Below are positions 1 through 64,000 of a DNA stretch of 64,000 bases, piece by piece. Positions within the stretch are counted from its first letter, which is position 1, and the number at the start of each line of letters is the position of its first letter. The position numbers and the translations under genes were made by a program. The stretch covers positions 684,501 to 748,500 of the forward strand of contig OX442320.1 in NCBI GenBank assembly GCA_949358305.1. Direction: 5' to 3'. Under the pieces are notes generated by a model. The model was not told where the DNA came from. It saw only the letters and a program-made list of their open reading frames with translations, and ran no database searches. Source of the DNA: Strigamia acuminata (taxonomy: Eukaryota; Arthropoda; Chilopoda; Geophilomorpha; Linotaeniidae).

Positions 1-2
1 AA

Positions 3-3000
3 CGCACTGAAGCTGTTTCTCCTTCTGAAAAAGCAAAGAAGGAAAAGTCTGAAGTTGAGAAAACTAAAGTTAAAGGATCCATGACGACTTGCACTACGAC
101 GCAAGACTCCAAACCGTCTTCAAGCGCCAAAGTGAAGACAGAGTCGAGACAAGAGAACAAGTCTGCGAATACCAAGGCACTCAAGTGCATTTTTTGTCAA
201 GAAGACCATTTGAGCGGTTCTTGCAAAAAGGAATTCGAAATCAATGCAAAGATTGAATTGATAAAGAAAAACAGACTTTGCTTTAATTGTTTTCGAACAG
301 GCCATCGCGTTGGTGACTGCAAAGTGAAGTTTTCCTGCAAGCATTGTGGCGGAAGACACCATTCAACCATTTGTAAGAAGTCTGAGGTGAACAATTCTCC
401 AAGTCTGACAGAGAAGCCAAAGGAGTTGCAAGTGACCACACACGTCTCGTGCGCGATATCCACTTCTCTTCAACTCATGATTTTTGTTGCTGACCTCAAA
501 ACAAAATCTGGAGGTTCACACCACATCAGAGGCATGATTGACCCGGGAAGTCATCGGTCATTCATTACAACTGAACTGGTGAACCGACTAAAGCTAAAGA
601 AGTGCGGTAGTATTTCTGCGACCACACAACGGTTCAACGATTCTATTCCTGCTGCCACTGATTACGACGTGTACAACGTTACTCTTCAAAGTAAGAATGA
701 CACACAAAGTTTCAAATTATCAATGCTTTCAGTGGAAAATTTGCCGAAAGTGCAAGGCATTTTGAATGCATCGGTAATAGAAAAGGTGAAGAAGCTGAAT
801 CTTGAACTTGCCGAAGATCTGCCAGCCAAGACATCTCAAATAGACATTCTTTTGGGAGTTGATGCCTGGTGGAAAGTCATTAAAGATGGCAAAAAGAAAA
901 TCAACGACGATCTTGGACTCATAAATACGTTATTTGGATGGGTGCTTATAGGAGCAGCCGGAAATACGGATTTATTCGAAGATGAAGCTGATTTGACTTC
1001 ATGTTGTAATACTTGCAACATAGAAATCCATGAACAATTGGACAAACTTTGGAATTTAGAGGCAATTGGGATTAATGCTGGTGAAAAGGAATCCGATTTC
1101 ACAAGAGATCGATTTGAAGCCACGACAAAACGTCTTGACGACGGAAGATACGAGGTGATGCTGCCTTTTAATGGACAAGAAACTGACTTGGACTCAAACT
1201 GGGAGCTCGCACTTAACCAATTAGCCAACACATTGAAGAGAATCGACTCAAATGACGATTATAAGAAGCGATATGACGACTCAATGTGGCAATACATTGA
1301 AGAAAACCACGCTGAGGAAGTTCCAACTGAAGAACGGTTCCTAAAGAAAGGGACATATAACATTCCACATCATCCAGTGATCAAAGAGGACCGGGAAACA
1401 ACGAAATTCAGAGTCGTATTCAATGCGTCGTCTGCGAAAAAAGGAAAACGCTCATTAAATGACTGCCTTTTTCCTGGACCATCCTTAAATCCAGATTTGA
1501 TATTGGTGATGGTCAGATTCAGATTGTATTGCATTCCAATCATCGCTGATATTAAACAAGCATTCCTCCAAGTGATGATAAACCCCACGCATAGGAATTT
1601 TCTGCGTTTTTTGTGGGTTTCGAGGCAATATTTCAAGAACCCCTATTCGTGGAAAAATTTGTGGAATAATATTATGATTTTGAGGATGATAGTCGTACCA
1701 TTTGGAGTTATTTCCTCTCCTTTTCTCCTGTGCGCAACAATTCGGAAACAAGCTGATCAATACAAAGAGACACATCCGAAAGAAGTTGATGCACTTGACG
1801 CCGGGATATACATGGATGATTTAACTTCTGGAGGTGATCACACGACAGACACAACAAAACATTGTGAAGAATTAAAAATGATTTTAGATGATGGGAAACT
1901 CCCACTTGTAAAATGGGCAACAGCCAATGAAAAGGTTTTCAATGACATCAAAGAAAAGGGATTTCACATGAGAAGTGACGGATTCTGTGAACAGGGAGTG
2001 ATAAAAATGCTTGGAATTTTATGGGACACGCAAGAAGACGTCCTCATGTTCAGGATTCCACAAATAGACATTATTCCGAACACAAGACGTGAAGTTCTCT
2101 CTTTGGTAGCTTCCATTTTTGACCCGATGGGACTCATTTCTCCAGTCGTTTTGAAAATGAGACTCCTTCTTCAAGACATTTGTCTACGTACCAAGAACTG
2201 GGACGGAAGAATTTCTGACTCAGAAAGGCAAGAGATTGACGAATGGAGTCGAGACATCCAGAAATTAAAAGACTATAAAGTACCTCGATGGTTAGAAACC
2301 TATTCTAATGAAGAATTGAGTATTGAAGTTTTCTGTGATGCCAGCACTAAAGCCTTTGGATGTGCAATTTTCATCGTCAACAACAAAGGAAAAAGAACTT
2401 TGCTACTCAGCAAATGTAGGCTAGCCCCTGCAAAAAAGATTACCTTGCCTAGACTTGAATTAACTGCTGCGGTCGTTGGTGTACGGATGTGTCAGTATTT
2501 GACAAATAACTTTCTGCCAGGTTATCCAATCAAAGACATTCGATATTTTTCTGATTCCACCATAACTTTGGCTTGGATCAACTCGAAGAAAAATGAGTGG
2601 AAGCCTTATGTTTCTAACCGCGTTCAGGAAATTGTTTCATCGTCTGACGCAAGCCAATGGTCACATATTCCGACAGAGTTCAATCCTGCAGATCTACTTA
2701 CACGACCACACGATGCAAAAACATTAATGACAAATAAACTTTGGTGGAACGGCGTGGACGTTTCTAAAATCGAAAAAGTCGAGGTCGTGCAAGAAAAACT
2801 ACCCGAAGAAGAAAGAAAGATTGTGGTTATGAATGTTCAAGTTAAAGAAACGTTTTTGAGCAAATTTTTCAAAAGATTTCGCAACTTCAATCGTCTGGTT
2901 AGAGTATTTTCGTACATTTTGCGCTGGAAATCTCATCGTTTTCGCGGCGAAGATCTCGCGCAACGCGAAATGGAATCTAGTCAAATTAGGATTCTTCAAT

Positions 3001-3193
3001 TTTCACAGGAAATCTATTTTCGAGAAGAGATCGAAGCTGTGAAAAACAAGACTGAAGTTGAGAGATCATCCCCTTTGAAAAATTTCGAATATTTCTTAGA
3101 TGAGGATGGACTTTTACGTTTGCGCAGCAGACTGAGATTGTCTTTGCTTTCATTTGACGAAAAATACCCGATTCTTTTACACAACGAAAGTTG
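3..3193 (+). pseudogene. BEL-A Gag-Pol, part 1 (zinc knuckles, protease, reverse transcriptase, RNase H)
   Basis: The frame is open from the window edge, so the first ATG at 81 is internal and the true start lies upstream. In order: a Cys/His-rich nucleocapsid region at about 186-380 with the CGGRHH signature of BEL Gag; a retroviral-type aspartic protease with the DPGSHRSF active-site motif near 535-565; a reverse transcriptase with the catalytic YMDD box at 1809-1820; and an RNase H with the FCDAST motif near 2330 and a downstream NPADLLTR motif near 2685. The protein copies the element RNA into DNA inside Gag particles. The RT looks slightly longer than usual just before the VPFG motif (about 1620-1690). 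The reading frame is cut at 3193 by Copia-1 and would run 11 codons into the copia LTR before a stop, so this copy is dead. Confidence 0.92.
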
Positions 3194-3779
3194 TGTAGCA
3201 GAGGAGAGCGGCGCAAATTCGGCGTGAACCGAAACGTGGAAGCGAATTATGGCCAAGATGGCGTCGTGCTGCACGCACGAACGTGTCGACGACGTTTTGC
3301 AAGGAAACGAACGACGGCCGCGCAGGAAAGCGCTTATATGCCGAAAAGACAAGACTTAACACTTGTTAAAACTATAAAATAAGGTTTAATAATAACATAC
3401 TTAACAATTGAGTCCCGAATGAATGAAAAATGGCGGAGCAGCTCGCTCTCGAGGTGGGCGCCATGTTGACGAGTTGGAAGAAGGAAAAATTGTACATAGC
3501 GACACCTTGTGTCGGTAATTGTAAACACATGACATAAAATTAAAGTGAATTAAACATTGTGACTAAATAAAGCATGATACTCCATGCTTAAAAATCAAAT
3601 ACAATTGTAAACATTGGAAATAAGCTATTTGGGATGTAAATAAACATTAAATCATTATATCAAATTATATAAAGACAAATTGGATTTGATATAAAATAAA
3701 TATCGGAATAAATGATTAGAATGTAACATAATAAGATTCTATGTCTCATCGACATATAAAATGGTCTTTTAGACCAACA
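3194..3779 (-). repeat. Copia-1 3' LTR (left copy)
   Basis: 586 bp, starting TGTAGCAGAGG and ending GACCAACA as read on the plus strand. It matches 9959-10544 apart from one substitution. Short ORFs inside it are present in both copies only because the LTR is duplicated. Confidence 0.95.
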
Positions 3780-3791
3780 ATTCCCCCTTTC
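3780..3791 (-). promoter_or_regulatory. Copia-1 polypurine tract
   Basis: On the minus strand this reads AAAGGGGGAAT and lies directly against the 3' LTR, the expected position for the plus-strand primer of reverse transcription. The 200 bp between it and the stop codon at 4000 are untranslated and hold nothing else I recognise. Confidence 0.85.
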
Positions 3792-3999
3792 GATGGAAAT
3801 AGGATCAGGGGAAATAATAAACGGATACTGGAATTACAGTGCATATGAGATCGAAAAAGAAATAAAACAAAAAGTCGAATCATCGAGCCGGGTACTGTTA
3901 TTGAAGAACACTACGAAAGCCCGAATATTCCCACTGGAACTCGATGATCCTCGATGTCGGGTAATAACTAAAGAATGTCACGAGAAAGTCACGGTGAAA

Positions 4000-6900
4000 T
4001 CAGAGTCGGAAGATCTTGGAGATTAACGACTTCAAACGTTCGGAACTAAGCCATTTGGTAAATATGTCCGCAACGTTTTGTTCACCGGATACTTTGTGAA
4101 GATCGAAACATCCCGCCGTATACCACTCTCGTAGCCAATGATATTTGACGCGGATATGCTTGGTCTTTGAATTTTCCACGTCATTCGAAGTAAACTGGAT
4201 AGCCGCGAGAGCGTCGGAATAGATAATCGGTCGGGATTGCCTGTCGAGAATCGGAAATTCGGTGTAAATGTTGTCGAGCCAGAAGGATTCCTTCACACAT
4301 TCCACCAGGGCGATAAATTCCGCTTCCATGGTGGAACATGCAACCGTTGACTGTTTTCGGCACGACCAGCCAATTGGCACATTTCCGATAAAGTTGATAT
4401 AGCCGCCGAAACTTAGAGACGTGGTTGCTTCGCTCGCCCATGACGCATCCGTAAAAGCCCACAGTTGGCTAGAATTACAGCCCGAAAGCTCGATACGATA
4501 GTCGATAGTGTTGGCCACATATTGAAGAACTTGGAGGAGGGCTCGGATATGCGTCTTGTCGTAACAGGTGTTGAATTGGCTTAGCGAAATAACCGAAAAT
4601 AAGATGTCGGGGCGTGTTCTCGACGCGAGGAATAAAAGTGAACCGATGAGAGATCGGTAAGGAAAGTCCGGTAGATTTTCGGTTGACCCCTTCACGAGCG
4701 TTGTCCCGGGTGTGACGGGGACCTTCACGAGGCGATTGATAGAGACCTCGAACTTCTTGACGAGCTTTGCAATGTAGGCGCGTTGCGTGATGAAGGTTCG
4801 ACCAGCGTCTCGAATGAACTCGACGCCCAATAGTCTCGTGATGGGACCAAGATTAACTATGTCGAATTTGGACGAAATAAGCTGAATGATCCGGGTTAAC
4901 ACGGTGTCGGAAGCGTAGAACAGTACGATGTCATCGACGTACACCAACATAACGGCACAATTGCCGTAAATGTACACACAATTGCACGCGGGCATCTTCC
5001 GAAAACCGAGAGCTCGAAGCGTTCCATCCAACTTTTCGTACCACTCCCTCCCTGATTGGTGAAGTCCGTAGAGGGATTTAACAAGCAGCCAGACGTTTGC
5101 GGGGTTCGAACAAGTTGCACCTGCGGGGATGCGCATATACACCTTGTGCTTCAGGTCCCCATACAGGTATGCACTTTTGACGTCGAGGTGAGCATCCTTC
5201 CATCCTCTGAGGACGACCAGAAGGCAGAAGAATAGCCGGATCAAGACGAAGTTTACGACCGGACTAAAAACCTCGTCGTAATCCACCCCGATGGTTTGGC
5301 GAAAACCTTGTGCGACGAGCCGAGCACGATAACGTGTTATCTCGCCGCTTAGATCCGTCTTCAGTTTGAAGATCCATTTACAGCCTAATACTGTAGTCTC
5401 GGGTGGCCTCGGAACTTCGACGTAGATCTGCCTTTCTTTGAATATTCCCAATTCTTCGTCAATGGCTTCACGCCATTTCGGAGCATCTTGAAACTTCGGA
5501 ATTTCCGCGTACGATGATGGTTCCGTACGGCAAAGATGAGCGGCATGTCGAGGACCGGGAATCGTGGGCAGTGTGTGCTCCATATTGCCGAAAAAGAAAA
5601 GTTCTGGATCGTAGGGGAGATTATTCATCGTGCAGAATTCCTCAACGTCCCGTCTCGAACGAAGTCGGAGATTAGGTTCGGGGAAATAATAGACATCGGC
5701 GTCTATACATCCAGGGCGTTGATCTTTTCGTAGATGTTCCTCCCGAATCCATCGTCTGAAGACTGTATCACCGCCAATATAACGCCAAAAGAAAGACGTT
5801 TTCCCGGCTGACGGTGCCGCAACATGAGTAGGGCCAGGAGGCAACGGTGATAAAGCTCCTTGATCGAATATTGGCATCATATGTTGCAAAATATTTCGGC
5901 CGTCTCTTCTGCGCGTTGTGACGAAACGAGTTGGCGAGCCAGGCGGTGAAAGCCCAGGAGAACTAGTTTGAGACGTTTCCGGTGAGACGTGTTGAGACTG
6001 AATCTGTTGCAACTCTGCCGCGTCCGGTTGAATTGCCTCATCAACAATCTGCCCAACATCTTCATCCGTATCCGGTCCTTCCTCTTGATAAAGGATTGGA
6101 TATGATGCTGATCGTCCCAAACTCGCAGAACCCGGTAATGCCAGTGCGCATGCATCTAACAACTGACGTTCAGGTGTATTAAGCGGGGAAATATGCACCA
6201 GTGGAATGGATATGGATTGCGAAACTGATCCGTTTCCATCATCATCATCGTCATCGTCGTCGGATGTATTCGAGGAATCCCCGTCAGTATCGGCTTTTGG
6301 CCAATCCAAATAGTGGACGTTGTCGTCGAATGACACGTGTTGTTGTTGGTTAACATCGGGTTCCTCGAAGATTTGATTGCGATGACCATTTTGACTTCTC
6401 AATGTCCTTTTATAAGACTGATGTTCATCAATGCGTACGTGAGTTGATTCCGTTACGCTATTGTCCACAGGATTCCATATGCGGTAACCACGTGTGCCTG
6501 TGGCGTAGCCTACAAGGAAACCCTCCCAAGCACGAGGATCAAGCTTTTTGCGTCCCGGTGCAGTAAAGTGCACCCAGCACTTGGATCCAATTTTCCTTAG
6601 GTGGCGCAAAGAAAGAGCACGCTGACGCCAAAGTAGGTATGGCACTTGGTTATTCAAACGGGAATGTGGACTTCTATTTTTAATGTAGGCGAAATTAACC
6701 GCGAGTTCAGCCCATAGACCTTCTGGAAGTTGTGTCTCTTGTATAACAGCTCTAATGTGGTCAACCATTGTCCGGTTAATTCTTTCGGCTGTGCCGTTCA
6801 TTTGAGGGCTTGACGGATTTGTTCGCTGCCCCTGGATCCCCTTTTCCTTCAAATACTGTTGAAATTCATTGGACATGAATTCGCCGCCTCTGTCAGATCG

Positions 6901-9018
6901 AATAGCTTTGATGCGCGTGTCCGCAACGCGCTCGACCCTGGCGACGATCTCCTTGAAGCACGAGAAAACTTGGGATTTTTGTGCCAAAGGGGTGATCCAA
7001 GTGTACCTCGTCGCGTCATCGATGACGGTGAAAACGAAGCGAGCGCCCCCAAACGAGGCTACCGGATACGGCCCCCACACGTCCATATGCAAAAGATCAA
7101 GGGGCTGAGATGTTGAAGGATGCAGATCCGGCTTGTGAGAAGCCCTGATGGATTTCGCAAGGCGACAGTCGTTGCACGCCAATTCTTGCGACACTTCCGC
7201 TGGTTCGAGTCCATACACTTTGTCATTATTGGCTAACAACTTCAACGCGTTGGTGTACAAATGTCCAAGGCGACTATGCCACAAACCGGTCGCATCTTTC
7301 ACAGAGGCAGGGTTGGCAAGAGCTTTCTTCGGGAATTGGACGGGATTAGCAATAACCTTCTTTTGTGATTGAGAAGGATTACCAGCGGATTGGATGGGAG
7401 AAGGAGATGTGACGGGTGGAGGACTGCTGGGGATATGCTGGAGAGCATTAGCATAGGAATAGATTGGAGGGTTTAGGTGGACAGGTAAAGATTGTGTCAT
7501 GAATGTAGGATTGATGGCGGCCGAAATTGACGTCGGGACCTCTGTCGCAGGTAATGGCGGCATCTGAATCCTAAAATCCGAAATGTTCTGTTGCGATGAC
7601 TTCTGCCTTTTCGGCTTCGGAATATTCACGAAGTCAACTTCCGTTGTGACAAATGTCTGTACGGGTGATTGCTGAATCATTGGTGAAGTCGTAGTGGCAA
7701 CAGTTGGATTTGTACACAACCCATCCACATAGTAAAGTCCTCCTTTCTCTTTTGCTTTCAGAACGGCACTCGTGATGTCCGTTTCATATATATGGACTTC
7801 TCCATTGAAAATATGAATATGGTGACGGGTCTTATCAATTTTGGACACTGATATTAAATTCGCCTCAAAATTGGGCGCATAAAGAACGTTCGTCAGTGTC
7901 ACATTGCAGTGAGAATTGTCCACACGTGTTTGTAGTTGAACACTTCCTCGACCAGTCACTTGTGATTTTCCTTGGCCCAGTTCGATGTCAAAAGGGACAA
8001 TATTCACAAAATCGGAAAACCACGATCGTATGTGGGAAACATGGTCTGTGGCACCACAATCAACTATCCATTCGTTGGATTGCATCAGGTGGGCAACAGG
8101 ACGTTCAACAATTTGCGGAGCATTCACGAAAAACACCGCGTTGCGAACCGGATGAGAGCTTCCTCTCGGGCGATTGTCCTCAGGTTTGGGAGCCGAGTTC
8201 TTGCCACGCTTCTTGCTTTTGCTGCGAGAACGTTGGAATGTCGCCGTGGGTTGTTGATTCCGGTCGTCACGCTTCGGGTATGGGCACTTGTTAGCATAGT
8301 GGCCCATCTCTTGACAGTTGAAACATCTGACTTGCGACAATGGACGACGTGGACGTGACCCTTGACGAGATTGTTGTGGGTTCTGGGCAGACGCGTGAGC
8401 CGATGATGAAACATTGTGTAAACCCACTGATTTGAGGCGAAGATATTCAGAAACCAATTGTTCGGACACTTTAGTCGGCGTAAAATTAGCTTCAGGCCAG
8501 TTATAGATAGCAAACGTGGCCTGTGCATATTCTGAAGGTAGACGATGTAAATACTGGTAAGCATGATGCTTGTCCGACACTTCTTCCTTCATATCCCTGA
8601 GTTGGCGTACGTGGAGATCGACACGACTGACGAAATCGACCATGTCTTCGTTCGGTTGAAGATGTAGGCCCAAAAATTGCCATCTCATGGCTGCTTGACG
8701 AGCCAGAGAGCTGGGAGCAAAGATTTTTGACAAAATGTCCCAAGCTTCTTTCGGGGTATTGGCGTTGTCCAGTGTGGAGCGTTTCGCCTCGCTCACGTGG
8801 CAATAAATGTGTCCCAACGCCTTGTCCTTATTTAATCTGTATTTCTCAGTCTCTTTCGGGGTCAGTGTCAGTAAATGTTCGGCCTCTTTTTCCTCGGTGA
8901 CATGTCTCCAGAGGCCTTCTGACTTTAGGAGCATGCACATGGCACGACGCCATGATTCATAGTTGTTGATTCCTAACATCGGACACTTTCCAACCGTTGG
9001 CTCCACGTATTTGGACAT
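4000..9018 (-). CDS. Copia-1 Gag-Pol polyprotein (1672 aa)
   Basis: A single uninterrupted frame with the copia domain order. N-terminal Gag (residues 1-230) is followed by a CCHC zinc knuckle, CFNCQEMGHYANKC, near 232-246. An aspartic protease with VDCGATDH near 317-325 follows; DCGA replaces the more usual D-S/T-G. A pre-integrase HHCC domain lies near 578-615. The integrase core has D in HMDVWG (about 643), D in RSDRGGEF (about 706) and E in GTAERINR (about 743). Reverse transcriptase carries WIFKLK near 1210 and the catalytic YVDD near 1360. RNase H has FTDASW near 1525 and MEAEF near 1563. Gag builds the particle, and the enzymes copy and insert the element. Having no frameshift or stop, it is probably expressed as one polyprotein. 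The ATG at 9018 fits because the Gag domain begins right after it. Confidence 0.95.
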   Translation of the reverse strand: MSKYVEPTVGKCPMLGINNYESWRRAMCMLLKSEGLWRHVTEEKEAEHLLTLTPKETEKYRLNKDKALGHIYCHVSEAKRSTLDNANTPKEAWDILSKIFAPSSLARQAAMRWQFLGLHLQPNEDMVDFVSRVDLHVRQLRDMKEEVSDKHHAYQYLHRLPSEYAQATFAIYNWPEANFTPTKVSEQLVSEYLRLKSVGLHNVSSSAHASAQNPQQSRQGSRPRRPLSQVRCFNCQEMGHYANKCPYPKRDDRNQQPTATFQRSRSKSKKRGKNSAPKPEDNRPRGSSHPVRNAVFFVNAPQIVERPVAHLMQSNEWIVDCGATDHVSHIRSWFSDFVNIVPFDIELGQGKSQVTGRGSVQLQTRVDNSHCNVTLTNVLYAPNFEANLISVSKIDKTRHHIHIFNGEVHIYETDITSAVLKAKEKGGLYYVDGLCTNPTVATTTSPMIQQSPVQTFVTTEVDFVNIPKPKRQKSSQQNISDFRIQMPPLPATEVPTSISAAINPTFMTQSLPVHLNPPIYSYANALQHIPSSPPPVTSPSPIQSAGNPSQSQKKVIANPVQFPKKALANPASVKDATGLWHSRLGHLYTNALKLLANNDKVYGLEPAEVSQELACNDCRLAKSIRASHKPDLHPSTSQPLDLLHMDVWGPYPVASFGGARFVFTVIDDATRYTWITPLAQKSQVFSCFKEIVARVERVADTRIKAIRSDRGGEFMSNEFQQYLKEKGIQGQRTNPSSPQMNGTAERINRTMVDHIRAVIQETQLPEGLWAELAVNFAYIKNRSPHSRLNNQVPYLLWRQRALSLRHLRKIGSKCWVHFTAPGRKKLDPRAWEGFLVGYATGTRGYRIWNPVDNSVTESTHVRIDEHQSYKRTLRSQNGHRNQIFEEPDVNQQQHVSFDDNVHYLDWPKADTDGDSSNTSDDDDDDDDGNGSVSQSISIPLVHISPLNTPERQLLDACALALPGSASLGRSASYPILYQEEGPDTDEDVGQIVDEAIQPDAAELQQIQSQHVSPETSQTSSPGLSPPGSPTRFVTTRRRDGRNILQHMMPIFDQGALSPLPPGPTHVAAPSAGKTSFFWRYIGGDTVFRRWIREEHLRKDQRPGCIDADVYYFPEPNLRLRSRRDVEEFCTMNNLPYDPELFFFGNMEHTLPTIPGPRHAAHLCRTEPSSYAEIPKFQDAPKWREAIDEELGIFKERQIYVEVPRPPETTVLGCKWIFKLKTDLSGEITRYRARLVAQGFRQTIGVDYDEVFSPVVNFVLIRLFFCLLVVLRGWKDAHLDVKSAYLYGDLKHKVYMRIPAGATCSNPANVWLLVKSLYGLHQSGREWYEKLDGTLRALGFRKMPACNCVYIYGNCAVMLVYVDDIVLFYASDTVLTRIIQLISSKFDIVNLGPITRLLGVEFIRDAGRTFITQRAYIAKLVKKFEVSINRLVKVPVTPGTTLVKGSTENLPDFPYRSLIGSLLFLASRTRPDILFSVISLSQFNTCYDKTHIRALLQVLQYVANTIDYRIELSGCNSSQLWAFTDASWASEATTSLSFGGYINFIGNVPIGWSCRKQSTVACSTMEAEFIALVECVKESFWLDNIYTEFPILDRQSRPIIYSDALAAIQFTSNDVENSKTKHIRVKYHWLREWYTAGCFDLHKVSGEQNVADIFTKWLSSERLKSLISKIFRL

Positions 9019-9938
9019 CTTGACGTGAAAAATTCGCAGATTTCGCTCACCGCGAAAAAATACAAAGGCGTAGAGAGTGATATAGGCGTAACAGGAGGCA
9101 CTAGGAGCACTTCACAATCCAATGGCACAATCACGATCACAAAACGACGCACTTTCGAGGCGGAAAACCACAAATTGGGAGCCGATGCTACAATCAGCTG
9201 ATAACCTAGAGTGAGTGTCCCCCTAGTGTCCTTTGAGATCGCCTGGGATCGCGGGAATACTAGGTGGCGCAGGGCTCAGCCTCACTCTAGAATACAACAA
9301 TAGCGGTGGACAGACTTGTCCGAAGGGCTATTGCGATTCTAATAATGACCCAACCAAAAACCTTAATATCTATCTTATAATAACAAAGTTTCACGACAGG
9401 GAAGGCAAAAATGTGACGAATCTCTCGCGTAACGTCACGCGAGCTCGTGATAAAGGCACGAGCGGGTTTTCTCGAAAAACCCGTTAAAAGCGCTAATTTG
9501 GATTCGAAAATCCAAATTCTTCTCATTAAATGAGGCTCTTCACGAAAATACGCAAAAATCGTCGAAAATAAATAAATCGTCGTGAATTCGTCGATACTAT
9601 ATACACTCCGGGGTGTATATAGCGAGAAACGTCTCGTTTCCGTTGAAAAATCGTCGAAAAATCGTCGTCGGGACGAAAATCCGTCGAAAACTGAAAATAA
9701 ATTGAAAATTCGTCGCAAAATCCGCGAGACCGCGAGATTTCGGACGAAAATTAACGTAGAATCGTGTGGTGAACGATACTCGGCGTGTCTGGACGTCGGT
9801 GATACGTCGCCGATGTCTGGAAACGCGAAAATAGGCCCGGGGATCGTCGTAAACTGAAAAAACACAAATCGCCGCGAAAATTCGCGAAATTCGCGAAAAT
9901 CTTCGGCGATAAAGAAAAAAAAATTATACACAGTAGCC
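9019..9938 (-). other. Copia-1 5' leader
   Basis: About 920 nt between the primer-binding site and the Gag start, rich in CGTCGAAAA and CGAAATTCG-type short repeats. A long frame running through it from the LTR (9287-10117, minus) shows no known domain. I treat it as untranslated leader, where packaging signals would be expected. Confidence 0.5.
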
Positions 9939-9956
9939 AACCATCCTCTGCTACCA
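9939..9956 (-). promoter_or_regulatory. Copia-1 primer-binding site for initiator tRNA-Met
   Basis: The plus strand reads AACCATCCTCTGCTACCA, identical to the last 18 nt of the animal initiator tRNA-Met including CCA, so the minus-strand RNA is fully complementary to that tRNA end. It lies two bases inside the 5' LTR. Copia-2 has the same 18-nt site. Confidence 0.92.
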
Positions 9957-9958
9957 AT

Positions 9959-10544
9959 TGTAGCAGAGGAGAGCGGCGCAAATTCGGCGTGAACCGAAAC
10001 GTGGAAGCGAATTATGGCCAAGATGGCGTCGTGCTGCACGCACGAACGTGTCGACGACGTTTTGCAAGGAAACGAACGACGGCCGCGCAGGAAAGCGCTT
10101 ATATGCCGAAAAGACAAGACTTAACACTTGTTAAAACTATAAAATAAGGTTTAATAATAACATACTTAACAATTGAGTCCCGAATTAATGAAAAATGGCG
10201 GAGCAGCTCGCTCTCGAGGTGGGCGCCATGTTGACGAGTTGGAAGAAGGAAAAATTGTACATAGCGACACCTTGTGTCGGTAATTGTAAACACATGACAT
10301 AAAATTAAAGTGAATTAAACATTGTGACTAAATAAAGCATGATACTCCATGCTTAAAAATCAAATACAATTGTAAACATTGGAAATAAGCTATTTGGGAT
10401 GTAAATAAACATTAAATCATTATATCAAATTATATAAAGACAAATTGGATTTGATATAAAATAAATATCGGAATAAATGATTAGAATGTAACATAATAAG
10501 ATTCTATGTCTCATCGACATATAAAATGGTCTTTTAGACCAACA
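9959..10544 (-). repeat. Copia-1 5' LTR (right copy)
   Basis: 586 bp, the partner of 3194-3779. As the 5' LTR of a minus-strand element it should carry the promoter. It is AT-rich and ends on the outside with GACCAACA followed by the AGTTG duplication. Confidence 0.95.
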
Positions 10545-10549
10545 AGTTG

Positions 10550-10984
10550 GGTAACTAGACTAATTATTCGCAAGACTCATCTTGATCTCATGCATGGAGA
10601 TTTGAGTGAAACGCTTTACCGAATTCGTGAGAAATTTTGGGTTCTCCGAGGACGCAGGACCATTCAGACTGTGATAAGAGAATGTTCCGTTTGCAGAAGG
10701 ACTAAACTTGCAAGAAATAATCCGTCTACTGGAGAATTACCGAAAGAAAGAGTAACCCCAGCAGCTCCTTTTCAACACACCGGAATCGATCATTTAGGAC
10801 CTATTTTTGTGGGAAAGGACAAAAAACGATTGAAGAAAACATACATTTTATTATTCACTTGTATGGTTACGCGAAGTTTACATCTCGAAGTGTCCGAAGA
10901 TTTATCCACTGAGAAATTCTTATTGGCATTCAGACGATTTTGTGCTCGTTACGGTTGTCCAGCAAAAGTCTTCTCGGACGACAG
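10550..10984 (+). pseudogene. BEL-A Pol, part 2 (integrase zinc-binding domain and start of catalytic core)
   Basis: Continues the BEL-A frame exactly after one copy of the AGTTG duplication. The translation has the H-H-C-C pattern of an integrase zinc-binding domain (histidines near 10578 and 10592, cysteine pair CSVC near 10687). It then enters the catalytic core with the first aspartate in GIDHLGP and the second in FSDD just before 10984. The frame is broken inside the core by the TK-1 insertion. Apparent coding beyond 10984 reads into the TK-1 LTR and is not part of the gene. Confidence 0.9.
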
Positions 10985-11949
10985 TGTTTCGAGCAACAGA
11001 AAGGAGGAAAGAGAGACCACAACTGCTCGTCAATTTGATAGTAGTTTGATTTTATGTGTTCGAAAATGTAAAGAAGAGTTACTAATTTCGGTCTTATAAT
11101 TGTATTATTTATTTAGCAAATATCTAATCTTTTTCTGTTGTAATAGGAATTTTACATGTCTTTTTGTGTGCCAATTTTCAGTAAAGACAATGTTTGTTAG
11201 GTATTTTATCTCTTAGAATGACAAGGTCAAGGTATAGGAATTTTTAGTCTTGTTTTCCAATGTTTTCATGTTATGTTTACCTATTTCTAATTCTTGTCCT
11301 GTTCCCAGTTCAGTTGTGAAGGCGGAATGATGGGTTTGAAGCATCTGAGTTGCTTTAAAAGTGCATTGGAAAAGAAGGAATTGTTAATTTTGTAATGGAT
11401 TGCAATTAATGCATTTTTACAGTGTATTTGACTTGTTTTAGATGCGTTATTTGCATATTTAGTTAAGTTTATTCCTTTTCTATTTGTTGTAATTCTTTCC
11501 AATGGTTTCTGTTAATTTTAGTTGATTTTATCTCTATTATGAGGCACAATGCAAGCTTTAACTTATGTTATTTATGAATTTAGTCACTAGGTGCCTCGTG
11601 AATTTGTTGTTGCTATAGAATTGTTGTTGTTATGAAGTTGTTACACTCTTGTTATGAAGAATTAGATGTTGTTAAGTTAAATTTGCCTCCATGTTAATAT
11701 TTTGAAATGATTAAAAGCATTATCTGGATTTTTCTACACAAAGCTTTATTTTATTCAACATCCAACATGTGTGAGTAGGGAGATTTAACCCCAAACTCCC
11801 TGGAGCAGCTTCCTTCAAGAGCAAGGGCAGAAACTCAAGTTACTACACTTCTCCTCTCAGCTAAGCAAAGTATAGGCCTATGGGAAATTTGCCAATAATT
11901 CCCCACCGCGTTACAACTCGTCGCATCACGGCAGTGGCGAGTTGCAACA
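10985..11949 (+). repeat. TK-1 5' LTR (965 bp)
   Basis: Begins TGTTTCGAGCAACAG and ends GAGTTGCAACA. It matches 16202-17166 with no difference found by eye. It is AT-rich and has no coding content; a 71-residue ORF on the minus strand is copied in both LTRs only by virtue of the repeat. Confidence 0.95.
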
Positions 11950-11953
11950 TTTT

Positions 11954-11967
11954 TGGTACCGTGACCC
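11954..11967 (+). promoter_or_regulatory. TK-1 primer-binding site
   Basis: TGGTACCGTGACCC starts four bases after the LTR. TGG is the complement of a tRNA CCA end. TK-2 (TGGTACCGTGAACC) and ncLTR-1 (TGGTACCGTTGACTC) have nearly the same site, so all three use the same or a very similar primer tRNA. The tRNA end implied, CACGGTACCA, is one base from that of animal tRNA-His as I recall it; I regard the assignment as tentative. Confidence 0.7.
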
Positions 11968-12373
11968 AAGGATTTTGTTGTTAACAACCAGGATTTTCGT
12001 CCAGTTCTTCCAGTGGATTTCAGTGCACGTCATTGCATTTTTAGCCAGGTGTGTGACGTCGATTTCACGGTGATTTGCGTGTGTGTTCCCGACTTCACAG
12101 TGAGGCAATGTGTGGCATCTAGTTCGCAGTAAGCAGTGTGTGGTGCCGATTTTCGTGGTGTGAAGTGTGTGACAACACGTTTTTTGATTTATTTCCACTG
12201 GATTATTGTCGCCAATTGCGACAGAAGTGTGTTTGTGCTGTGTCATCCTTCGCAGTCGTCAGGGAGTTGATTCGTCAGTGGATTTTATGTCAAGTGTAAC
12301 GAGTTCGGAGTCCTTCTACTGTGGCGGTCAACATAAGGAGACAAGCAAGCAATTTCCTGGTCAACAATTTGAG

Positions 12374-12389
12374 AAACACAACGCAATGT
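12374..12389 (+). promoter_or_regulatory. Conserved leader motif, copy in TK-1
   Basis: AAACACAACGCAATGT. The same 16 bases occur in the leaders of TK-2 (26924-26939, minus) and ncLTR-1 (50055-50070, minus), while flanking leader sequence is unrelated by eye. It lies 424 nt after the LTR. Its function is unknown; an RNA packaging or dimerisation element is a reasonable guess. Confidence 0.6.
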
Positions 12390-12583
12390 CAATCTTCAAG
12401 TTCATCTGCTGATGATAAAGAACAAGAATAGTTTTAATTCAATTTCTTGTTAAAATTTAAGAATTATATTTACTGAAATTAATTCTTTGTCTAATTTTCC
12501 AAGGGAGTTTCTGCCAATTTCGAGCTGTATTTGGGGAGTTTAAAAGGGGTTTTTTTTTCATGTCAATAAGTTTGAATATCAAG

Positions 12584-12800
12584 TTATTATCTCTTTTGTG
12601 CGGGGCTATTATTAAATATAGCTATTATCTCTTTTGTGCGGCGCTATTGTATATGATAGCTATTATCTCTTTTGTGCGGCGCTATTATTAAATATAGCTA
12701 TTATCTCTTTGTGCGGGGTTATTGTAAAATATAACTATTTATCTCTTTTGTGCAGTGTTATTGTAAAAGATAACTATTTATCTCGGTTGTGCGGTTAGAT
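12584..12800 (+). repeat. Minisatellite in the TK-1 leader, about 39-bp unit
   Basis: Five to six imperfect units of the type CTATTATCTCTTTTGTGCGG plus an AT-rich spacer that often reads TATAGCTA. The GTGCGG core recurs, more widely spaced, at 12840-12880. No counterpart was seen in the TK-2 leader. Confidence 0.8.
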
Positions 12801-13120
12801 ATTGAATATTAATTTCGAATTAAGTGCATTTTGGGGGAATTATCTAGATATTTATGCGGATAAGTTCATTTGTGCGGTCAATAATTCCGTCCCAGTGTAT
12901 TACGTATAGTGTGTTAAGTCAATTTGTCTGTAGTATTCCGGAGTTGAGTTTAGCATTTTATTTCGAGGTCGTTTTTCATTTGCACACCGCATTTGAATTA
13001 ACGTTAAGCAAGTATAAGTAAGAGTCTGTGAAGTTCGGAGAATATTTGTGGGAATTTAATTCGCAGTTATTGAGTTGTTGAATAGAATTTTTATTCTCAT
13101 TCTCTCTTTCTCGAGAATAA

Positions 13121-16108
13121 ATGGCAACTGCGGCTGGTTTGACCACGGAAGCAGCGGAAGAGAAAGAAACACAATGGCAAGCCAAGGCCCAAGGAGCAGA
13201 GGATCTGCTCTCGACATCTGCAAACGTTCTCGACGGGGGTGAGCTTGAAGCTCTCCACGCAACAATAGATGCGCAGTTGAGTGACCTTATTGATGAGCTC
13301 GCTGTCTTTAAAGACAAGATAGAACGTTCAGATTACCTGCTTAGTTTGAGACGTCTCGAAGACATTAGGACGAAGGTCAATCTTCTTAAGCAAAGGACGA
13401 AATTTTCAAAACAGATGCAGGATAAGTTTGGGGCCCATCCAGGCGGAAATACGCTAATGAATTCTGGATTTCTGAACAACTCATCGATAATCTCAAGGAA
13501 GACTACAAAGCTTCCAAAGCTGACATTGCAGAGATTCGACGGGAATCCGATGGAGTATAAGAGCTTCATGGATATGTTTTCAACCACAGTTGACGCCGAT
13601 GCCGAGTTATCGAACGTCGAAAAACTTCAATATCTTAAATCAAGCTGTATCGGGGAAGCTGAAGTGGCGATTAAGTCGTACCCACTTACTAACGATTCGT
13701 ATTTAATGGCACTTAGCAGTTTAGAAGGACTTTTTGGGTCAGAAGTAGCCCAAAAGAACGCTCTGGCGAGGAAAATTCGTGAAGCCGAAGCAGTTAAAGA
13801 TTTGTACCCAATCCAGCCGGTAAAATCTCTATTGACGTCCCTCACCGGTGCTTTCCGAACATTAGAACAGTTGAAGTTCCCAGTTACGACTACTGGATTA
13901 TTTCTAATCCCGGAATTATTGCGGAAGTTTCCACCGGAATTGGGAAGACGATTTCATAGGATTTACAAAGGAAACGTGGAAAACGTTAATTTATTTCTCG
14001 AATTTGTAGCAAGCGAAGTCAGAGTAGCAGAATTATCAGACGATAGCGTATTTACCAGTCAGAAAGTCACCAAGAAGAGTGAGAAACCAGCAACTAGAGA
14101 GCAAAAAGAAGAATTACGAGGGACCATGTCATCTTGCGCGGTTGCGCAAAATACGTCATTCGGGTCCAATACGAAAGAATTATTCAAACCAAAATCAGGT
14201 CCAGTCCGGAAATTGATCTGTGCCTTCTGTGAAGGAGATCATTTCAACAATAATTGCGACGCAAATCTGGAAGTTTCGGAGAAATACGACATCGTTAAGC
14301 GAAAACGTCTATGCTTTAATTGCCTGAGACCAAGCCATACAGTGGGTAACTGCCCTGTGAAATTTTGTTGCCGATCATGCGGTGGTCGACACCATTCTTC
14401 AATTTGTAACAGAGGTCATGCGGAAAAGCCAACTGATACCAAAGAAGAGAACGTCTCCGCCAACGTCTCGTTGTCGGTCTCAAGTGACGTCCAGCTAATG
14501 GTTTTCACCGCATTGTTCGTCCGAAAGAGTGGCGAAACAATCCCAGTTCGTGGATTACTCGATCCGGGTAGTCATCGTTCATATATTACGAAGCGGTTAG
14601 CAAAGAAATTACACCTAAACAAGATTGAGACGTATCACACCATGACCCAGTGTCTGCTGAATAAAGAACCAGTTCCTACAACTCATGACGTGTTTCGATT
14701 CGAGTTGCAGTCTCGTCACGACAAGCAGAAAGTGTCTGTATTTGCTCTTGATACCGACACACTTCCCAATATAAAGGGAGTGGTAGATCACCAGACGCTG
14801 CAACAAATCAAGTCGTTTAATCTTGAGATGGCAGAACCACATCCCTCCGTGTCGGATGAGGTAGATGTCTTGATCGGAAGCGGAGCATGGTGGAAAATAA
14901 TTCAAGCGGGAACGAAGAGAATTAGTCCAGAATTAGGAATGATGAAAACAGTTTTTGGATGGATTTTAAACGGACGAATTAACTCAAAAGAGCCTTCCAT
15001 CTACAAAGACGATATCTCACTGGGAGATGTATCGTGTATGGCGATCGATTCTGGAAAGAAGATGACTTTCAACACTTCAAAAAAGGACAAAGGCGGGTTT
15101 GGACAGGCGAATTCCACATCAATGCCCGACGAGAAAAGCGAAAAGGGTGGAGTACAAGCAAAAGGCGTCATCGCTTCTCGTTTTGCCGCGAGCCGCTCTA
15201 GCGAGCTGGAGGTAAGGCGTCCTGACGTCCCCATCGAATTGGAAATGGATGGAAAGCGGACGTTTAAAGGGATAAGGTCGGGCAAGATGGCGATTTCTCA
15301 GAGTCCTGACACACTGGAGTCTACGGAAAAGAAAGGAGAATTTCCGAAAAATTTCAAAAAAGATGAAGAAAAGGGTTTAAGTAAATGGAGGAAGATATTG
15401 AAATGGAGTCGCAAGAAACTCACCAATTCGCACAGAAGATCAAATGCAGTCACAAAGGCCACGGGAAATATACATTTAGTAATTGGCCCAATGTTTTCTG
15501 GAAAAACTACTGCTTTACTTAATGTAATCCGAAATGAAGAAGAAAATTCTTGCCTGCTTGTTAAGCATTTGACAGACGTTAGATATAGTAAAGATGAAAT
15601 GGTTAGCCACACCGGACAACGACGTCCAGCGGTTCGGGTCGCGTCGTTACAGGAAATCAAGAAAATTGCGGAGTCGGTCAAGACGATAGGTATCGACGAA
15701 GGGCAATTTTTCGAAGACATCGATTCGTTTTCCGACAAAATGGCGAACGAAGGAAAGAATGTAATAATTGCCGCTTTAAATGGTGATTTTAAGAGACAGG
15801 AATTCAAGGCAGTATCTAATCTCATTCCACTAGCGGAAACTATTGTCAAACTTCATGCCAAATGCCACTTTTGTGGAAACCAAGCGTCGTTCACCAAACG
15901 AATATCGGGTGAAACGCAAGTTCAGGTTGTGGGAGGAGAAGAGAGATACAAGCCAACGTGTCGTACCTGTTTTCAGAAATCAATCAATTCTATAGAAGTC
16001 AAGAGAAAGCTAATTAATGGAGCGGCACATTTAAGTTTAGCGATTTTGAATCGAAGATTACCTCCATGGGTGGCCAGTTTGATCCGCAAAAAATTGCGCT
16101 TACCTTAA
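13121..16108 (+). CDS. TK-1 Gag-protease-thymidine kinase polyprotein (995 aa)
   Basis: Residues 1-130 are a coiled-coil-like acidic N-terminus. The BEL Gag core (DUF1759 type, starting LPKLTLQRFDG) runs about 131-300. A Cys/His nucleocapsid with CAFC, CFNC and CGGRHH lies near 366-430, and an aspartic protease with LLDPGSHRSY near 477-488. From about 783 a type-II (TK1-like) thymidine kinase follows: P-loop GPMFSGKT near 788, the DEGQFF motif with the catalytic glutamate near 860, AALNGDF near 877, and two zinc-binding cysteine pairs, CHFC (about 912) and CRTC (about 946). TK1 enzymes convert thymidine to dTMP with ATP. The last 40 residues form a basic tail with NRRLPPW that cellular TK1 lacks. 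The start at 13121 matches the TK-2 start, both MAT followed shortly by KAQGAEDLL. I saw no stop or missing catalytic motif, so the kinase is probably active; AALNGDFKRQEF departs from the usual ALDGxFxRKPF. Confidence 0.93.
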   Translation: MATAAGLTTEAAEEKETQWQAKAQGAEDLLSTSANVLDGGELEALHATIDAQLSDLIDELAVFKDKIERSDYLLSLRRLEDIRTKVNLLKQRTKFSKQMQDKFGAHPGGNTLMNSGFLNNSSIISRKTTKLPKLTLQRFDGNPMEYKSFMDMFSTTVDADAELSNVEKLQYLKSSCIGEAEVAIKSYPLTNDSYLMALSSLEGLFGSEVAQKNALARKIREAEAVKDLYPIQPVKSLLTSLTGAFRTLEQLKFPVTTTGLFLIPELLRKFPPELGRRFHRIYKGNVENVNLFLEFVASEVRVAELSDDSVFTSQKVTKKSEKPATREQKEELRGTMSSCAVAQNTSFGSNTKELFKPKSGPVRKLICAFCEGDHFNNNCDANLEVSEKYDIVKRKRLCFNCLRPSHTVGNCPVKFCCRSCGGRHHSSICNRGHAEKPTDTKEENVSANVSLSVSSDVQLMVFTALFVRKSGETIPVRGLLDPGSHRSYITKRLAKKLHLNKIETYHTMTQCLLNKEPVPTTHDVFRFELQSRHDKQKVSVFALDTDTLPNIKGVVDHQTLQQIKSFNLEMAEPHPSVSDEVDVLIGSGAWWKIIQAGTKRISPELGMMKTVFGWILNGRINSKEPSIYKDDISLGDVSCMAIDSGKKMTFNTSKKDKGGFGQANSTSMPDEKSEKGGVQAKGVIASRFAASRSSELEVRRPDVPIELEMDGKRTFKGIRSGKMAISQSPDTLESTEKKGEFPKNFKKDEEKGLSKWRKILKWSRKKLTNSHRRSNAVTKATGNIHLVIGPMFSGKTTALLNVIRNEEENSCLLVKHLTDVRYSKDEMVSHTGQRRPAVRVASLQEIKKIAESVKTIGIDEGQFFEDIDSFSDKMANEGKNVIIAALNGDFKRQEFKAVSNLIPLAETIVKLHAKCHFCGNQASFTKRISGETQVQVVGGEERYKPTCRTCFQKSINSIEVKRKLINGAAHLSLAILNRRLPPWVASLIRKKLRLP

Positions 16109-16201
16109 GGAGTCATTAGGGAGCTGATCCTAGGTGAATGAGAAGTTTTCAGATTGCTAAGAGGTTCTTCTTCACCTTCTTTTCTTTTCGGCGGCAATCT
16201 C
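16109..16201 (+). promoter_or_regulatory. TK-1 3' untranslated region and plus-strand primer region
   Basis: A short tail with a pyrimidine run (CTTCTTTTCTTTTC) followed by GGCGGCAATCTC immediately before the LTR. The run is the pyrimidine strand, unlike a classical polypurine tract. The GGCAAT block is shared with BEL-A and TK-2. Confidence 0.55.
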
Positions 16202-17166
16202 TGTTTCGAGCAACAGAAAGGAGGAAAGAGAGACCACAACTGCTCGTCAATTTGATAGTAGTTTGATTTTATGTGTTCGAAAATGTAAAGAAGAGTTACT
16301 AATTTCGGTCTTATAATTGTATTATTTATTTAGCAAATATCTAATCTTTTTCTGTTGTAATAGGAATTTTACATGTCTTTTTGTGTGCCAATTTTCAGTA
16401 AAGACAATGTTTGTTAGGTATTTTATCTCTTAGAATGACAAGGTCAAGGTATAGGAATTTTTAGTCTTGTTTTCCAATGTTTTCATGTTATGTTTACCTA
16501 TTTCTAATTCTTGTCCTGTTCCCAGTTCAGTTGTGAAGGCGGAATGATGGGTTTGAAGCATCTGAGTTGCTTTAAAAGTGCATTGGAAAAGAAGGAATTG
16601 TTAATTTTGTAATGGATTGCAATTAATGCATTTTTACAGTGTATTTGACTTGTTTTAGATGCGTTATTTGCATATTTAGTTAAGTTTATTCCTTTTCTAT
16701 TTGTTGTAATTCTTTCCAATGGTTTCTGTTAATTTTAGTTGATTTTATCTCTATTATGAGGCACAATGCAAGCTTTAACTTATGTTATTTATGAATTTAG
16801 TCACTAGGTGCCTCGTGAATTTGTTGTTGCTATAGAATTGTTGTTGTTATGAAGTTGTTACACTCTTGTTATGAAGAATTAGATGTTGTTAAGTTAAATT
16901 TGCCTCCATGTTAATATTTTGAAATGATTAAAAGCATTATCTGGATTTTTCTACACAAAGCTTTATTTTATTCAACATCCAACATGTGTGAGTAGGGAGA
17001 TTTAACCCCAAACTCCCTGGAGCAGCTTCCTTCAAGAGCAAGGGCAGAAACTCAAGTTACTACACTTCTCCTCTCAGCTAAGCAAAGTATAGGCCTATGG
17101 GAAATTTGCCAATAATTCCCCACCGCGTTACAACTCGTCGCATCACGGCAGTGGCGAGTTGCAACA
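16202..17166 (+). repeat. TK-1 3' LTR (965 bp)
   Basis: Second copy of the TK-1 LTR, same termini as 10985-11949. It is followed by the ACAG duplication and then by the BEL-A integrase frame. Confidence 0.95.
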
Positions 17167-17170
17167 ACAG

Positions 17171-17861
17171 TAAAACCTTTGAAAAAGGAAGTACACAAAT
17201 TCAGTCATGGGGAAAACTGATTGGCCGTTCGGACATAAAAACATTTCTGTCTGAGAAAAGGATTGTATGGACATTTATCCCTCCGCTCTCACCGTGGATG
17301 GGAGGAGCTTGGGAGAGACTAGTCCGTTCAGTAAAGGATAAATTGCGGAAAACTTTATTGAGAAACACTGTGGATTTAGAAACTTTACAAACCTTAGTTC
17401 TTGAGATCAGCTCTGTGTTGAATTCTCGACCTTTGTCGTATGTACACGAATATATAGACGGCGGCAGAATCCTTTCACCTGAAAACTTTTTAACGGGAGG
17501 TATGCCGAAATACATGATCAACAAGACCTTGAATGCAATCAAGAAAAGTGACCTGAGAAAACTCGACAAGAAAAGAAGACAGTTTATTTGGGATTTTTGG
17601 AGTATATGGAAACACAGTTACTTGATGCAGTTAAGAAACTTTTATGAGACTAAAGGAGATAAATCTTTTCAAAACCCCAAAATTGACCAGATTGTTCTTC
17701 TTGAAAAGATGGGAACCAACCCTTACTTTTGGCCTCTTGCCAGGATAAAACAAGTTTTTCCTGGCGATGATGGACTAATTCGCATCGTTAGTGTTGTGCT
17801 TCCCGATGGAAGAGAGTTGCGTCGATCTGTAAAGCATATCAGAGCCCTTGAACTTGATTGA
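17171..17861 (+). pseudogene. BEL-A Pol, part 3 (rest of integrase and C-terminal domain, stop at 17859-17861)
   Basis: Resumes the same frame immediately after the right ACAG duplication of TK-1. Near the start lies the PWMGGAWERLV segment, which carries the catalytic glutamate of the D-D-E triad. A long tail follows with the LNSRPLSY motif and the PLARIKQVFPGDDGLIR segment typical of the C-terminal domain of BEL/Pao integrases. The stop codon is a TGA. An ATG at 17097 that lies in frame is inside the TK-1 LTR and is not a real start. Confidence 0.9.
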
Positions 17862-17919
17862 TGTGTGTTTTGCAGACTTCTCTCATCTCTCTTCTCTCTT
17901 TTTCTCGCTGGCAATTCGT
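17862..17919 (+). promoter_or_regulatory. BEL-A sequence next to the 3' LTR (plus-strand primer region)
   Basis: The interval between the Pol stop and the LTR is a pyrimidine-rich run of CT repeats followed by CTGGCAATTCG directly before the TGTTGC start of the LTR. The same layout, a pyrimidine tract then GGCAA plus three bases, precedes the 3' LTR in TK-1, TK-2 and ncLTR-1. It therefore marks a shared plus-strand priming region, although it is not a classical polypurine tract. Confidence 0.55.
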
Positions 17920-19404
17920 TGTTGCAAACAACGTGGAATAATTTAGAAACTGCTTTTATTACCAATTTTTTGTCTTATTAAATAGTAAGAGTGTTGTTTG
18001 ATTTTTGCGTAATATTTTTTCAATCTTACCTTTCAGGTTTTCTGTCCAATTAAACCTATTGTGTATTTTTAGTGTTTTGATGCATTTAATTTGATAGCTT
18101 TGAACTTATATTAATTTATAATGTTGTTTGTTTATCTTATTTCTTGCATTTATATGTTATTTCAGTGATTTGTGAAGATTTCGTTTAGTGTCTGAGCATT
18201 TTCAGTGCATTTTTCGGTGTCTACCGCACTTGTGCAGTGCGCGTGACGTCACTTTTCTGTTTACAGTTTACTTGCGGTTCAAACTTTGAACCATTCGTTT
18301 AGCACTTTTAGATTCGTTTGGGATTTAAAAGATAATTATTCTAGACTAATATGGGTCTTATCTTTCGATTGGAATGCATGAAAAGTGTCTCAGATGCTTC
18401 GTTCGGTGTCTACGAGTGTTCGTTGTCGGGCGCCATAAAAGCGCACCCGAGAGTGATCGTCTCGTTCGCCTTACGTTTGCATAATGGTTAATTCGATTTA
18501 ATTTGTGTGTTTTGACTTGAGATTTACCTTATTTCTTATAGTATTAATTATTGTCGTTGGTATTCATCTCTTTACTCAAACCTGTAATTCAAATCTGAGT
18601 GTTTGCCGCCAATGTTGAGTTTACCGGACGCCATGTTGGATTTTACCAATGATTTGTAAATGCTTTATTTCGTTTTGCTTTTATATTTCATTTTGTGTGT
18701 ATATTATTTCATTCTGTTGTTATATGGCGTATATTCTTTACCATTTAAGTGATTTTAGGTGATTCTCAATTCAAACTTGATAATTACGTCATTTTGCTTG
18801 TCTCTGATTGGTTAGGCCCAATCGTCTGCTTAGCGAACACTGTTTTCGCTCTTTTCGCATTGTTTTGATTAACGAATCTTGTTGTTACGATAGACTTTAT
18901 TATTCCTGAGTTTTTTGTGCCCATTTTGAGCTATTACACATTACTTTTAGTACATTTCTCGTAATTTGTTGTCTTTGCTTGAAATTGCATTTCCTCCGTT
19001 TCCATAGCAACGGAGTATTTCTTTATTGTAATTTGCCGACAATTGGTTTGGCGTGTGCCATCCTATTATAAACGTGTAATTAGCTCAGTTGCCATTTTTC
19101 TATTTGATTAAATTAGTCGTGTTAATGTTAACTCTTACCTTTTCTGCTTTTGACCTGTTTTCAATGTGTCTTGAGTAGAGAACCATTTTCCCAGAATGGC
19201 CAATGGATCAGCAAACACTTGGATACCATGCAAAAGTGTTTACAACAGTTAAACCTTCATGTAACAGGAGATTTTGAGGCGAATCAAGTGCATTTCAACA
19301 CGGTATACGTACGAATTTCACTATACGATCGTTTGAGTTTGTTGGCGGGAGTTTCGAATCGCCACATCTCAGTTCTTCTCTGTTCCTGTTGACTGACCGC
19401 AACA
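17920..19404 (+). repeat. BEL-A 3' LTR (LTR-A, 1485 bp)
   Basis: Begins TGTTGCAAACAACG and ends GACCGCAACA, with canonical TG...CA termini and no coding content. It is homologous along its length to the solo LTR-B: shared blocks include a GTGACGTCA-like stretch near 18245, CCATAAAAGCGCA near 18433, and an end block with GGCGTGTGCC near 19050. The CATAAAAG sequence upstream of a GC-rich stretch is a plausible TATA-type core promoter. Satellite DNA starts at once after the LTR. Confidence 0.85.
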
Positions 19405-21236
19405 ACTGTGATGAGATTAAAAGTCTATTCTCCCAAATCATTGCTTGGATGTTTCTAAAACTGACATTGGAGCCTTCTACTAAGGTTTAAACACTATTTC
19501 TGAACATTCAGAGACATTGGTCTTGTGGTGTTTGTGTTAAGTCAACTGTGATAAGATCAAAAGTCTATTCTCCCAAATCATTGCTTGGATGTTTCTAAAA
19601 CTTACATTGGAGCCTTCTACTAAGGTTTAAACACTATTTCTGAACATTCAGAGACATTGATCTTGTGGTCTTTGTGCTAAGTCAACTGCAATGTGAAATA
19701 AGCTCAAAATTTTTTTTTCAAAATTTATTGCTTGGATGTTGCTAAAATTTACATTGAAGGCTTCTACTAAGGTTTAAACACTATTTCTGAACATTCAGAG
19801 ACATTGGTCTTGTGGTGTTTGTGCTAAGTCAACTGTGATGAGATCAAAAGTCTATTCTCCCAAATCATTGCTTGGATGTTTCTAAAACTTACATTGGAGC
19901 CTTCTACTAAGGTTTAAACACTATTTCTGAACATTCAGAGACATTGGTCTTGTGGTGTTTGTGCTAAGTCAACTGTGATGAGATCAAAAGTCTATTCTCG
20001 CAAATCATTGCTTGGATGTTGCTAAAACTTCTCTTGAAGTCTTCTACTAAGGTTTAAACACTATTTCTGAACATTCAGAGACATTGGTCTTGTGGTGTTT
20101 GTGCTAAGTCAACTGTGATGAGATCAAAAGTCTATTCTCTCAAATCATTGCTTGGATGTTTCTAAAACTTACATTGGAGCCTTCTACTAAGGTTTAAACA
20201 CTATTTCTGAACATTCAGAGACATTGATCTTGTGGTCTTTGTGCTAAGTCAACTGCAATGTGAAATAAGCTCAAAATTTTTTTTTCAAAATTTATTGCTT
20301 GGATGTTGCTAAAACTTACATTGAAGGCTTCTACTAAGGTTTAAACACTATTTCTGAACATTCAGAGACATTGGTCTTGTGGTGTTTGTGCTAAGTCAAC
20401 TGTGATGAGATCAAAAGTCTATTCTCCCAAATCATTGCTTGGATGTTTCTAAAACTTACATTGGAGCCTTCTACTAAGGTTTAAACACTATTTCTGAACA
20501 TTCAGAGACATTGGTCTTGTGGTGTTTGTGCTAAGTCAACTGTGATGAGATCAAAAGTCTATTCTCCCAAATCATTGCTTGGATGTTTCTAAAACTTACA
20601 TTGGAGCCTTCTACTAAGGTTTAAACACTATTTCTGAACATTCAGAGACATTGGTCTTGTGGTGTTTGTGCTAAGTCAACTATGATGAGATCAAAAGTCT
20701 ATTCTTTCAAATGATTGCTTGGATGTTTCTAAAACTTACATTGGAGCCTTCTACTAAGGTTTAAACACTATTTCTGAACATTCAGAGACATTGGTCTTGT
20801 GGTGTTTGTGCTAAGTCAACTGTGATGAGATCAAAAGTCTATTCTCGCAAATCATTGCTTGGATGTTGCTAAAACTTCTCTTGAAGTCTTCTACTAAGGT
20901 TTAAACACTATTTCTGAACATTCAGAGACATTGGTCTTGTGGTGTTTGTGCTAAGTCAACTGTGATGAGATCAAAAGTCTATTCTCCCAAATCATTGCTT
21001 GGATGTTTCTAAAACTTACATTGGAGCCTTCTACTAAGGTTTAAACACTATTTCTGAACATTCAGAGACATTGGTCTTGTGGTGTTTGTGCTAAGTCAAC
21101 TGTGATGAGATCAAAAGTCTATTCTCCCAAATCATTGCTTGGATGTTTCTAAAACTTACATTGGAGCCTTCTACTAAGGTTTAAACACTATTTCTGAACA
21201 TTCAGAGACATTGGTCTTGTGGTGTTTGTGCTAAGT
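19405..21236 (+). repeat. 140-bp satellite, block 1 (plus orientation, about 13 monomers)
   Basis: Head-to-tail monomers of 140 bp, recognised by GGTTTAAACACTATTTCTGA and GTGTTTGTGCTAAGTCAACT, with occasional 147-bp variants in which one segment is replaced by an A/T-rich stretch near CTCAAAATTTTTTTTT. Starts of AACTG at 19544, 19684, 19831 and 19971 show the spacing. It is non-coding. The block is bounded exactly by the end of LTR-A and the start of LTR-B and is inverted relative to the other satellite blocks. Confidence 0.95.
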
Positions 21237-21996
21237 TGTTGCAAGACAGCGTAGAAATTGTTGTGCTATTTTATTGTCAATATTTTTACCATTTACTTTG
21301 AGTTGATTAAAATCTTTAAGTGTTTTAATTTCCTTTGCCTAATTGGTATTTTTTCACTTTTCAGATTTTTATTGCTTATTAAAGTGTTTTGACTTGATTT
21401 TTATTCATACTTTTCAATATTTAATAGTGTTTATGCTTTGTATTGATTTCAAATATCTTATTCCGTGCATTTATTGACTTATTCACTTGTTTTTTGAGAG
21501 TTTGTGTTGATTCCGAACTGTTTTGGTGCAAATATCGTTCCCTGGCATACATTTGCGATGCTAGTGACGTCATTTTTCTGTTTCCCGTAAAGTTACGGTT
21601 CCGTCTTCTAACCTTTTGTTTAGTACTTTTCAAATCTCTTGGAATTTTATTAAGCATTCGTTTAGACTAATTCAAGCATGCTGTTTCTATCTTGATGCAT
21701 CAAAACTGCTTTGGAAGTTCCGTTTGATTGGTTTGAACGTTCGTTTCCGTCTGCCATAAAAGCGCAGCCGGGAATGTTCGTTTGGCCGATAAATTCGTAT
21801 TTATTCAATCTGTGTATTTTATTCCGATGTTTTGTGAAGAGAATTGATAATTATTCTTATAATTTAATCGATACTTTATTGATTATTTACATTTAGTGTT
21901 TTTACATTCATTTTACGTGTAGTTTTGCCGCCGATGTTATGTTCGCCGGACGCCATGTTTGATCCAACACCTTTGTTATGTTCGCCGGTCGCCATG

Positions 21997-23354
21997 TGTT
22001 TCTGGCAAGGTCGCAGGCGACAACCAGGCCAGAAGGAGGGGCGGCAATACTTGACTGCTGCTTGGCTAAAATTGATACACAGAAGTTGGCCAAAGACTTG
22101 AAGAAATGCAAACACTGGACTTGAACTTGCTGCTTCACATGATGATCTGCCACTGGTGAGTTCAAGGAGGAGGAAGGAGGATTTTTCTACTCACTGCACA
22201 TTGCTTTCTGGTTGTATAGAGAAATGAGACTTGGAGAGAAATAAAAAGCAACCATTTTATTCTCTAAATTCTTAACAAGACTACTACAATTGAATCACGA
22301 GGATATTACAAAGAAGTCACACTTTAACAATAATAAGAAACAACAAGTGTAACTATCTCCACATTGTATAAGGACACTTGCACTTAAAGTTACAGAGGTC
22401 TCTAAGTGCTTGTAAAGAGAAATAAGTACTGCTGGCACAACAAAACTACCGTAGAAGTTAATAGTTGAAAACACATAAGCCTAACAGCAAGTATTTGACA
22501 TTAAATGCAAAAGTATACATTAACAACAGTCTCTAACCACAATGCTCGTTGAGAACTAAATTATTCACTCTAAAACACACTGAACAACTCATAAAATAGA
22601 GAAAAGAATAAGTAAAGACATTTTAGACCAATGAGCTGGCAACTTTACAGTAAGTGCAGAAGTTAAGTTATAAATCAACACAGATAAATCTTAAACTTAA
22701 CACTTTTACATTGCATAATAATTAAGTGATTAATTATTAATCAGAACCCACAAAAACTCTTTGGGATTAAACATTTTCTCCTCTCTTTACAGATACAAGT
22801 AGACCACTCCCACAGTAATGGCCGACAATGTAAACAGAGATCACTTGCAGGAAGATAGAAAGGCTTGAAATTAGCTCACTAGACAGGCTACACACAATCT
22901 AAGTTAACAAAACGCTTAATTGGTTAGTAATATACAGAAAACAAACAGAAATTGATTGAAACAGCTTAAAACTGATAATAACATACATTTCTCATTCTAG
23001 TACCCTTTTGCTGTCTGAGAGCATCATTACACCTTGTCACTACATTGACAGTAGTGGACTGGAAACAGGAAAACACTTGGAAACATCAAAACATGCATAA
23101 CACAGGTAAACAAGATAGAAAATAAATTCTAAGTGGATAAATAACTAATGTAAAAACTCTTTTCTTCCCAGATTTATCCGGTCAGATCAACCAGTACTGA
23201 GAAATTCACTCAAACTAACTCAAAGAAGACTTATATTCAAATAAGTGTCTAATTAAATTCCCAATCTAAGATAAATATTAAAAACCCTTTTTAATAATTC
23301 CAGATGACTAATTTTTAAGACGTTTAGCAGCTTTCCTTTATGTTGCTAGCAACA
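21997..23354 (-). repeat. TK-2 3' LTR (left copy, 1358 bp)
   Basis: Plus-strand ends are TGTTTCTGGC and GCTAGCAACA. The inner end, TGTTGCTAGCAACA (23341-23354), is a perfect 14-bp palindrome that forms the 5' terminus of the LTR on the minus strand. It has no coding content. Confidence 0.95.
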
Positions 23355-23389
23355 TAGATTGCCGGCGAAAAGAAAGTGCGAACAACCCA
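23355..23389 (-). promoter_or_regulatory. TK-2 plus-strand primer region
   Basis: Read on the minus strand: a pyrimidine-rich CACTTTCTTTTC followed by GCCGGCAATCTA against the LTR. It matches the equivalent block of TK-1 (GGCGGCAATCTC). Confidence 0.55.
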
Positions 23390-26300
23390 TCATTTAGTTT
23401 GATTACTTCTGGTCTTTGATGATAATATTTGGGAGACCTCTTTCACCTTTTTGTATTCCACTCTGGGTGGCATGATTCTTTGACGGATCAAATTTGGTAT
23501 CCACGGAGGTATTCTTCGGTTGACAATCATACAACTAAGTCGAATAATTCCGTTGATGATTTTCCTTTTCGTCTCTAGGGACTTCATGGGCTTTGAGAAA
23601 CATACTCGACAGGTTGGTTTGTATTTGTCGATCCCTCCTATCATCTTGACTCGGGTTTCGTGCGAAATTCGTCTTGAAAATTCAGCTTTATCTCCGCAAA
23701 AATAACATTTTGCTTGTAGTTTCACAACAGACTCGGCTAGTGGAACTAACTCGGATATCTGATCAAATGGCTTCCTCTTGAAGTCGACGTCTAATGCGGC
23801 GACTATTACCTTTTTCTTTTGCTCAGCCATTTCATTTGAAAAAGTAAAAATGTCGGGAAAAAACTGTCCTTCGTCAATTCCGATTGTCTTCACTAATTTC
23901 GTTTTTTCCACAGCATTGGTTAGGCTACTGGTCGCGATTGCTTCTCGTCGATGACCGTCGTGGGTCACGACTTCGGTTTTACTGTAACGATCGTCATTGG
24001 AGTGTTTAATTAGCAGGGACGACGTCTTCTCTTCCTTTTCTAAAAGCTTCAATAACTTGGTCGTTTTCCCCGCATACATTGGACCAATGATGAGATGAAT
24101 TCCCTTTTGATTGGTTGACAAATCAATTTTCTTTTTCCAGAAATTCAGAATCACGTTTCCACTCCATCTCACGATTGCACACAATTTGGGTAAACTGGGC
24201 ACTTGGTTTGTAAGTAATTCGACGTTCTTTCTCCCTGACTCTAACTGATTTCGCCCTCGTAATTCCGGCTTCATGTCCGAGCTTGGAGTTCTGTTGACCA
24301 ATCCTCCATCCTTGAACGACTTTTTCGTTTTTTGGAGGGTGGTGTCCAGTTCCTCTTTCTCCAGACCACTGGAGAGGCTCGCGGCAAAACAAGAAGGTGT
24401 GACGTCTGTCTGTTTATTCACACCGGGTTCGCCATTCATGTTGGGCAGTGATTTCGGAATTAATTGGACTATTTTGTTTTCGTCATTTTCAGGTTGATTT
24501 GAGATCACTTCTTCTTTGGACTCGACCGCCATGCAAGAAATGTTGCACGCTGCCATGTTTTCTTCAAGCGGGTTGTTTGGTTTCAGTCGACCGTTTAGAA
24601 TCCACCCAAAAATTGTCTCCATTAATCCCAACTCGTCGTTGATTTTTCGGCTTCCACCTTGACAAATCTTCCACCATGCGTTGCTTCCTAATAAGACGTC
24701 AATGTCTTCCGATTCTGACGGATGTATCTCAGCCATCTCAAGTCCGAGTGATTGGACTTGCTTTATGGCTTCTGCTCCAATTATCCCTTTGACTTTCGGG
24801 AGTGTGTCGGTTTCTAATGCAAGGATTGATGTCTTTTTTGTTCCGTGTCTTGATTGTAGTTCGAATCTAAAGACATCATGTGTCGTCGGAACTGGCTTTT
24901 TGTTGAGCAGACACTGTGTCATCGTGTGTAGTGTCTCGATCTTTTGCATCCGGAATTTATTTACTAGTCTCTTCGTGACGTAGGAGCGATGGCTTCCTGG
25001 ATCTAGTAATCCGCGGACGGGGTACATGTCTCCATTTTTCTTCACAAAAAGAGCAGTGAAGACCATCAGTTGAATCTCCACCGACTCGGTAAGCGATACA
25101 TTAGTAGACACGTTTTCTTCTTTTGGTGTAATCGCTTTTTCTTTGTTGTTTTTGTTGCAGATCGATGTGTGATGTCTTCCACCACACAAGCGACAACAAA
25201 ACTTCACGGTACATTCTTTGGCTGTGTGGTTATATCTCAAGCAGTTGAAACAAAGTCGTTTCTTCTTCACTATTTCGATCCTCGCTGGTACATCGAGATC
25301 CGCATCACAATTTGCGTGTGCGTGATCACCATCACAATAAGCGCAGGCGGGTTTGCGGTTTGGATTTGACTTGGAATTCATACTCAATTTTCCATTCTCG
25401 GAAGTCACGAATGAGGACATGGTTCCAGTTGGTCTTTCTCTTGTTTCCTTTGAAGTTTTCTCAAATTTTTCTGACTTCTTCAGATGAGCGCGCTTAAGGA
25501 GAACGCTTTCTTCCGACAATTCAGCCAGTTGTATCTCGGTTGCTACGAAGTCCAGAAAAACGTTAACATCATCAACTTTTCCTTGATGCTTTCGGTAAAA
25601 ACGTTGGGAGATCTCCGGTGGAAATTTTCTAAGTAGCTCTGGAATAAGGTACGTTCCAGTAGTGTCAACTGACACAGACAGTTGCGCCATGGTCCGGACA
25701 GCAGATGCCAATGACGTGAATAGAGCTTTAAGTGGCTCGATTGGGTAGAGATCGAAAACGGGTTTCGACTCCCTAATCATCTTTGAAATCGCATTTCTCT
25801 GCGTGTTTTCAGATCCGAATAGACTCTCCAATGTATTTTTCGCTAATGGGTAGGCGTCATCAGTTATTGGGTACGACTTGATTGCGGATTCTGCAGCCCC
25901 AGTGCAGCATGATCTCAGATATATAAGCTTTTCCACGTTCGAAAGCTCCGTGTTCTGATCAACTGCTGATTCGAATAAATTCGCAAAACCTCTATATTCA
26001 GTTGCATCGCCACTAAATTTGGCAATGTCGGTTTTCGGCAATCTCGTGTTTCTCCTAGATGAAGCGGACGTCTGGTTTAAACTGGAATTCTGTCCCGGAT
26101 GGGAACCAAATTGCCCTGCCATTTTTCCAGACACTTTTGCTCTTTGTTTCAATAAATTTACTCTGGTTCTAATGTCTTCAATTCGTTGAAGCCCCGCTAA
26201 ATAGTCCTCTCTTTTTGACTCGTCTTTAAGAGCTTTCAATTCGTCGGCGAGATCACTCAATTGCTGGTCAACCGTTATTTGCATGGCTTCCAGCTCTCCT

Positions 26301-26407
26301 CCGTCTAGAATGTTGACTGAAGATCCCAGCAGATCCTCGGCTCCTTGAGCCTTTGCTTTCCAAATGACCTCCTTTTCCTCGAGATCAGCAGCGGATAATG
26401 TAGCCAT
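23390..26407 (-). CDS. TK-2 Gag-protease-thymidine kinase polyprotein (1005 aa)
   Basis: Same order as the TK-1 protein: Gag core starting LPKTDIAKFSG near 120, nucleocapsid with CAYC, CFNC and CGGRHH near 354-420, protease LLDPGSHRSY near 464, thymidine kinase from about 768 to 940, and the C-terminal tail with NRRIPPW. Kinase motifs: P-loop GPMYAGKT near 774, DEGQFF near 842, AALDVDFKRKPF near 858 (Val where most TK1 enzymes have Gly), zinc pairs CYFC near 900 and CRVC near 932. By eye the kinase is a little over half identical to that of TK-1, yet all catalytic and zinc residues are kept. I chose the ATG at 26407, three codons inside the longest frame, because MAT followed by KAQGAEDLL aligns with the TK-1 start. 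No stop or frameshift interrupts it. Confidence 0.93.
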   Translation of the reverse strand: MATLSAADLEEKEVIWKAKAQGAEDLLGSSVNILDGGELEAMQITVDQQLSDLADELKALKDESKREDYLAGLQRIEDIRTRVNLLKQRAKVSGKMAGQFGSHPGQNSSLNQTSASSRRNTRLPKTDIAKFSGDATEYRGFANLFESAVDQNTELSNVEKLIYLRSCCTGAAESAIKSYPITDDAYPLAKNTLESLFGSENTQRNAISKMIRESKPVFDLYPIEPLKALFTSLASAVRTMAQLSVSVDTTGTYLIPELLRKFPPEISQRFYRKHQGKVDDVNVFLDFVATEIQLAELSEESVLLKRAHLKKSEKFEKTSKETRERPTGTMSSFVTSENGKLSMNSKSNPNRKPACAYCDGDHAHANCDADLDVPARIEIVKKKRLCFNCLRYNHTAKECTVKFCCRLCGGRHHTSICNKNNKEKAITPKEENVSTNVSLTESVEIQLMVFTALFVKKNGDMYPVRGLLDPGSHRSYVTKRLVNKFRMQKIETLHTMTQCLLNKKPVPTTHDVFRFELQSRHGTKKTSILALETDTLPKVKGIIGAEAIKQVQSLGLEMAEIHPSESEDIDVLLGSNAWWKICQGGSRKINDELGLMETIFGWILNGRLKPNNPLEENMAACNISCMAVESKEEVISNQPENDENKIVQLIPKSLPNMNGEPGVNKQTDVTPSCFAASLSSGLEKEELDTTLQKTKKSFKDGGLVNRTPSSDMKPELRGRNQLESGRKNVELLTNQVPSLPKLCAIVRWSGNVILNFWKKKIDLSTNQKGIHLIIGPMYAGKTTKLLKLLEKEEKTSSLLIKHSNDDRYSKTEVVTHDGHRREAIATSSLTNAVEKTKLVKTIGIDEGQFFPDIFTFSNEMAEQKKKVIVAALDVDFKRKPFDQISELVPLAESVVKLQAKCYFCGDKAEFSRRISHETRVKMIGGIDKYKPTCRVCFSKPMKSLETKRKIINGIIRLSCMIVNRRIPPWIPNLIRQRIMPPRVEYKKVKEVSQILSSKTRSNQTK

Positions 26408-27210
26408 AATCCTCACCGAGAAATGAAGAATTCAAAGATCAGTTCAGGATTCAAACTCAACTTAACTGACTAAATTGGTTAACAAGAAATTGTCTAATTC
26501 TTTTACACTCTAGGATTTACTGAACACACAAAAACAGGATGGATATCCACAAACTGTTAACAGGATTGAAACACACGGGATGTTAACAGGATTGGCAAAT
26601 TAACCCCCAAAATTCAATAATTAAAGGTAATTGACAATTCTCTTATTTTCACAATTGAGTTTCTGACTAGATACTCGTTTTAAATTGGGATACCAACACT
26701 AAAGCTTGGTATTATTCACTAATTCACTGGATATTCTCTAAATTCCACAAACTGGAATCGAGAATTTATTCAAACTGTTAAGACTTAAACTTCTTCTCCC
26801 CCCAACTACACCAGTTTCTAATCAAAAACTCTTTTTGAAATAATTACAGCAGCAAATTCGGATATTATTCTATTTAAATAATAATTCTTAATAATTATTT
26901 CTTCAAATCTTCTTGTAGGATGTACATTGCGTTGTGTTTGGAATTGATTGTCGTGCAGGATCGCTCGTACTCTCGAAGCCTTGCTTGATCCAAGTTGAAA
27001 AACATCTTGACCATCTTGACAATTTGAGAATCCAACTTGAAAAACCCACTTTTTTGCCTGTGAAAGGCGGACGAGAGCATACACTTCACTGTAGTGGCAC
27101 AGCTTCAATGGCACTTTACACATAAAAGCTTTGCACAGCTTGAGAACAAAACCCACTGATGAATTTTGCAGCACACATGAAGGTCCACTGAGATAACTGG
27201 AAGAAATCCT
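26408..27210 (-). other. TK-2 5' leader
   Basis: About 800 nt, AT-rich, without a recognised gene. A 64-codon frame (26895-27089, minus) passes through the conserved motif and stops 10 codons after its ATG, as similar short frames do in TK-1 and ncLTR-1. Confidence 0.5.
26924..26939 (-). promoter_or_regulatory. Conserved leader motif, copy in TK-2
   Basis: AAACACAACGCAATGT on the minus strand, followed by ACATCC. It lies about 290 nt after the LTR. Identical to the motifs in the leaders of TK-1 and ncLTR-1. Confidence 0.6.
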
Positions 27211-27211
27211 T

Positions 27212-27225
27212 GGTTCACGGTACCA
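27212..27225 (-). promoter_or_regulatory. TK-2 primer-binding site
   Basis: TGGTACCGTGAACC on the minus strand, three bases inside the 5' LTR. It is almost the same as the TK-1 site. Confidence 0.7.
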
Positions 27226-27228
27226 AAT

Positions 27229-28586
27229 TGTTTCTGGCAAGGTCGCAGGCGACAACCAGGCCAGAAGGAGGGGCGGCAATACTTGACTGCTGCTTGGCTA
27301 AAATTGATACACAGAAGTTGGCCAAAGACTTGAAGAAATGCAAACACTGGACTTGAACTTGCTGCTTCACATGATGATCTGCCACTGGTGAGTTCAAGGA
27401 GGAGGAAGGAGGATTTTTCTACTCACTGCACATTGCTTTCTGGTTGTATAGAGAAATGAGACTTGGAGAGAAATAAAAAGCAACCATTTTATTCTCTAAA
27501 TTCTTAACAAGACTACTACAATTGAATCACGAGGATATTACAAAGAAGTCACACTTTAACAATAATAAGAAACAACAAGTGTAACTATCTCCACATTGTA
27601 TAAGGACACTTGCACTTAAAGTTACAGAGGTCTCTAAGTGCTTGTAAAGAGAAATAAGTACTGCTGGCACAACAAAACTACCGTAGAAGTTAATAGTTGA
27701 AAACACATAAGCCTAACAGCAAGTATTTGACATTAAATGCAAAAGTATACATTAACAACAGTCTCTAACCACAATGCTCGTTGAGAACTAAATTATTCAC
27801 TCTAAAACACACTGAACAACTCATAAAATAGAGAAAAGAATAAGTAAAGACATTTTAGACCAATGAGCTGGCAACTTTACAGTAAGTGCAGAAGTTAAGT
27901 TATAAATCAACACAGATAAATCTTAAACTTAACACTTTTACATTGCATAATAATTAAGTGATTAATTATTAATCAGAACCCACAAAAACTCTTTGGGATT
28001 AAACATTTTCTTCTCTCTTTACAGATACAAGTAGACCACTCCCACAGTAATGGCCGACAATGTAAACAGAGATCACTTGCAGGAAGATAGAAAGGCTTGA
28101 AATTAGCTCACTAGACAGGCTACACACAATCTAAGTTAACAAAACGCTTAATTGGTTAGTAATATACAGAAAACAAACAGAAATTGATTGAAACAGCTTA
28201 AAACTGATAATAACATACATTTCTCATTCTAGTACCCTTTTGCTGTCTGAGAGCATCATTACACCTTGTCACTACATTGACAGTAGTGGACTGGAAACAG
28301 GAAAACACTTGGAAACATCAAAACATGCATAACACAGGTAAACAAGATAGAAAATAAATTCTAAGTGGATAAATAACTAATGTAAAAACTCTTTTCTTCC
28401 CAGATTTATCCGGTCAGATCAACCAGTACTGAGAAATTCACTCAAACTAACTCAAAGAAGACTTATATTCAAATAAGTGTCTAATTAAATTCCCAATCTA
28501 AGATAAATATTAAAAACCCTTTTTAATAATTCCAGATGACTAATTTTTAAGACGTTTAGCAGCTTTCCTTTATGTTGCTAGCAACA
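27229..28586 (-). repeat. TK-2 5' LTR (right copy, 1358 bp)
   Basis: Partner of 21997-23354. It ends with the palindrome TGTTGCTAGCAACA and is followed by the CCATG duplication and the right part of LTR-B. Confidence 0.95.
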
Positions 28587-30445
28587 CCATGTTTGTCCCA
28601 AGCGACGATTACACAATGTAACCGTTATTTTTGTATTTTATATCACATAATTTGCATTTACTTTTACATTGCGTTATTATTCAGTATGTATTCTTTGATA
28701 ATTTTGTGCTTTTGTACCGATCGAAATTCAAATGTGATCGTTATGTCATATTCGAAGCCTGTGATTGGCTATTTTCAATCCTTTCTTTCCGAGATCGGTT
28801 TATTGCAAATATCTCATTGTTTAACGTGTTTTTGGACATTGTTGTGATTAGCTTTTTTGTTCACCGCATTCTTGTGGTCATTTCAATGTAATTCAATGTA
28901 TTTTTAATGCATTTTTTAGCAAATGCCAACTTTGCCGTAATCTTGTTTCCTCCGTTACCATGGTAACGGAATCTTTCGTGTATCTGTATTTCGCCGCTAT
29001 CGGCCTGGCGCGTGCCATATTCGGTACTGCGCATGTGCGGTTCTCTAAGAACCAATCTAATTGCTGTAATTTCTTCAGTTATTAACCAACCTTTGAATAA
29101 ATGTGTTGTGTTTTATTAGCTCTTGTTTTAGGTTTATTTTCAAACACATTCAATGTGTAGTGAGTAGTTTAAAAATTCTCAGGCCAACTTATGTTTCCGC
29201 CACCTATTGGATACTTGGTGCAGGTGTTCTCCACATTGTTCCAGCGGTACAACAATGCCATTTGTTGCGGATTTATTGCTCTCCAGTGCGATTTTCGTAC
29301 TAGCCACGCCATACGACCTTGGGCGAGCTCAAGTGTCTTGAATTTGGATACGCATCGCCATTCCTTTCTATCTGTCTTGTTGACCTGCAACACAGTTGAC
29401 TTAGCACAAACACCACAAGACCAATGTCTCTGAATGTTCAGAAATAGTGTTTAAACCTTAGTAGAAGGCTCCAATGTAAGTTTTAGAAACATCTAAGCAA
29501 TGATTTGGGAGAATAGACTTTTGATCTCATCACAGTTGACTTAGCACAAACACCACAAGACCAATGTCTCTGAATGTTCAGAAATAGTGTTTAAACCTTA
29601 GTAGAAGGCTCCAATGAAAGTTTTAGCAACATCCAAGCAATAAATTTTGAAAAAAAAATTTTGAGCTCATTTCACATCGCAGTTGACTTAGCACAAACAC
29701 CACAAGACCAATGTCTCTGAATGTTTAGAAATAGTGTTTAAACCTTAGTAGAAGACTTCAAGAGAAGTTTTAGCAACATCCAAGCAATGATTTGCGAGAA
29801 TAGACTTTTGATCTCATCACAGTTAACTTAGCACAAACACCACAAGACCAATGTCTCTGAATGTTCAGAAATAGTGTTTAAACCTTAGTAGAAGGCTCCA
29901 ATGTAAGTTTTAGAAACATCCAAGCAATCATTTGGGAGAATAGACTTTTGATCTCATCATAGTTGACTTAGCACAAACACCACAAGACCAATGTCTCTGA
30001 ATGTTCAGAAATAGTGTTTAAACCTTAGTAGAAGGCTCCAATGTAAGTTTTAGAAACATCCAAGCAATGATTTGGGAGAATAGACTTTTGATCTCATCAC
30101 AGTTGACTTAGCACAAACACCACAAGACCAATGTCTCTGAATATTCAGAAATAGTGTTTAAACCTTAGTAGAAGGCTCCAATGTAAGTTTTAGCAACATC
30201 CAAGCAATAAATTTTGAAAAAAAAATTTTGAGCTCATTTCACATCGCAGTTGACTTAGCACAAACACCACAAGACCAATGTCTCTGAATGTTCAGAAATA
30301 GTGTTTAAACCTTAGTAGAAGACTTCAAGAGAAGTTTTAGCAACATCCAAGCAATGATTTGCGAGAATAGACTTTTGATCTCATCACAGTTGACTTAGCA
30401 CAAACACCACAAGACCAATGTCTCTGAATGTTCAGAAATAGTGTT

Positions 30446-30645
30446 NNNNNNNNNNNNNNNNNNNNNNNNNNNNNNNNNNNNNNNNNNNNNNNNNNNNNNN
30501 NNNNNNNNNNNNNNNNNNNNNNNNNNNNNNNNNNNNNNNNNNNNNNNNNNNNNNNNNNNNNNNNNNNNNNNNNNNNNNNNNNNNNNNNNNNNNNNNNNNN
30601 NNNNNNNNNNNNNNNNNNNNNNNNNNNNNNNNNNNNNNNNNNNNN
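30446..30645. other. Assembly gap of 200 N
   Basis: Exactly 200 undetermined bases, probably a placeholder of arbitrary length. Satellite ends in mid-monomer on the left, and the 16 bases on the right belong to a BEL-type LTR, so an inserted element is missing from the assembly here. Confidence 0.98.
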
Positions 30646-30661
30646 CACGTTGTTTGCAACA
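30646..30661 (-). repeat. Remnant of a BEL-type LTR end at the gap
   Basis: CACGTTGTTTGCAACA is the exact reverse complement of the first 16 bases of LTR-A, followed at once by satellite. It marks the edge of a minus-strand insertion of the BEL-A family hidden in the gap. Confidence 0.7.
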
Positions 30662-31962
30662 TCTCTGAATGTTCAGAAATAGTGTTTAAACCTTAGTAGA
30701 AGGCTCCAATGTAAGTTTTAGAAACATCCAAGCAATGATTTGGGAGAATAGACTTTTGATCTCATCACAGTTGACTTAGCACAAACACCACAGGACCAAT
30801 GTCTCTGAATGTTCAGAAATAGTGTTTAAACCTTAGTAGAAGCCTTCAATGTAAGTTTTAGCAACATCCAAGCAATAAATTTTGAAAAAAAATTTTGAGC
30901 TTATTTCACATTGCAGTTGACTTAGCACAAAGACCACAAGATCAATGTCTCTGAATGTTCAGAAATAGTGTTTAAACCTTAGTAGAAGGCTCCAATGTAA
31001 GTTTTAGAAACATCCAAGCAATGATTTGGGAGAATAGACTTTTGATCTCATCACAGTTGACTTAGCACAAACACCAAAAGTCCAATGTCTCTGAATGTTC
31101 AGAAATAGTGTTTAAACCTTAGTAGAAGCCTTCAATGTAAGTTTTAGCAACATCCAAGCAATAAATTTTAAAAAAAAAATTTTGAGTTTATTTCACATTG
31201 CAGTTGACTTAGCACAAAGACCACAAGATCAATGTCTCTGAATGTTCAGAAATAGTGTTTAAACCTTAGTAGAAGGCTCCAATGTAAGTTTTAGCAACAT
31301 CCAAGCAATGATTTGGGAGAATAGACTTTTGATCTCATCACAGTTGACTTAGCACAAACACCACAAGACCAATGTCTCTGAATGTTCAGAAATAGTGTTT
31401 AAACCTTAGTAGAAGGCTCCAATGTAAGTTTTAGCAACATCCAAGCAATGATTTGGGAGAATAGACTTTTGATCTCATCACAGTTGACTTAGCACAAACA
31501 CCAGAAGACCAATGTCTCTGAATGTTCAGAAATAGTGTTTAAACCTTAGTAGAAGGCTCCAATGTAAGTTTTAGAAACATCCAAGCAATGATTTGGGAGA
31601 ATAGACTTTTGATCTCATCACAGTTGACTTAGCACAAACACCACAAGTCCAATGTCTCTGAATGTTCAGAAATAGTGTTTAAACCTTAGTAGAAGCCTTC
31701 AATGTAAGTTTTAGCAACATCCAAGCAATGATTTGCGAGAATAGACTTTTGATCTCATCACAGTTGACTTAGCACAAACACCACAAGACCAATGTCTCTG
31801 AATGTTCAGAAATAGTGTTTAAACCTTAGTAGAAGGCTCCAATGTAAGTTTTAGCAACATCCAAGCAATGATTTGGGAGAATAGACTTTTGATCTCATCA
31901 CAGATGACTTAGCACAAACACCACAAGTCCAATGTCTCTGAATGTTCAGAAATAGTGTTTAA

Positions 31963-33423
31963 CCTTTTCGCGGATTGGCTTCCGCGAAATCCGCATTTCG
32001 GGGGTGACTATTCTGGGAATTCCGGGTGGACCATACTCTTCCGAAAAATGTCCGGGGTGGTGTTGGGAGTGTCGATAGACTGTTTTGTGTCAAGGTTGCC
32101 AATTTTCATGTAAGTATTGGAAGGTTCATTTCTGTGCATTCTCATATATTTTTTTCACAGGAGCAACGAGGCGCGATGAAGGGGGATCAAGCGAGAGTGA
32201 ATAAAATAAACTCGCTTTTGTCTCAAATGCGCGTTTGCGTTTGTAAATTTGGTTGTCTTGCAACGCGGTGGCGCGTTTGAGTTTCGTGTTGCGATACAAA
32301 CACGCACGGGTGCGTATTGGAGTCGTAAACGACTTTCTGTCGCAATGCGATCGCGTATTTGACAAATTTCTGCAGATTTTTGCCAATATTTGACAATTTT
32401 CAGACAAATTTCAATTAATTTTAGAAATTTTTGAGAGATTTCAATAAAAGTTTGAGGAATTTCTTATGCTGACGCTAAAATGCCAAAAGGAGTCTTAACT
32501 CAGAAGAGCACTTTTCCGAACACTTAGGTGTCGGAAAAGCACTTCCAAAGGTCGCAAAACGTGCTCTACGCGTTTTTTGACACTAGAACGGTCGAAAACG
32601 AGTCTAAAACTGCTAAGCTGGCGCCTGTAACTTGGCGCATTCGCTGGGTCGCTCGAAAATGAGATTCGAGCGAACCGAAACCTATGAGAGAAACGCGCCG
32701 GCGGAAATATTCGTTTTTACCAATGAATACTTAATAAATCTTCATGGGAATTTAATCCCAATCTACTGTAGGCTTAGGAACCTTGAATACCAAATAAAAA
32801 CAAAGGAGCAAAGGCGGGAAACAAAGAACAAGGGCCCGACGCCCGTAAATCACCAAAATGGCTATCTGCCAGACACGCTAGTGGCCTTGAGCCACTTCTA
32901 ACTTCGTTTTCGAGGTCGTGGGTCTCGAAAACGACTAAACCGAGTGGTGGGAACGATTCCCCGAGGTCTTTTTAGTCAATGTCGCCCAAAACCCGAATCA
33001 ACAAGCTAACTTTCAACGAGAAACGAAGACTGGAGCCGAATGCGGTGATAAGCGCTCATTCCAGACTCGTGTAAGCGATCTCCGCTTAAAGCCAGTTGCT
33101 CTGAGCAGACGACGCAATCGCTTACCAAGGAAAAAGACGGGTTTATGGGCTCAAAACCCGACGAAACACTTAAACAGGATCCAGAAATTACCAAGCGAGT
33201 TGGTAAGCTAAACTAAAACTGTAAAATAAGTTGGGGACTTGGTAAAATGCGAGTCTCTCAAACTTTTGTTGCGTCCTGCTCGCAACACGCGCGATGTACG
33301 CGCGTGGCCGCGTGTTGAACGTGCGCACTACGCGCAAGAACCGTACAAACCGAGGTAAAACGAATTAAACACATATCTAATGCAAAAACAATTATTAAAT
33401 ACGTCATTCTTGTTGCTGTTTGC
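31963..33423. other. Left outer part of the TTAA element
   Basis: No gene recognised. It has GCGGATT-type sub-terminal repeats in the first 60 bp, CG-rich unique sequence, and at 32340-32460 a diverged partial copy of the foldback arm with TTTGACAAATTT repeats, in the orientation of the right arm. Small frames here show no domain. Confidence 0.6.
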
Positions 33424-35319
33424 AAACTTGCAAAACTTGCACCGAATTTGGGCAATTTTTTACAAATTTCAGCAGATTTTTGTCTATATTTGACAAATTT
33501 CAGCAGATTTCCTCAATCCTCAAACATTTGCTGATATTTCTCAAACATTTTCTAAAATTAATTGAAATCTGTCTGAAATTTGTCTTGAATGTGTCAAATA
33601 TTGTCAAAAATCCGTGGAAATTTGTCAAATACTGGCAAAAATCCATGTAAATTTGTCAAAAATTGCCATAATTTGGTGCAAATTGTGTTAGATATTGGAA
33701 AAATTTATTTTAACGCTTCCAACGCGCCAGTAAATCGCGCGTGCACACGCGTGGATTTTTCGTCATAGTTGGATGCGCGCAAACCTCACGTAACTTGCGC
33801 CAAAATTTGGCAATTTTTGACAAATTTCAGCAGATTTTTGCCAGTATTTGACAAATTTCCACTGATTTTTGACAATATTTGACCCAACAACTGCGCCACG
33901 TTCCAGGCGCCGGTTTAGGCATTTTAGACCCGTTTTAGACCGTTTTAGATGGCAAAAACGTTCTCTCCATCATTTTCTACCCCTGGGTGAGGTTTTCAGC
34001 GTTCATGATTGATGAAAAAGCTGTTTTCTAACTAGCTGTCCCATTGCTAGTTTTGGCGTCAGGTTTTAGCAACCTTCCAATCCGACTCTGTCGTCTGCAC
34101 GACCTCCAAGACCGTTTTAGGGTTAATTTGAGTCAAATAATTCATTCTGGGGGTTGTTTTGGGTTTTTTACAAGTGTGTTTTTGTAGTTTTTATTGGTTT
34201 CAAACATTGTCAATTCTTTATACAAGTGTAACTTTCATTTCTCTGTATTTTGAGAACTTTGCATTGCAGCAAAGTTCATTTCTTGCCCCTTAATTATTGT
34301 GTAATTGTTGGTTTTCAAGCCCGTTTTTTAACAATAACTTTATTTGAAGTGCCTATTGTTTCAGTCACGTGCTTCCACGTGCCTTTTATTGTTGAGCAAT
34401 TTCTTGGGCAGTTGCGCTCCTGTTGCTAGCATTGCCGCGCGTTCTCCGCGCGTGTACTCGCGCGTTTCGCATCACACACATTCGGGTTCAATGGCCTATC
34501 GCGGCGGCACATTGTGTGGCATAGCGCGGCACGTTGCAATTACGTGACGTGCACGTTGCTGTTACGTGACGCGATAGCCAGTATTTAAGCAGGGGATTCC
34601 ATCATCGTTTACACAAATGCGCATTGCAACGTGGAGGCGCATTCGAGTCCTTTTCCCAAGCGTTGAAAAAGGACAAAACTCGTATTCGATTCGAAAGCGA
34701 ATCGAATACGATTTTTGTCCTTTTTCAACGCAAAATTGTATTCGATTCGCTTTCGAATCGAATACGAGTTTTGCCCTTCTTCAACGCGAAATCGTATTCG
34801 ACTCGTTTTCGAGTCGAATGCGAATTTTGCCCTTCTTCAACGCGAAATCGTATTCGATTCGCTTTCGAATCGTATACGAGATGGTCGATTTTTGTTTCCC
34901 GGACTTTGATTCGTATTCGAGTTGTTACGAGTTCGTATTTTGATCGTATTCGTATTCGAATCGAATTCGAATCGTATTCGAATCGAATACGAATCGAATT
35001 CGAGTCGTATTCGAGATGGTCGATGATTTCCACTCGCTCGTATACGCGTTGTATACGAGCTCGTATTTTCATCGTAATCGTAAACGAATCGTTTACAAGT
35101 CGTATACAAGTTGTATACGACGTGTATACACCTCGTATACGAACGAAGTTTGGAAAATCCACCGGATACTTACTACGACATGAAAACACATAGTAGTCAC
35201 ATACGTCTTATTTGGATATTGTGTTTTCACAAACTTCGTTCGTATACGAGGTGTATACACGTCGTATACAACTTGTATACGACTTGTAAACGATTCGTTT
35301 ACGATTACGATCAAAATAC

Positions 35320-35798
35320 TATAAAGCGATTTCCTGGCCAAAACATCGGTTAGAAAGGAGTTGACGAGTGTCTAAACAGGTGCGCGACACCGACATGCGT
35401 GCGCCATGTTTAATATCACATAAAAGTGTACACGCTTCGAGGCTAACAACTGCACTCGGAAAAATAGGATAAATCATTGTTGGATTTCAATGATTTGTCC
35501 TTTACATTATAAAATAAAAGCAATGACATTCATAATCGATAACTAAGCAATAATAACAATACAGGACTCGCTCTTTTGAGCAGACGATGTTATCAGCGCA
35601 TGCTGCTAAATGGAAACGTTCAACCGCGGTACAGAACCAGCATTAATAAAAATCGAGATCGATTGAACGCGACATCGAGACATTAAATAGCAGCACATTC
35701 ATTACACATATCCGGAAAGTGTGTAATGTAAATATTCACAAACTATGCAATATGGCGACAAACAACCAAACACACAATATTTCCACCACAACTCAATA
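35320..35798 (-). repeat. Copia-2 3' LTR (left copy)
   Basis: 479 bp, TATAAAGCG at the left end and CTCAATA at the right. The termini are TA...TA and not TG...CA, fixed by the duplicated AATAC on both sides. Confidence 0.92.
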
Positions 35799-35810
35799 TA
35801 TCCCCCTTTG
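35799..35810 (-). promoter_or_regulatory. Copia-2 polypurine tract
   Basis: CAAAGGGGGATA on the minus strand, directly against the 3' LTR, the same core AAAGGGGGA as in Copia-1. Confidence 0.85.
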
Positions 35811-35815
35811 TTTGG

Positions 35816-38800
35816 TTATTTGCGCCTTACAAATAAATGCTCACACAAGGTGTTAAGTCTGGGCTTGGGTAACCATTTGGTCATCACATCGGCGACATTC
35901 AGGGCCCCTGGAATATGCTTAATAGCAAACGTTCCGCGCTCAAACCAGTCCCTGAGGAAATGAAGCTTTACGTCGATATGTTTATTCGCCCTATTCTCTA
36001 TTCGGTTTTTGGCGTATTGTATCGCGGGCATACTGTCCGCGTACACGCATGGGGTGTTCCGATTGATGCTGAACATGATGTCGGCATCGTAAAGCCTCTC
36101 TAGCCATATAATCTCCTTTACGCCATCGACCACGGCCAGAAATTCACTCTCCATGATCGATAACGCAGTCATTGACTGCTTATGGCAGTTCCACATGATC
36201 GGAACGCCACCCAAATAGACTATGTGACCCCCGAAGCTTCTCCTTTTGTCTGCATCGAGGGCAAACGACGCGTCGGTATACACAGTTAGATTATCATTTC
36301 GGCAATTGGAAAGATTAATCATATAATCCGACGTATTTGCCAGATATCGCAAAATTTGCAATAACATACTAATGTGACGCGTCGAATGTTTCTCATTGTA
36401 TTGTGAGAGGACAATGACCGAGAACAGGATGTCTGGCCTTGTCCTGCTCGCCAAGAACAAGAGACTTCCCACTAAGTTGCGATAGGGGAAAGTGGAATCA
36501 ACCCGCTCCTTTTCCGTCACGCCCTGAATAATCGTTCCTGGCGTCCCAGGTACTCTAATCCGAAGGCATGAGTCGACCCCATACAACTTACAAAGTTTTT
36601 CTATGTATGCCCTTTGATGGATCCTAATTTGGCCCCCAGACCTATCAAAGGCTATGCCTAACAAGAGGGTCACGGGACCCAAATCAACCGTGTCAAAGGA
36701 TTCCCTAATCCATCGAACAACGCATTCCTCGACGTAGTCATCCTTGGAGAAGAGAACTATGTCGTCCACGTAAAAGATAAGAATTGCGTCGTTGTCTAAC
36801 GCATAAACACAGTTAAGACCCAACAAGGGCACAAATCCCAGTTGGAGTAGACGGTCGTGGAGGGCTTGGTACCACATCCGTCCACTCTGATGTAGTCCAT
36901 ATAATGACTTCAACAGCATCCAACACTTATGTTGGTTTTCGGCTGTTCTGTAGCCCTTGGGAATCTCCATGAATTGGACCTTATCAAGGTCCCCGTACAA
37001 GTACGCGGCCTTGATGTCAAGGTGGACATCTCTCCAACCTTTCAGTATCACCAAGGTACAGAAAAACACTATAACGAGGACGAAATTGACTACGGGGGAA
37101 AATACCTCCGTAAAGTCAATGCCCGGCCTCTGCTTGAAGCCTTGTGCTACCAAGCGAGCCCGGTAGCGCGCGACTGCACCCGACTGGTCCCTTTTCATTT
37201 TATAAATCCATTTTGATCCCAAAAGCAACTCTCCTTCGGGCTTATCAATTTCTTTATAGACAGTTCGATCGTCGAAGATATCTGTCTCTTCTTTCATCGC
37301 CTTTTCCCAGTCCCGTTTGTTGGTGTGCCTCATTGCCTCCTCGTAGGTATCAGGCTCTACGGCACAGAAACCGGCAAAAGGGAGTTCGGGTTCTTCACCC
37401 TCTAAGGTTTTGAAGTCAAAAAGATCTGGGTCGTAGTGGTAACCCTCTGCGTCGCACCATCGCGCAACGTCAGTCCGACTTCTAAGTTTGTCTTCATTGG
37501 GCGAGAAATAAACCACATCAATTTTCCCAGCCGTTGCCCCGGCTTTCCGGACAGACTGGACCCGTCTCCACTTAGTCATATCCAGCGGCAGCGACAAAGG
37601 ATCTTTGACCTTCTTTCCCTTTTTGCCCGAACCACGACGAGCTTGTATCGTAGGAGGAAGATCAACCTCCTCATCGTCGTCAGGATAAACATTGAAGTAA
37701 TTCTCGCCATCGCCGTTATCCCCCTTCGCCCCACCAATTTCTTCAACTGGATTATCCCCAGCACCAGCATCCCCAACCAAGTCACCTTCAACAGTTTCTA
37801 TCGCAGGCTGTTGTATCGCTTGTTTTACAAGCGGCCTCAATTCAGGTCTGAAAACAGGCTTTGGGGTTGTGGGTAAAGGAGGCTTCTCCTTCGGAACCGG
37901 GGGTTCAACAGGGGGCGGAATAGGAGGTGGTAGTGCCTCTTGCACTTCCTCAACAATTTCAGGGATAGGGGCAACGGAATCATCATCATCTCCCTCGGTG
38001 TCCGAGGAAGAATCCCCAAAATGTTTGAATTGGCCACCCTGCGGTTGCTTGATGGGCTGTTGTAGCCGTTTGCCAATCTCATACCAATATGAGTCTTCGA
38101 AAATTCGGACATGTTTGGACGCAAAAACTTGATTCCGTACAGGATCCCAAACCCTGTAGCCCCTAGTTGATATTGCGTATCCAATGAGTGCTCCCGCCCA
38201 AGCCCTTCCTTCCAGTTTGCCCTTTCTGACCTGGGACGGGATATGTACAAATGTCTTCGACCCAATACACCTGATGTGTCGCAAAGACAATTTCTTGCCG
38301 AAAAACACGGTATAGGGCACTTTTCCTCCAAGCCCTTCATGGGGGAATCGGTTCTTTAAGTAAACTATGGTCGTCGCTAATTCAGCCCAAAGGGGATAGG
38401 GGAAATCATTTTCCAACATTAAAGCTCTGACGCCACCGACAATGGTACGGTTTGCACGTTCTGCAACAGAATTCATTTCCGGGCTATATGTATTCGTACG
38501 AATACATTTCAAACCAATTTTGGATGCATAATCATCCCAATTCCGCGAAATAAATTCTCCTCCATTATCAGTTTTAATGCATTTCACTTTCCGTGATGTC
38601 GTTCTTTCGACTTCCGTCAACCAACGTTTAAAATGGCCCAAAACTTCCCCTTTGGTCTTCATCGTTATGATCCACATATAACGTGAATAATCATCAACCA
38701 ATATAAAGTAAAAATTAGCCCCACCCAAGGAAGTAGCTTGTGATGCCCCCCAAACATCCATGTGCACTAAATCTAATACTCCCTTAGTGGAAATGGTAAT

Positions 38801-40663
38801 TATCGGGGGAAAACTCGCCCTAGTGCTCTTAGCACGGGCACATGCGTCACAAGTGGATAATTCTTTGTTAGACAAATTGATCCCAAAAACGTCCTCGGAT
38901 TCGGTTAATTTAATAATGCCTTTAGCATTATGGTGGCCCATTCTGGAATGCCACGTGTCCATACTCTGGGATATTTCTTTCTTTCTCATTTTGATCCCAG
39001 TATCCCCGCTTTTGTTAACTTTCGCAGTCGCATTAGCTTCGGGAACAATAGCAGGAGGTGTCTGAACCTCATTCACTATTTTCTGTAAATTAATCGCCGC
39101 AGGCGCATTCGCTTTGGTTGGCTCGCTTACTTGCGTACTCAAATTAGATGCGGATTTTCCCATATCCGGCTTACAGAAACTTTTTAGTAAAGCTGACTTA
39201 AAATCTAAAATGGTTAGTAGCGGTTGTACAAATTTTTCATCCTTCACGGATGATTTGATTAAATCGAGGACAGCAGCTGTATCCTGTTGCGCAGTTAATG
39301 CAGCTGTGTTTACAGAATTAACCTCGACCCGGCAGTTGACTTTGTACAGCCTGTCGCTAGTCCGAACTGCCGAAATCAATGGTTCCTCGATTTTATCTTT
39401 GAAAATACTCATTTTCCCATCTTTGACAATTGTGCACAACCCAGCCTCATCGGTGCGCCCGAGCGAAATAAGGTTTTTCCGAAAATTCGGGGCGAAGAAT
39501 ACATTCGTCAAAGTTATTTTCCTCGTTCTTTGTCCATAAAGCGAAGTGAGGACGATGTTGCCCACACCTTCAATCTTCGATTTTCCTTCTCCTTGTAGAA
39601 CGCTGAAGTTAGACAACGGTTTGAAGTTTGAAAACCAATTCCGGTTGAAGGAAAAGTGGTCGGTCGCTCCCGTGTCCACGTACCACTGAGAATCGTAGTT
39701 TCCGTGCGACACAAGAGATAAGGGCACTGTGGGCTTCTCTTCCGACACCGCAGAATACAAAGTGTAGGGCTCATCTGTATAGGGGTCCAGTTGTGTGAGA
39801 TTTGCTCTCTGTGGACCCCCTCTGCCTCGTCCTTTGCCACGGGTGCCTCCACGATTCAATTGGGCTGGCGAGCCAGCGCTGGCGGGGAAAGTCCCTTGCT
39901 GTTTCGGCGGCGATGGGCACTCCCTGGCGAAGTGTCCCGACCCACCGCAAGTAAAACATGTTCCACGCGAAGTTCCGGGGGAATTTGGGGTTTTTCCACG
40001 AGGTTTCCATTTCCCTTTAGTATAGAAAGCGGTAGTATTGTCTGCCAATACAGGTGGGACGCCAAATTCATTGGTCTGTTCATAAAGGCGATTGTACTCG
40101 CCAAGTAAACGTTCTTTAACGTTTTTCGCTGTGAATTCCGTATCCGACCAGTGATACGCGGTCTGTTTCACAGCCTCGTATTGTGGGGGCAGAAGATCTA
40201 AATATTGGAATGCCTGGAATTCATCGGTGACCTCAATTTTAACGTCCTTCAGTTCGACGATTTTGCGGTCGACCCGCCCGGTGAAAACTAGCATTTCCTC
40301 ATTATCTCGAAGTTTCATGTTGAGGAATTCACGTCGCAACCGAGCACGACGTGCCCTCGTCGTCGGTTGATAAGCGTCCTTTAGGGCTTCCCAAACTTTC
40401 GCAGCGGTGGGGCAGGCAACAGCTATCACTTGCTGCGGCTCAGCGCAACTCATGCAGATAGTGGACATTGCCTTGTCCTCTCGAGCGTTAAACTCTCGCT
40501 TCTCTTTTGCAGTGGCTGTTGCAGCCAGTGGTGGCTCAGAGCCACTAACATGTCCCCAAACGCCGTTGTATTTGAGCAATAACTGGACCTGCACGGACCA
40601 GGTGGCATAGTTCGTGCCATCGAGCTTTTTAATATCCTTGTAATCGTCGTGTTTTGAAGCCAT
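35816..40663 (-). CDS. Copia-2 Gag-Pol polyprotein (about 1615 aa)
   Basis: One open frame in copia order. Gag begins MASKHDDY and continues with LDGTNYATW, a typical copia Gag opening, so I chose the ATG at 40663 over one eight codons upstream. A zinc knuckle CFTCGGSGHFAREC lies near 235, and a protease with VDTGATDH near 326. The integrase has D in HMDVWG (about 635), D in KTDNGGEF (about 697) and E in SVAERANR (about 732), followed by a low-complexity Pro/Asp/Glu-rich linker. Reverse transcriptase has YVDD near 1297; RNase H has YTDASF near 1461 and MESEF downstream. All catalytic residues are present, so the element is probably able to move. It is clearly related to the Copia-1 protein across RT and RNase H but is a distinct family. 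Confidence 0.95.
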   Translation of the reverse strand: MASKHDDYKDIKKLDGTNYATWSVQVQLLLKYNGVWGHVSGSEPPLAATATAKEKREFNAREDKAMSTICMSCAEPQQVIAVACPTAAKVWEALKDAYQPTTRARRARLRREFLNMKLRDNEEMLVFTGRVDRKIVELKDVKIEVTDEFQAFQYLDLLPPQYEAVKQTAYHWSDTEFTAKNVKERLLGEYNRLYEQTNEFGVPPVLADNTTAFYTKGKWKPRGKTPNSPGTSRGTCFTCGGSGHFARECPSPPKQQGTFPASAGSPAQLNRGGTRGKGRGRGGPQRANLTQLDPYTDEPYTLYSAVSEEKPTVPLSLVSHGNYDSQWYVDTGATDHFSFNRNWFSNFKPLSNFSVLQGEGKSKIEGVGNIVLTSLYGQRTRKITLTNVFFAPNFRKNLISLGRTDEAGLCTIVKDGKMSIFKDKIEEPLISAVRTSDRLYKVNCRVEVNSVNTAALTAQQDTAAVLDLIKSSVKDEKFVQPLLTILDFKSALLKSFCKPDMGKSASNLSTQVSEPTKANAPAAINLQKIVNEVQTPPAIVPEANATAKVNKSGDTGIKMRKKEISQSMDTWHSRMGHHNAKGIIKLTESEDVFGINLSNKELSTCDACARAKSTRASFPPIITISTKGVLDLVHMDVWGASQATSLGGANFYFILVDDYSRYMWIITMKTKGEVLGHFKRWLTEVERTTSRKVKCIKTDNGGEFISRNWDDYASKIGLKCIRTNTYSPEMNSVAERANRTIVGGVRALMLENDFPYPLWAELATTIVYLKNRFPHEGLGGKVPYTVFFGKKLSLRHIRCIGSKTFVHIPSQVRKGKLEGRAWAGALIGYAISTRGYRVWDPVRNQVFASKHVRIFEDSYWYEIGKRLQQPIKQPQGGQFKHFGDSSSDTEGDDDDSVAPIPEIVEEVQEALPPPIPPPVEPPVPKEKPPLPTTPKPVFRPELRPLVKQAIQQPAIETVEGDLVGDAGAGDNPVEEIGGAKGDNGDGENYFNVYPDDDEEVDLPPTIQARRGSGKKGKKVKDPLSLPLDMTKWRRVQSVRKAGATAGKIDVVYFSPNEDKLRSRTDVARWCDAEGYHYDPDLFDFKTLEGEEPELPFAGFCAVEPDTYEEAMRHTNKRDWEKAMKEETDIFDDRTVYKEIDKPEGELLLGSKWIYKMKRDQSGAVARYRARLVAQGFKQRPGIDFTEVFSPVVNFVLVIVFFCTLVILKGWRDVHLDIKAAYLYGDLDKVQFMEIPKGYRTAENQHKCWMLLKSLYGLHQSGRMWYQALHDRLLQLGFVPLLGLNCVYALDNDAILIFYVDDIVLFSKDDYVEECVVRWIRESFDTVDLGPVTLLLGIAFDRSGGQIRIHQRAYIEKLCKLYGVDSCLRIRVPGTPGTIIQGVTEKERVDSTFPYRNLVGSLLFLASRTRPDILFSVIVLSQYNEKHSTRHISMLLQILRYLANTSDYMINLSNCRNDNLTVYTDASFALDADKRRSFGGHIVYLGGVPIMWNCHKQSMTALSIMESEFLAVVDGVKEIIWLERLYDADIMFSINRNTPCVYADSMPAIQYAKNRIENRANKHIDVKLHFLRDWFERGTFAIKHIPGALNVADVMTKWLPKPRLNTLCEHLFVRRK

Positions 40664-41845
40664 CGCGACGACACAAGGAAAATGCACAATAATAATTAGT
40701 TATGCACGGAGAAAACACAATTTCGGAATTTATTCCGCACAAACACTTCACAGGAGCACTTAATCACACAATGCACAATTGTCTCTAGTCCCAAAAACCA
40801 AAAAGGAAGGCGAAAATACAGTTTCAACCCGGGGAATCTCAATAAGTGAGATTGGAAAACCTTGACTGGCAATCCACCAACTCTTCCGTCCGACCTCCTG
40901 GGGTCGCGGGATGGTTGGGGGCCCTGGATAAGCCCAGCCAAGAATACAGTGTTACGTGCCCGACTGGACGTAGGGTAGCACCGAATCTAACAAGGGACCA
41001 ACAACAAAAACTTAAAACTAACAAAGTTTCACGACAATATCTAATTAAATACACTTTTTCGTTGTTAAGTTGGGCGAATTGCGGGATCCGATCGTCGCAA
41101 TCGCTTCCTCGTAGCGGTGAACGTCGGGTTGACGTTATTGGTGCACGGAACTGGGGCCGACGTGCTACCACTTGCACACTTCCGTGCAAAAGTGGGGAAA
41201 AATAATCCAAAATCGTCGTTGCGCACGTCCGCGCCTTCGTGTAGCACACCGGGGTGCAAGCCACGGCTTTTCCGCTCAAAATTGGTCGTGTACGTAGGCT
41301 TATACGTACGCAGACACTCCCGATTGATTTCCACCGTCGGCAGCGATGAAAATCCAAACAAAAATGGCCGCTGGTGAGGATTTGTTCTTCACCAGCGATC
41401 CCACGATGATTTTCGTCCGTTTCGTGATGAAAAATCGTCGTTTCGGCGATTGAAGGCGCCGTTCCGCTGAGATACGCGTTGTCTCGTTGAAAATTGACGT
41501 TGTCTTGAAGAAACAACGTCGTGCGGGCGTGAATAGACCCGATACACGCTCTGGTCGGCTGGCTACGCTGCCTGGGCGATCCAAGATGGCCGCCGCACAA
41601 AAATTTTCAAAGTCGACGATTTTGGTGTTTATTTCACACCGAAAAATTGCAAAAACACACAGCTTACGCTTGTAAATGTCCGAAATAATGTCCGCACACC
41701 CTGTCAATCCGTTTCAAGCGCGTTGGCGAGGTGAAACCCGTCCTGGTCGATCGAGTCGCGTTTGCGGCGATGTCGAGCGACGTCTGGGCTACGTTCGGTC
41801 TCCAAAAATGCCGAAAATCCTTTACAAACTGGTTGGGCCGTCGTC
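40664..41845 (-). other. Copia-2 5' leader
   Basis: About 1180 nt with CGTCG-rich sequence resembling the base composition of the Copia-1 leader. A 253-codon frame (40839-41600, minus) has no domain I recognise. It is treated as untranslated leader. Confidence 0.45.
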
Positions 41846-41863
41846 AACCATCCTCTGCTACCA
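41846..41863 (-). promoter_or_regulatory. Copia-2 primer-binding site for initiator tRNA-Met
   Basis: AACCATCCTCTGCTACCA on the plus strand, the 3' end of initiator tRNA-Met, directly against the 5' LTR. It is identical to the Copia-1 site. Confidence 0.92.
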
Positions 41864-42342
41864 TATAAAGCGATTTCCTGGCCAAAACATCGGTTAGAAA
41901 GGAGTTGACGAGTGTCTAAACAGGTGCGCGACACCGACATGCGTGCGCCATGTTTAATATCACATAAAAGTGTACACGCTTCGAGGCTAACAACTGCACT
42001 CGGAAAAATAGGATAAATCATTGTTGGATTTCAATGATTTGTCCTTTACATTATAAAATAAAAGCAATGACATTCATAATCGATAACTAAGCAATAATAA
42101 CAATACAGGACTCGCTCTTTTGAGCAGACGATGTTATCAGCGCATGCTGCTAAATGGAAACGTTCAACCGCGGTACAGAACCAGCATTAATAAAAATCGA
42201 GATCGATTGAACGCGACATCGAGACATTAAATAGCAGCACATTCATTACACATATCCGGAAAGTGTGTAATGTAAATATTCACAAACTATGCAATATGGC
42301 GACAAACAACCAAACACACAATATTTCCACCACAACTCAATA
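41864..42342 (-). repeat. Copia-2 5' LTR (right copy)
   Basis: 479 bp, partner of 35320-35798, with no difference found by eye. It is followed by AATAC and the continuing foldback arm. Confidence 0.92.
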
Positions 42343-42579
42343 AATACGAGCTCGTATACAACGCGTATACGAGCGAGTGGAAATCATCGACCATCTCGAA
42401 TACGACTCGAATTCGATTCGTATTCGATTCGAATACGATTCGAATTCGATTCGAATACGAATACGATCAAAATACGAACTCGTAACAACTCGAATACGAA
42501 TCAAAGTCCGGGAAACAAAAATCGACCATCTCGTATACGATTCGAAAGCGAATCGAATACGATTTCGCGTTGAAGAAGG

Positions 42580-42985
42580 GCAAAATTCGTACTCGACTCG
42601 AAAACGAGTCGAATACGATTTCGCGTTGAAGAAGGGCAAAATTCGTACTCGACTCGAAAACGAGTCGAATACGATTTCGCGTTGAAGAAGGGCAAAATTC
42701 GCATTCGACTCGAAAACGAGTCGAATACGATTTCGCGTTGAAGAAGGGCAAAATTCGCATTCGACTCGAAAACGAGTCGAATACGATTTCGCGTTGAAGA
42801 AGGGCAAAATTCGCATTCGACTCGAAAACGAGTCGAATACGATTTCGCGTTGAAGAAGGGCAAAATTCGCATTCGACTCGAAAACGAGTCGAATACGATT
42901 TCGCGTTGAAGAAAAGCAAAATTCGCATTCGACTCGAAAACGAGTCGAATACGATTTCGCGTTGAAGAAGGGCAAAACTCGTATT
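42580..42985. repeat. 56-bp palindromic tandem repeat in the right foldback arm
   Basis: About seven units of 56 bp, each with the dyad CGACTCGAAAACGAGTCG and a spacer GCGTTGAAGAAGGGC. The left arm (34740-34860) has only about two to three such units, so the array expanded or shrank in one arm after the inverted repeat formed. Because 56 is not a multiple of three, the unit reads in all frames and produces long spurious ORFs. Confidence 0.9.
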
Positions 42986-44365
42986 CGATTCGAAAGCGAA
43001 TCGAATACAATTTTGCGTTGAAAAAGGACAAAAATCGTATTCGATTCGCTTTCGAATCGAATACGAGTTTTGTCCTTTTTCAACGCTTGGGAAAAGGACT
43101 CGAATGCGCCTCCACGTTGCAATGCGCATTTGTGTAAACGATGATGGAATCCCCTGCTTAAATACTGGCTATCGCGTCACGTAACAGCAACGTGCCACGT
43201 CACGTAATTGCAACGTGCCGCGCTATGCCACACAATGTGCCGCCGCGATAGGCCATTGAACCCGAATGTGTGTGATGCGAAACGCGCGAGTACGCGCGCG
43301 GAGAACGCGCGGCAATGCTAGCAACAGGAGCGCAACTGCCCAAGAAATTGCTCAACAATAAAAGGCACGTGGAAGCACGTGCCTGAAACAATAGGCACTT
43401 CAAATAAAGTTATTGTTAAAAAACGGGCTTGAAAACCAACAATTACACAATAATTAAAGGGCAAGAAATGAACTTTGCTGCAATGCAAAGTTCTTAAAAT
43501 ACAGAGAAATGAAAGTTACACTTGTATAAAGAATTGACAATGTTTGAAACCAATAAAAACTACAAAAACACACTTGTAAAAAACCCAAAACAACCCCCAG
43601 AATGAATTATTTGACTCAAATTAACCCTAAAACAGTCTTGGAGGTCGTGCAGACGACAGAGTCGGATCGGAAGGTTGCTAAAACCTGACGCCAAAACTAG
43701 CAATGGGACAGCTAGTTAGAAAACAGCTTTTTCATCAATCATGAACGCTGAAAACCTCACCCAGGGGTAGAAAATGATGGAGAGAACGTTTTCGCCATCT
43801 AAAACGGTCTAAAACGGGTCTAAAATGCCTAAACCGGCGCCTGGAACGTGGCGCAGTTGTTGGGTCAAATATTGTCAAAAATCAGTGGAAATTTGTCAAA
43901 TACTGGCAAAAATCTGCTGAAATTTGTCAAAAATTGCCAAATTTTGGCGCAAGTTACGTGAGGTTTGCGCGCATCCAACTATGACGAAAAATCCATGCGT
44001 GTGCACGCGCGATTTACTGGCGCGTTGGAAGCGTTAAAATAAATTTTTCCAATATCTAACACAATTTGCACCGAATTATGGCAATTTTTGACAAATTTAC
44101 ATGGATTTTTGCCAGTATTTGACAAATTTCCACGGATTTTTGACAATATTTGACAAATTCCAGACAAATTTCAGACAAATTTCAATTAATTTTAGAAATT
44201 TTATGAGAAATTTCAGCAAATGTTTGAGGATTGAGGAAATCTTCTGAAATTTGTCAAATATAGGCAAAAATCTTCTGAAATTTGTCAAATACAGGCAAAA
44301 ATCTTCTGAAATTTGTCAAAAATTGCCCAAATTCCGTGCAAGTTTTGCAAGTTTTGCGCGCATCA

Positions 44366-45520
44366 AATCGTATGCGCGCCTATACTATTGCACGAGCGCA
44401 TTGACGCGTGATGAACACCGACCACGTTTACGAAGTGAATTCGAGCTACAAAAGTATCGAGTCTCCATTCTATGATGGAAAAAAAAAATTAGGTGTAAAC
44501 AAACAAAATAAAAACTTTAATATACAAGAAACGTACAATTCCACTCAACTTTGTTTCAAATTTTATTTATTGGATCATTGAAAATAAACAGTAGTGTTGT
44601 GCACTGTACGCTTAAGTGTATACCGGCGATGCGTTGTTTTGTGGTGGGGATTTGCCTCGATAATTGATCTTTTCTCTTTGTTTGCAATATTTTTTTGGCC
44701 TTTTTTGTTGATTTTTCGGTTTGAAATTGTTTTTTTCCGGTGTAATTTAAGTGGTGGAAGGTTGTTGGCGTGTGTTGAGGGTAATTTTGGCGGTTTTTGG
44801 GTCGGGATTAGTGTTTTCTGCGATTTTTTATCGGTATTTGGGGTTTGATGCAGCGGATAGCGCATGCGAATCGCCGTCGACCGTAGCATTAGCAAGTGCG
44901 CGCGCAAGTTAAATGTGTACAGGACTGTGAGAAAATAAAACGTGTGTGGAAGAGTAAATGTTCTTTGGTGATCGCCATGAGTTCGTACTTTGTCGTGGGC
45001 GCGAAATGTGTGTGATATATATGCTACTATGCGTGATGTAGCGCCGTCAGCGTTTCAGCACGCGATGTAGCGCCCTGAGCGCGTCCAAATGCGTACAGGT
45101 GTTCGACAGATGTGCCAGGGCTTCACGTGCATACACGAAACATAAACATGAAGAAAACAGAAAAAACCGTTGTGTGTGATGTTTATAAAGACACATTACA
45201 CAAAGAATACTACTCTTCATACAAAAAGCAATAAACTTTATACATATTGCAATAAACTTACAAAATGGTAAAAATAAAATACTGGAAAACATGGCCTTGA
45301 ATAATAGTGGAAAACATGGCGTACTGCCTTGAATACCCCCTTGAATACGTCGCACCGCATCATCTCGCCTCACTTCCCGTCTTGGAAATAAATAAACGCC
45401 CCGGCGTTTATTCGAGGCAATGTCCAACTTGGGCTTTCATTCGCGCCTCACATCCCGCCTTGGTAATAAATAAACGCCCCGGCGTTTATTCGAGGCACAT
45501 CACCCACACCTCCCCGGCGT
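44366..45520. other. Right outer part of the TTAA element, before ncLTR-1
   Basis: No gene recognised. 44570-44850 is T/G-rich. 45030-45085 holds two copies of GATGTAGCGCC. 45385-45500 holds two units containing the imperfect dyad AAACGCCCCGGCGTTT, a third of which lies inverted near 52160. A 110-codon Lys/Pro-rich frame on the minus strand (44575-44907) resembles nothing I know and is probably chance in skewed sequence. Confidence 0.5.
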
Positions 45521-46258
45521 TGTTTCCGGCAGCCCTGGACCGTGGCAGTCTGCAAGAAACGAGGAAGAAAAGATGAAGAATAACTTCTCTCACCTGATCT
45601 TGTAGTGAATTGCCGTGATTGAATTCACTCTTGAAACTTATGGAAAATAAACGAAATTGCTGCCCTGAACAGGCGCAGCAATGAGCACACATTGAATCCA
45701 AGACTGATGTGCTAAAGCACATGAAAACTGAATTTATTCTAAAGTTAATATCTATCAAAAGTACACAGAAAAAAGAGGAGAAAAAAAACTACATAACTTA
45801 ACCCTAGCAAGCAAGTGTTGTTGTGCAACGCACAACAATTAGATCACCGATCGTAGCAACGGTTTACAACAATTGCACAGAGAATTCAGCCCTCTAGTGC
45901 CAACTTGTAAAGTATAACAACTAATAAAAGCATAGAAATGAGCAAGAATGCATACAGAAAATACAGTAAACCGTTAAACACGCATTTCAAAGTAAAAACA
46001 AACTTAAAACTAACAGCAGGCGACACTTTAGGTGAATCCTAGCAGAAAAGGCTCTAAAGTGCCGATCAAGAAGTACAAAATTAAGCGGAATTAATGTACA
46101 AATACCACTCCCACGTCACAAACTTCACGAATCTCACTTCACATTCAGACAAAACTTAGGCTGCGCTATTAACTAAACACAAACTTAAATAATTGATCAA
46201 TTCAAGCAAATCCGCTATTGCGATAGCAAAAATCCATGTTGCGCGTCTGCTCGCAACA
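45521..46258 (-). repeat. ncLTR-1 3' LTR (left copy, 738 bp)
   Basis: Starts TGTTTCCGGC and ends GCTCGCAACA on the plus strand. It matches 50631-51368. Confidence 0.93.
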
Positions 46259-49200
46259 GCGTTGCCGGCCAAAGAAGAAGGGAAGGCAAGGCAAAAAATC
46301 GTTGAAAGAATTCCCCATCAAAACCAAAAGCACGGGAATAAAAAGTACCGACGCCAAGCTCGACTTTGTGAAAGTCGCGAAGGCAAAACCATAGACACTA
46401 AAAGAAACTTAGAACACGAGAGAAGAAAGAGAAGGGTCATGCCATGATGACCTAGTCCAGACACCAAGGGGCTACGGCGTCGCCAATAAACACGTGGCGC
46501 ACACGCAGAAAACTTTTAGAAAATCCGACTGAACGGGTTTTCTAACCAAAACGACGTGAGAAAATTGCGGGAGCTTGTCCGAAAACTCAGTCTGTCAACC
46601 CGTAGACAGACGCTTAAACTAAATGGAAACTAAAAACAGGAAAACGAGAATCCTCGTCAAAGAGGAAGGGGTGCTGATCCAAAACAATCGTCCAACCAAA
46701 CACCGAGGTTAGAAGTCTCAGAACCAAGAACTAAACGTCGTCGAAAAAGGAAAACTGTCACAAAAGCTCTTGATCGAGCATGGCCTCGCAAGGAACCTGA
46801 CATACATGAAGACTAGAAGAAACTTGGAACGCAAAAAAGAACAAACTTGAGACACGGCAGGCTTCACCGCCTCGTTGTCCTCGAGCCAGCGCTCAAGTGG
46901 CAACGTACCACGGAAACCTCCGTCCGCACGAAAACACGAGCTGCGAACTCAAACTTATTAAACTATTAAAGACGATCCTTTTCTAGAAAACAAGAAAAAT
47001 GCAAAATAAGGGAATGAATGCGTTGACCCAGACCTATCGTCTGACCAACCACCCAGCATTCGTACGAAGAACTAGAAAATGCCGTCAAGACCTAGGCACC
47101 ACTCTTTCGCAAAGAGTGACCAACTAACAACTTACCCAAAGCCATGACCACCTAGCTAACATGATCACACCAGAAGGAGGAAAAAGAGAACAAGAAGGCA
47201 TGAAGCTCAGGCAATGCGAACCATTCGCAGCAACTGCCACGCAAAGGCGTTGACCGCACCCTGACTCGACATGAACCCACGAAACCGCTAAGAGCCGAGA
47301 ATAAAGAAAAAAGGAAAGACTTAGTCAGATGACTGTGCAAGCCAACTGCGACCTCTTGTCTACAGTGACAAGGAAACACGCGCACGCTGACCCATCGACC
47401 ACAACTTTCTCTAACTAATATGAGAAAAACGGTTCAATTATCTAAAAAAACGAGCACGTTCTGTGCAAATAAATAAATACCGGCATAAACGTCAATATTA
47501 TCACTAAAGCTATTGGCCAAGTATGGCCTCACAAAGGATACTAACAACTGGAACTGTGAAAACCAGCAAAGATCCCAAAACACTAAACTTTCTGCTTTTT
47601 TTTCCGAAGAGGGAATAAGTCCGTACCCAAATAATCAATCCATTTCCTCCCCACGAGAAAAGAAATGAAAGAGACTTGCTTCTTTTTGAAGATCAACAGG
47701 TGTCAAACGATACTGAAAAACGTTGGAAGCAGTGCAACTGCAACCAAATGAAACGAAGCTACCCTTCCTGCACGAAAACTAATCACGTCGTTGAAAAGAA
47801 ATTAAAACCGGTGGCTTTCTTTCAACCGAGCTGCGCTTTACGAATGCGCCTTGAACAAGGAGGTACCCGATGGACTGCACGTCCGCACTCGGGCCACCGT
47901 GTAGCCTGTTGTGAGCAGACTACCACGAAGACTGAAACTTCTTTAACCGAGGGGGAAATAGAAACTAGATCTAGTTAAAACCCCATGCTCCAATAAGGAG
48001 GCTACCGTATGAACGCTTGGCCCACCCCGAGTCGGAACCAATATGATTGAACCGAGAAACGAGAGAAGAGGGAGGGTTGCTTGACGTCCCTGATTACGAG
48101 GGGCGTCACACATAGACATGAGCACAAGGACTTGCCAGTTGCCAACCGCATTCCTGGAACCGGTAAGCAACTGCAAGTCGACAATTGACTCGCTCACATA
48201 CCCATTGACCACATCGTCGATCAGCAAGCCGACTTCCGGAAATCGCCACTCTACTGAAAGCACGTGTTGTCCAATGACTAAAACGTGTTGCCGAGTGCCG
48301 GCGCCAAGAAGGCCGCACACACACGCCCTTCGACCCATCCTAGAGTGGGCTCCCTGCCTAGTGCATGTCTGCCTCACTGCAGAGCTAGGGATGAAAGACT
48401 AACAACAACTACTCAGTCGCGGGAAGCAAACGTAGAAATAGGGGCCGCCAAGAGGCGCAGGGACTATGTCTCGGACACGACATCTGACAGAGTATGGCAG
48501 TGCAAACCTGCCCTCTGAAACACATCGAATGGCAGTCCTTGCTGTGCACAGCAAGAACGACCATCCAAAACAAGTACCTATACCCTAACGCCACGCTAGC
48601 TAGCCACAACCCAAAAATAGCAAGCAAGCTATTTCCTAAACGAATAAGCTAAAATGTCCAAATTCTAAGGTTGCCCCAAAGAACTAGAATAACTAAACTC
48701 CCTTTTTTAAACGATAAAAGGCGAGACTAATCACTAATGAAGACTCATGAAACGCTACGGACGTTTCCACGAAGAGAAAGCGAAAATGCAGAACGTACAT
48801 CACCAGCGGTAGACACTGGGTGCAGCGGTCAACAACAGAAACTGGACTTGCCCAGTGGGCGGTGCGGATCGGCTGCTCTAAACTTCCAGCACCGACAGAA
48901 GTCACACGCCTTTCTAAACTCAAACCCACTTGCAGACAAGTCGTATAACAATCTAACCGAACAGAAATTGACGGACAGATAAGAACCGACTGACCTCGCG
49001 GGCCAGCGCTCGCTCAGCTAGACATGAGCAGCAAAAGAACGAATCTCGTTCTATAAACAAGAAACGTTCTACAAACACACGAATACAAACGGGTGTGCCC
49101 TCTCCCGAAGCGGAGAGATGACCGACACCAGAGCTCACGAGGAAACTCGTGCGGCACACAAAAAACATTGGACACAAAACGTAAAGACCAGAGGTCGTCC

Positions 49201-50612
49201 ACATTCCAAACACAAGAGCAGGCTCACATGACGAGAAGAAGCTAGATCACTCAAGGACCCTCCTGACCGCCGCTCTGATAGGCGGGAAGGACGAGAAGAG
49301 GGAACTGGTTGGCTCACAATAGCTAGTAATTTAACTTTAGCGTAGGGCAGAAAGCTAAAAGCGGGAGTTAATCGACCCCGAGCTGACCACTAACTGGCCA
49401 ACACCACTAAAAATCTGCAAATGTGACAACGCTCCTGTCATTAAGCCTAAAAATTTCTTAAAAGGACTACACGAAAAAGGAAAAAACCCCGGGAGATCAA
49501 AGAACTCAAGTCCAAAGAGCTAATAACGTGATAAATTGGCAAACTCGTTTAAAAAGGGAAACTTGGAAACAAGTAGCTCTGCTTCTCACATATTAAACCA
49601 AAAACTCTTACCAAAAACGTGAGTGAACAAAGAATAAAGCTATTAACCAGCACAGGCATAAATGCGATCAGAAAATTGGACTCCCTTATTAAATCCAGAC
49701 ACAGAAAGCCAATAAATACGTACAAATCATTCTTTGGCACTTAAACAAGGAACTGAGGACAATAGCAACATAACCGTAAGCGAGGAGGGCAAAAGCTGAG
49801 GTAGGGAACTTAAAGGGCCCTTGCGGACAGCCTGTCAAGATAAACTGTCGCCTCAAGGCGCGAACATGCTAAGAAAAACCAGGGAAAGCCGCGTAACTTC
49901 TTACGCACGAGCTCAAATCGACACTTAAATATTTTAGAAAGCTAACGCCCTTTAAAACCCAAACATTCACAATTTCCCCCAAAAACCTTAAATCTAACAT
50001 TTGATAAAGAAAATAATCGACTAAAAAAACGAAATCTTCATTGCCGACTCTTGTACATTGCGTTGTGTTTAACTGGACTACGGGCGGCGTAACTGTCGCT
50101 TGAATATCCGAAGCTTGCAAGTTGCGCTGCAGCTTGGCGGATCCATCTGGACATGTGGCGCGCCAACACCTGACTGACGACAAGACGAGACCAATCTTGA
50201 CTCGGCGGCAAAACTGTTCGACCGATGGGCGCATTGGGCAGTCCTATCATGTTGCACAAGTGGTGCTGCCTCCTACTTCTTGATGAAAGATCGTCGATCG
50301 ATTCCGGAGTGACCACTGGAAACGGCAGACTCGATGATCGCCAACTTGACTGACTGTGCCCAGGTACGAATTGCATGGACGGCGTCGGCGACCCACAGAC
50401 TCGCACACAACTCACTGGATGCTCCCGAGACAAATATCGCCATCCTGTTGGGCGATTCTCGTCCCGTGTGATGACCACACACGCTACCCCGGCTCTCGAC
50501 GTGGTGGACGGCACAAAACTCAGGCAGACTTCAGGCCGCCTGCTCAGACAAATGGCGGCGATGGCGGCCATTTTTCTATACACACGTGTGAGGAATTTCG
50601 TTCGAAAATCCT
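46259..50612 (-). other. ncLTR-1 interior, no gene recognised
   Basis: About 4.35 kb of moderately GC-rich sequence between LTR and primer site. It is closely repeated in ncLTR-2 (60891-64000). The longest conserved frame, 144 codons on the minus strand (47943-48377), differs between the two copies mainly at amino-acid-changing positions (about six replacements to one silent change over the compared stretch), so it is not under protein-level constraint. A 177-codon frame next to the primer site (50038-50571, minus) ends 5 codons after the ATG of the conserved motif and has no known domain. Confidence 0.7.
50055..50070 (-). promoter_or_regulatory. Conserved leader motif, copy in ncLTR-1
   Basis: AAACACAACGCAATGT on the minus strand, about 560 nt after the 5' LTR. 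Identical to the motifs in TK-1 and TK-2, although this element makes no Gag. Confidence 0.6.
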
Positions 50613-50627
50613 GAGTCAACGGTACCA
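50613..50627 (-). promoter_or_regulatory. ncLTR-1 primer-binding site
   Basis: TGGTACCGTTGACTC on the minus strand, three bases inside the 5' LTR. It resembles the TK-1 and TK-2 sites, with one extra T. Confidence 0.65.
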
Positions 50628-50630
50628 AAA

Positions 50631-51368
50631 TGTTTCCGGCAGCCCTGGACCGTGGCAGTCTGCAAGAAACGAGGAAGAAAAGATGAAGAATAACTTCTCT
50701 CACCTGATCTTGTAGTGAATTGCCGTGATTGAATTCACTCTTGAAACTTATGGAAAATAAACGAAATTGCTGCCCTGAACAGGCGCAGCAATGAGCACAC
50801 ATTGAATCCAAGACTGATGTGCTAAAGCACATGAAAACTGAATTTATTCTAAAGTTAATATCTATCAAAAGTACACAGAAAAAAGAGGAGAAAAAAAACT
50901 ACATAACTTAACCCTAGCAAGCAAGTGTTGTTGTGCAACGCACAACAATTAGATCACCGATCGTAGCAACGGTTTACAACAATTGCACAGAGAATTCAGC
51001 CCTCTAGTGCCAACTTGTAAAGTATAACAACTAATAAAAGCATAGAAATGAGCAAGAATGCATACAGAAAATACAGTAAACCGTTAAACACGCATTTCAA
51101 AGTAAAAACAAACTTAAAACTAACAGCAGGCGACACTTTAGGTGAATCCTAGCAGAAAAGGCTCTAAAGTGCCGATCAAGAAGTACAAAATTAAGCGGAA
51201 TTAATGTACAAATACCACTCCCACGTCACAAACTTCACGAATCTCACTTCACATTCAGACAAAACTTAGGCTGCGCTATTAACTAAACACAAACTTAAAT
51301 AATTGATCAATTCAAGCAAATCCGCTATTGCGATAGCAAAAATCCATGTTGCGCGTCTGCTCGCAACA
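50631..51368 (-). repeat. ncLTR-1 5' LTR (right copy, 738 bp)
   Basis: Partner of 45521-46258, followed by the GCGT duplication. Confidence 0.93.
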
Positions 51369-51372
51369 GCGT

Positions 51373-52829
51373 TCAAACGAGTAGCTGCGCGTATTTGACC
51401 CCGGTTTTTATTCTTTCAAATTGTCGTGTGTTTTCAAAGTTCTTAATTTGTTCAAAAACAAACAAAATGGCTATTTGTTGATTTTTAATTGATTTTATCG
51501 ATTTCTGTTCGTTTTTTGCTCTTTTTTAATCGATTTTTCTGTATTTTTGATCAATTTTTGCCAATTGTAATCGTTATTTGTCATTCTGAATTGATTATTG
51601 TCAGGTTTCAGTCGATTTTTGTCGATTTCTGATCAATGTTTATACATTTCTTATCATTTTGTGTAGATTTCTGTTGAATTTTAATCATATTTCTTCGTTT
51701 TTATTCAATTTTTGTCCCATGCTCCGCGATCAGTTCGAATAATTGACACCATACTGTGCTTTTACTCATATTCAAGATGGCGTCGCAAACTCAAGGTCGA
51801 ATTCCGCTGAATTCATTTATTGCGACTGTTTGCGCTCCATACATGCGAAAAGGATTATGGGAAAAATCCTCAATGCAGGTCATTTTGGTGTCAAATGAGC
51901 GAGGAAGGCTGGAGATAAGGAAAATTGGTGAAATTTCAAAAAAAAAGCTAAACAATCAAAATTTACATGAAGCTCAATTTTTCTAACTGGAAATGCATGT
52001 ATCGTCAATTTCGGGATATTTTAGGGGTGAAATTGACTGGGAAGGGACCCCCACATTCCCCATGCGTCAACGCGCGCGTTGACAAAATTCAAATCCAGGT
52101 TTTCACACAGCCCCACGTTATTTTCGGGTTCCAATTTCCGTATTGCCGTATTGCCTCAAATAAACGCCGGGGCGTTTATTAATTTTTATTAATTTTCCAG
52201 ACCGGAAATGAGGCGAGGTGATGCGGTACGATGCAAAATTGCGAGATGTAGTTTGCTTTATTTGTTAAAACAAATTAGGCGTCACTAATTCACCTGTATT
52301 AGGGTTTCAATGTGTGAAATTTCAAAATTTATCGGTTCCGTCAAAACGCCATTGAAAAGTTACATTTTTATAACGTTTCAATGATGAAAACGGCCATTTT
52401 TGATGAAAAACAGCCATTTTTTATAGAAAAAACGACGAAGAAAGCCATTTTCACTATGAAAAATGGCTGAAAATGACCATTTTGACGAAAAACGGCCATT
52501 TTTACTACGAAAAATGGCTAAAAATGCCACTTGAGTGAGTGCAAGTACATTTGGTGATGTACTATCGCGAGCGCGCGCGTTTTTGTGCAGTACAATGTGC
52601 TGATTAAACCAACAGCATTATAGAGTGATTACATTGTTCATTTGTGTTTTTAAGTTACAAAATGGTACAAAATCATAAAATAAACTTGTAAAGTGCAATT
52701 TCTGCGGATTGATCAAAATCCGCAAAATCCGCCGCAAAATTGCGAACAGGGGATCAGCATATAGGCAGCCGTAATGTTAAAAATGGGGTCCCTTTCGCAC
52801 TCCGCAAAATCCGCATGCGCGCCATAAGG
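51373..52829. other. Right end of the TTAA element
   Basis: No gene recognised. 51420-51720 is T-rich with many variants of GATTTTTGTCGATTT. 51775-51986 holds a 70-codon frame starting MASQTQGRIPL that I cannot assign. 52150-52230 is an inverted copy of the 45345-45420 segment with the AAACGCC dyad. 52380-52530 has repeats of AAAACGGCCATTTTT. The last 150 bp carry several GCGGATT/AATCCGC motifs and end CCATAAGG. Confidence 0.55.
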
Positions 52830-55800
52830 TTAAACCTTAGTAGAAGCCTTCAATGTAAGTTTTAGCAACATCCAAGCAATGATTTGCGAGAATAGACTTT
52901 TGATCTCATCACAGTTGACTTAGCACAAACACCACAAGACCAATGTCTCTGAATGTTCAGAAATAGTGTTTAAACCTTAGTAGAAGGCTCCAATGTAAGT
53001 TTTAGCAACATCCAAGCAATGATTTGCGAGAATAGACTTTTGATCTCATCACAGTTGACTTAGCACAAACACCACAAGACCAATGTCTCTGAATGTTCAG
53101 AAATAGTGTTTAAACCTTAGTAGAAGGCTCCAATGTAAGTTTTAGCAACATCCAAGCAATGATTTGGGAGAATAGACTTTTGATCTCATCACAGTTGACT
53201 TAGCACAAACACCACAAGATCAATGTCTCTGAATGTTCAGAAATAGTGTTTAAACCTTAGTAGAAGGCTCCAATGTAAGTTTTAGAAACATCCAAGCAAT
53301 GATTTGGGAGAATAGACTTTTGATCTCATCACAGTTGACTTAACACAAACACCACAAGACCAATGTCTCTGAATGTTCAGAAATAGTGTTTAAACCTTAG
53401 TAGAAGGCTCCAATGTAAGTTTTAGCAACATCCAAGCAATGATTTGGGAGAATAGACTTTTGATCTCATCACAGATGACTTAGCACAAACACCACAAGTC
53501 CAATGTCTCTGAATGTTCAGAAATAGTGTTTAAACCTTAGTAGAAGCCTTCAATGTAAGTTTTAGCAACATCCAAGCAATAAATTTTGAAAAAAAAATTT
53601 TGAGTTTATTTCACATTGCAGTTGACTTAGCACAAACACCACAAGACCAATGTCTCTGAATGTTTAGAAATAGTGTTTAAACCTTAGTAGAAGACTTCAA
53701 GAGAAGTTTTAGCAACATCCAAGCAATGATTTGCGAGAATAGACTTTTGATCTCATCACAGTTGACTTAGCACAAACACCACAAGACCAATGTCTCTGAA
53801 TGTTCAGAAATAGTGTTTAAACCTTAGTAGAAGGCTCCAATGTAAGTTTTAGCAACATCCAAGCAATGATTTGGGAGAATAGACTTTTGATCTCATCACA
53901 GATGACTTAGCACAAACACCACAAGTCCAATGTCTCTGAATGTTCAGAAATAGTGTTTAAACCTTAGTAGAAGCCTTCAATGTAAGTTTTAGCAACATCC
54001 AAGCAATAAATTTTGAAAAAAAAATTTTGAGTTTATTTCACATTGCAGTTGACTTAGCACAAACACCACAAGACCAATGTCTCTGAATGTTTAGAAATAG
54101 TGTTTAAACCTTAGTAGAAGACTTCAAGAGAAGTTTTAGCAACATCCAAGCAATGATTTGCGAGAATAGACTTTTGATCTCATCACAGTTGACTTAGCAC
54201 AAACACCACAAGACCAATGTCTCTGAATGTTCAGAAATAGTGTTTAAACCTTAGTAGAAGGCTCCAATGTAAGTTTTAGAAACATCCAAGCAATGATTTG
54301 GGAGAATAGACTTTTGATCTCATCACAGTTGACTTAGCACAAACACCACAGGACCAATGTCTCTGAATGTTTAGAAATAGTGTTTAAACCTTAGTAGAAG
54401 CCTTCAATGTAAGTTTTAGCAACATCCAAGCAATAAATTTTGAAAAAAAATTTTGAGCTTATTTCACATTGCAGTTGACTTAGCACAAAGACCACAAGAT
54501 CAATGTCTCTGAATGTTCAGAAATAGTGTTTAAACCTTAGTAGAAGGCTCCAATGTAAGTTTTAGAAACATCCAAGCAATGATTTGGGAGAATAGACTTT
54601 TGATCTCATCACAGTTGACTTAGCACAAACACCAAAAGTCCAATGTCTCTGAATGTTCAGAAATAGTGTTTAAACCTTAGTAGAAGCCTTCAATGTAAGT
54701 TTTAGCAACATCCAAGCAATAAATTTTAAAAAAAAAATTTTGAGTTTATTTCACATTGCAGTTGACTTAGCACAAAGACCACAAGATCAATGTCTCTGAA
54801 TGTTCAGAAATAGTGTTTAAACCTTAGTAGAAGGCTCCAATGTAAGTTTTAGCAACATCCAAGCAATGATTTGGGAGAATAGACTTTTGATCTCATCACA
54901 GTTGACTTAGCACAAACACCACAAGACCAATGTCTCTGAATGTTCAGAAATAGTGTTTAAACCTTAGTAGAAGGCTCCAATGTAAGTTTTAGCAACATCC
55001 AAGCAATGATTTGGGAGAATAGACTTTTGATCTCATCACAGATGACTTAGCACAAACACCACAAGTCCAATGTCTCTGAATGTTCAGAAATAGTGTTTAA
55101 ACCTTAGTAGAAGCCTTCAATGTAAGTTTTAGCAACATCCAAGCAATGATTTGCGAGAATAGACTTTTGATCTCATCACAGTTGACTTAGCACAAACACC
55201 ACAAGACCAATGTCTCTGAATGTTCAGAAATAGTGTTTAAACCTTAGTAGAAGGCTCCAATGTAAGTTTTAGCAACATCCAAGCAATGATTTGCGAGAAT
55301 AGACTTTTGATCTCATCACAGTTGACTTAGCACAAACACCACAAGACCAATGTCTCTGAATGTTCAGAAATAGTGTTTAAACCTTAGTAGAAGGCTCCAA
55401 TGTAAGTTTTAGCAACATCCAAGCAATGATTTGGGAGAATAGACTTTTGATCTCATCACAGTTGACTTAGCACAAACACCAGAAGACCAATGTCTCTGAA
55501 TGTTCAGAAATAGTGTTTAAACCTTAGTAGAAGGCTCCAATGTAAGTTTTAGCAACATCCAAGCAATGATTTGCGAGAATAGACTTTTGATCTCATCACA
55601 GTTGACTTAGCACAAACACCACAAGACCAATGTCTCTGAATGTTCAGAAATAGTGTTTAAACCTTAGTAGAAGGCTCCAATGTAAGTTTTAGCAACATCC
55701 AAGCAATGATTTGGGAGAATAGACTTTTGATCTCATCACAGTTGACTTAGCACAAACACCACAAGATCAATGTCTCTGAATGTTCAGAAATAGTGTTTAA

Positions 55801-58800
55801 ACCTTAGTAGAAGGCTCCAATGTAAGTTTTAGAAACATCCAAGCAATGATTTGGGAGAATAGACTTTTGATCTCATCACAGTTGACTTAGCACAAACACC
55901 ACAAGACCAATGTCTCTGAATGTTCAGAAATAGTGTTTAAACCTTAGTAGAAGGCTCCAATGTAAGTTTTAGCAACATCCAAGCAATGATTTGGGAGAAT
56001 AGACTTTTGATCTCATCACAGATGACTTAGCACAAACACCACAAGTCCAATGTCTCTGAATGTTCAGAAATAGTGTTTAAACCTTAGTAGAAGCCTTCAA
56101 TGTAAGTTTTAGCAACATCCAAGCAATAAATTTTGAAAAAAAAATTTTGAGTTTATTTCACATTGCAGTTGACTTAGCACAAACACCACAAGACCAATGT
56201 CTCTGAATGTTTAGAAATAGTGTTTAAACCTTAGTAGAAGACTTCAAGAGAAGTTTTAGCAACATCCAAGCAATGATTTGCGAGAATAGACTTTTGATCT
56301 CATCACAGTTGACTTAGCACAAACACCAAAAGTCCAATGTCTCTGAATGTTCAGAAATAGTGTTTAAACCTTAGTAGAAGCCTTCAATGTAAGTTTTAGC
56401 AACATCCAAGCAATAAATTTTAAAAAAAAAATTTTGAGTTTATTTCACATTGCAGTTGACTTAGCACAAAGACCACAAGATCAATGTCTCTGAATGTTCA
56501 GAAATAGTGTTTAAACCTTAGTAGAAGGCTCCAATGTAAGTTTTAGCAACATCCAAGCAATGATTTGGGAGAATAGACTTTTGATCTCATCACAGTTGAC
56601 TTAGCACAAACACCACAAGACCAATGTCTCTGAATGTTCAGAAATAGTGTTTAAACCTTAGTAGAAGGCTCCAATGTAAGTTTTAGCAACATCCAAGCAA
56701 TGATTTGGGAGAATAGACTTTTGATCTCATCACAGATGACTTAGCACAAACACCACAAGTCCAATGTCTCTGAATGTTCAGAAATAGTGTTTAAACCTTA
56801 GTAGAAGCCTTCAATGTAAGTTTTAGCAACATCCAAGCAATGATTTGCGAGAATAGACTTTTGATCTCATCACAGTTGACTTAGCACAAACACCACAAGA
56901 CCAATGTCTCTGAATGTTCAGAAATAGTGTTTAAACCTTAGTAGAAGGCTCCAATGTAAGTTTTAGCAACATCCAAGCAATGATTTGCGAGAATAGACTT
57001 TTGATCTCATCACAGTTGACTTAGCACAAACACCACAAGACCAATGTCTCTGAATGTTCAGAAATAGTGTTTAAACCTTAGTAGAAGGCTCCAATGTAAG
57101 TTTTAGCAACATCCAAGCAATGATTTGGGAGAATAGACTTTTGATCTCATCACAGTTGACTTAGCACAAACACCAGAAGACCAATGTCTCTGAATGTTCA
57201 GAAATAGTGTTTAAACCTTAGTAGAAGGCTCCAATGTAAGTTTTAGCAACATCCAAGCAATGATTTGCGAGAATAGACTTTTGATCTCATCACAGTTGAC
57301 TTAGCACAAACACCACAAGACCAATGTCTCTGAATGTTCAGAAATAGTGTTTAAACCTTAGTAGAAGGCTCCAATGTAAGTTTTAGCAACATCCAAGCAA
57401 TGATTTGGGAGAATAGACTTTTGATCTCATCACAGTTGACTTAGCACAAACACCACAAGATCAATGTCTCTGAATGTTCAGAAATAGTGTTTAAACCTTA
57501 GTAGAAGGCTCCAATGTAAGTTTTAGAAACATCCAAGCAATGATTTGGGAGAATAGACTTTTGATCTCATCACAGTTGACTTAGCACAAACACCACAAGA
57601 CCAATGTCTCTGAATGTTCAGAAATAGTGTTTAAACCTTAGTAGAAGGCTCCAATGTAAGTTTTAGCAACATCCAAGCAATGATTTGGGAGAATAGACTT
57701 TTGATCTCATCACAGATGACTTAGCACAAACACCACAAGTCCAATGTCTCTGAATGTTCAGAAATAGTGTTTAAACCTTAGTAGAAGCCTTCAATGTAAG
57801 TTTTAGCAACATCCAAGCAATAAATTTTGAAAAAAAAATTTTGAGTTTATTTCACATTGCAGTTGACTTAGCACAAACACCACAAGACCAATGTCTCTGA
57901 ATGTTTAGAAATAGTGTTTAAACCTTAGTAGAAGACTTCAAGAGAAGTTTTAGCAACATCCAAGCAATGATTTGCGAGAATAGACTTTTGATCTCATCAC
58001 AGTTGACTTAGCACAAACACCACAAGACCAATGTCTCTGAATGTTCAGAAATAGTGTTTAAACCTTAGTAGAAGGCTCCAATGTAAGTTTTAGAAACATC
58101 CAAGCAATGATTTGGGAGAATAGACTTTTGATCTCATCACAGTTGACTTAGCACAAACACCACAGGACCAATGTCTCTGAATGTTTAGAAATAGTGTTTA
58201 AACCTTAGTAGAAGCCTTCAATGTAAGTTTTAGCAACATCCAAGCAATAAATTTTGAAAAAAAATTTTGAGCTTATTTCACATTGCAGTTGACTTAGCAC
58301 AAAGACCACAAGATCAATGTCTCTGAATGTTCAGAAATAGTGTTTAAACCTTAGTAGAAGGCTCCAATGTAAGTTTTAGAAACATCCAAGCAATGATTTG
58401 GGAGAATAGACTTTTGATCTCATCACAGTTGACTTAGCACAAACACCAAAAGTCCAATGTCTCTGAATGTTCAGAAATAGTGTTTAAACCTTAGTAGAAG
58501 CCTTCAATGTAAGTTTTAGCAACATCCAAGCAATAAATTTTAAAAAAAAAATTTTGAGTTTATTTCACATTGCAGTTGACTTAGCACAAAGACCACAAGA
58601 TCAATGTCTCTGAATGTTCAGAAATAGTGTTTAAACCTTAGTAGAAGGCTCCAATGTAAGTTTTAGCAACATCCAAGCAATGATTTGGGAGAATAGACTT
58701 TTGATCTCATCACAGTTGACTTAGCACAAACACCACAAGACCAATGTCTCTGAATGTTCAGAAATAGTGTTTAAACCTTAGTAGAAGGCTCCAATGTAAG

Positions 58801-60129
58801 TTTTAGCAACATCCAAGCAATGATTTGGGAGAATAGACTTTTGATCTCATCACAGATGACTTAGCACAAACACCACAAGTCCAATGTCTCTGAATGTTCA
58901 GAAATAGTGTTTAAACCTTAGTAGAAGCCTTCAATGTAAGTTTTAGCAACATCCAAGCAATGATTTGCGAGAATAGACTTTTGATCTCATCACAGTTGAC
59001 TTAGCACAAACACCACAAGACCAATGTCTCTGAATGTTCAGAAATAGTGTTTAAACCTTAGTAGAAGGCTCCAATGTAAGTTTTAGCAACATCCAAGCAA
59101 TGATTTGCGAGAATAGACTTTTGATCTCATCACAGTTGACTTAGCACAAACACCACAAGACCAATGTCTCTGAATGTTCAGAAATAGTGTTTAAACCTTA
59201 GTAGAAGGCTCCAATGTAAGTTTTAGCAACATCCAAGCAATGATTTGGGAGAATAGACTTTTGATCTCATCACAGTTGACTTAGCACAAACACCACAAGA
59301 TCAATGTCTCTGAATGTTCAGAAATAGTGTTTAAACCTTAGTAGAAGGCTCCAATGTAAGTTTTAGAAACATCCAAGCAATGATTTGGGAGAATAGACTT
59401 TTGATCTCATCACAGTTGACTTAGCACAAACACCACAAGACCAATGTCTCTGAATGTTCAGAAATAGTGTTTAAACCTTAGTAGAAGGCTCCAATGTAAG
59501 TTTTAGCAACATCCAAGCAATGATTTGGGAGAATAGACTTTTGATCTCATCACAGTTGACTTAGCACAAACACCACAAGTCCAATGTCTCTGAATGTTCA
59601 GAAATAGTGTTTAAACCTTAGTAGAAGCCTTCAATGTAAGTTTTAGCAACATCCAAGCAATAAATTTTGAAAAAAAAATTTTGAGTTTATTTTACATTGC
59701 AGTTGACTTAGCACAAACACCACAAGACCAATGTCTCTGAATGTTTAGAAATAGTGTTTAAACCTTAGTAGAAGACTTCAAGAGAAGTTTTAGCAACATC
59801 CAAGCAATGATTTGCGAGAATAGACTTTTGATCTCATCACAGTTGACTTAGCACAAACACCACAAGACCAATGTCTCTGAATGTTCAGAAATAGTGTTTA
59901 AACCTTAGTAGAAGGCTCCAATGTAAGTTTTAGAAACATCCAAGCAATGATTTGGGAGAATAGACTTTTGATCTCATCACAGTTGACTTAGCACAAACAC
60001 CAGAAGACCAATGTCTCTGAATGTTCAGAAATAGTGTTTAAACCTTAGTAGAAGGCTCCAATGTAAGTTTTAGCAACATCCAAGCAATGATTTGGGAGAA
60101 TAGACTTTTGATCTCATCACAGTTGACTT
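52830..60129 (-). repeat. 140-bp satellite, block 3 (minus orientation, about 52 monomers, higher-order repeats)
   Basis: 7.3 kb of head-to-tail 140-bp monomers with scattered 146-147-bp variants. Variant markers repeat in order: GATGACTTAGC occurs at 53475, 53901, 55041, 56021, 56735, 57715 and 58855, giving intervals of 426, 1140, 980, 714, 980 and 1140 bp. This reveals a higher-order unit of 3814 bp (27 monomers, 53901-57714) that begins again at 57715, and inside it a 980-bp block repeated 1694 bp apart. It is non-coding. It ends where ncLTR-2 is inserted. Confidence 0.95.
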
Positions 60130-60890
60130 TGTTTCTAGCAATGCTTTGTGGCCGTGTGGCACTCTAGAAGACAACAGAAAAAGCTTATAACAAATAAACC
60201 TACTTACTAGAACTTGTGATGAGCTCCAAAAGAGATGATGCATTGCAGGAGAAATCCTGCTTGAAATCCCTGCAAAGTGGCCTAATAAGTGTCTGGAAGA
60301 ACTCACCACTAATATGCCAAATAACACATAAACAAACCGAATTTAATGTAAAGTTAATATCTATCAAAAGTACACAGAAAAGAGAGGAGAAAATTACATA
60401 TCTTAACCCTAGAAATCTACATAACAGTCACAGTGTAGTTGCTGCGCAACCTACAACAATTAGAGCAACGAGTGGCAACAATCACTCGCAAGAGGCGAAT
60501 TGTCCCTCTAGTGACAAAATGATAAAGCGTATACAAGAAAATACACAGTTTCAAGTATAAAATCATTACAAAAGGCACAAAACCGTAATACATTAAGCCA
60601 AAGTGTTTCAAATAAATGAACTAACTTAGGAACTAACAGCAGCGACTCTTTGGACGAATCCAAGCAGTAAAACTCCAAAGAATCAAAGGAAAAATACAAG
60701 ATTACCTTAAGAAAGACAGCTTAAATCAGGTAAAACATAACTCCCACGTCACAAACTACACGAAATTCATTTAACATTTAGCCAAAACTTAAGCTGCACT
60801 ATTAACTAAACACAAACTTAAATAATTGATCAATTCAAGCAAATCCGCTATTGCGATAGCAAAAAATCCATGTTGCGCGTGCTCGCAACA
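60130..60890 (-). repeat. ncLTR-2 3' LTR (761 bp)
   Basis: Starts TGTTTCTAGC and ends GCTCGCAACA on the plus strand. The inner 90 bp (about 60800-60890) are almost identical to the ncLTR-1 LTR. The rest is strongly diverged, and the first 220 bp hardly align, although the internal regions of the two elements are nearly the same. Confidence 0.8.
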
Positions 60891-63800
60891 GCGTTGCCGG
60901 CCAAAGAAGAAGGGAAGGCAAGGCAGAAAACTGTTGAAGGAATTCCCCATCAAAACCAAGAGCACGGAAAGAAAAAGTATCGAAGCCAAGCTTGACTTTG
61001 TGAAAGTCGCGAAGGCAAAACCATAGACACTAAAAGAAACTTAGAACACGAGAGAAGAAAGAGAAGGGCCGTGCCATGATGACCTAGTCCAGACACCAAG
61101 GGGCTACGGCGTCGCCAATAGACACGTGGCGCACACGCAAGAACCTTCAGAAAATCCGACTGAACGGGTTTTCTAACCAAAACGACGTGAGAACATTGCG
61201 GGAGCTTGTCCGAAAACTCAGTCTGTCAACCCGTAGACAGACGCTTAAACTAAACGGAAACTAAAAATGGGAGAACAGAAATCCTTGTCAGAGAGGAAAG
61301 GCGCTGGTCCAAAACAATCGTCCAACCAAACACCGAGGTTAGAAGTCTCAGAACCGAAAACTAAACGTCGTCGAAAAAAGGAAAACTGTCACAAAAACTC
61401 TTGATCGAGCATGGCCTCGCAAGGAACATGACATACATGAAGACTAGAAGAAACTTGAAACGCAAAAAAGAACAAACTTGAGACACGGCAGACTTCACCG
61501 CCTCGTTGTCCTCGAGCCAGCGCTCAAGTGGCAACGTGCCACGGAAACCTCCGTCCGCACGAAAACACGAGCTGCGAACTCAAACTTAATAAACTATTAA
61601 GGACGACCCTTTTCTAGAAAACAAGAAAAATGCAAAATAAGGGAATGAATGCGTTGACCCAGACCTATCGTCTGACCAACCACCCAGCATTCGTACGAAG
61701 AACTAGAAAATGCCGTCAAGACCTAGGCACCACTCTTTTGCAAAGAGTGACCAACTAACAACTTACCCAAAGCCATGACCACCTAGCTAACATGATCACG
61801 CCAGAAAGAGGAAAAAGAGAACGAGAAGGCATGAAGCTCAGGCAATGCGAACCATTCGCAGCAACTGCCACGCAAAGGCGTTGACCGCACCCTGACTTGA
61901 CATGAACCCACGAAACCGCTAAGAGCAGAGAATAAAGAAAAAAGGAAAGACTTAGTCAGGTGACTGTGTAAACCATCTGCGACCTCTTGTCCACAGCGAC
62001 AAGGAAACACGCGCACGCTGACCCATCAACCACAACTTTATCTAACTAACAAGAGAAAAACGGTTCAATTATCTAAACAGAACGAGCACGTTCCGTGCAA
62101 ATAAATACCGGCTAAAACGTCAATATTATCACTAAAGCTATTGGCCAAGTATGGCCTCACAAAGGAAACTAGCAAACCGGAACTGTGAAAACCAGCAAGA
62201 ATTCCAAAACACTAAACTTTCTGCTTTTTTTTTTCGAAGAGGGAACAAGTCCGTACCCAAATAATCAATCCATTTCCTCCCCACGAGAAAAGAAAGGAAA
62301 GGGACCTGCTTCTTTTTGAAGATCAACAGGTGTCATATGATACTGAAAAACGTTGGAAGCAGTGCAACTGCAACCAAATGAAGCGAAGCTACACTTCCTT
62401 CACGAAAACTAATCACGTCGTTGAAAAGAAATTAAAACCGGTGGCTTTCTTTCAACCGAGCTGCGCTTTACGAATGCGCCTTGAACAAAGAGGTACCCGA
62501 TGGACATCGCGTCCGCACTCGGGCCACCGTGTAGCCTGTTGTGAGCAGACTACCACGAAGACTGAAACTTCTTTAACCGAGGGGGGAAATAGAAACTAGA
62601 TCTAGTTAAAACCCCATGCTCCAATAAGGAGGCTACCGTATGAACGCTTGGCCCACCCCGAGTCGGAACCAATATGATTGAACCGAGAAACGAGAGAAGA
62701 GGGAGGGTTGCTTGACGTCCCTGATTGCGAGGGGCGTCACACATAGACATGAGCACAAGGACTTGCCAGTTGCCAACCGCATTCCTGGAACCGGTAAGCA
62801 ACTGCAAGTCGACAATTGACTCGCTCACACACCCATTGACGACATCTTCAATCAGCAAGCCGACTTCCGGAAATCGCCACTCTACTGAAAGCACGTGTCG
62901 TCCAATGGCTAAAACGTGTTGCCGAGTGCCGGCGCCAAAAAGGCCGCACACACACGTCCTTCGACCCATCCTAGAGTGGGCTCCCTGCCTAGTGCATGTC
63001 TGCCTCACTGCAGAGCTAGGGATGAAAGACTAACAACAACTACTCAGTCGCGGGAAGCCAACGTAGAAATAGGGGCCGCCAAGAGGCGCAGGGACATTGT
63101 CTCGGACACGACATCTAACAGAGTATGGCAGTGCAAACCTGCCCTCTGAAACACATCGAATGGCAGTCCTTGCTGTGCACAGCAAGAACGACCATCCAAA
63201 ACAAGTACCTATACCCTAACGCCACGCTAGCTAGCCACAACCCAAAAATAGCAAGCAAGCTATTTCCTAAACGAATAAGCTAAAATGTCCAAATTCTAAG
63301 GTTGCCCCAAAGAATTAGAATAACTAAACTTCCTTTTTTTTTAAACGATAAAAGGCGAGACTAATCACTAATGAAGACTCATGAAACGCTACGGACGTTT
63401 CCACGAAGAGACAGCGAAAATGCAGAACGTACATCACCAGCGGTAGACACTGGGTGTAGCGGTCAACAACAGAAACTGGACTTGCCCAGTGGGCGGTGCG
63501 GATCGGCTGCTCTAAACTTCCAGCACCGACAGAAGTCACACGCCTTTCTAAATCCAAACCCACTTGCAAACAAGTCGTAACACAATCTAACCGAACAGAA
63601 ATTTGACGGACAGATAAGAACCGACTGACCTCACGGGCCAGCGCTCGCTCAGCTTGACATGAGCAGCAAAAGAACGAATCTCGTTCTAAAAACAAGAAAC
63701 GTTCTAAAAACACACGAATACAAACGGGTGTGCCCTCTCCCGAAGCGGAGAGGTGACCGACACCAGATCTCACGAGGAAACTCGTGCAACACACGAAAGA

Positions 63801-64000
63801 CATTGGACACAAAACGTAAAGACCAGAGGTCGTCCACATTCCAAACACAAGAGCAGGCTCACATGACGAGAAGAAGCTAGATCACTCAAGGACCCCCCTG
63901 ACCGCCGCTCTGATAGGCGGGAAGGACGAGAAGAGGGAACTGGTTGGCCCACAATAGCTAGTAATTTAACTTTAGCGTAGGGCAGAAAGCTAAAAGCGGG
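60130..64000 (-). mobile_element. ncLTR-2: second non-coding BEL-like element, cut by the window end
   Basis: Inserted in satellite after CAGTTGACTT. The 3' LTR at 60130-60890 is followed by an interior that matches that of ncLTR-1 closely to the end of the window, with scattered substitutions and small indels. The 5' part lies outside. No coding domain was recognised. Confidence 0.85.

Follow-up and report, generated by a model that had tools for sequence, protein, structure and literature searches.

A pol-less BEL/Pao-type LTR element family with a TK1-type thymidine kinase in frame with Gag and protease in Strigamia acuminata

The genome of Strigamia acuminata contains LTR elements in which a TK1-type thymidine kinase (TK) is encoded in frame with BEL-type Gag and protease (PR). 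Two such elements, A and B, lie in the stretch analyzed here (the window; 64,000 nt of assembly GCA_949358305.1, contig OX442320.1, positions 684,501-748,500, forward strand). We assign a probability of roughly 0.62 to the reading that they represent a BEL/Pao-type LTR family without pol, in which the TK stands in frame in the place of RT, RNase H and integrase, and which lives as a metabolic satellite of BEL elements. As judged from the sequence, Gag, PR and TK form one frame, retro-integration is recent, the elements fall into two diverged families of many copies, and their TKs are grouped and under selection. A retrotransposon with a selected TK would mean that retrotransposition can be limited by the supply of thymidine, and it would offer a natural test system; the Gag-PR-TK arrangement would further mean that an LTR element is able to exchange its entire pol for an enzyme of metabolism and yet move repeatedly in recent times.

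Element A spans 6,182 bp from LTR to LTR (10985-17166, plus strand). Self-alignment places its 965 bp LTRs (TG...CA) at 10985..11949 (5') and 16202..17166 (3'), identical at 965/965 positions, and a 4 bp target-site duplication, ACAG, flanks the element at 10981..10984 and 17167..17170; the identical LTRs and perfect duplication (ACAG/ACAG) reported in the preliminary description are thus borne out. The element sits within the integrase of a resident BEL element, whose frame is restored once the flanks are joined. Pfam and the flank join identify the 5' part of this broken integrase (Integrase_H2C2; 10506..10984) and its 3' part (integrase/DUF5641; 17167..17861), both on the plus strand, as are the protease (DUF1758), Peptidase_A17 and RT of the resident BEL (81..3227; RVT_1 just below cut-off) and its 1485 bp 3' LTR (17920..19404), which is 99.66% identical to its own 5' LTR, located upstream of the window in L051.

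The sole sense ORF of element A, which encodes Gag-PR-TK, is open over 995 aa (13121..16108, plus strand). No further sense frame of at least 100 aa lies between the LTRs, which rules out a hidden pol, and neither the ORF list nor Pfam gives an RT, RNase H or integrase there. On the antisense strand there are frames of 113 and 183 aa, and a third, of 106 aa, overlaps the 5' LTR end. Because it lacks RT, RNase H and integrase, element A is unable to reverse-transcribe itself and must borrow pol; it is therefore a pol-less derivative with BEL Gag-PR, not an autonomous BEL. The earlier portrayal of a retrotransposon that encodes its own TK has to be narrowed in this respect: the BEL-type LTR element and the selected TK stand, but the element brings none of these three enzymes and must borrow its pol.

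None of the elements examined was an autonomous one sharing its LTR with A or B. The LTR of the resident BEL ends in TGTTGC..GCAACA, with which A agrees at the right end and B at the left end, and its sequence otherwise differs from the A and B LTRs. The resident BEL resembles A and B in its primer-site stretch and in a motif before the 3' LTR, and its own duplication is 4 bp. Most likely, element A is mobilized by pol supplied by BEL elements resident in the genome whose signals resemble its own, and the resident BEL is the type of element that is a candidate pol donor. The primer-binding-site region of A, TTTGGTACCGTGACCCAAGGATT (11950..11992, plus strand), is assigned by position; a nearly identical stretch occurs in B and a similar one in the resident BEL. 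At the 5' LTR end, A and B have in common a putative primer site of the TGGTACCGTGA type, which we take to resemble the tRNA-His complement. No tRNA genes are present in the 64-kb window, and Rfam gave no match at gathering scores in the first 6 kb of the mitochondrial contig; at a looser setting this contig gave two rRNA matches. Directly before the 3' LTR, A has a pyrimidine-rich stretch and no polypurine tract, as does the resident BEL.

The Gag and protease parts of the protein are of BEL type. The Gag domain PF03564 (DUF1759) covers aa 139-282 (13535..13966, plus strand; Pfam E 4.8e-15), and a Cys/His-rich zinc-knuckle region, seen in the sequence at about aa 360-430 (14198..14410, plus strand), is 64.8% identical in amino acids between A and B. 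The aspartic protease region, with an LLDPGS stretch, was modelled as aa 445-640 (14453..15040, plus strand) and is supported by weak profiles (PF13650 E 7.6e-4 and PF05585 E 0.0054, both below family cut-offs) and by fold. Its AF2 model has a pLDDT of 81, and Foldseek matches it best to Ddi1 and to retroviral retropepsins, at modest values (best E 7.8e-4, TM 0.33/0.46, rmsd 6.8); the model thus lends modest support to a retropepsin-like fold. The Gag-PR parts of A and B are 35-41% identical to resident BEL Gag-PR pieces, as against 20-28% to database relatives.

The TK domain (PF00265, aa 782-951; 15464..15973, plus strand) is recognized by Pfam, fold and motifs. The profile search proposed in the preliminary description returned a match over the full profile (1-176 of 176) with E 4e-55 and 186.8 bits, where the cut-off is 20.6, and the claim that BEL-type Gag and protease are joined to a TK1-type TK in one ORF is supported by PF03564, PF00265 and the fold match. 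The AF2 model of the domain (pLDDT 89.2) superimposes on human TK1 (Foldseek 1xbt/2wvj) with a TMt of 0.95 and an rmsd of 1.2. The P-loop GPMFSGKT, DEGQFF and both CxxC zinc pairs, all noted beforehand, are found in the alignment. Animal and poxvirus TK1-type kinases share this fold and the main motifs; among the matches listed identity is 36-51% and the kinases are unlinked to Gag, and they keep a few residues that the element TKs have lost. In 37 columns fixed in 38 other TKs, a set that excludes A and B, element A keeps 32 (lost: start Met, E21, R24, R28 and D54, in the numbering of the aligned piece) and element B keeps 31 (lost: start Met, F15, S16, E21, R24 and R28). The start Met is missing from the A domain because A is a fusion; given the five and six losses, normal kinase activity is likely, not certain.

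TK1-type enzymes are nucleotide-binding tetramers, and the domain might have a role within Gag other than that of a kinase, by driving oligomerisation or binding nucleotides. Its position C-terminal to Gag-PR, its conserved helical tail and the absence in both A and B of E21, R24 and R28, which lie in the helix after the P-loop, would fit such a role. The P-loop lysine, DEGQFF and the zinc pairs are nevertheless retained, which scaffolding alone need not require, and we regard a non-catalytic use as unlikely, though to be taken seriously. The tail (15974..16105, plus strand; alignment and model) comprises two predicted helices and is 50% identical in amino acids between A and B.

Element B, which is diverged from A, occupies 21997-28586 on the minus strand of the same window. 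Its 1358 bp LTRs (5', 27229..28586; 3', 21997..23354) differ by 1 mismatch, and flank comparison gives a 5 bp target-site duplication, CCATG, at 21992..21996 and 28587..28591. From its ATG, the Gag-PR-TK ORF (23390..26407, minus strand) encodes 1005 aa, with the PF00265 domain at 23597..24100 (minus strand; Pfam). The two families allow selection to be assessed. Between A and A2 the TK dN/dS is 0.125 (CI 0.07-0.19) and that of the linker directly upstream 0.38; between B and B2 the values are 0.20 (0.10-0.38) and 0.72. Synonymous change between B and B2 is uneven (pS 0.18 in TK, 0.35 in protease), so the per-domain dN/dS values are rough, and this unevenness hints at mosaic copies. From these comparisons, the TK domain is under purifying selection in both families.

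The hallmark of transduction is a gene of host type that has replaced pol and is joined to Gag, and a pol defect with a Gag fusion is known from maize Bs1 and gag-onc retroviruses. The TK could likewise have been acquired by chance and carried without function: it occupies the place of pol behind Gag, it has lost a few residues that the other TKs all keep, and the abundance of copies could reflect recent spread from one event. However, synonymous change between A and B is saturated (pS 0.756, pN 0.296), yet the TKs are 55.7% identical in amino acids and keep the P-loop, DEGQFF and the CxxC pairs, whereas the adjoining linker has diverged to 28%; together with dN/dS values that disfavour unselected cargo, this makes a functionless passenger improbable. 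Maize Bs1, in the cited passages, is a case of a host gene captured within an LTR element (PMC13317346); the captured pieces described there are partial, whereas Gag-PR-TK holds a whole enzyme domain under selection in two diverged families.

In the TK tree, the A- and B-element TKs form one group (support 99/95), and all 200 bootstrap trees (100%) keep them together when they are set against the 5 other TK rows from the own genome; rows omitted were 3 of the 121 homologous proteins, which lack the P-loop pattern, and 4 of the 13 own-genome rows (near-copies or a fragment). Had A and B taken up their TKs separately, the fusion would be a recurring solution and not one lineage. The genome does hold three other multi-copy TK groups as possible donors, and the linker is poorly conserved. 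But the grouping of the element TKs, the same fusion position in A and B, and a C-terminal tail common to A, B and A2 and missing in the three S, T and U rows aligned speak for a single lineage, and independent captures have little probability. A poxvirus-derived TK is ruled out, the 6 poxvirus rows lying on a branch of their own (100/98).

It seems that the Gag-PR-TK element has multiplied into dozens of copies. A search of the own genome for Gag-TK fusions, also proposed earlier, was positive: 84 of the 150 TK matches scored, counted by hand, fall within open frames as long as Gag-PR-TK, and 7 of these were seen in full. Copies with their own flanks and LTR pairs lie on six contigs (C1, C5, C9, C13, C27, C72). 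Among ten further A copies, 8 have LTR pairs free of mismatches, one of them over no more than 936 aligned bases, and the other 2 have a single mismatch each; the LTR of the window's copy differs from those of 8 compared A copies by 1 to 41 mismatches. Target duplications are perfect in 9 of the ten (4 bp; one 5 bp), the tenth being TCTC/TCAC; with the window copy, 10/11 have perfect 4-5 bp duplications. By these signs the examined copies are recent and move despite the missing pol. A single-locus chance or assembly fusion is ruled out by the two families and by copies with private flanks on six contigs. Segmental duplication or an assembly artefact in place of a mobile element might be suspected from tandem copies sharing one LTR (L021, L025 and L027) and from the location of 4 of the 10 A copies in satellite, but its probability is very small: the flanks differ, 9 of the 10 copies have a duplication of their own, the two LTRs of each copy are almost identical, and the interrupted integrase frame is restored.

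For the favored reading, a pol-less family that depends on BEL elements, we propose the following course. Gag-PR-TK RNA would be packaged into particles made of Gag-PR-TK and of Gag-Pol from a resident autonomous BEL, whose RT and integrase would copy and insert the element in trans. The protease may release the kinase, leaving TK in or near the particle, where it would convert thymidine to dTMP and raise dTTP for cDNA synthesis in cells with low host TK1. Extra dTTP for reverse transcription is a plausible benefit and agrees with the selection on TK. More tentatively, and with doubt prevailing, Gag-PR-TK families may parasitise BEL pol while the dTTP fed inside shared particles aids themselves, and possibly the helper, at low nucleotide pools. 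If such metabolic satellites exist, nucleotide salvage would be a trait that selection maintains in retrotransposons, with a single TK lineage having extended over several repeat families of one genome.

Retroviruses counter low dNTP pools and uracil via dUTPase and by opposing SAMHD1. In the cited passages, dUTPase occurs in retroviruses and in rotifer, planarian and fungal LTR elements, often adjoining protease (PMC5408684, PMC6431247). Like element A, these retroelements encode a pyrimidine-nucleotide enzyme; as described there they keep it beside the pol domains, whereas A has a kinase and its pol is gone. BEL/Pao elements (Belpaoviridae) share with A the PF03564 Gag, zinc knuckle, retropepsin-like protease, LTRs and 4-5 bp duplication, and A differs in the TK that replaces RT, RNase H and integrase and in having no polypurine tract at the 3' LTR. 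TR-GAG elements are LTR elements that lack autonomy, encode Gag alone, are mobilised in trans and are not known to carry an added enzyme; they are alike in Gag without pol and in recent LTRs, and Gag-PR-TK differs by keeping PR and TK. The ICTV profile of Belpaoviridae gives gag, pol and env-like genes only (PMC8742986). Word-limited searches over 5.8 billion proteins brought up no Gag-TK fusion, and no title or abstract start among the matches listed in open-licence PMC names a TK-bearing retroelement.

Large DNA viruses also carry TK. Pfam gave nothing above family cut-offs on 9 frames near stand-alone TK copies. A scan for viral contigs with a single protein found none, and a scan by alignment brought out 8 TK loci, all distant (27-38% identical).

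Our analysis indicates that a pol-less BEL derivative in which a thymidine kinase (TK) is fused to Gag and protease is real, mobile and under selection. Element A (10985-17166, forward strand; 6,182 bp) is bounded by two 965-bp LTRs (10985-11949 and 16202-17166), each of the form TG...CA, that do not differ from one another. ACAG borders it at both ends; the identical LTRs and perfect target duplication of the preliminary description stand. When its flanks (150 bases each) are joined without the element and with one ACAG, the integrase of a different BEL element is read in a single uninterrupted frame. The Gag-PR-TK frame (13121-16108, forward strand; 995 residues) is accompanied by no further sense frames of at least 100 residues inside the LTRs. 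Pfam identifies in it a BEL-type Gag (PF03564, residues 139-282, E 4.8e-15) and, at residues 782-951, a complete thymidine kinase domain (PF00265, E 4e-55), which bears out the proposed union of BEL-type Gag and TK1-type kinase in one ORF and answers the suggested comparison with PF00265. Domains for RT, RNase H and integrase are all absent from the frame by Pfam; what had been called a TK-carrying retrotransposon is a mobile LTR element without these enzymes. The protease is supported in part: Pfam protease profiles match weakly, under family cut-offs, and an AlphaFold2 model of the region (pLDDT 81) points to a retropepsin-like fold, with modest best matches to Ddi1 and retroviral retropepsins (best E 7.8e-4, TM 0.33/0.46).

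A second, diverged element, B, lies on the reverse strand (21997-28586), with 1358-bp LTRs (5', 27229-28586; 3', 21997-23354) that differ by one mismatch and a CCATG target duplication. Its domain order is the same, with Gag and TK recognized by Pfam and protease by alignment to A. Positions 30446-30645 are 200 consecutive N, probably an assembly gap.

The TK of element A contains the P-loop, DEGQFF and both CxxC pairs, as first noticed. Its predicted structure (pLDDT 89.2, pTM 0.80) superimposes on human TK1 (TMt 0.95, rmsd 1.2), and its sequence matches 18 PDB TK sequences, with human on top. Of 37 alignment columns that do not vary across 38 other TKs, 32 are retained in A and 31 in B; E21, R24 and R28, in the helix past the P-loop, are gone in both, and D54 also in A, changes that may or may not affect catalysis. 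Past the Pfam TK domain, A continues for about 40 residues, a tail predicted to form two helices.

Gag, protease and TK have all reached synonymous saturation between A and B, yet amino acid identity is 55.7% in TK, 56.0% in Gag and 64.9% in protease, against 28.4% in the linker upstream of TK. Within families, TK dN/dS is 0.125 (CI 0.07-0.19) for A and its relative A2 in locus L002, and 0.20 (CI 0.10-0.38) for B and B2, an open piece of L027; the corresponding values are 0.38 and 0.72 in the linker and 0.29 and 0.26 in the C-terminal tail. Synonymous change between B and B2 varies along their length, so copies may be mosaic. The most likely reason for the upkeep of TK, we infer, is a benefit to reverse transcription.

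A PF00265 profile search of the 237.5-Mb genome assembly, the proposed search for Gag-TK fusions, yields 150 scored matches from 205 candidates; since these are the best candidates, the list is biased to intact copies. By hand count, 84 of the 150 lie in open frames of Gag-PR-TK length (995 residues, 32; 1002, 5; 1009, 13; 1013, 34), of which seven were read whole (A, B and five in L021-L025), seven in part (L005-L010, L030) and the others assigned by frame length alone. Eight more resemble shorter or broken copies (333, 346, 633, 638, 702, 792, 814 and 1022 residues, the last with a stop; the 638, 702 and 792 sequences were not read). The remaining 58, mostly by frame length, form three stand-alone groups, T (5), S (13) and U (40). 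In ten further A copies, the LTR pairs show no mismatch in eight (one over 936 aligned bases) and one mismatch in two, while 1 to 41 mismatches separate the LTR of A from the eight copies compared with it. Target duplications are perfect in nine of the ten (4 bp, one 5 bp), the tenth (contig C72) having TCTC/TCAC. These A copies are recent retro-integrations, each a separate event. Both flanks of four of the ten lie in a satellite of about 140 bp (in the window at 19403-21236, 29376-31966 and 52830-60129), which is also the target of the resident BEL, the element that A entered. At loci L021, L025 and L027, Gag-TK copies are arranged in tandem, and a distance of 5.2-5.3 kb separates two primer sites.

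Besides Gag and protease, the resident BEL contains Peptidase_A17 and a region that matches RT slightly below cut-off; it has 1485-bp LTRs (99.66% identity) and an ACTG duplication. Its LTR ends, TGTTGC..GCAACA, are matched by A on the right and by B on the left, and its primer-site stretch and the motif before its 3' LTR resemble those of both. The Gag-PR pieces of A and B are 35-41% identical to it, 36-38% to a resident BEL Gag in L026 and 20-28% to database BELs. Because of the shared signals and the 35-41% identity, our best guess is that A and B would have been moved in trans by the pol of a resident-type BEL; the exact donor was not found. In place of a polypurine tract, all three elements have pyrimidine-rich sequence containing GGCAAT directly before the 3' LTR (A, 16143-16201; B, 23355-23413; resident BEL, 17861-17919).

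A 127-row TK tree gathers the four element TKs into one group (99/95), which the five S, T and U rows from this genome are the first to join (combined, 100/94). The poxvirus rows branch elsewhere, and so does a set of 80 rows (100/99) in which every named member is an animal. Long branches make the deep placement unsure; the simplest reading would be that a host-lineage TK was captured once. The S, T and U genes sit in repeated stretches (L011-L020, L028, L029), and two U copies share five aligned blocks of 96-99% identity over 8.5 kb.

No earlier description of such an element was found in the databases and literature searched. Among 5.8 billion proteins (7992 candidates sharing most words scored), the whole A frame matches 18 with BEL domains, none with TK. 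Against proteins of about 547-1741 residues, the TK part gives a single match, an ankyrin-TK protein of Blattella (904 candidates); alone, it gives 694 matches, the best 120 headed by a nematode TK and animal TK1s. Titles and abstract openings among the literature matches listed name no TK-bearing retroelement, in agreement with the preliminary description, which knew of none among LTR retrotransposons. The nearest precedents are the BEL family itself (PMC8742986) and, from the portions of the sources covered, dUTPase in retroelements (PMC5408684, PMC6431247) and host-gene capture by Bs1 (PMC13317346). For the giant element Teratorn, TK is noted as missing (PMC5601938). Word look-ups give no match for 'kinase' or 'dUTPase' in a review of BEL/Pao in animals (PMC3118150), nor for 'kinase' or 'thymidine' in an annelid survey (PMC8556966).

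Elsewhere in the window, an intact Copia polyprotein (35816-40687, reverse strand) carries a Pfam methyl-CpG binding (MBD) domain (residues 1039-1094, E 1.8e-10); the Copia at 4000-9018 has no MBD match at 1e-3. Overlapping frames of repeated short peptide units at 34624-35193 and 42337-43129 are probably non-coding tandem repeats. The last contig of the assembly is the mitochondrion (15,068 bp); genetic code 5 leaves its frames open, as codes 4, 9 and 13 do equally. From a reading of these frames, the cox genes are on one strand and nd1, nd4 and nd5 on the other, and the rRNA matches share the strand of nd1; this is the arthropod mitochondrial arrangement.
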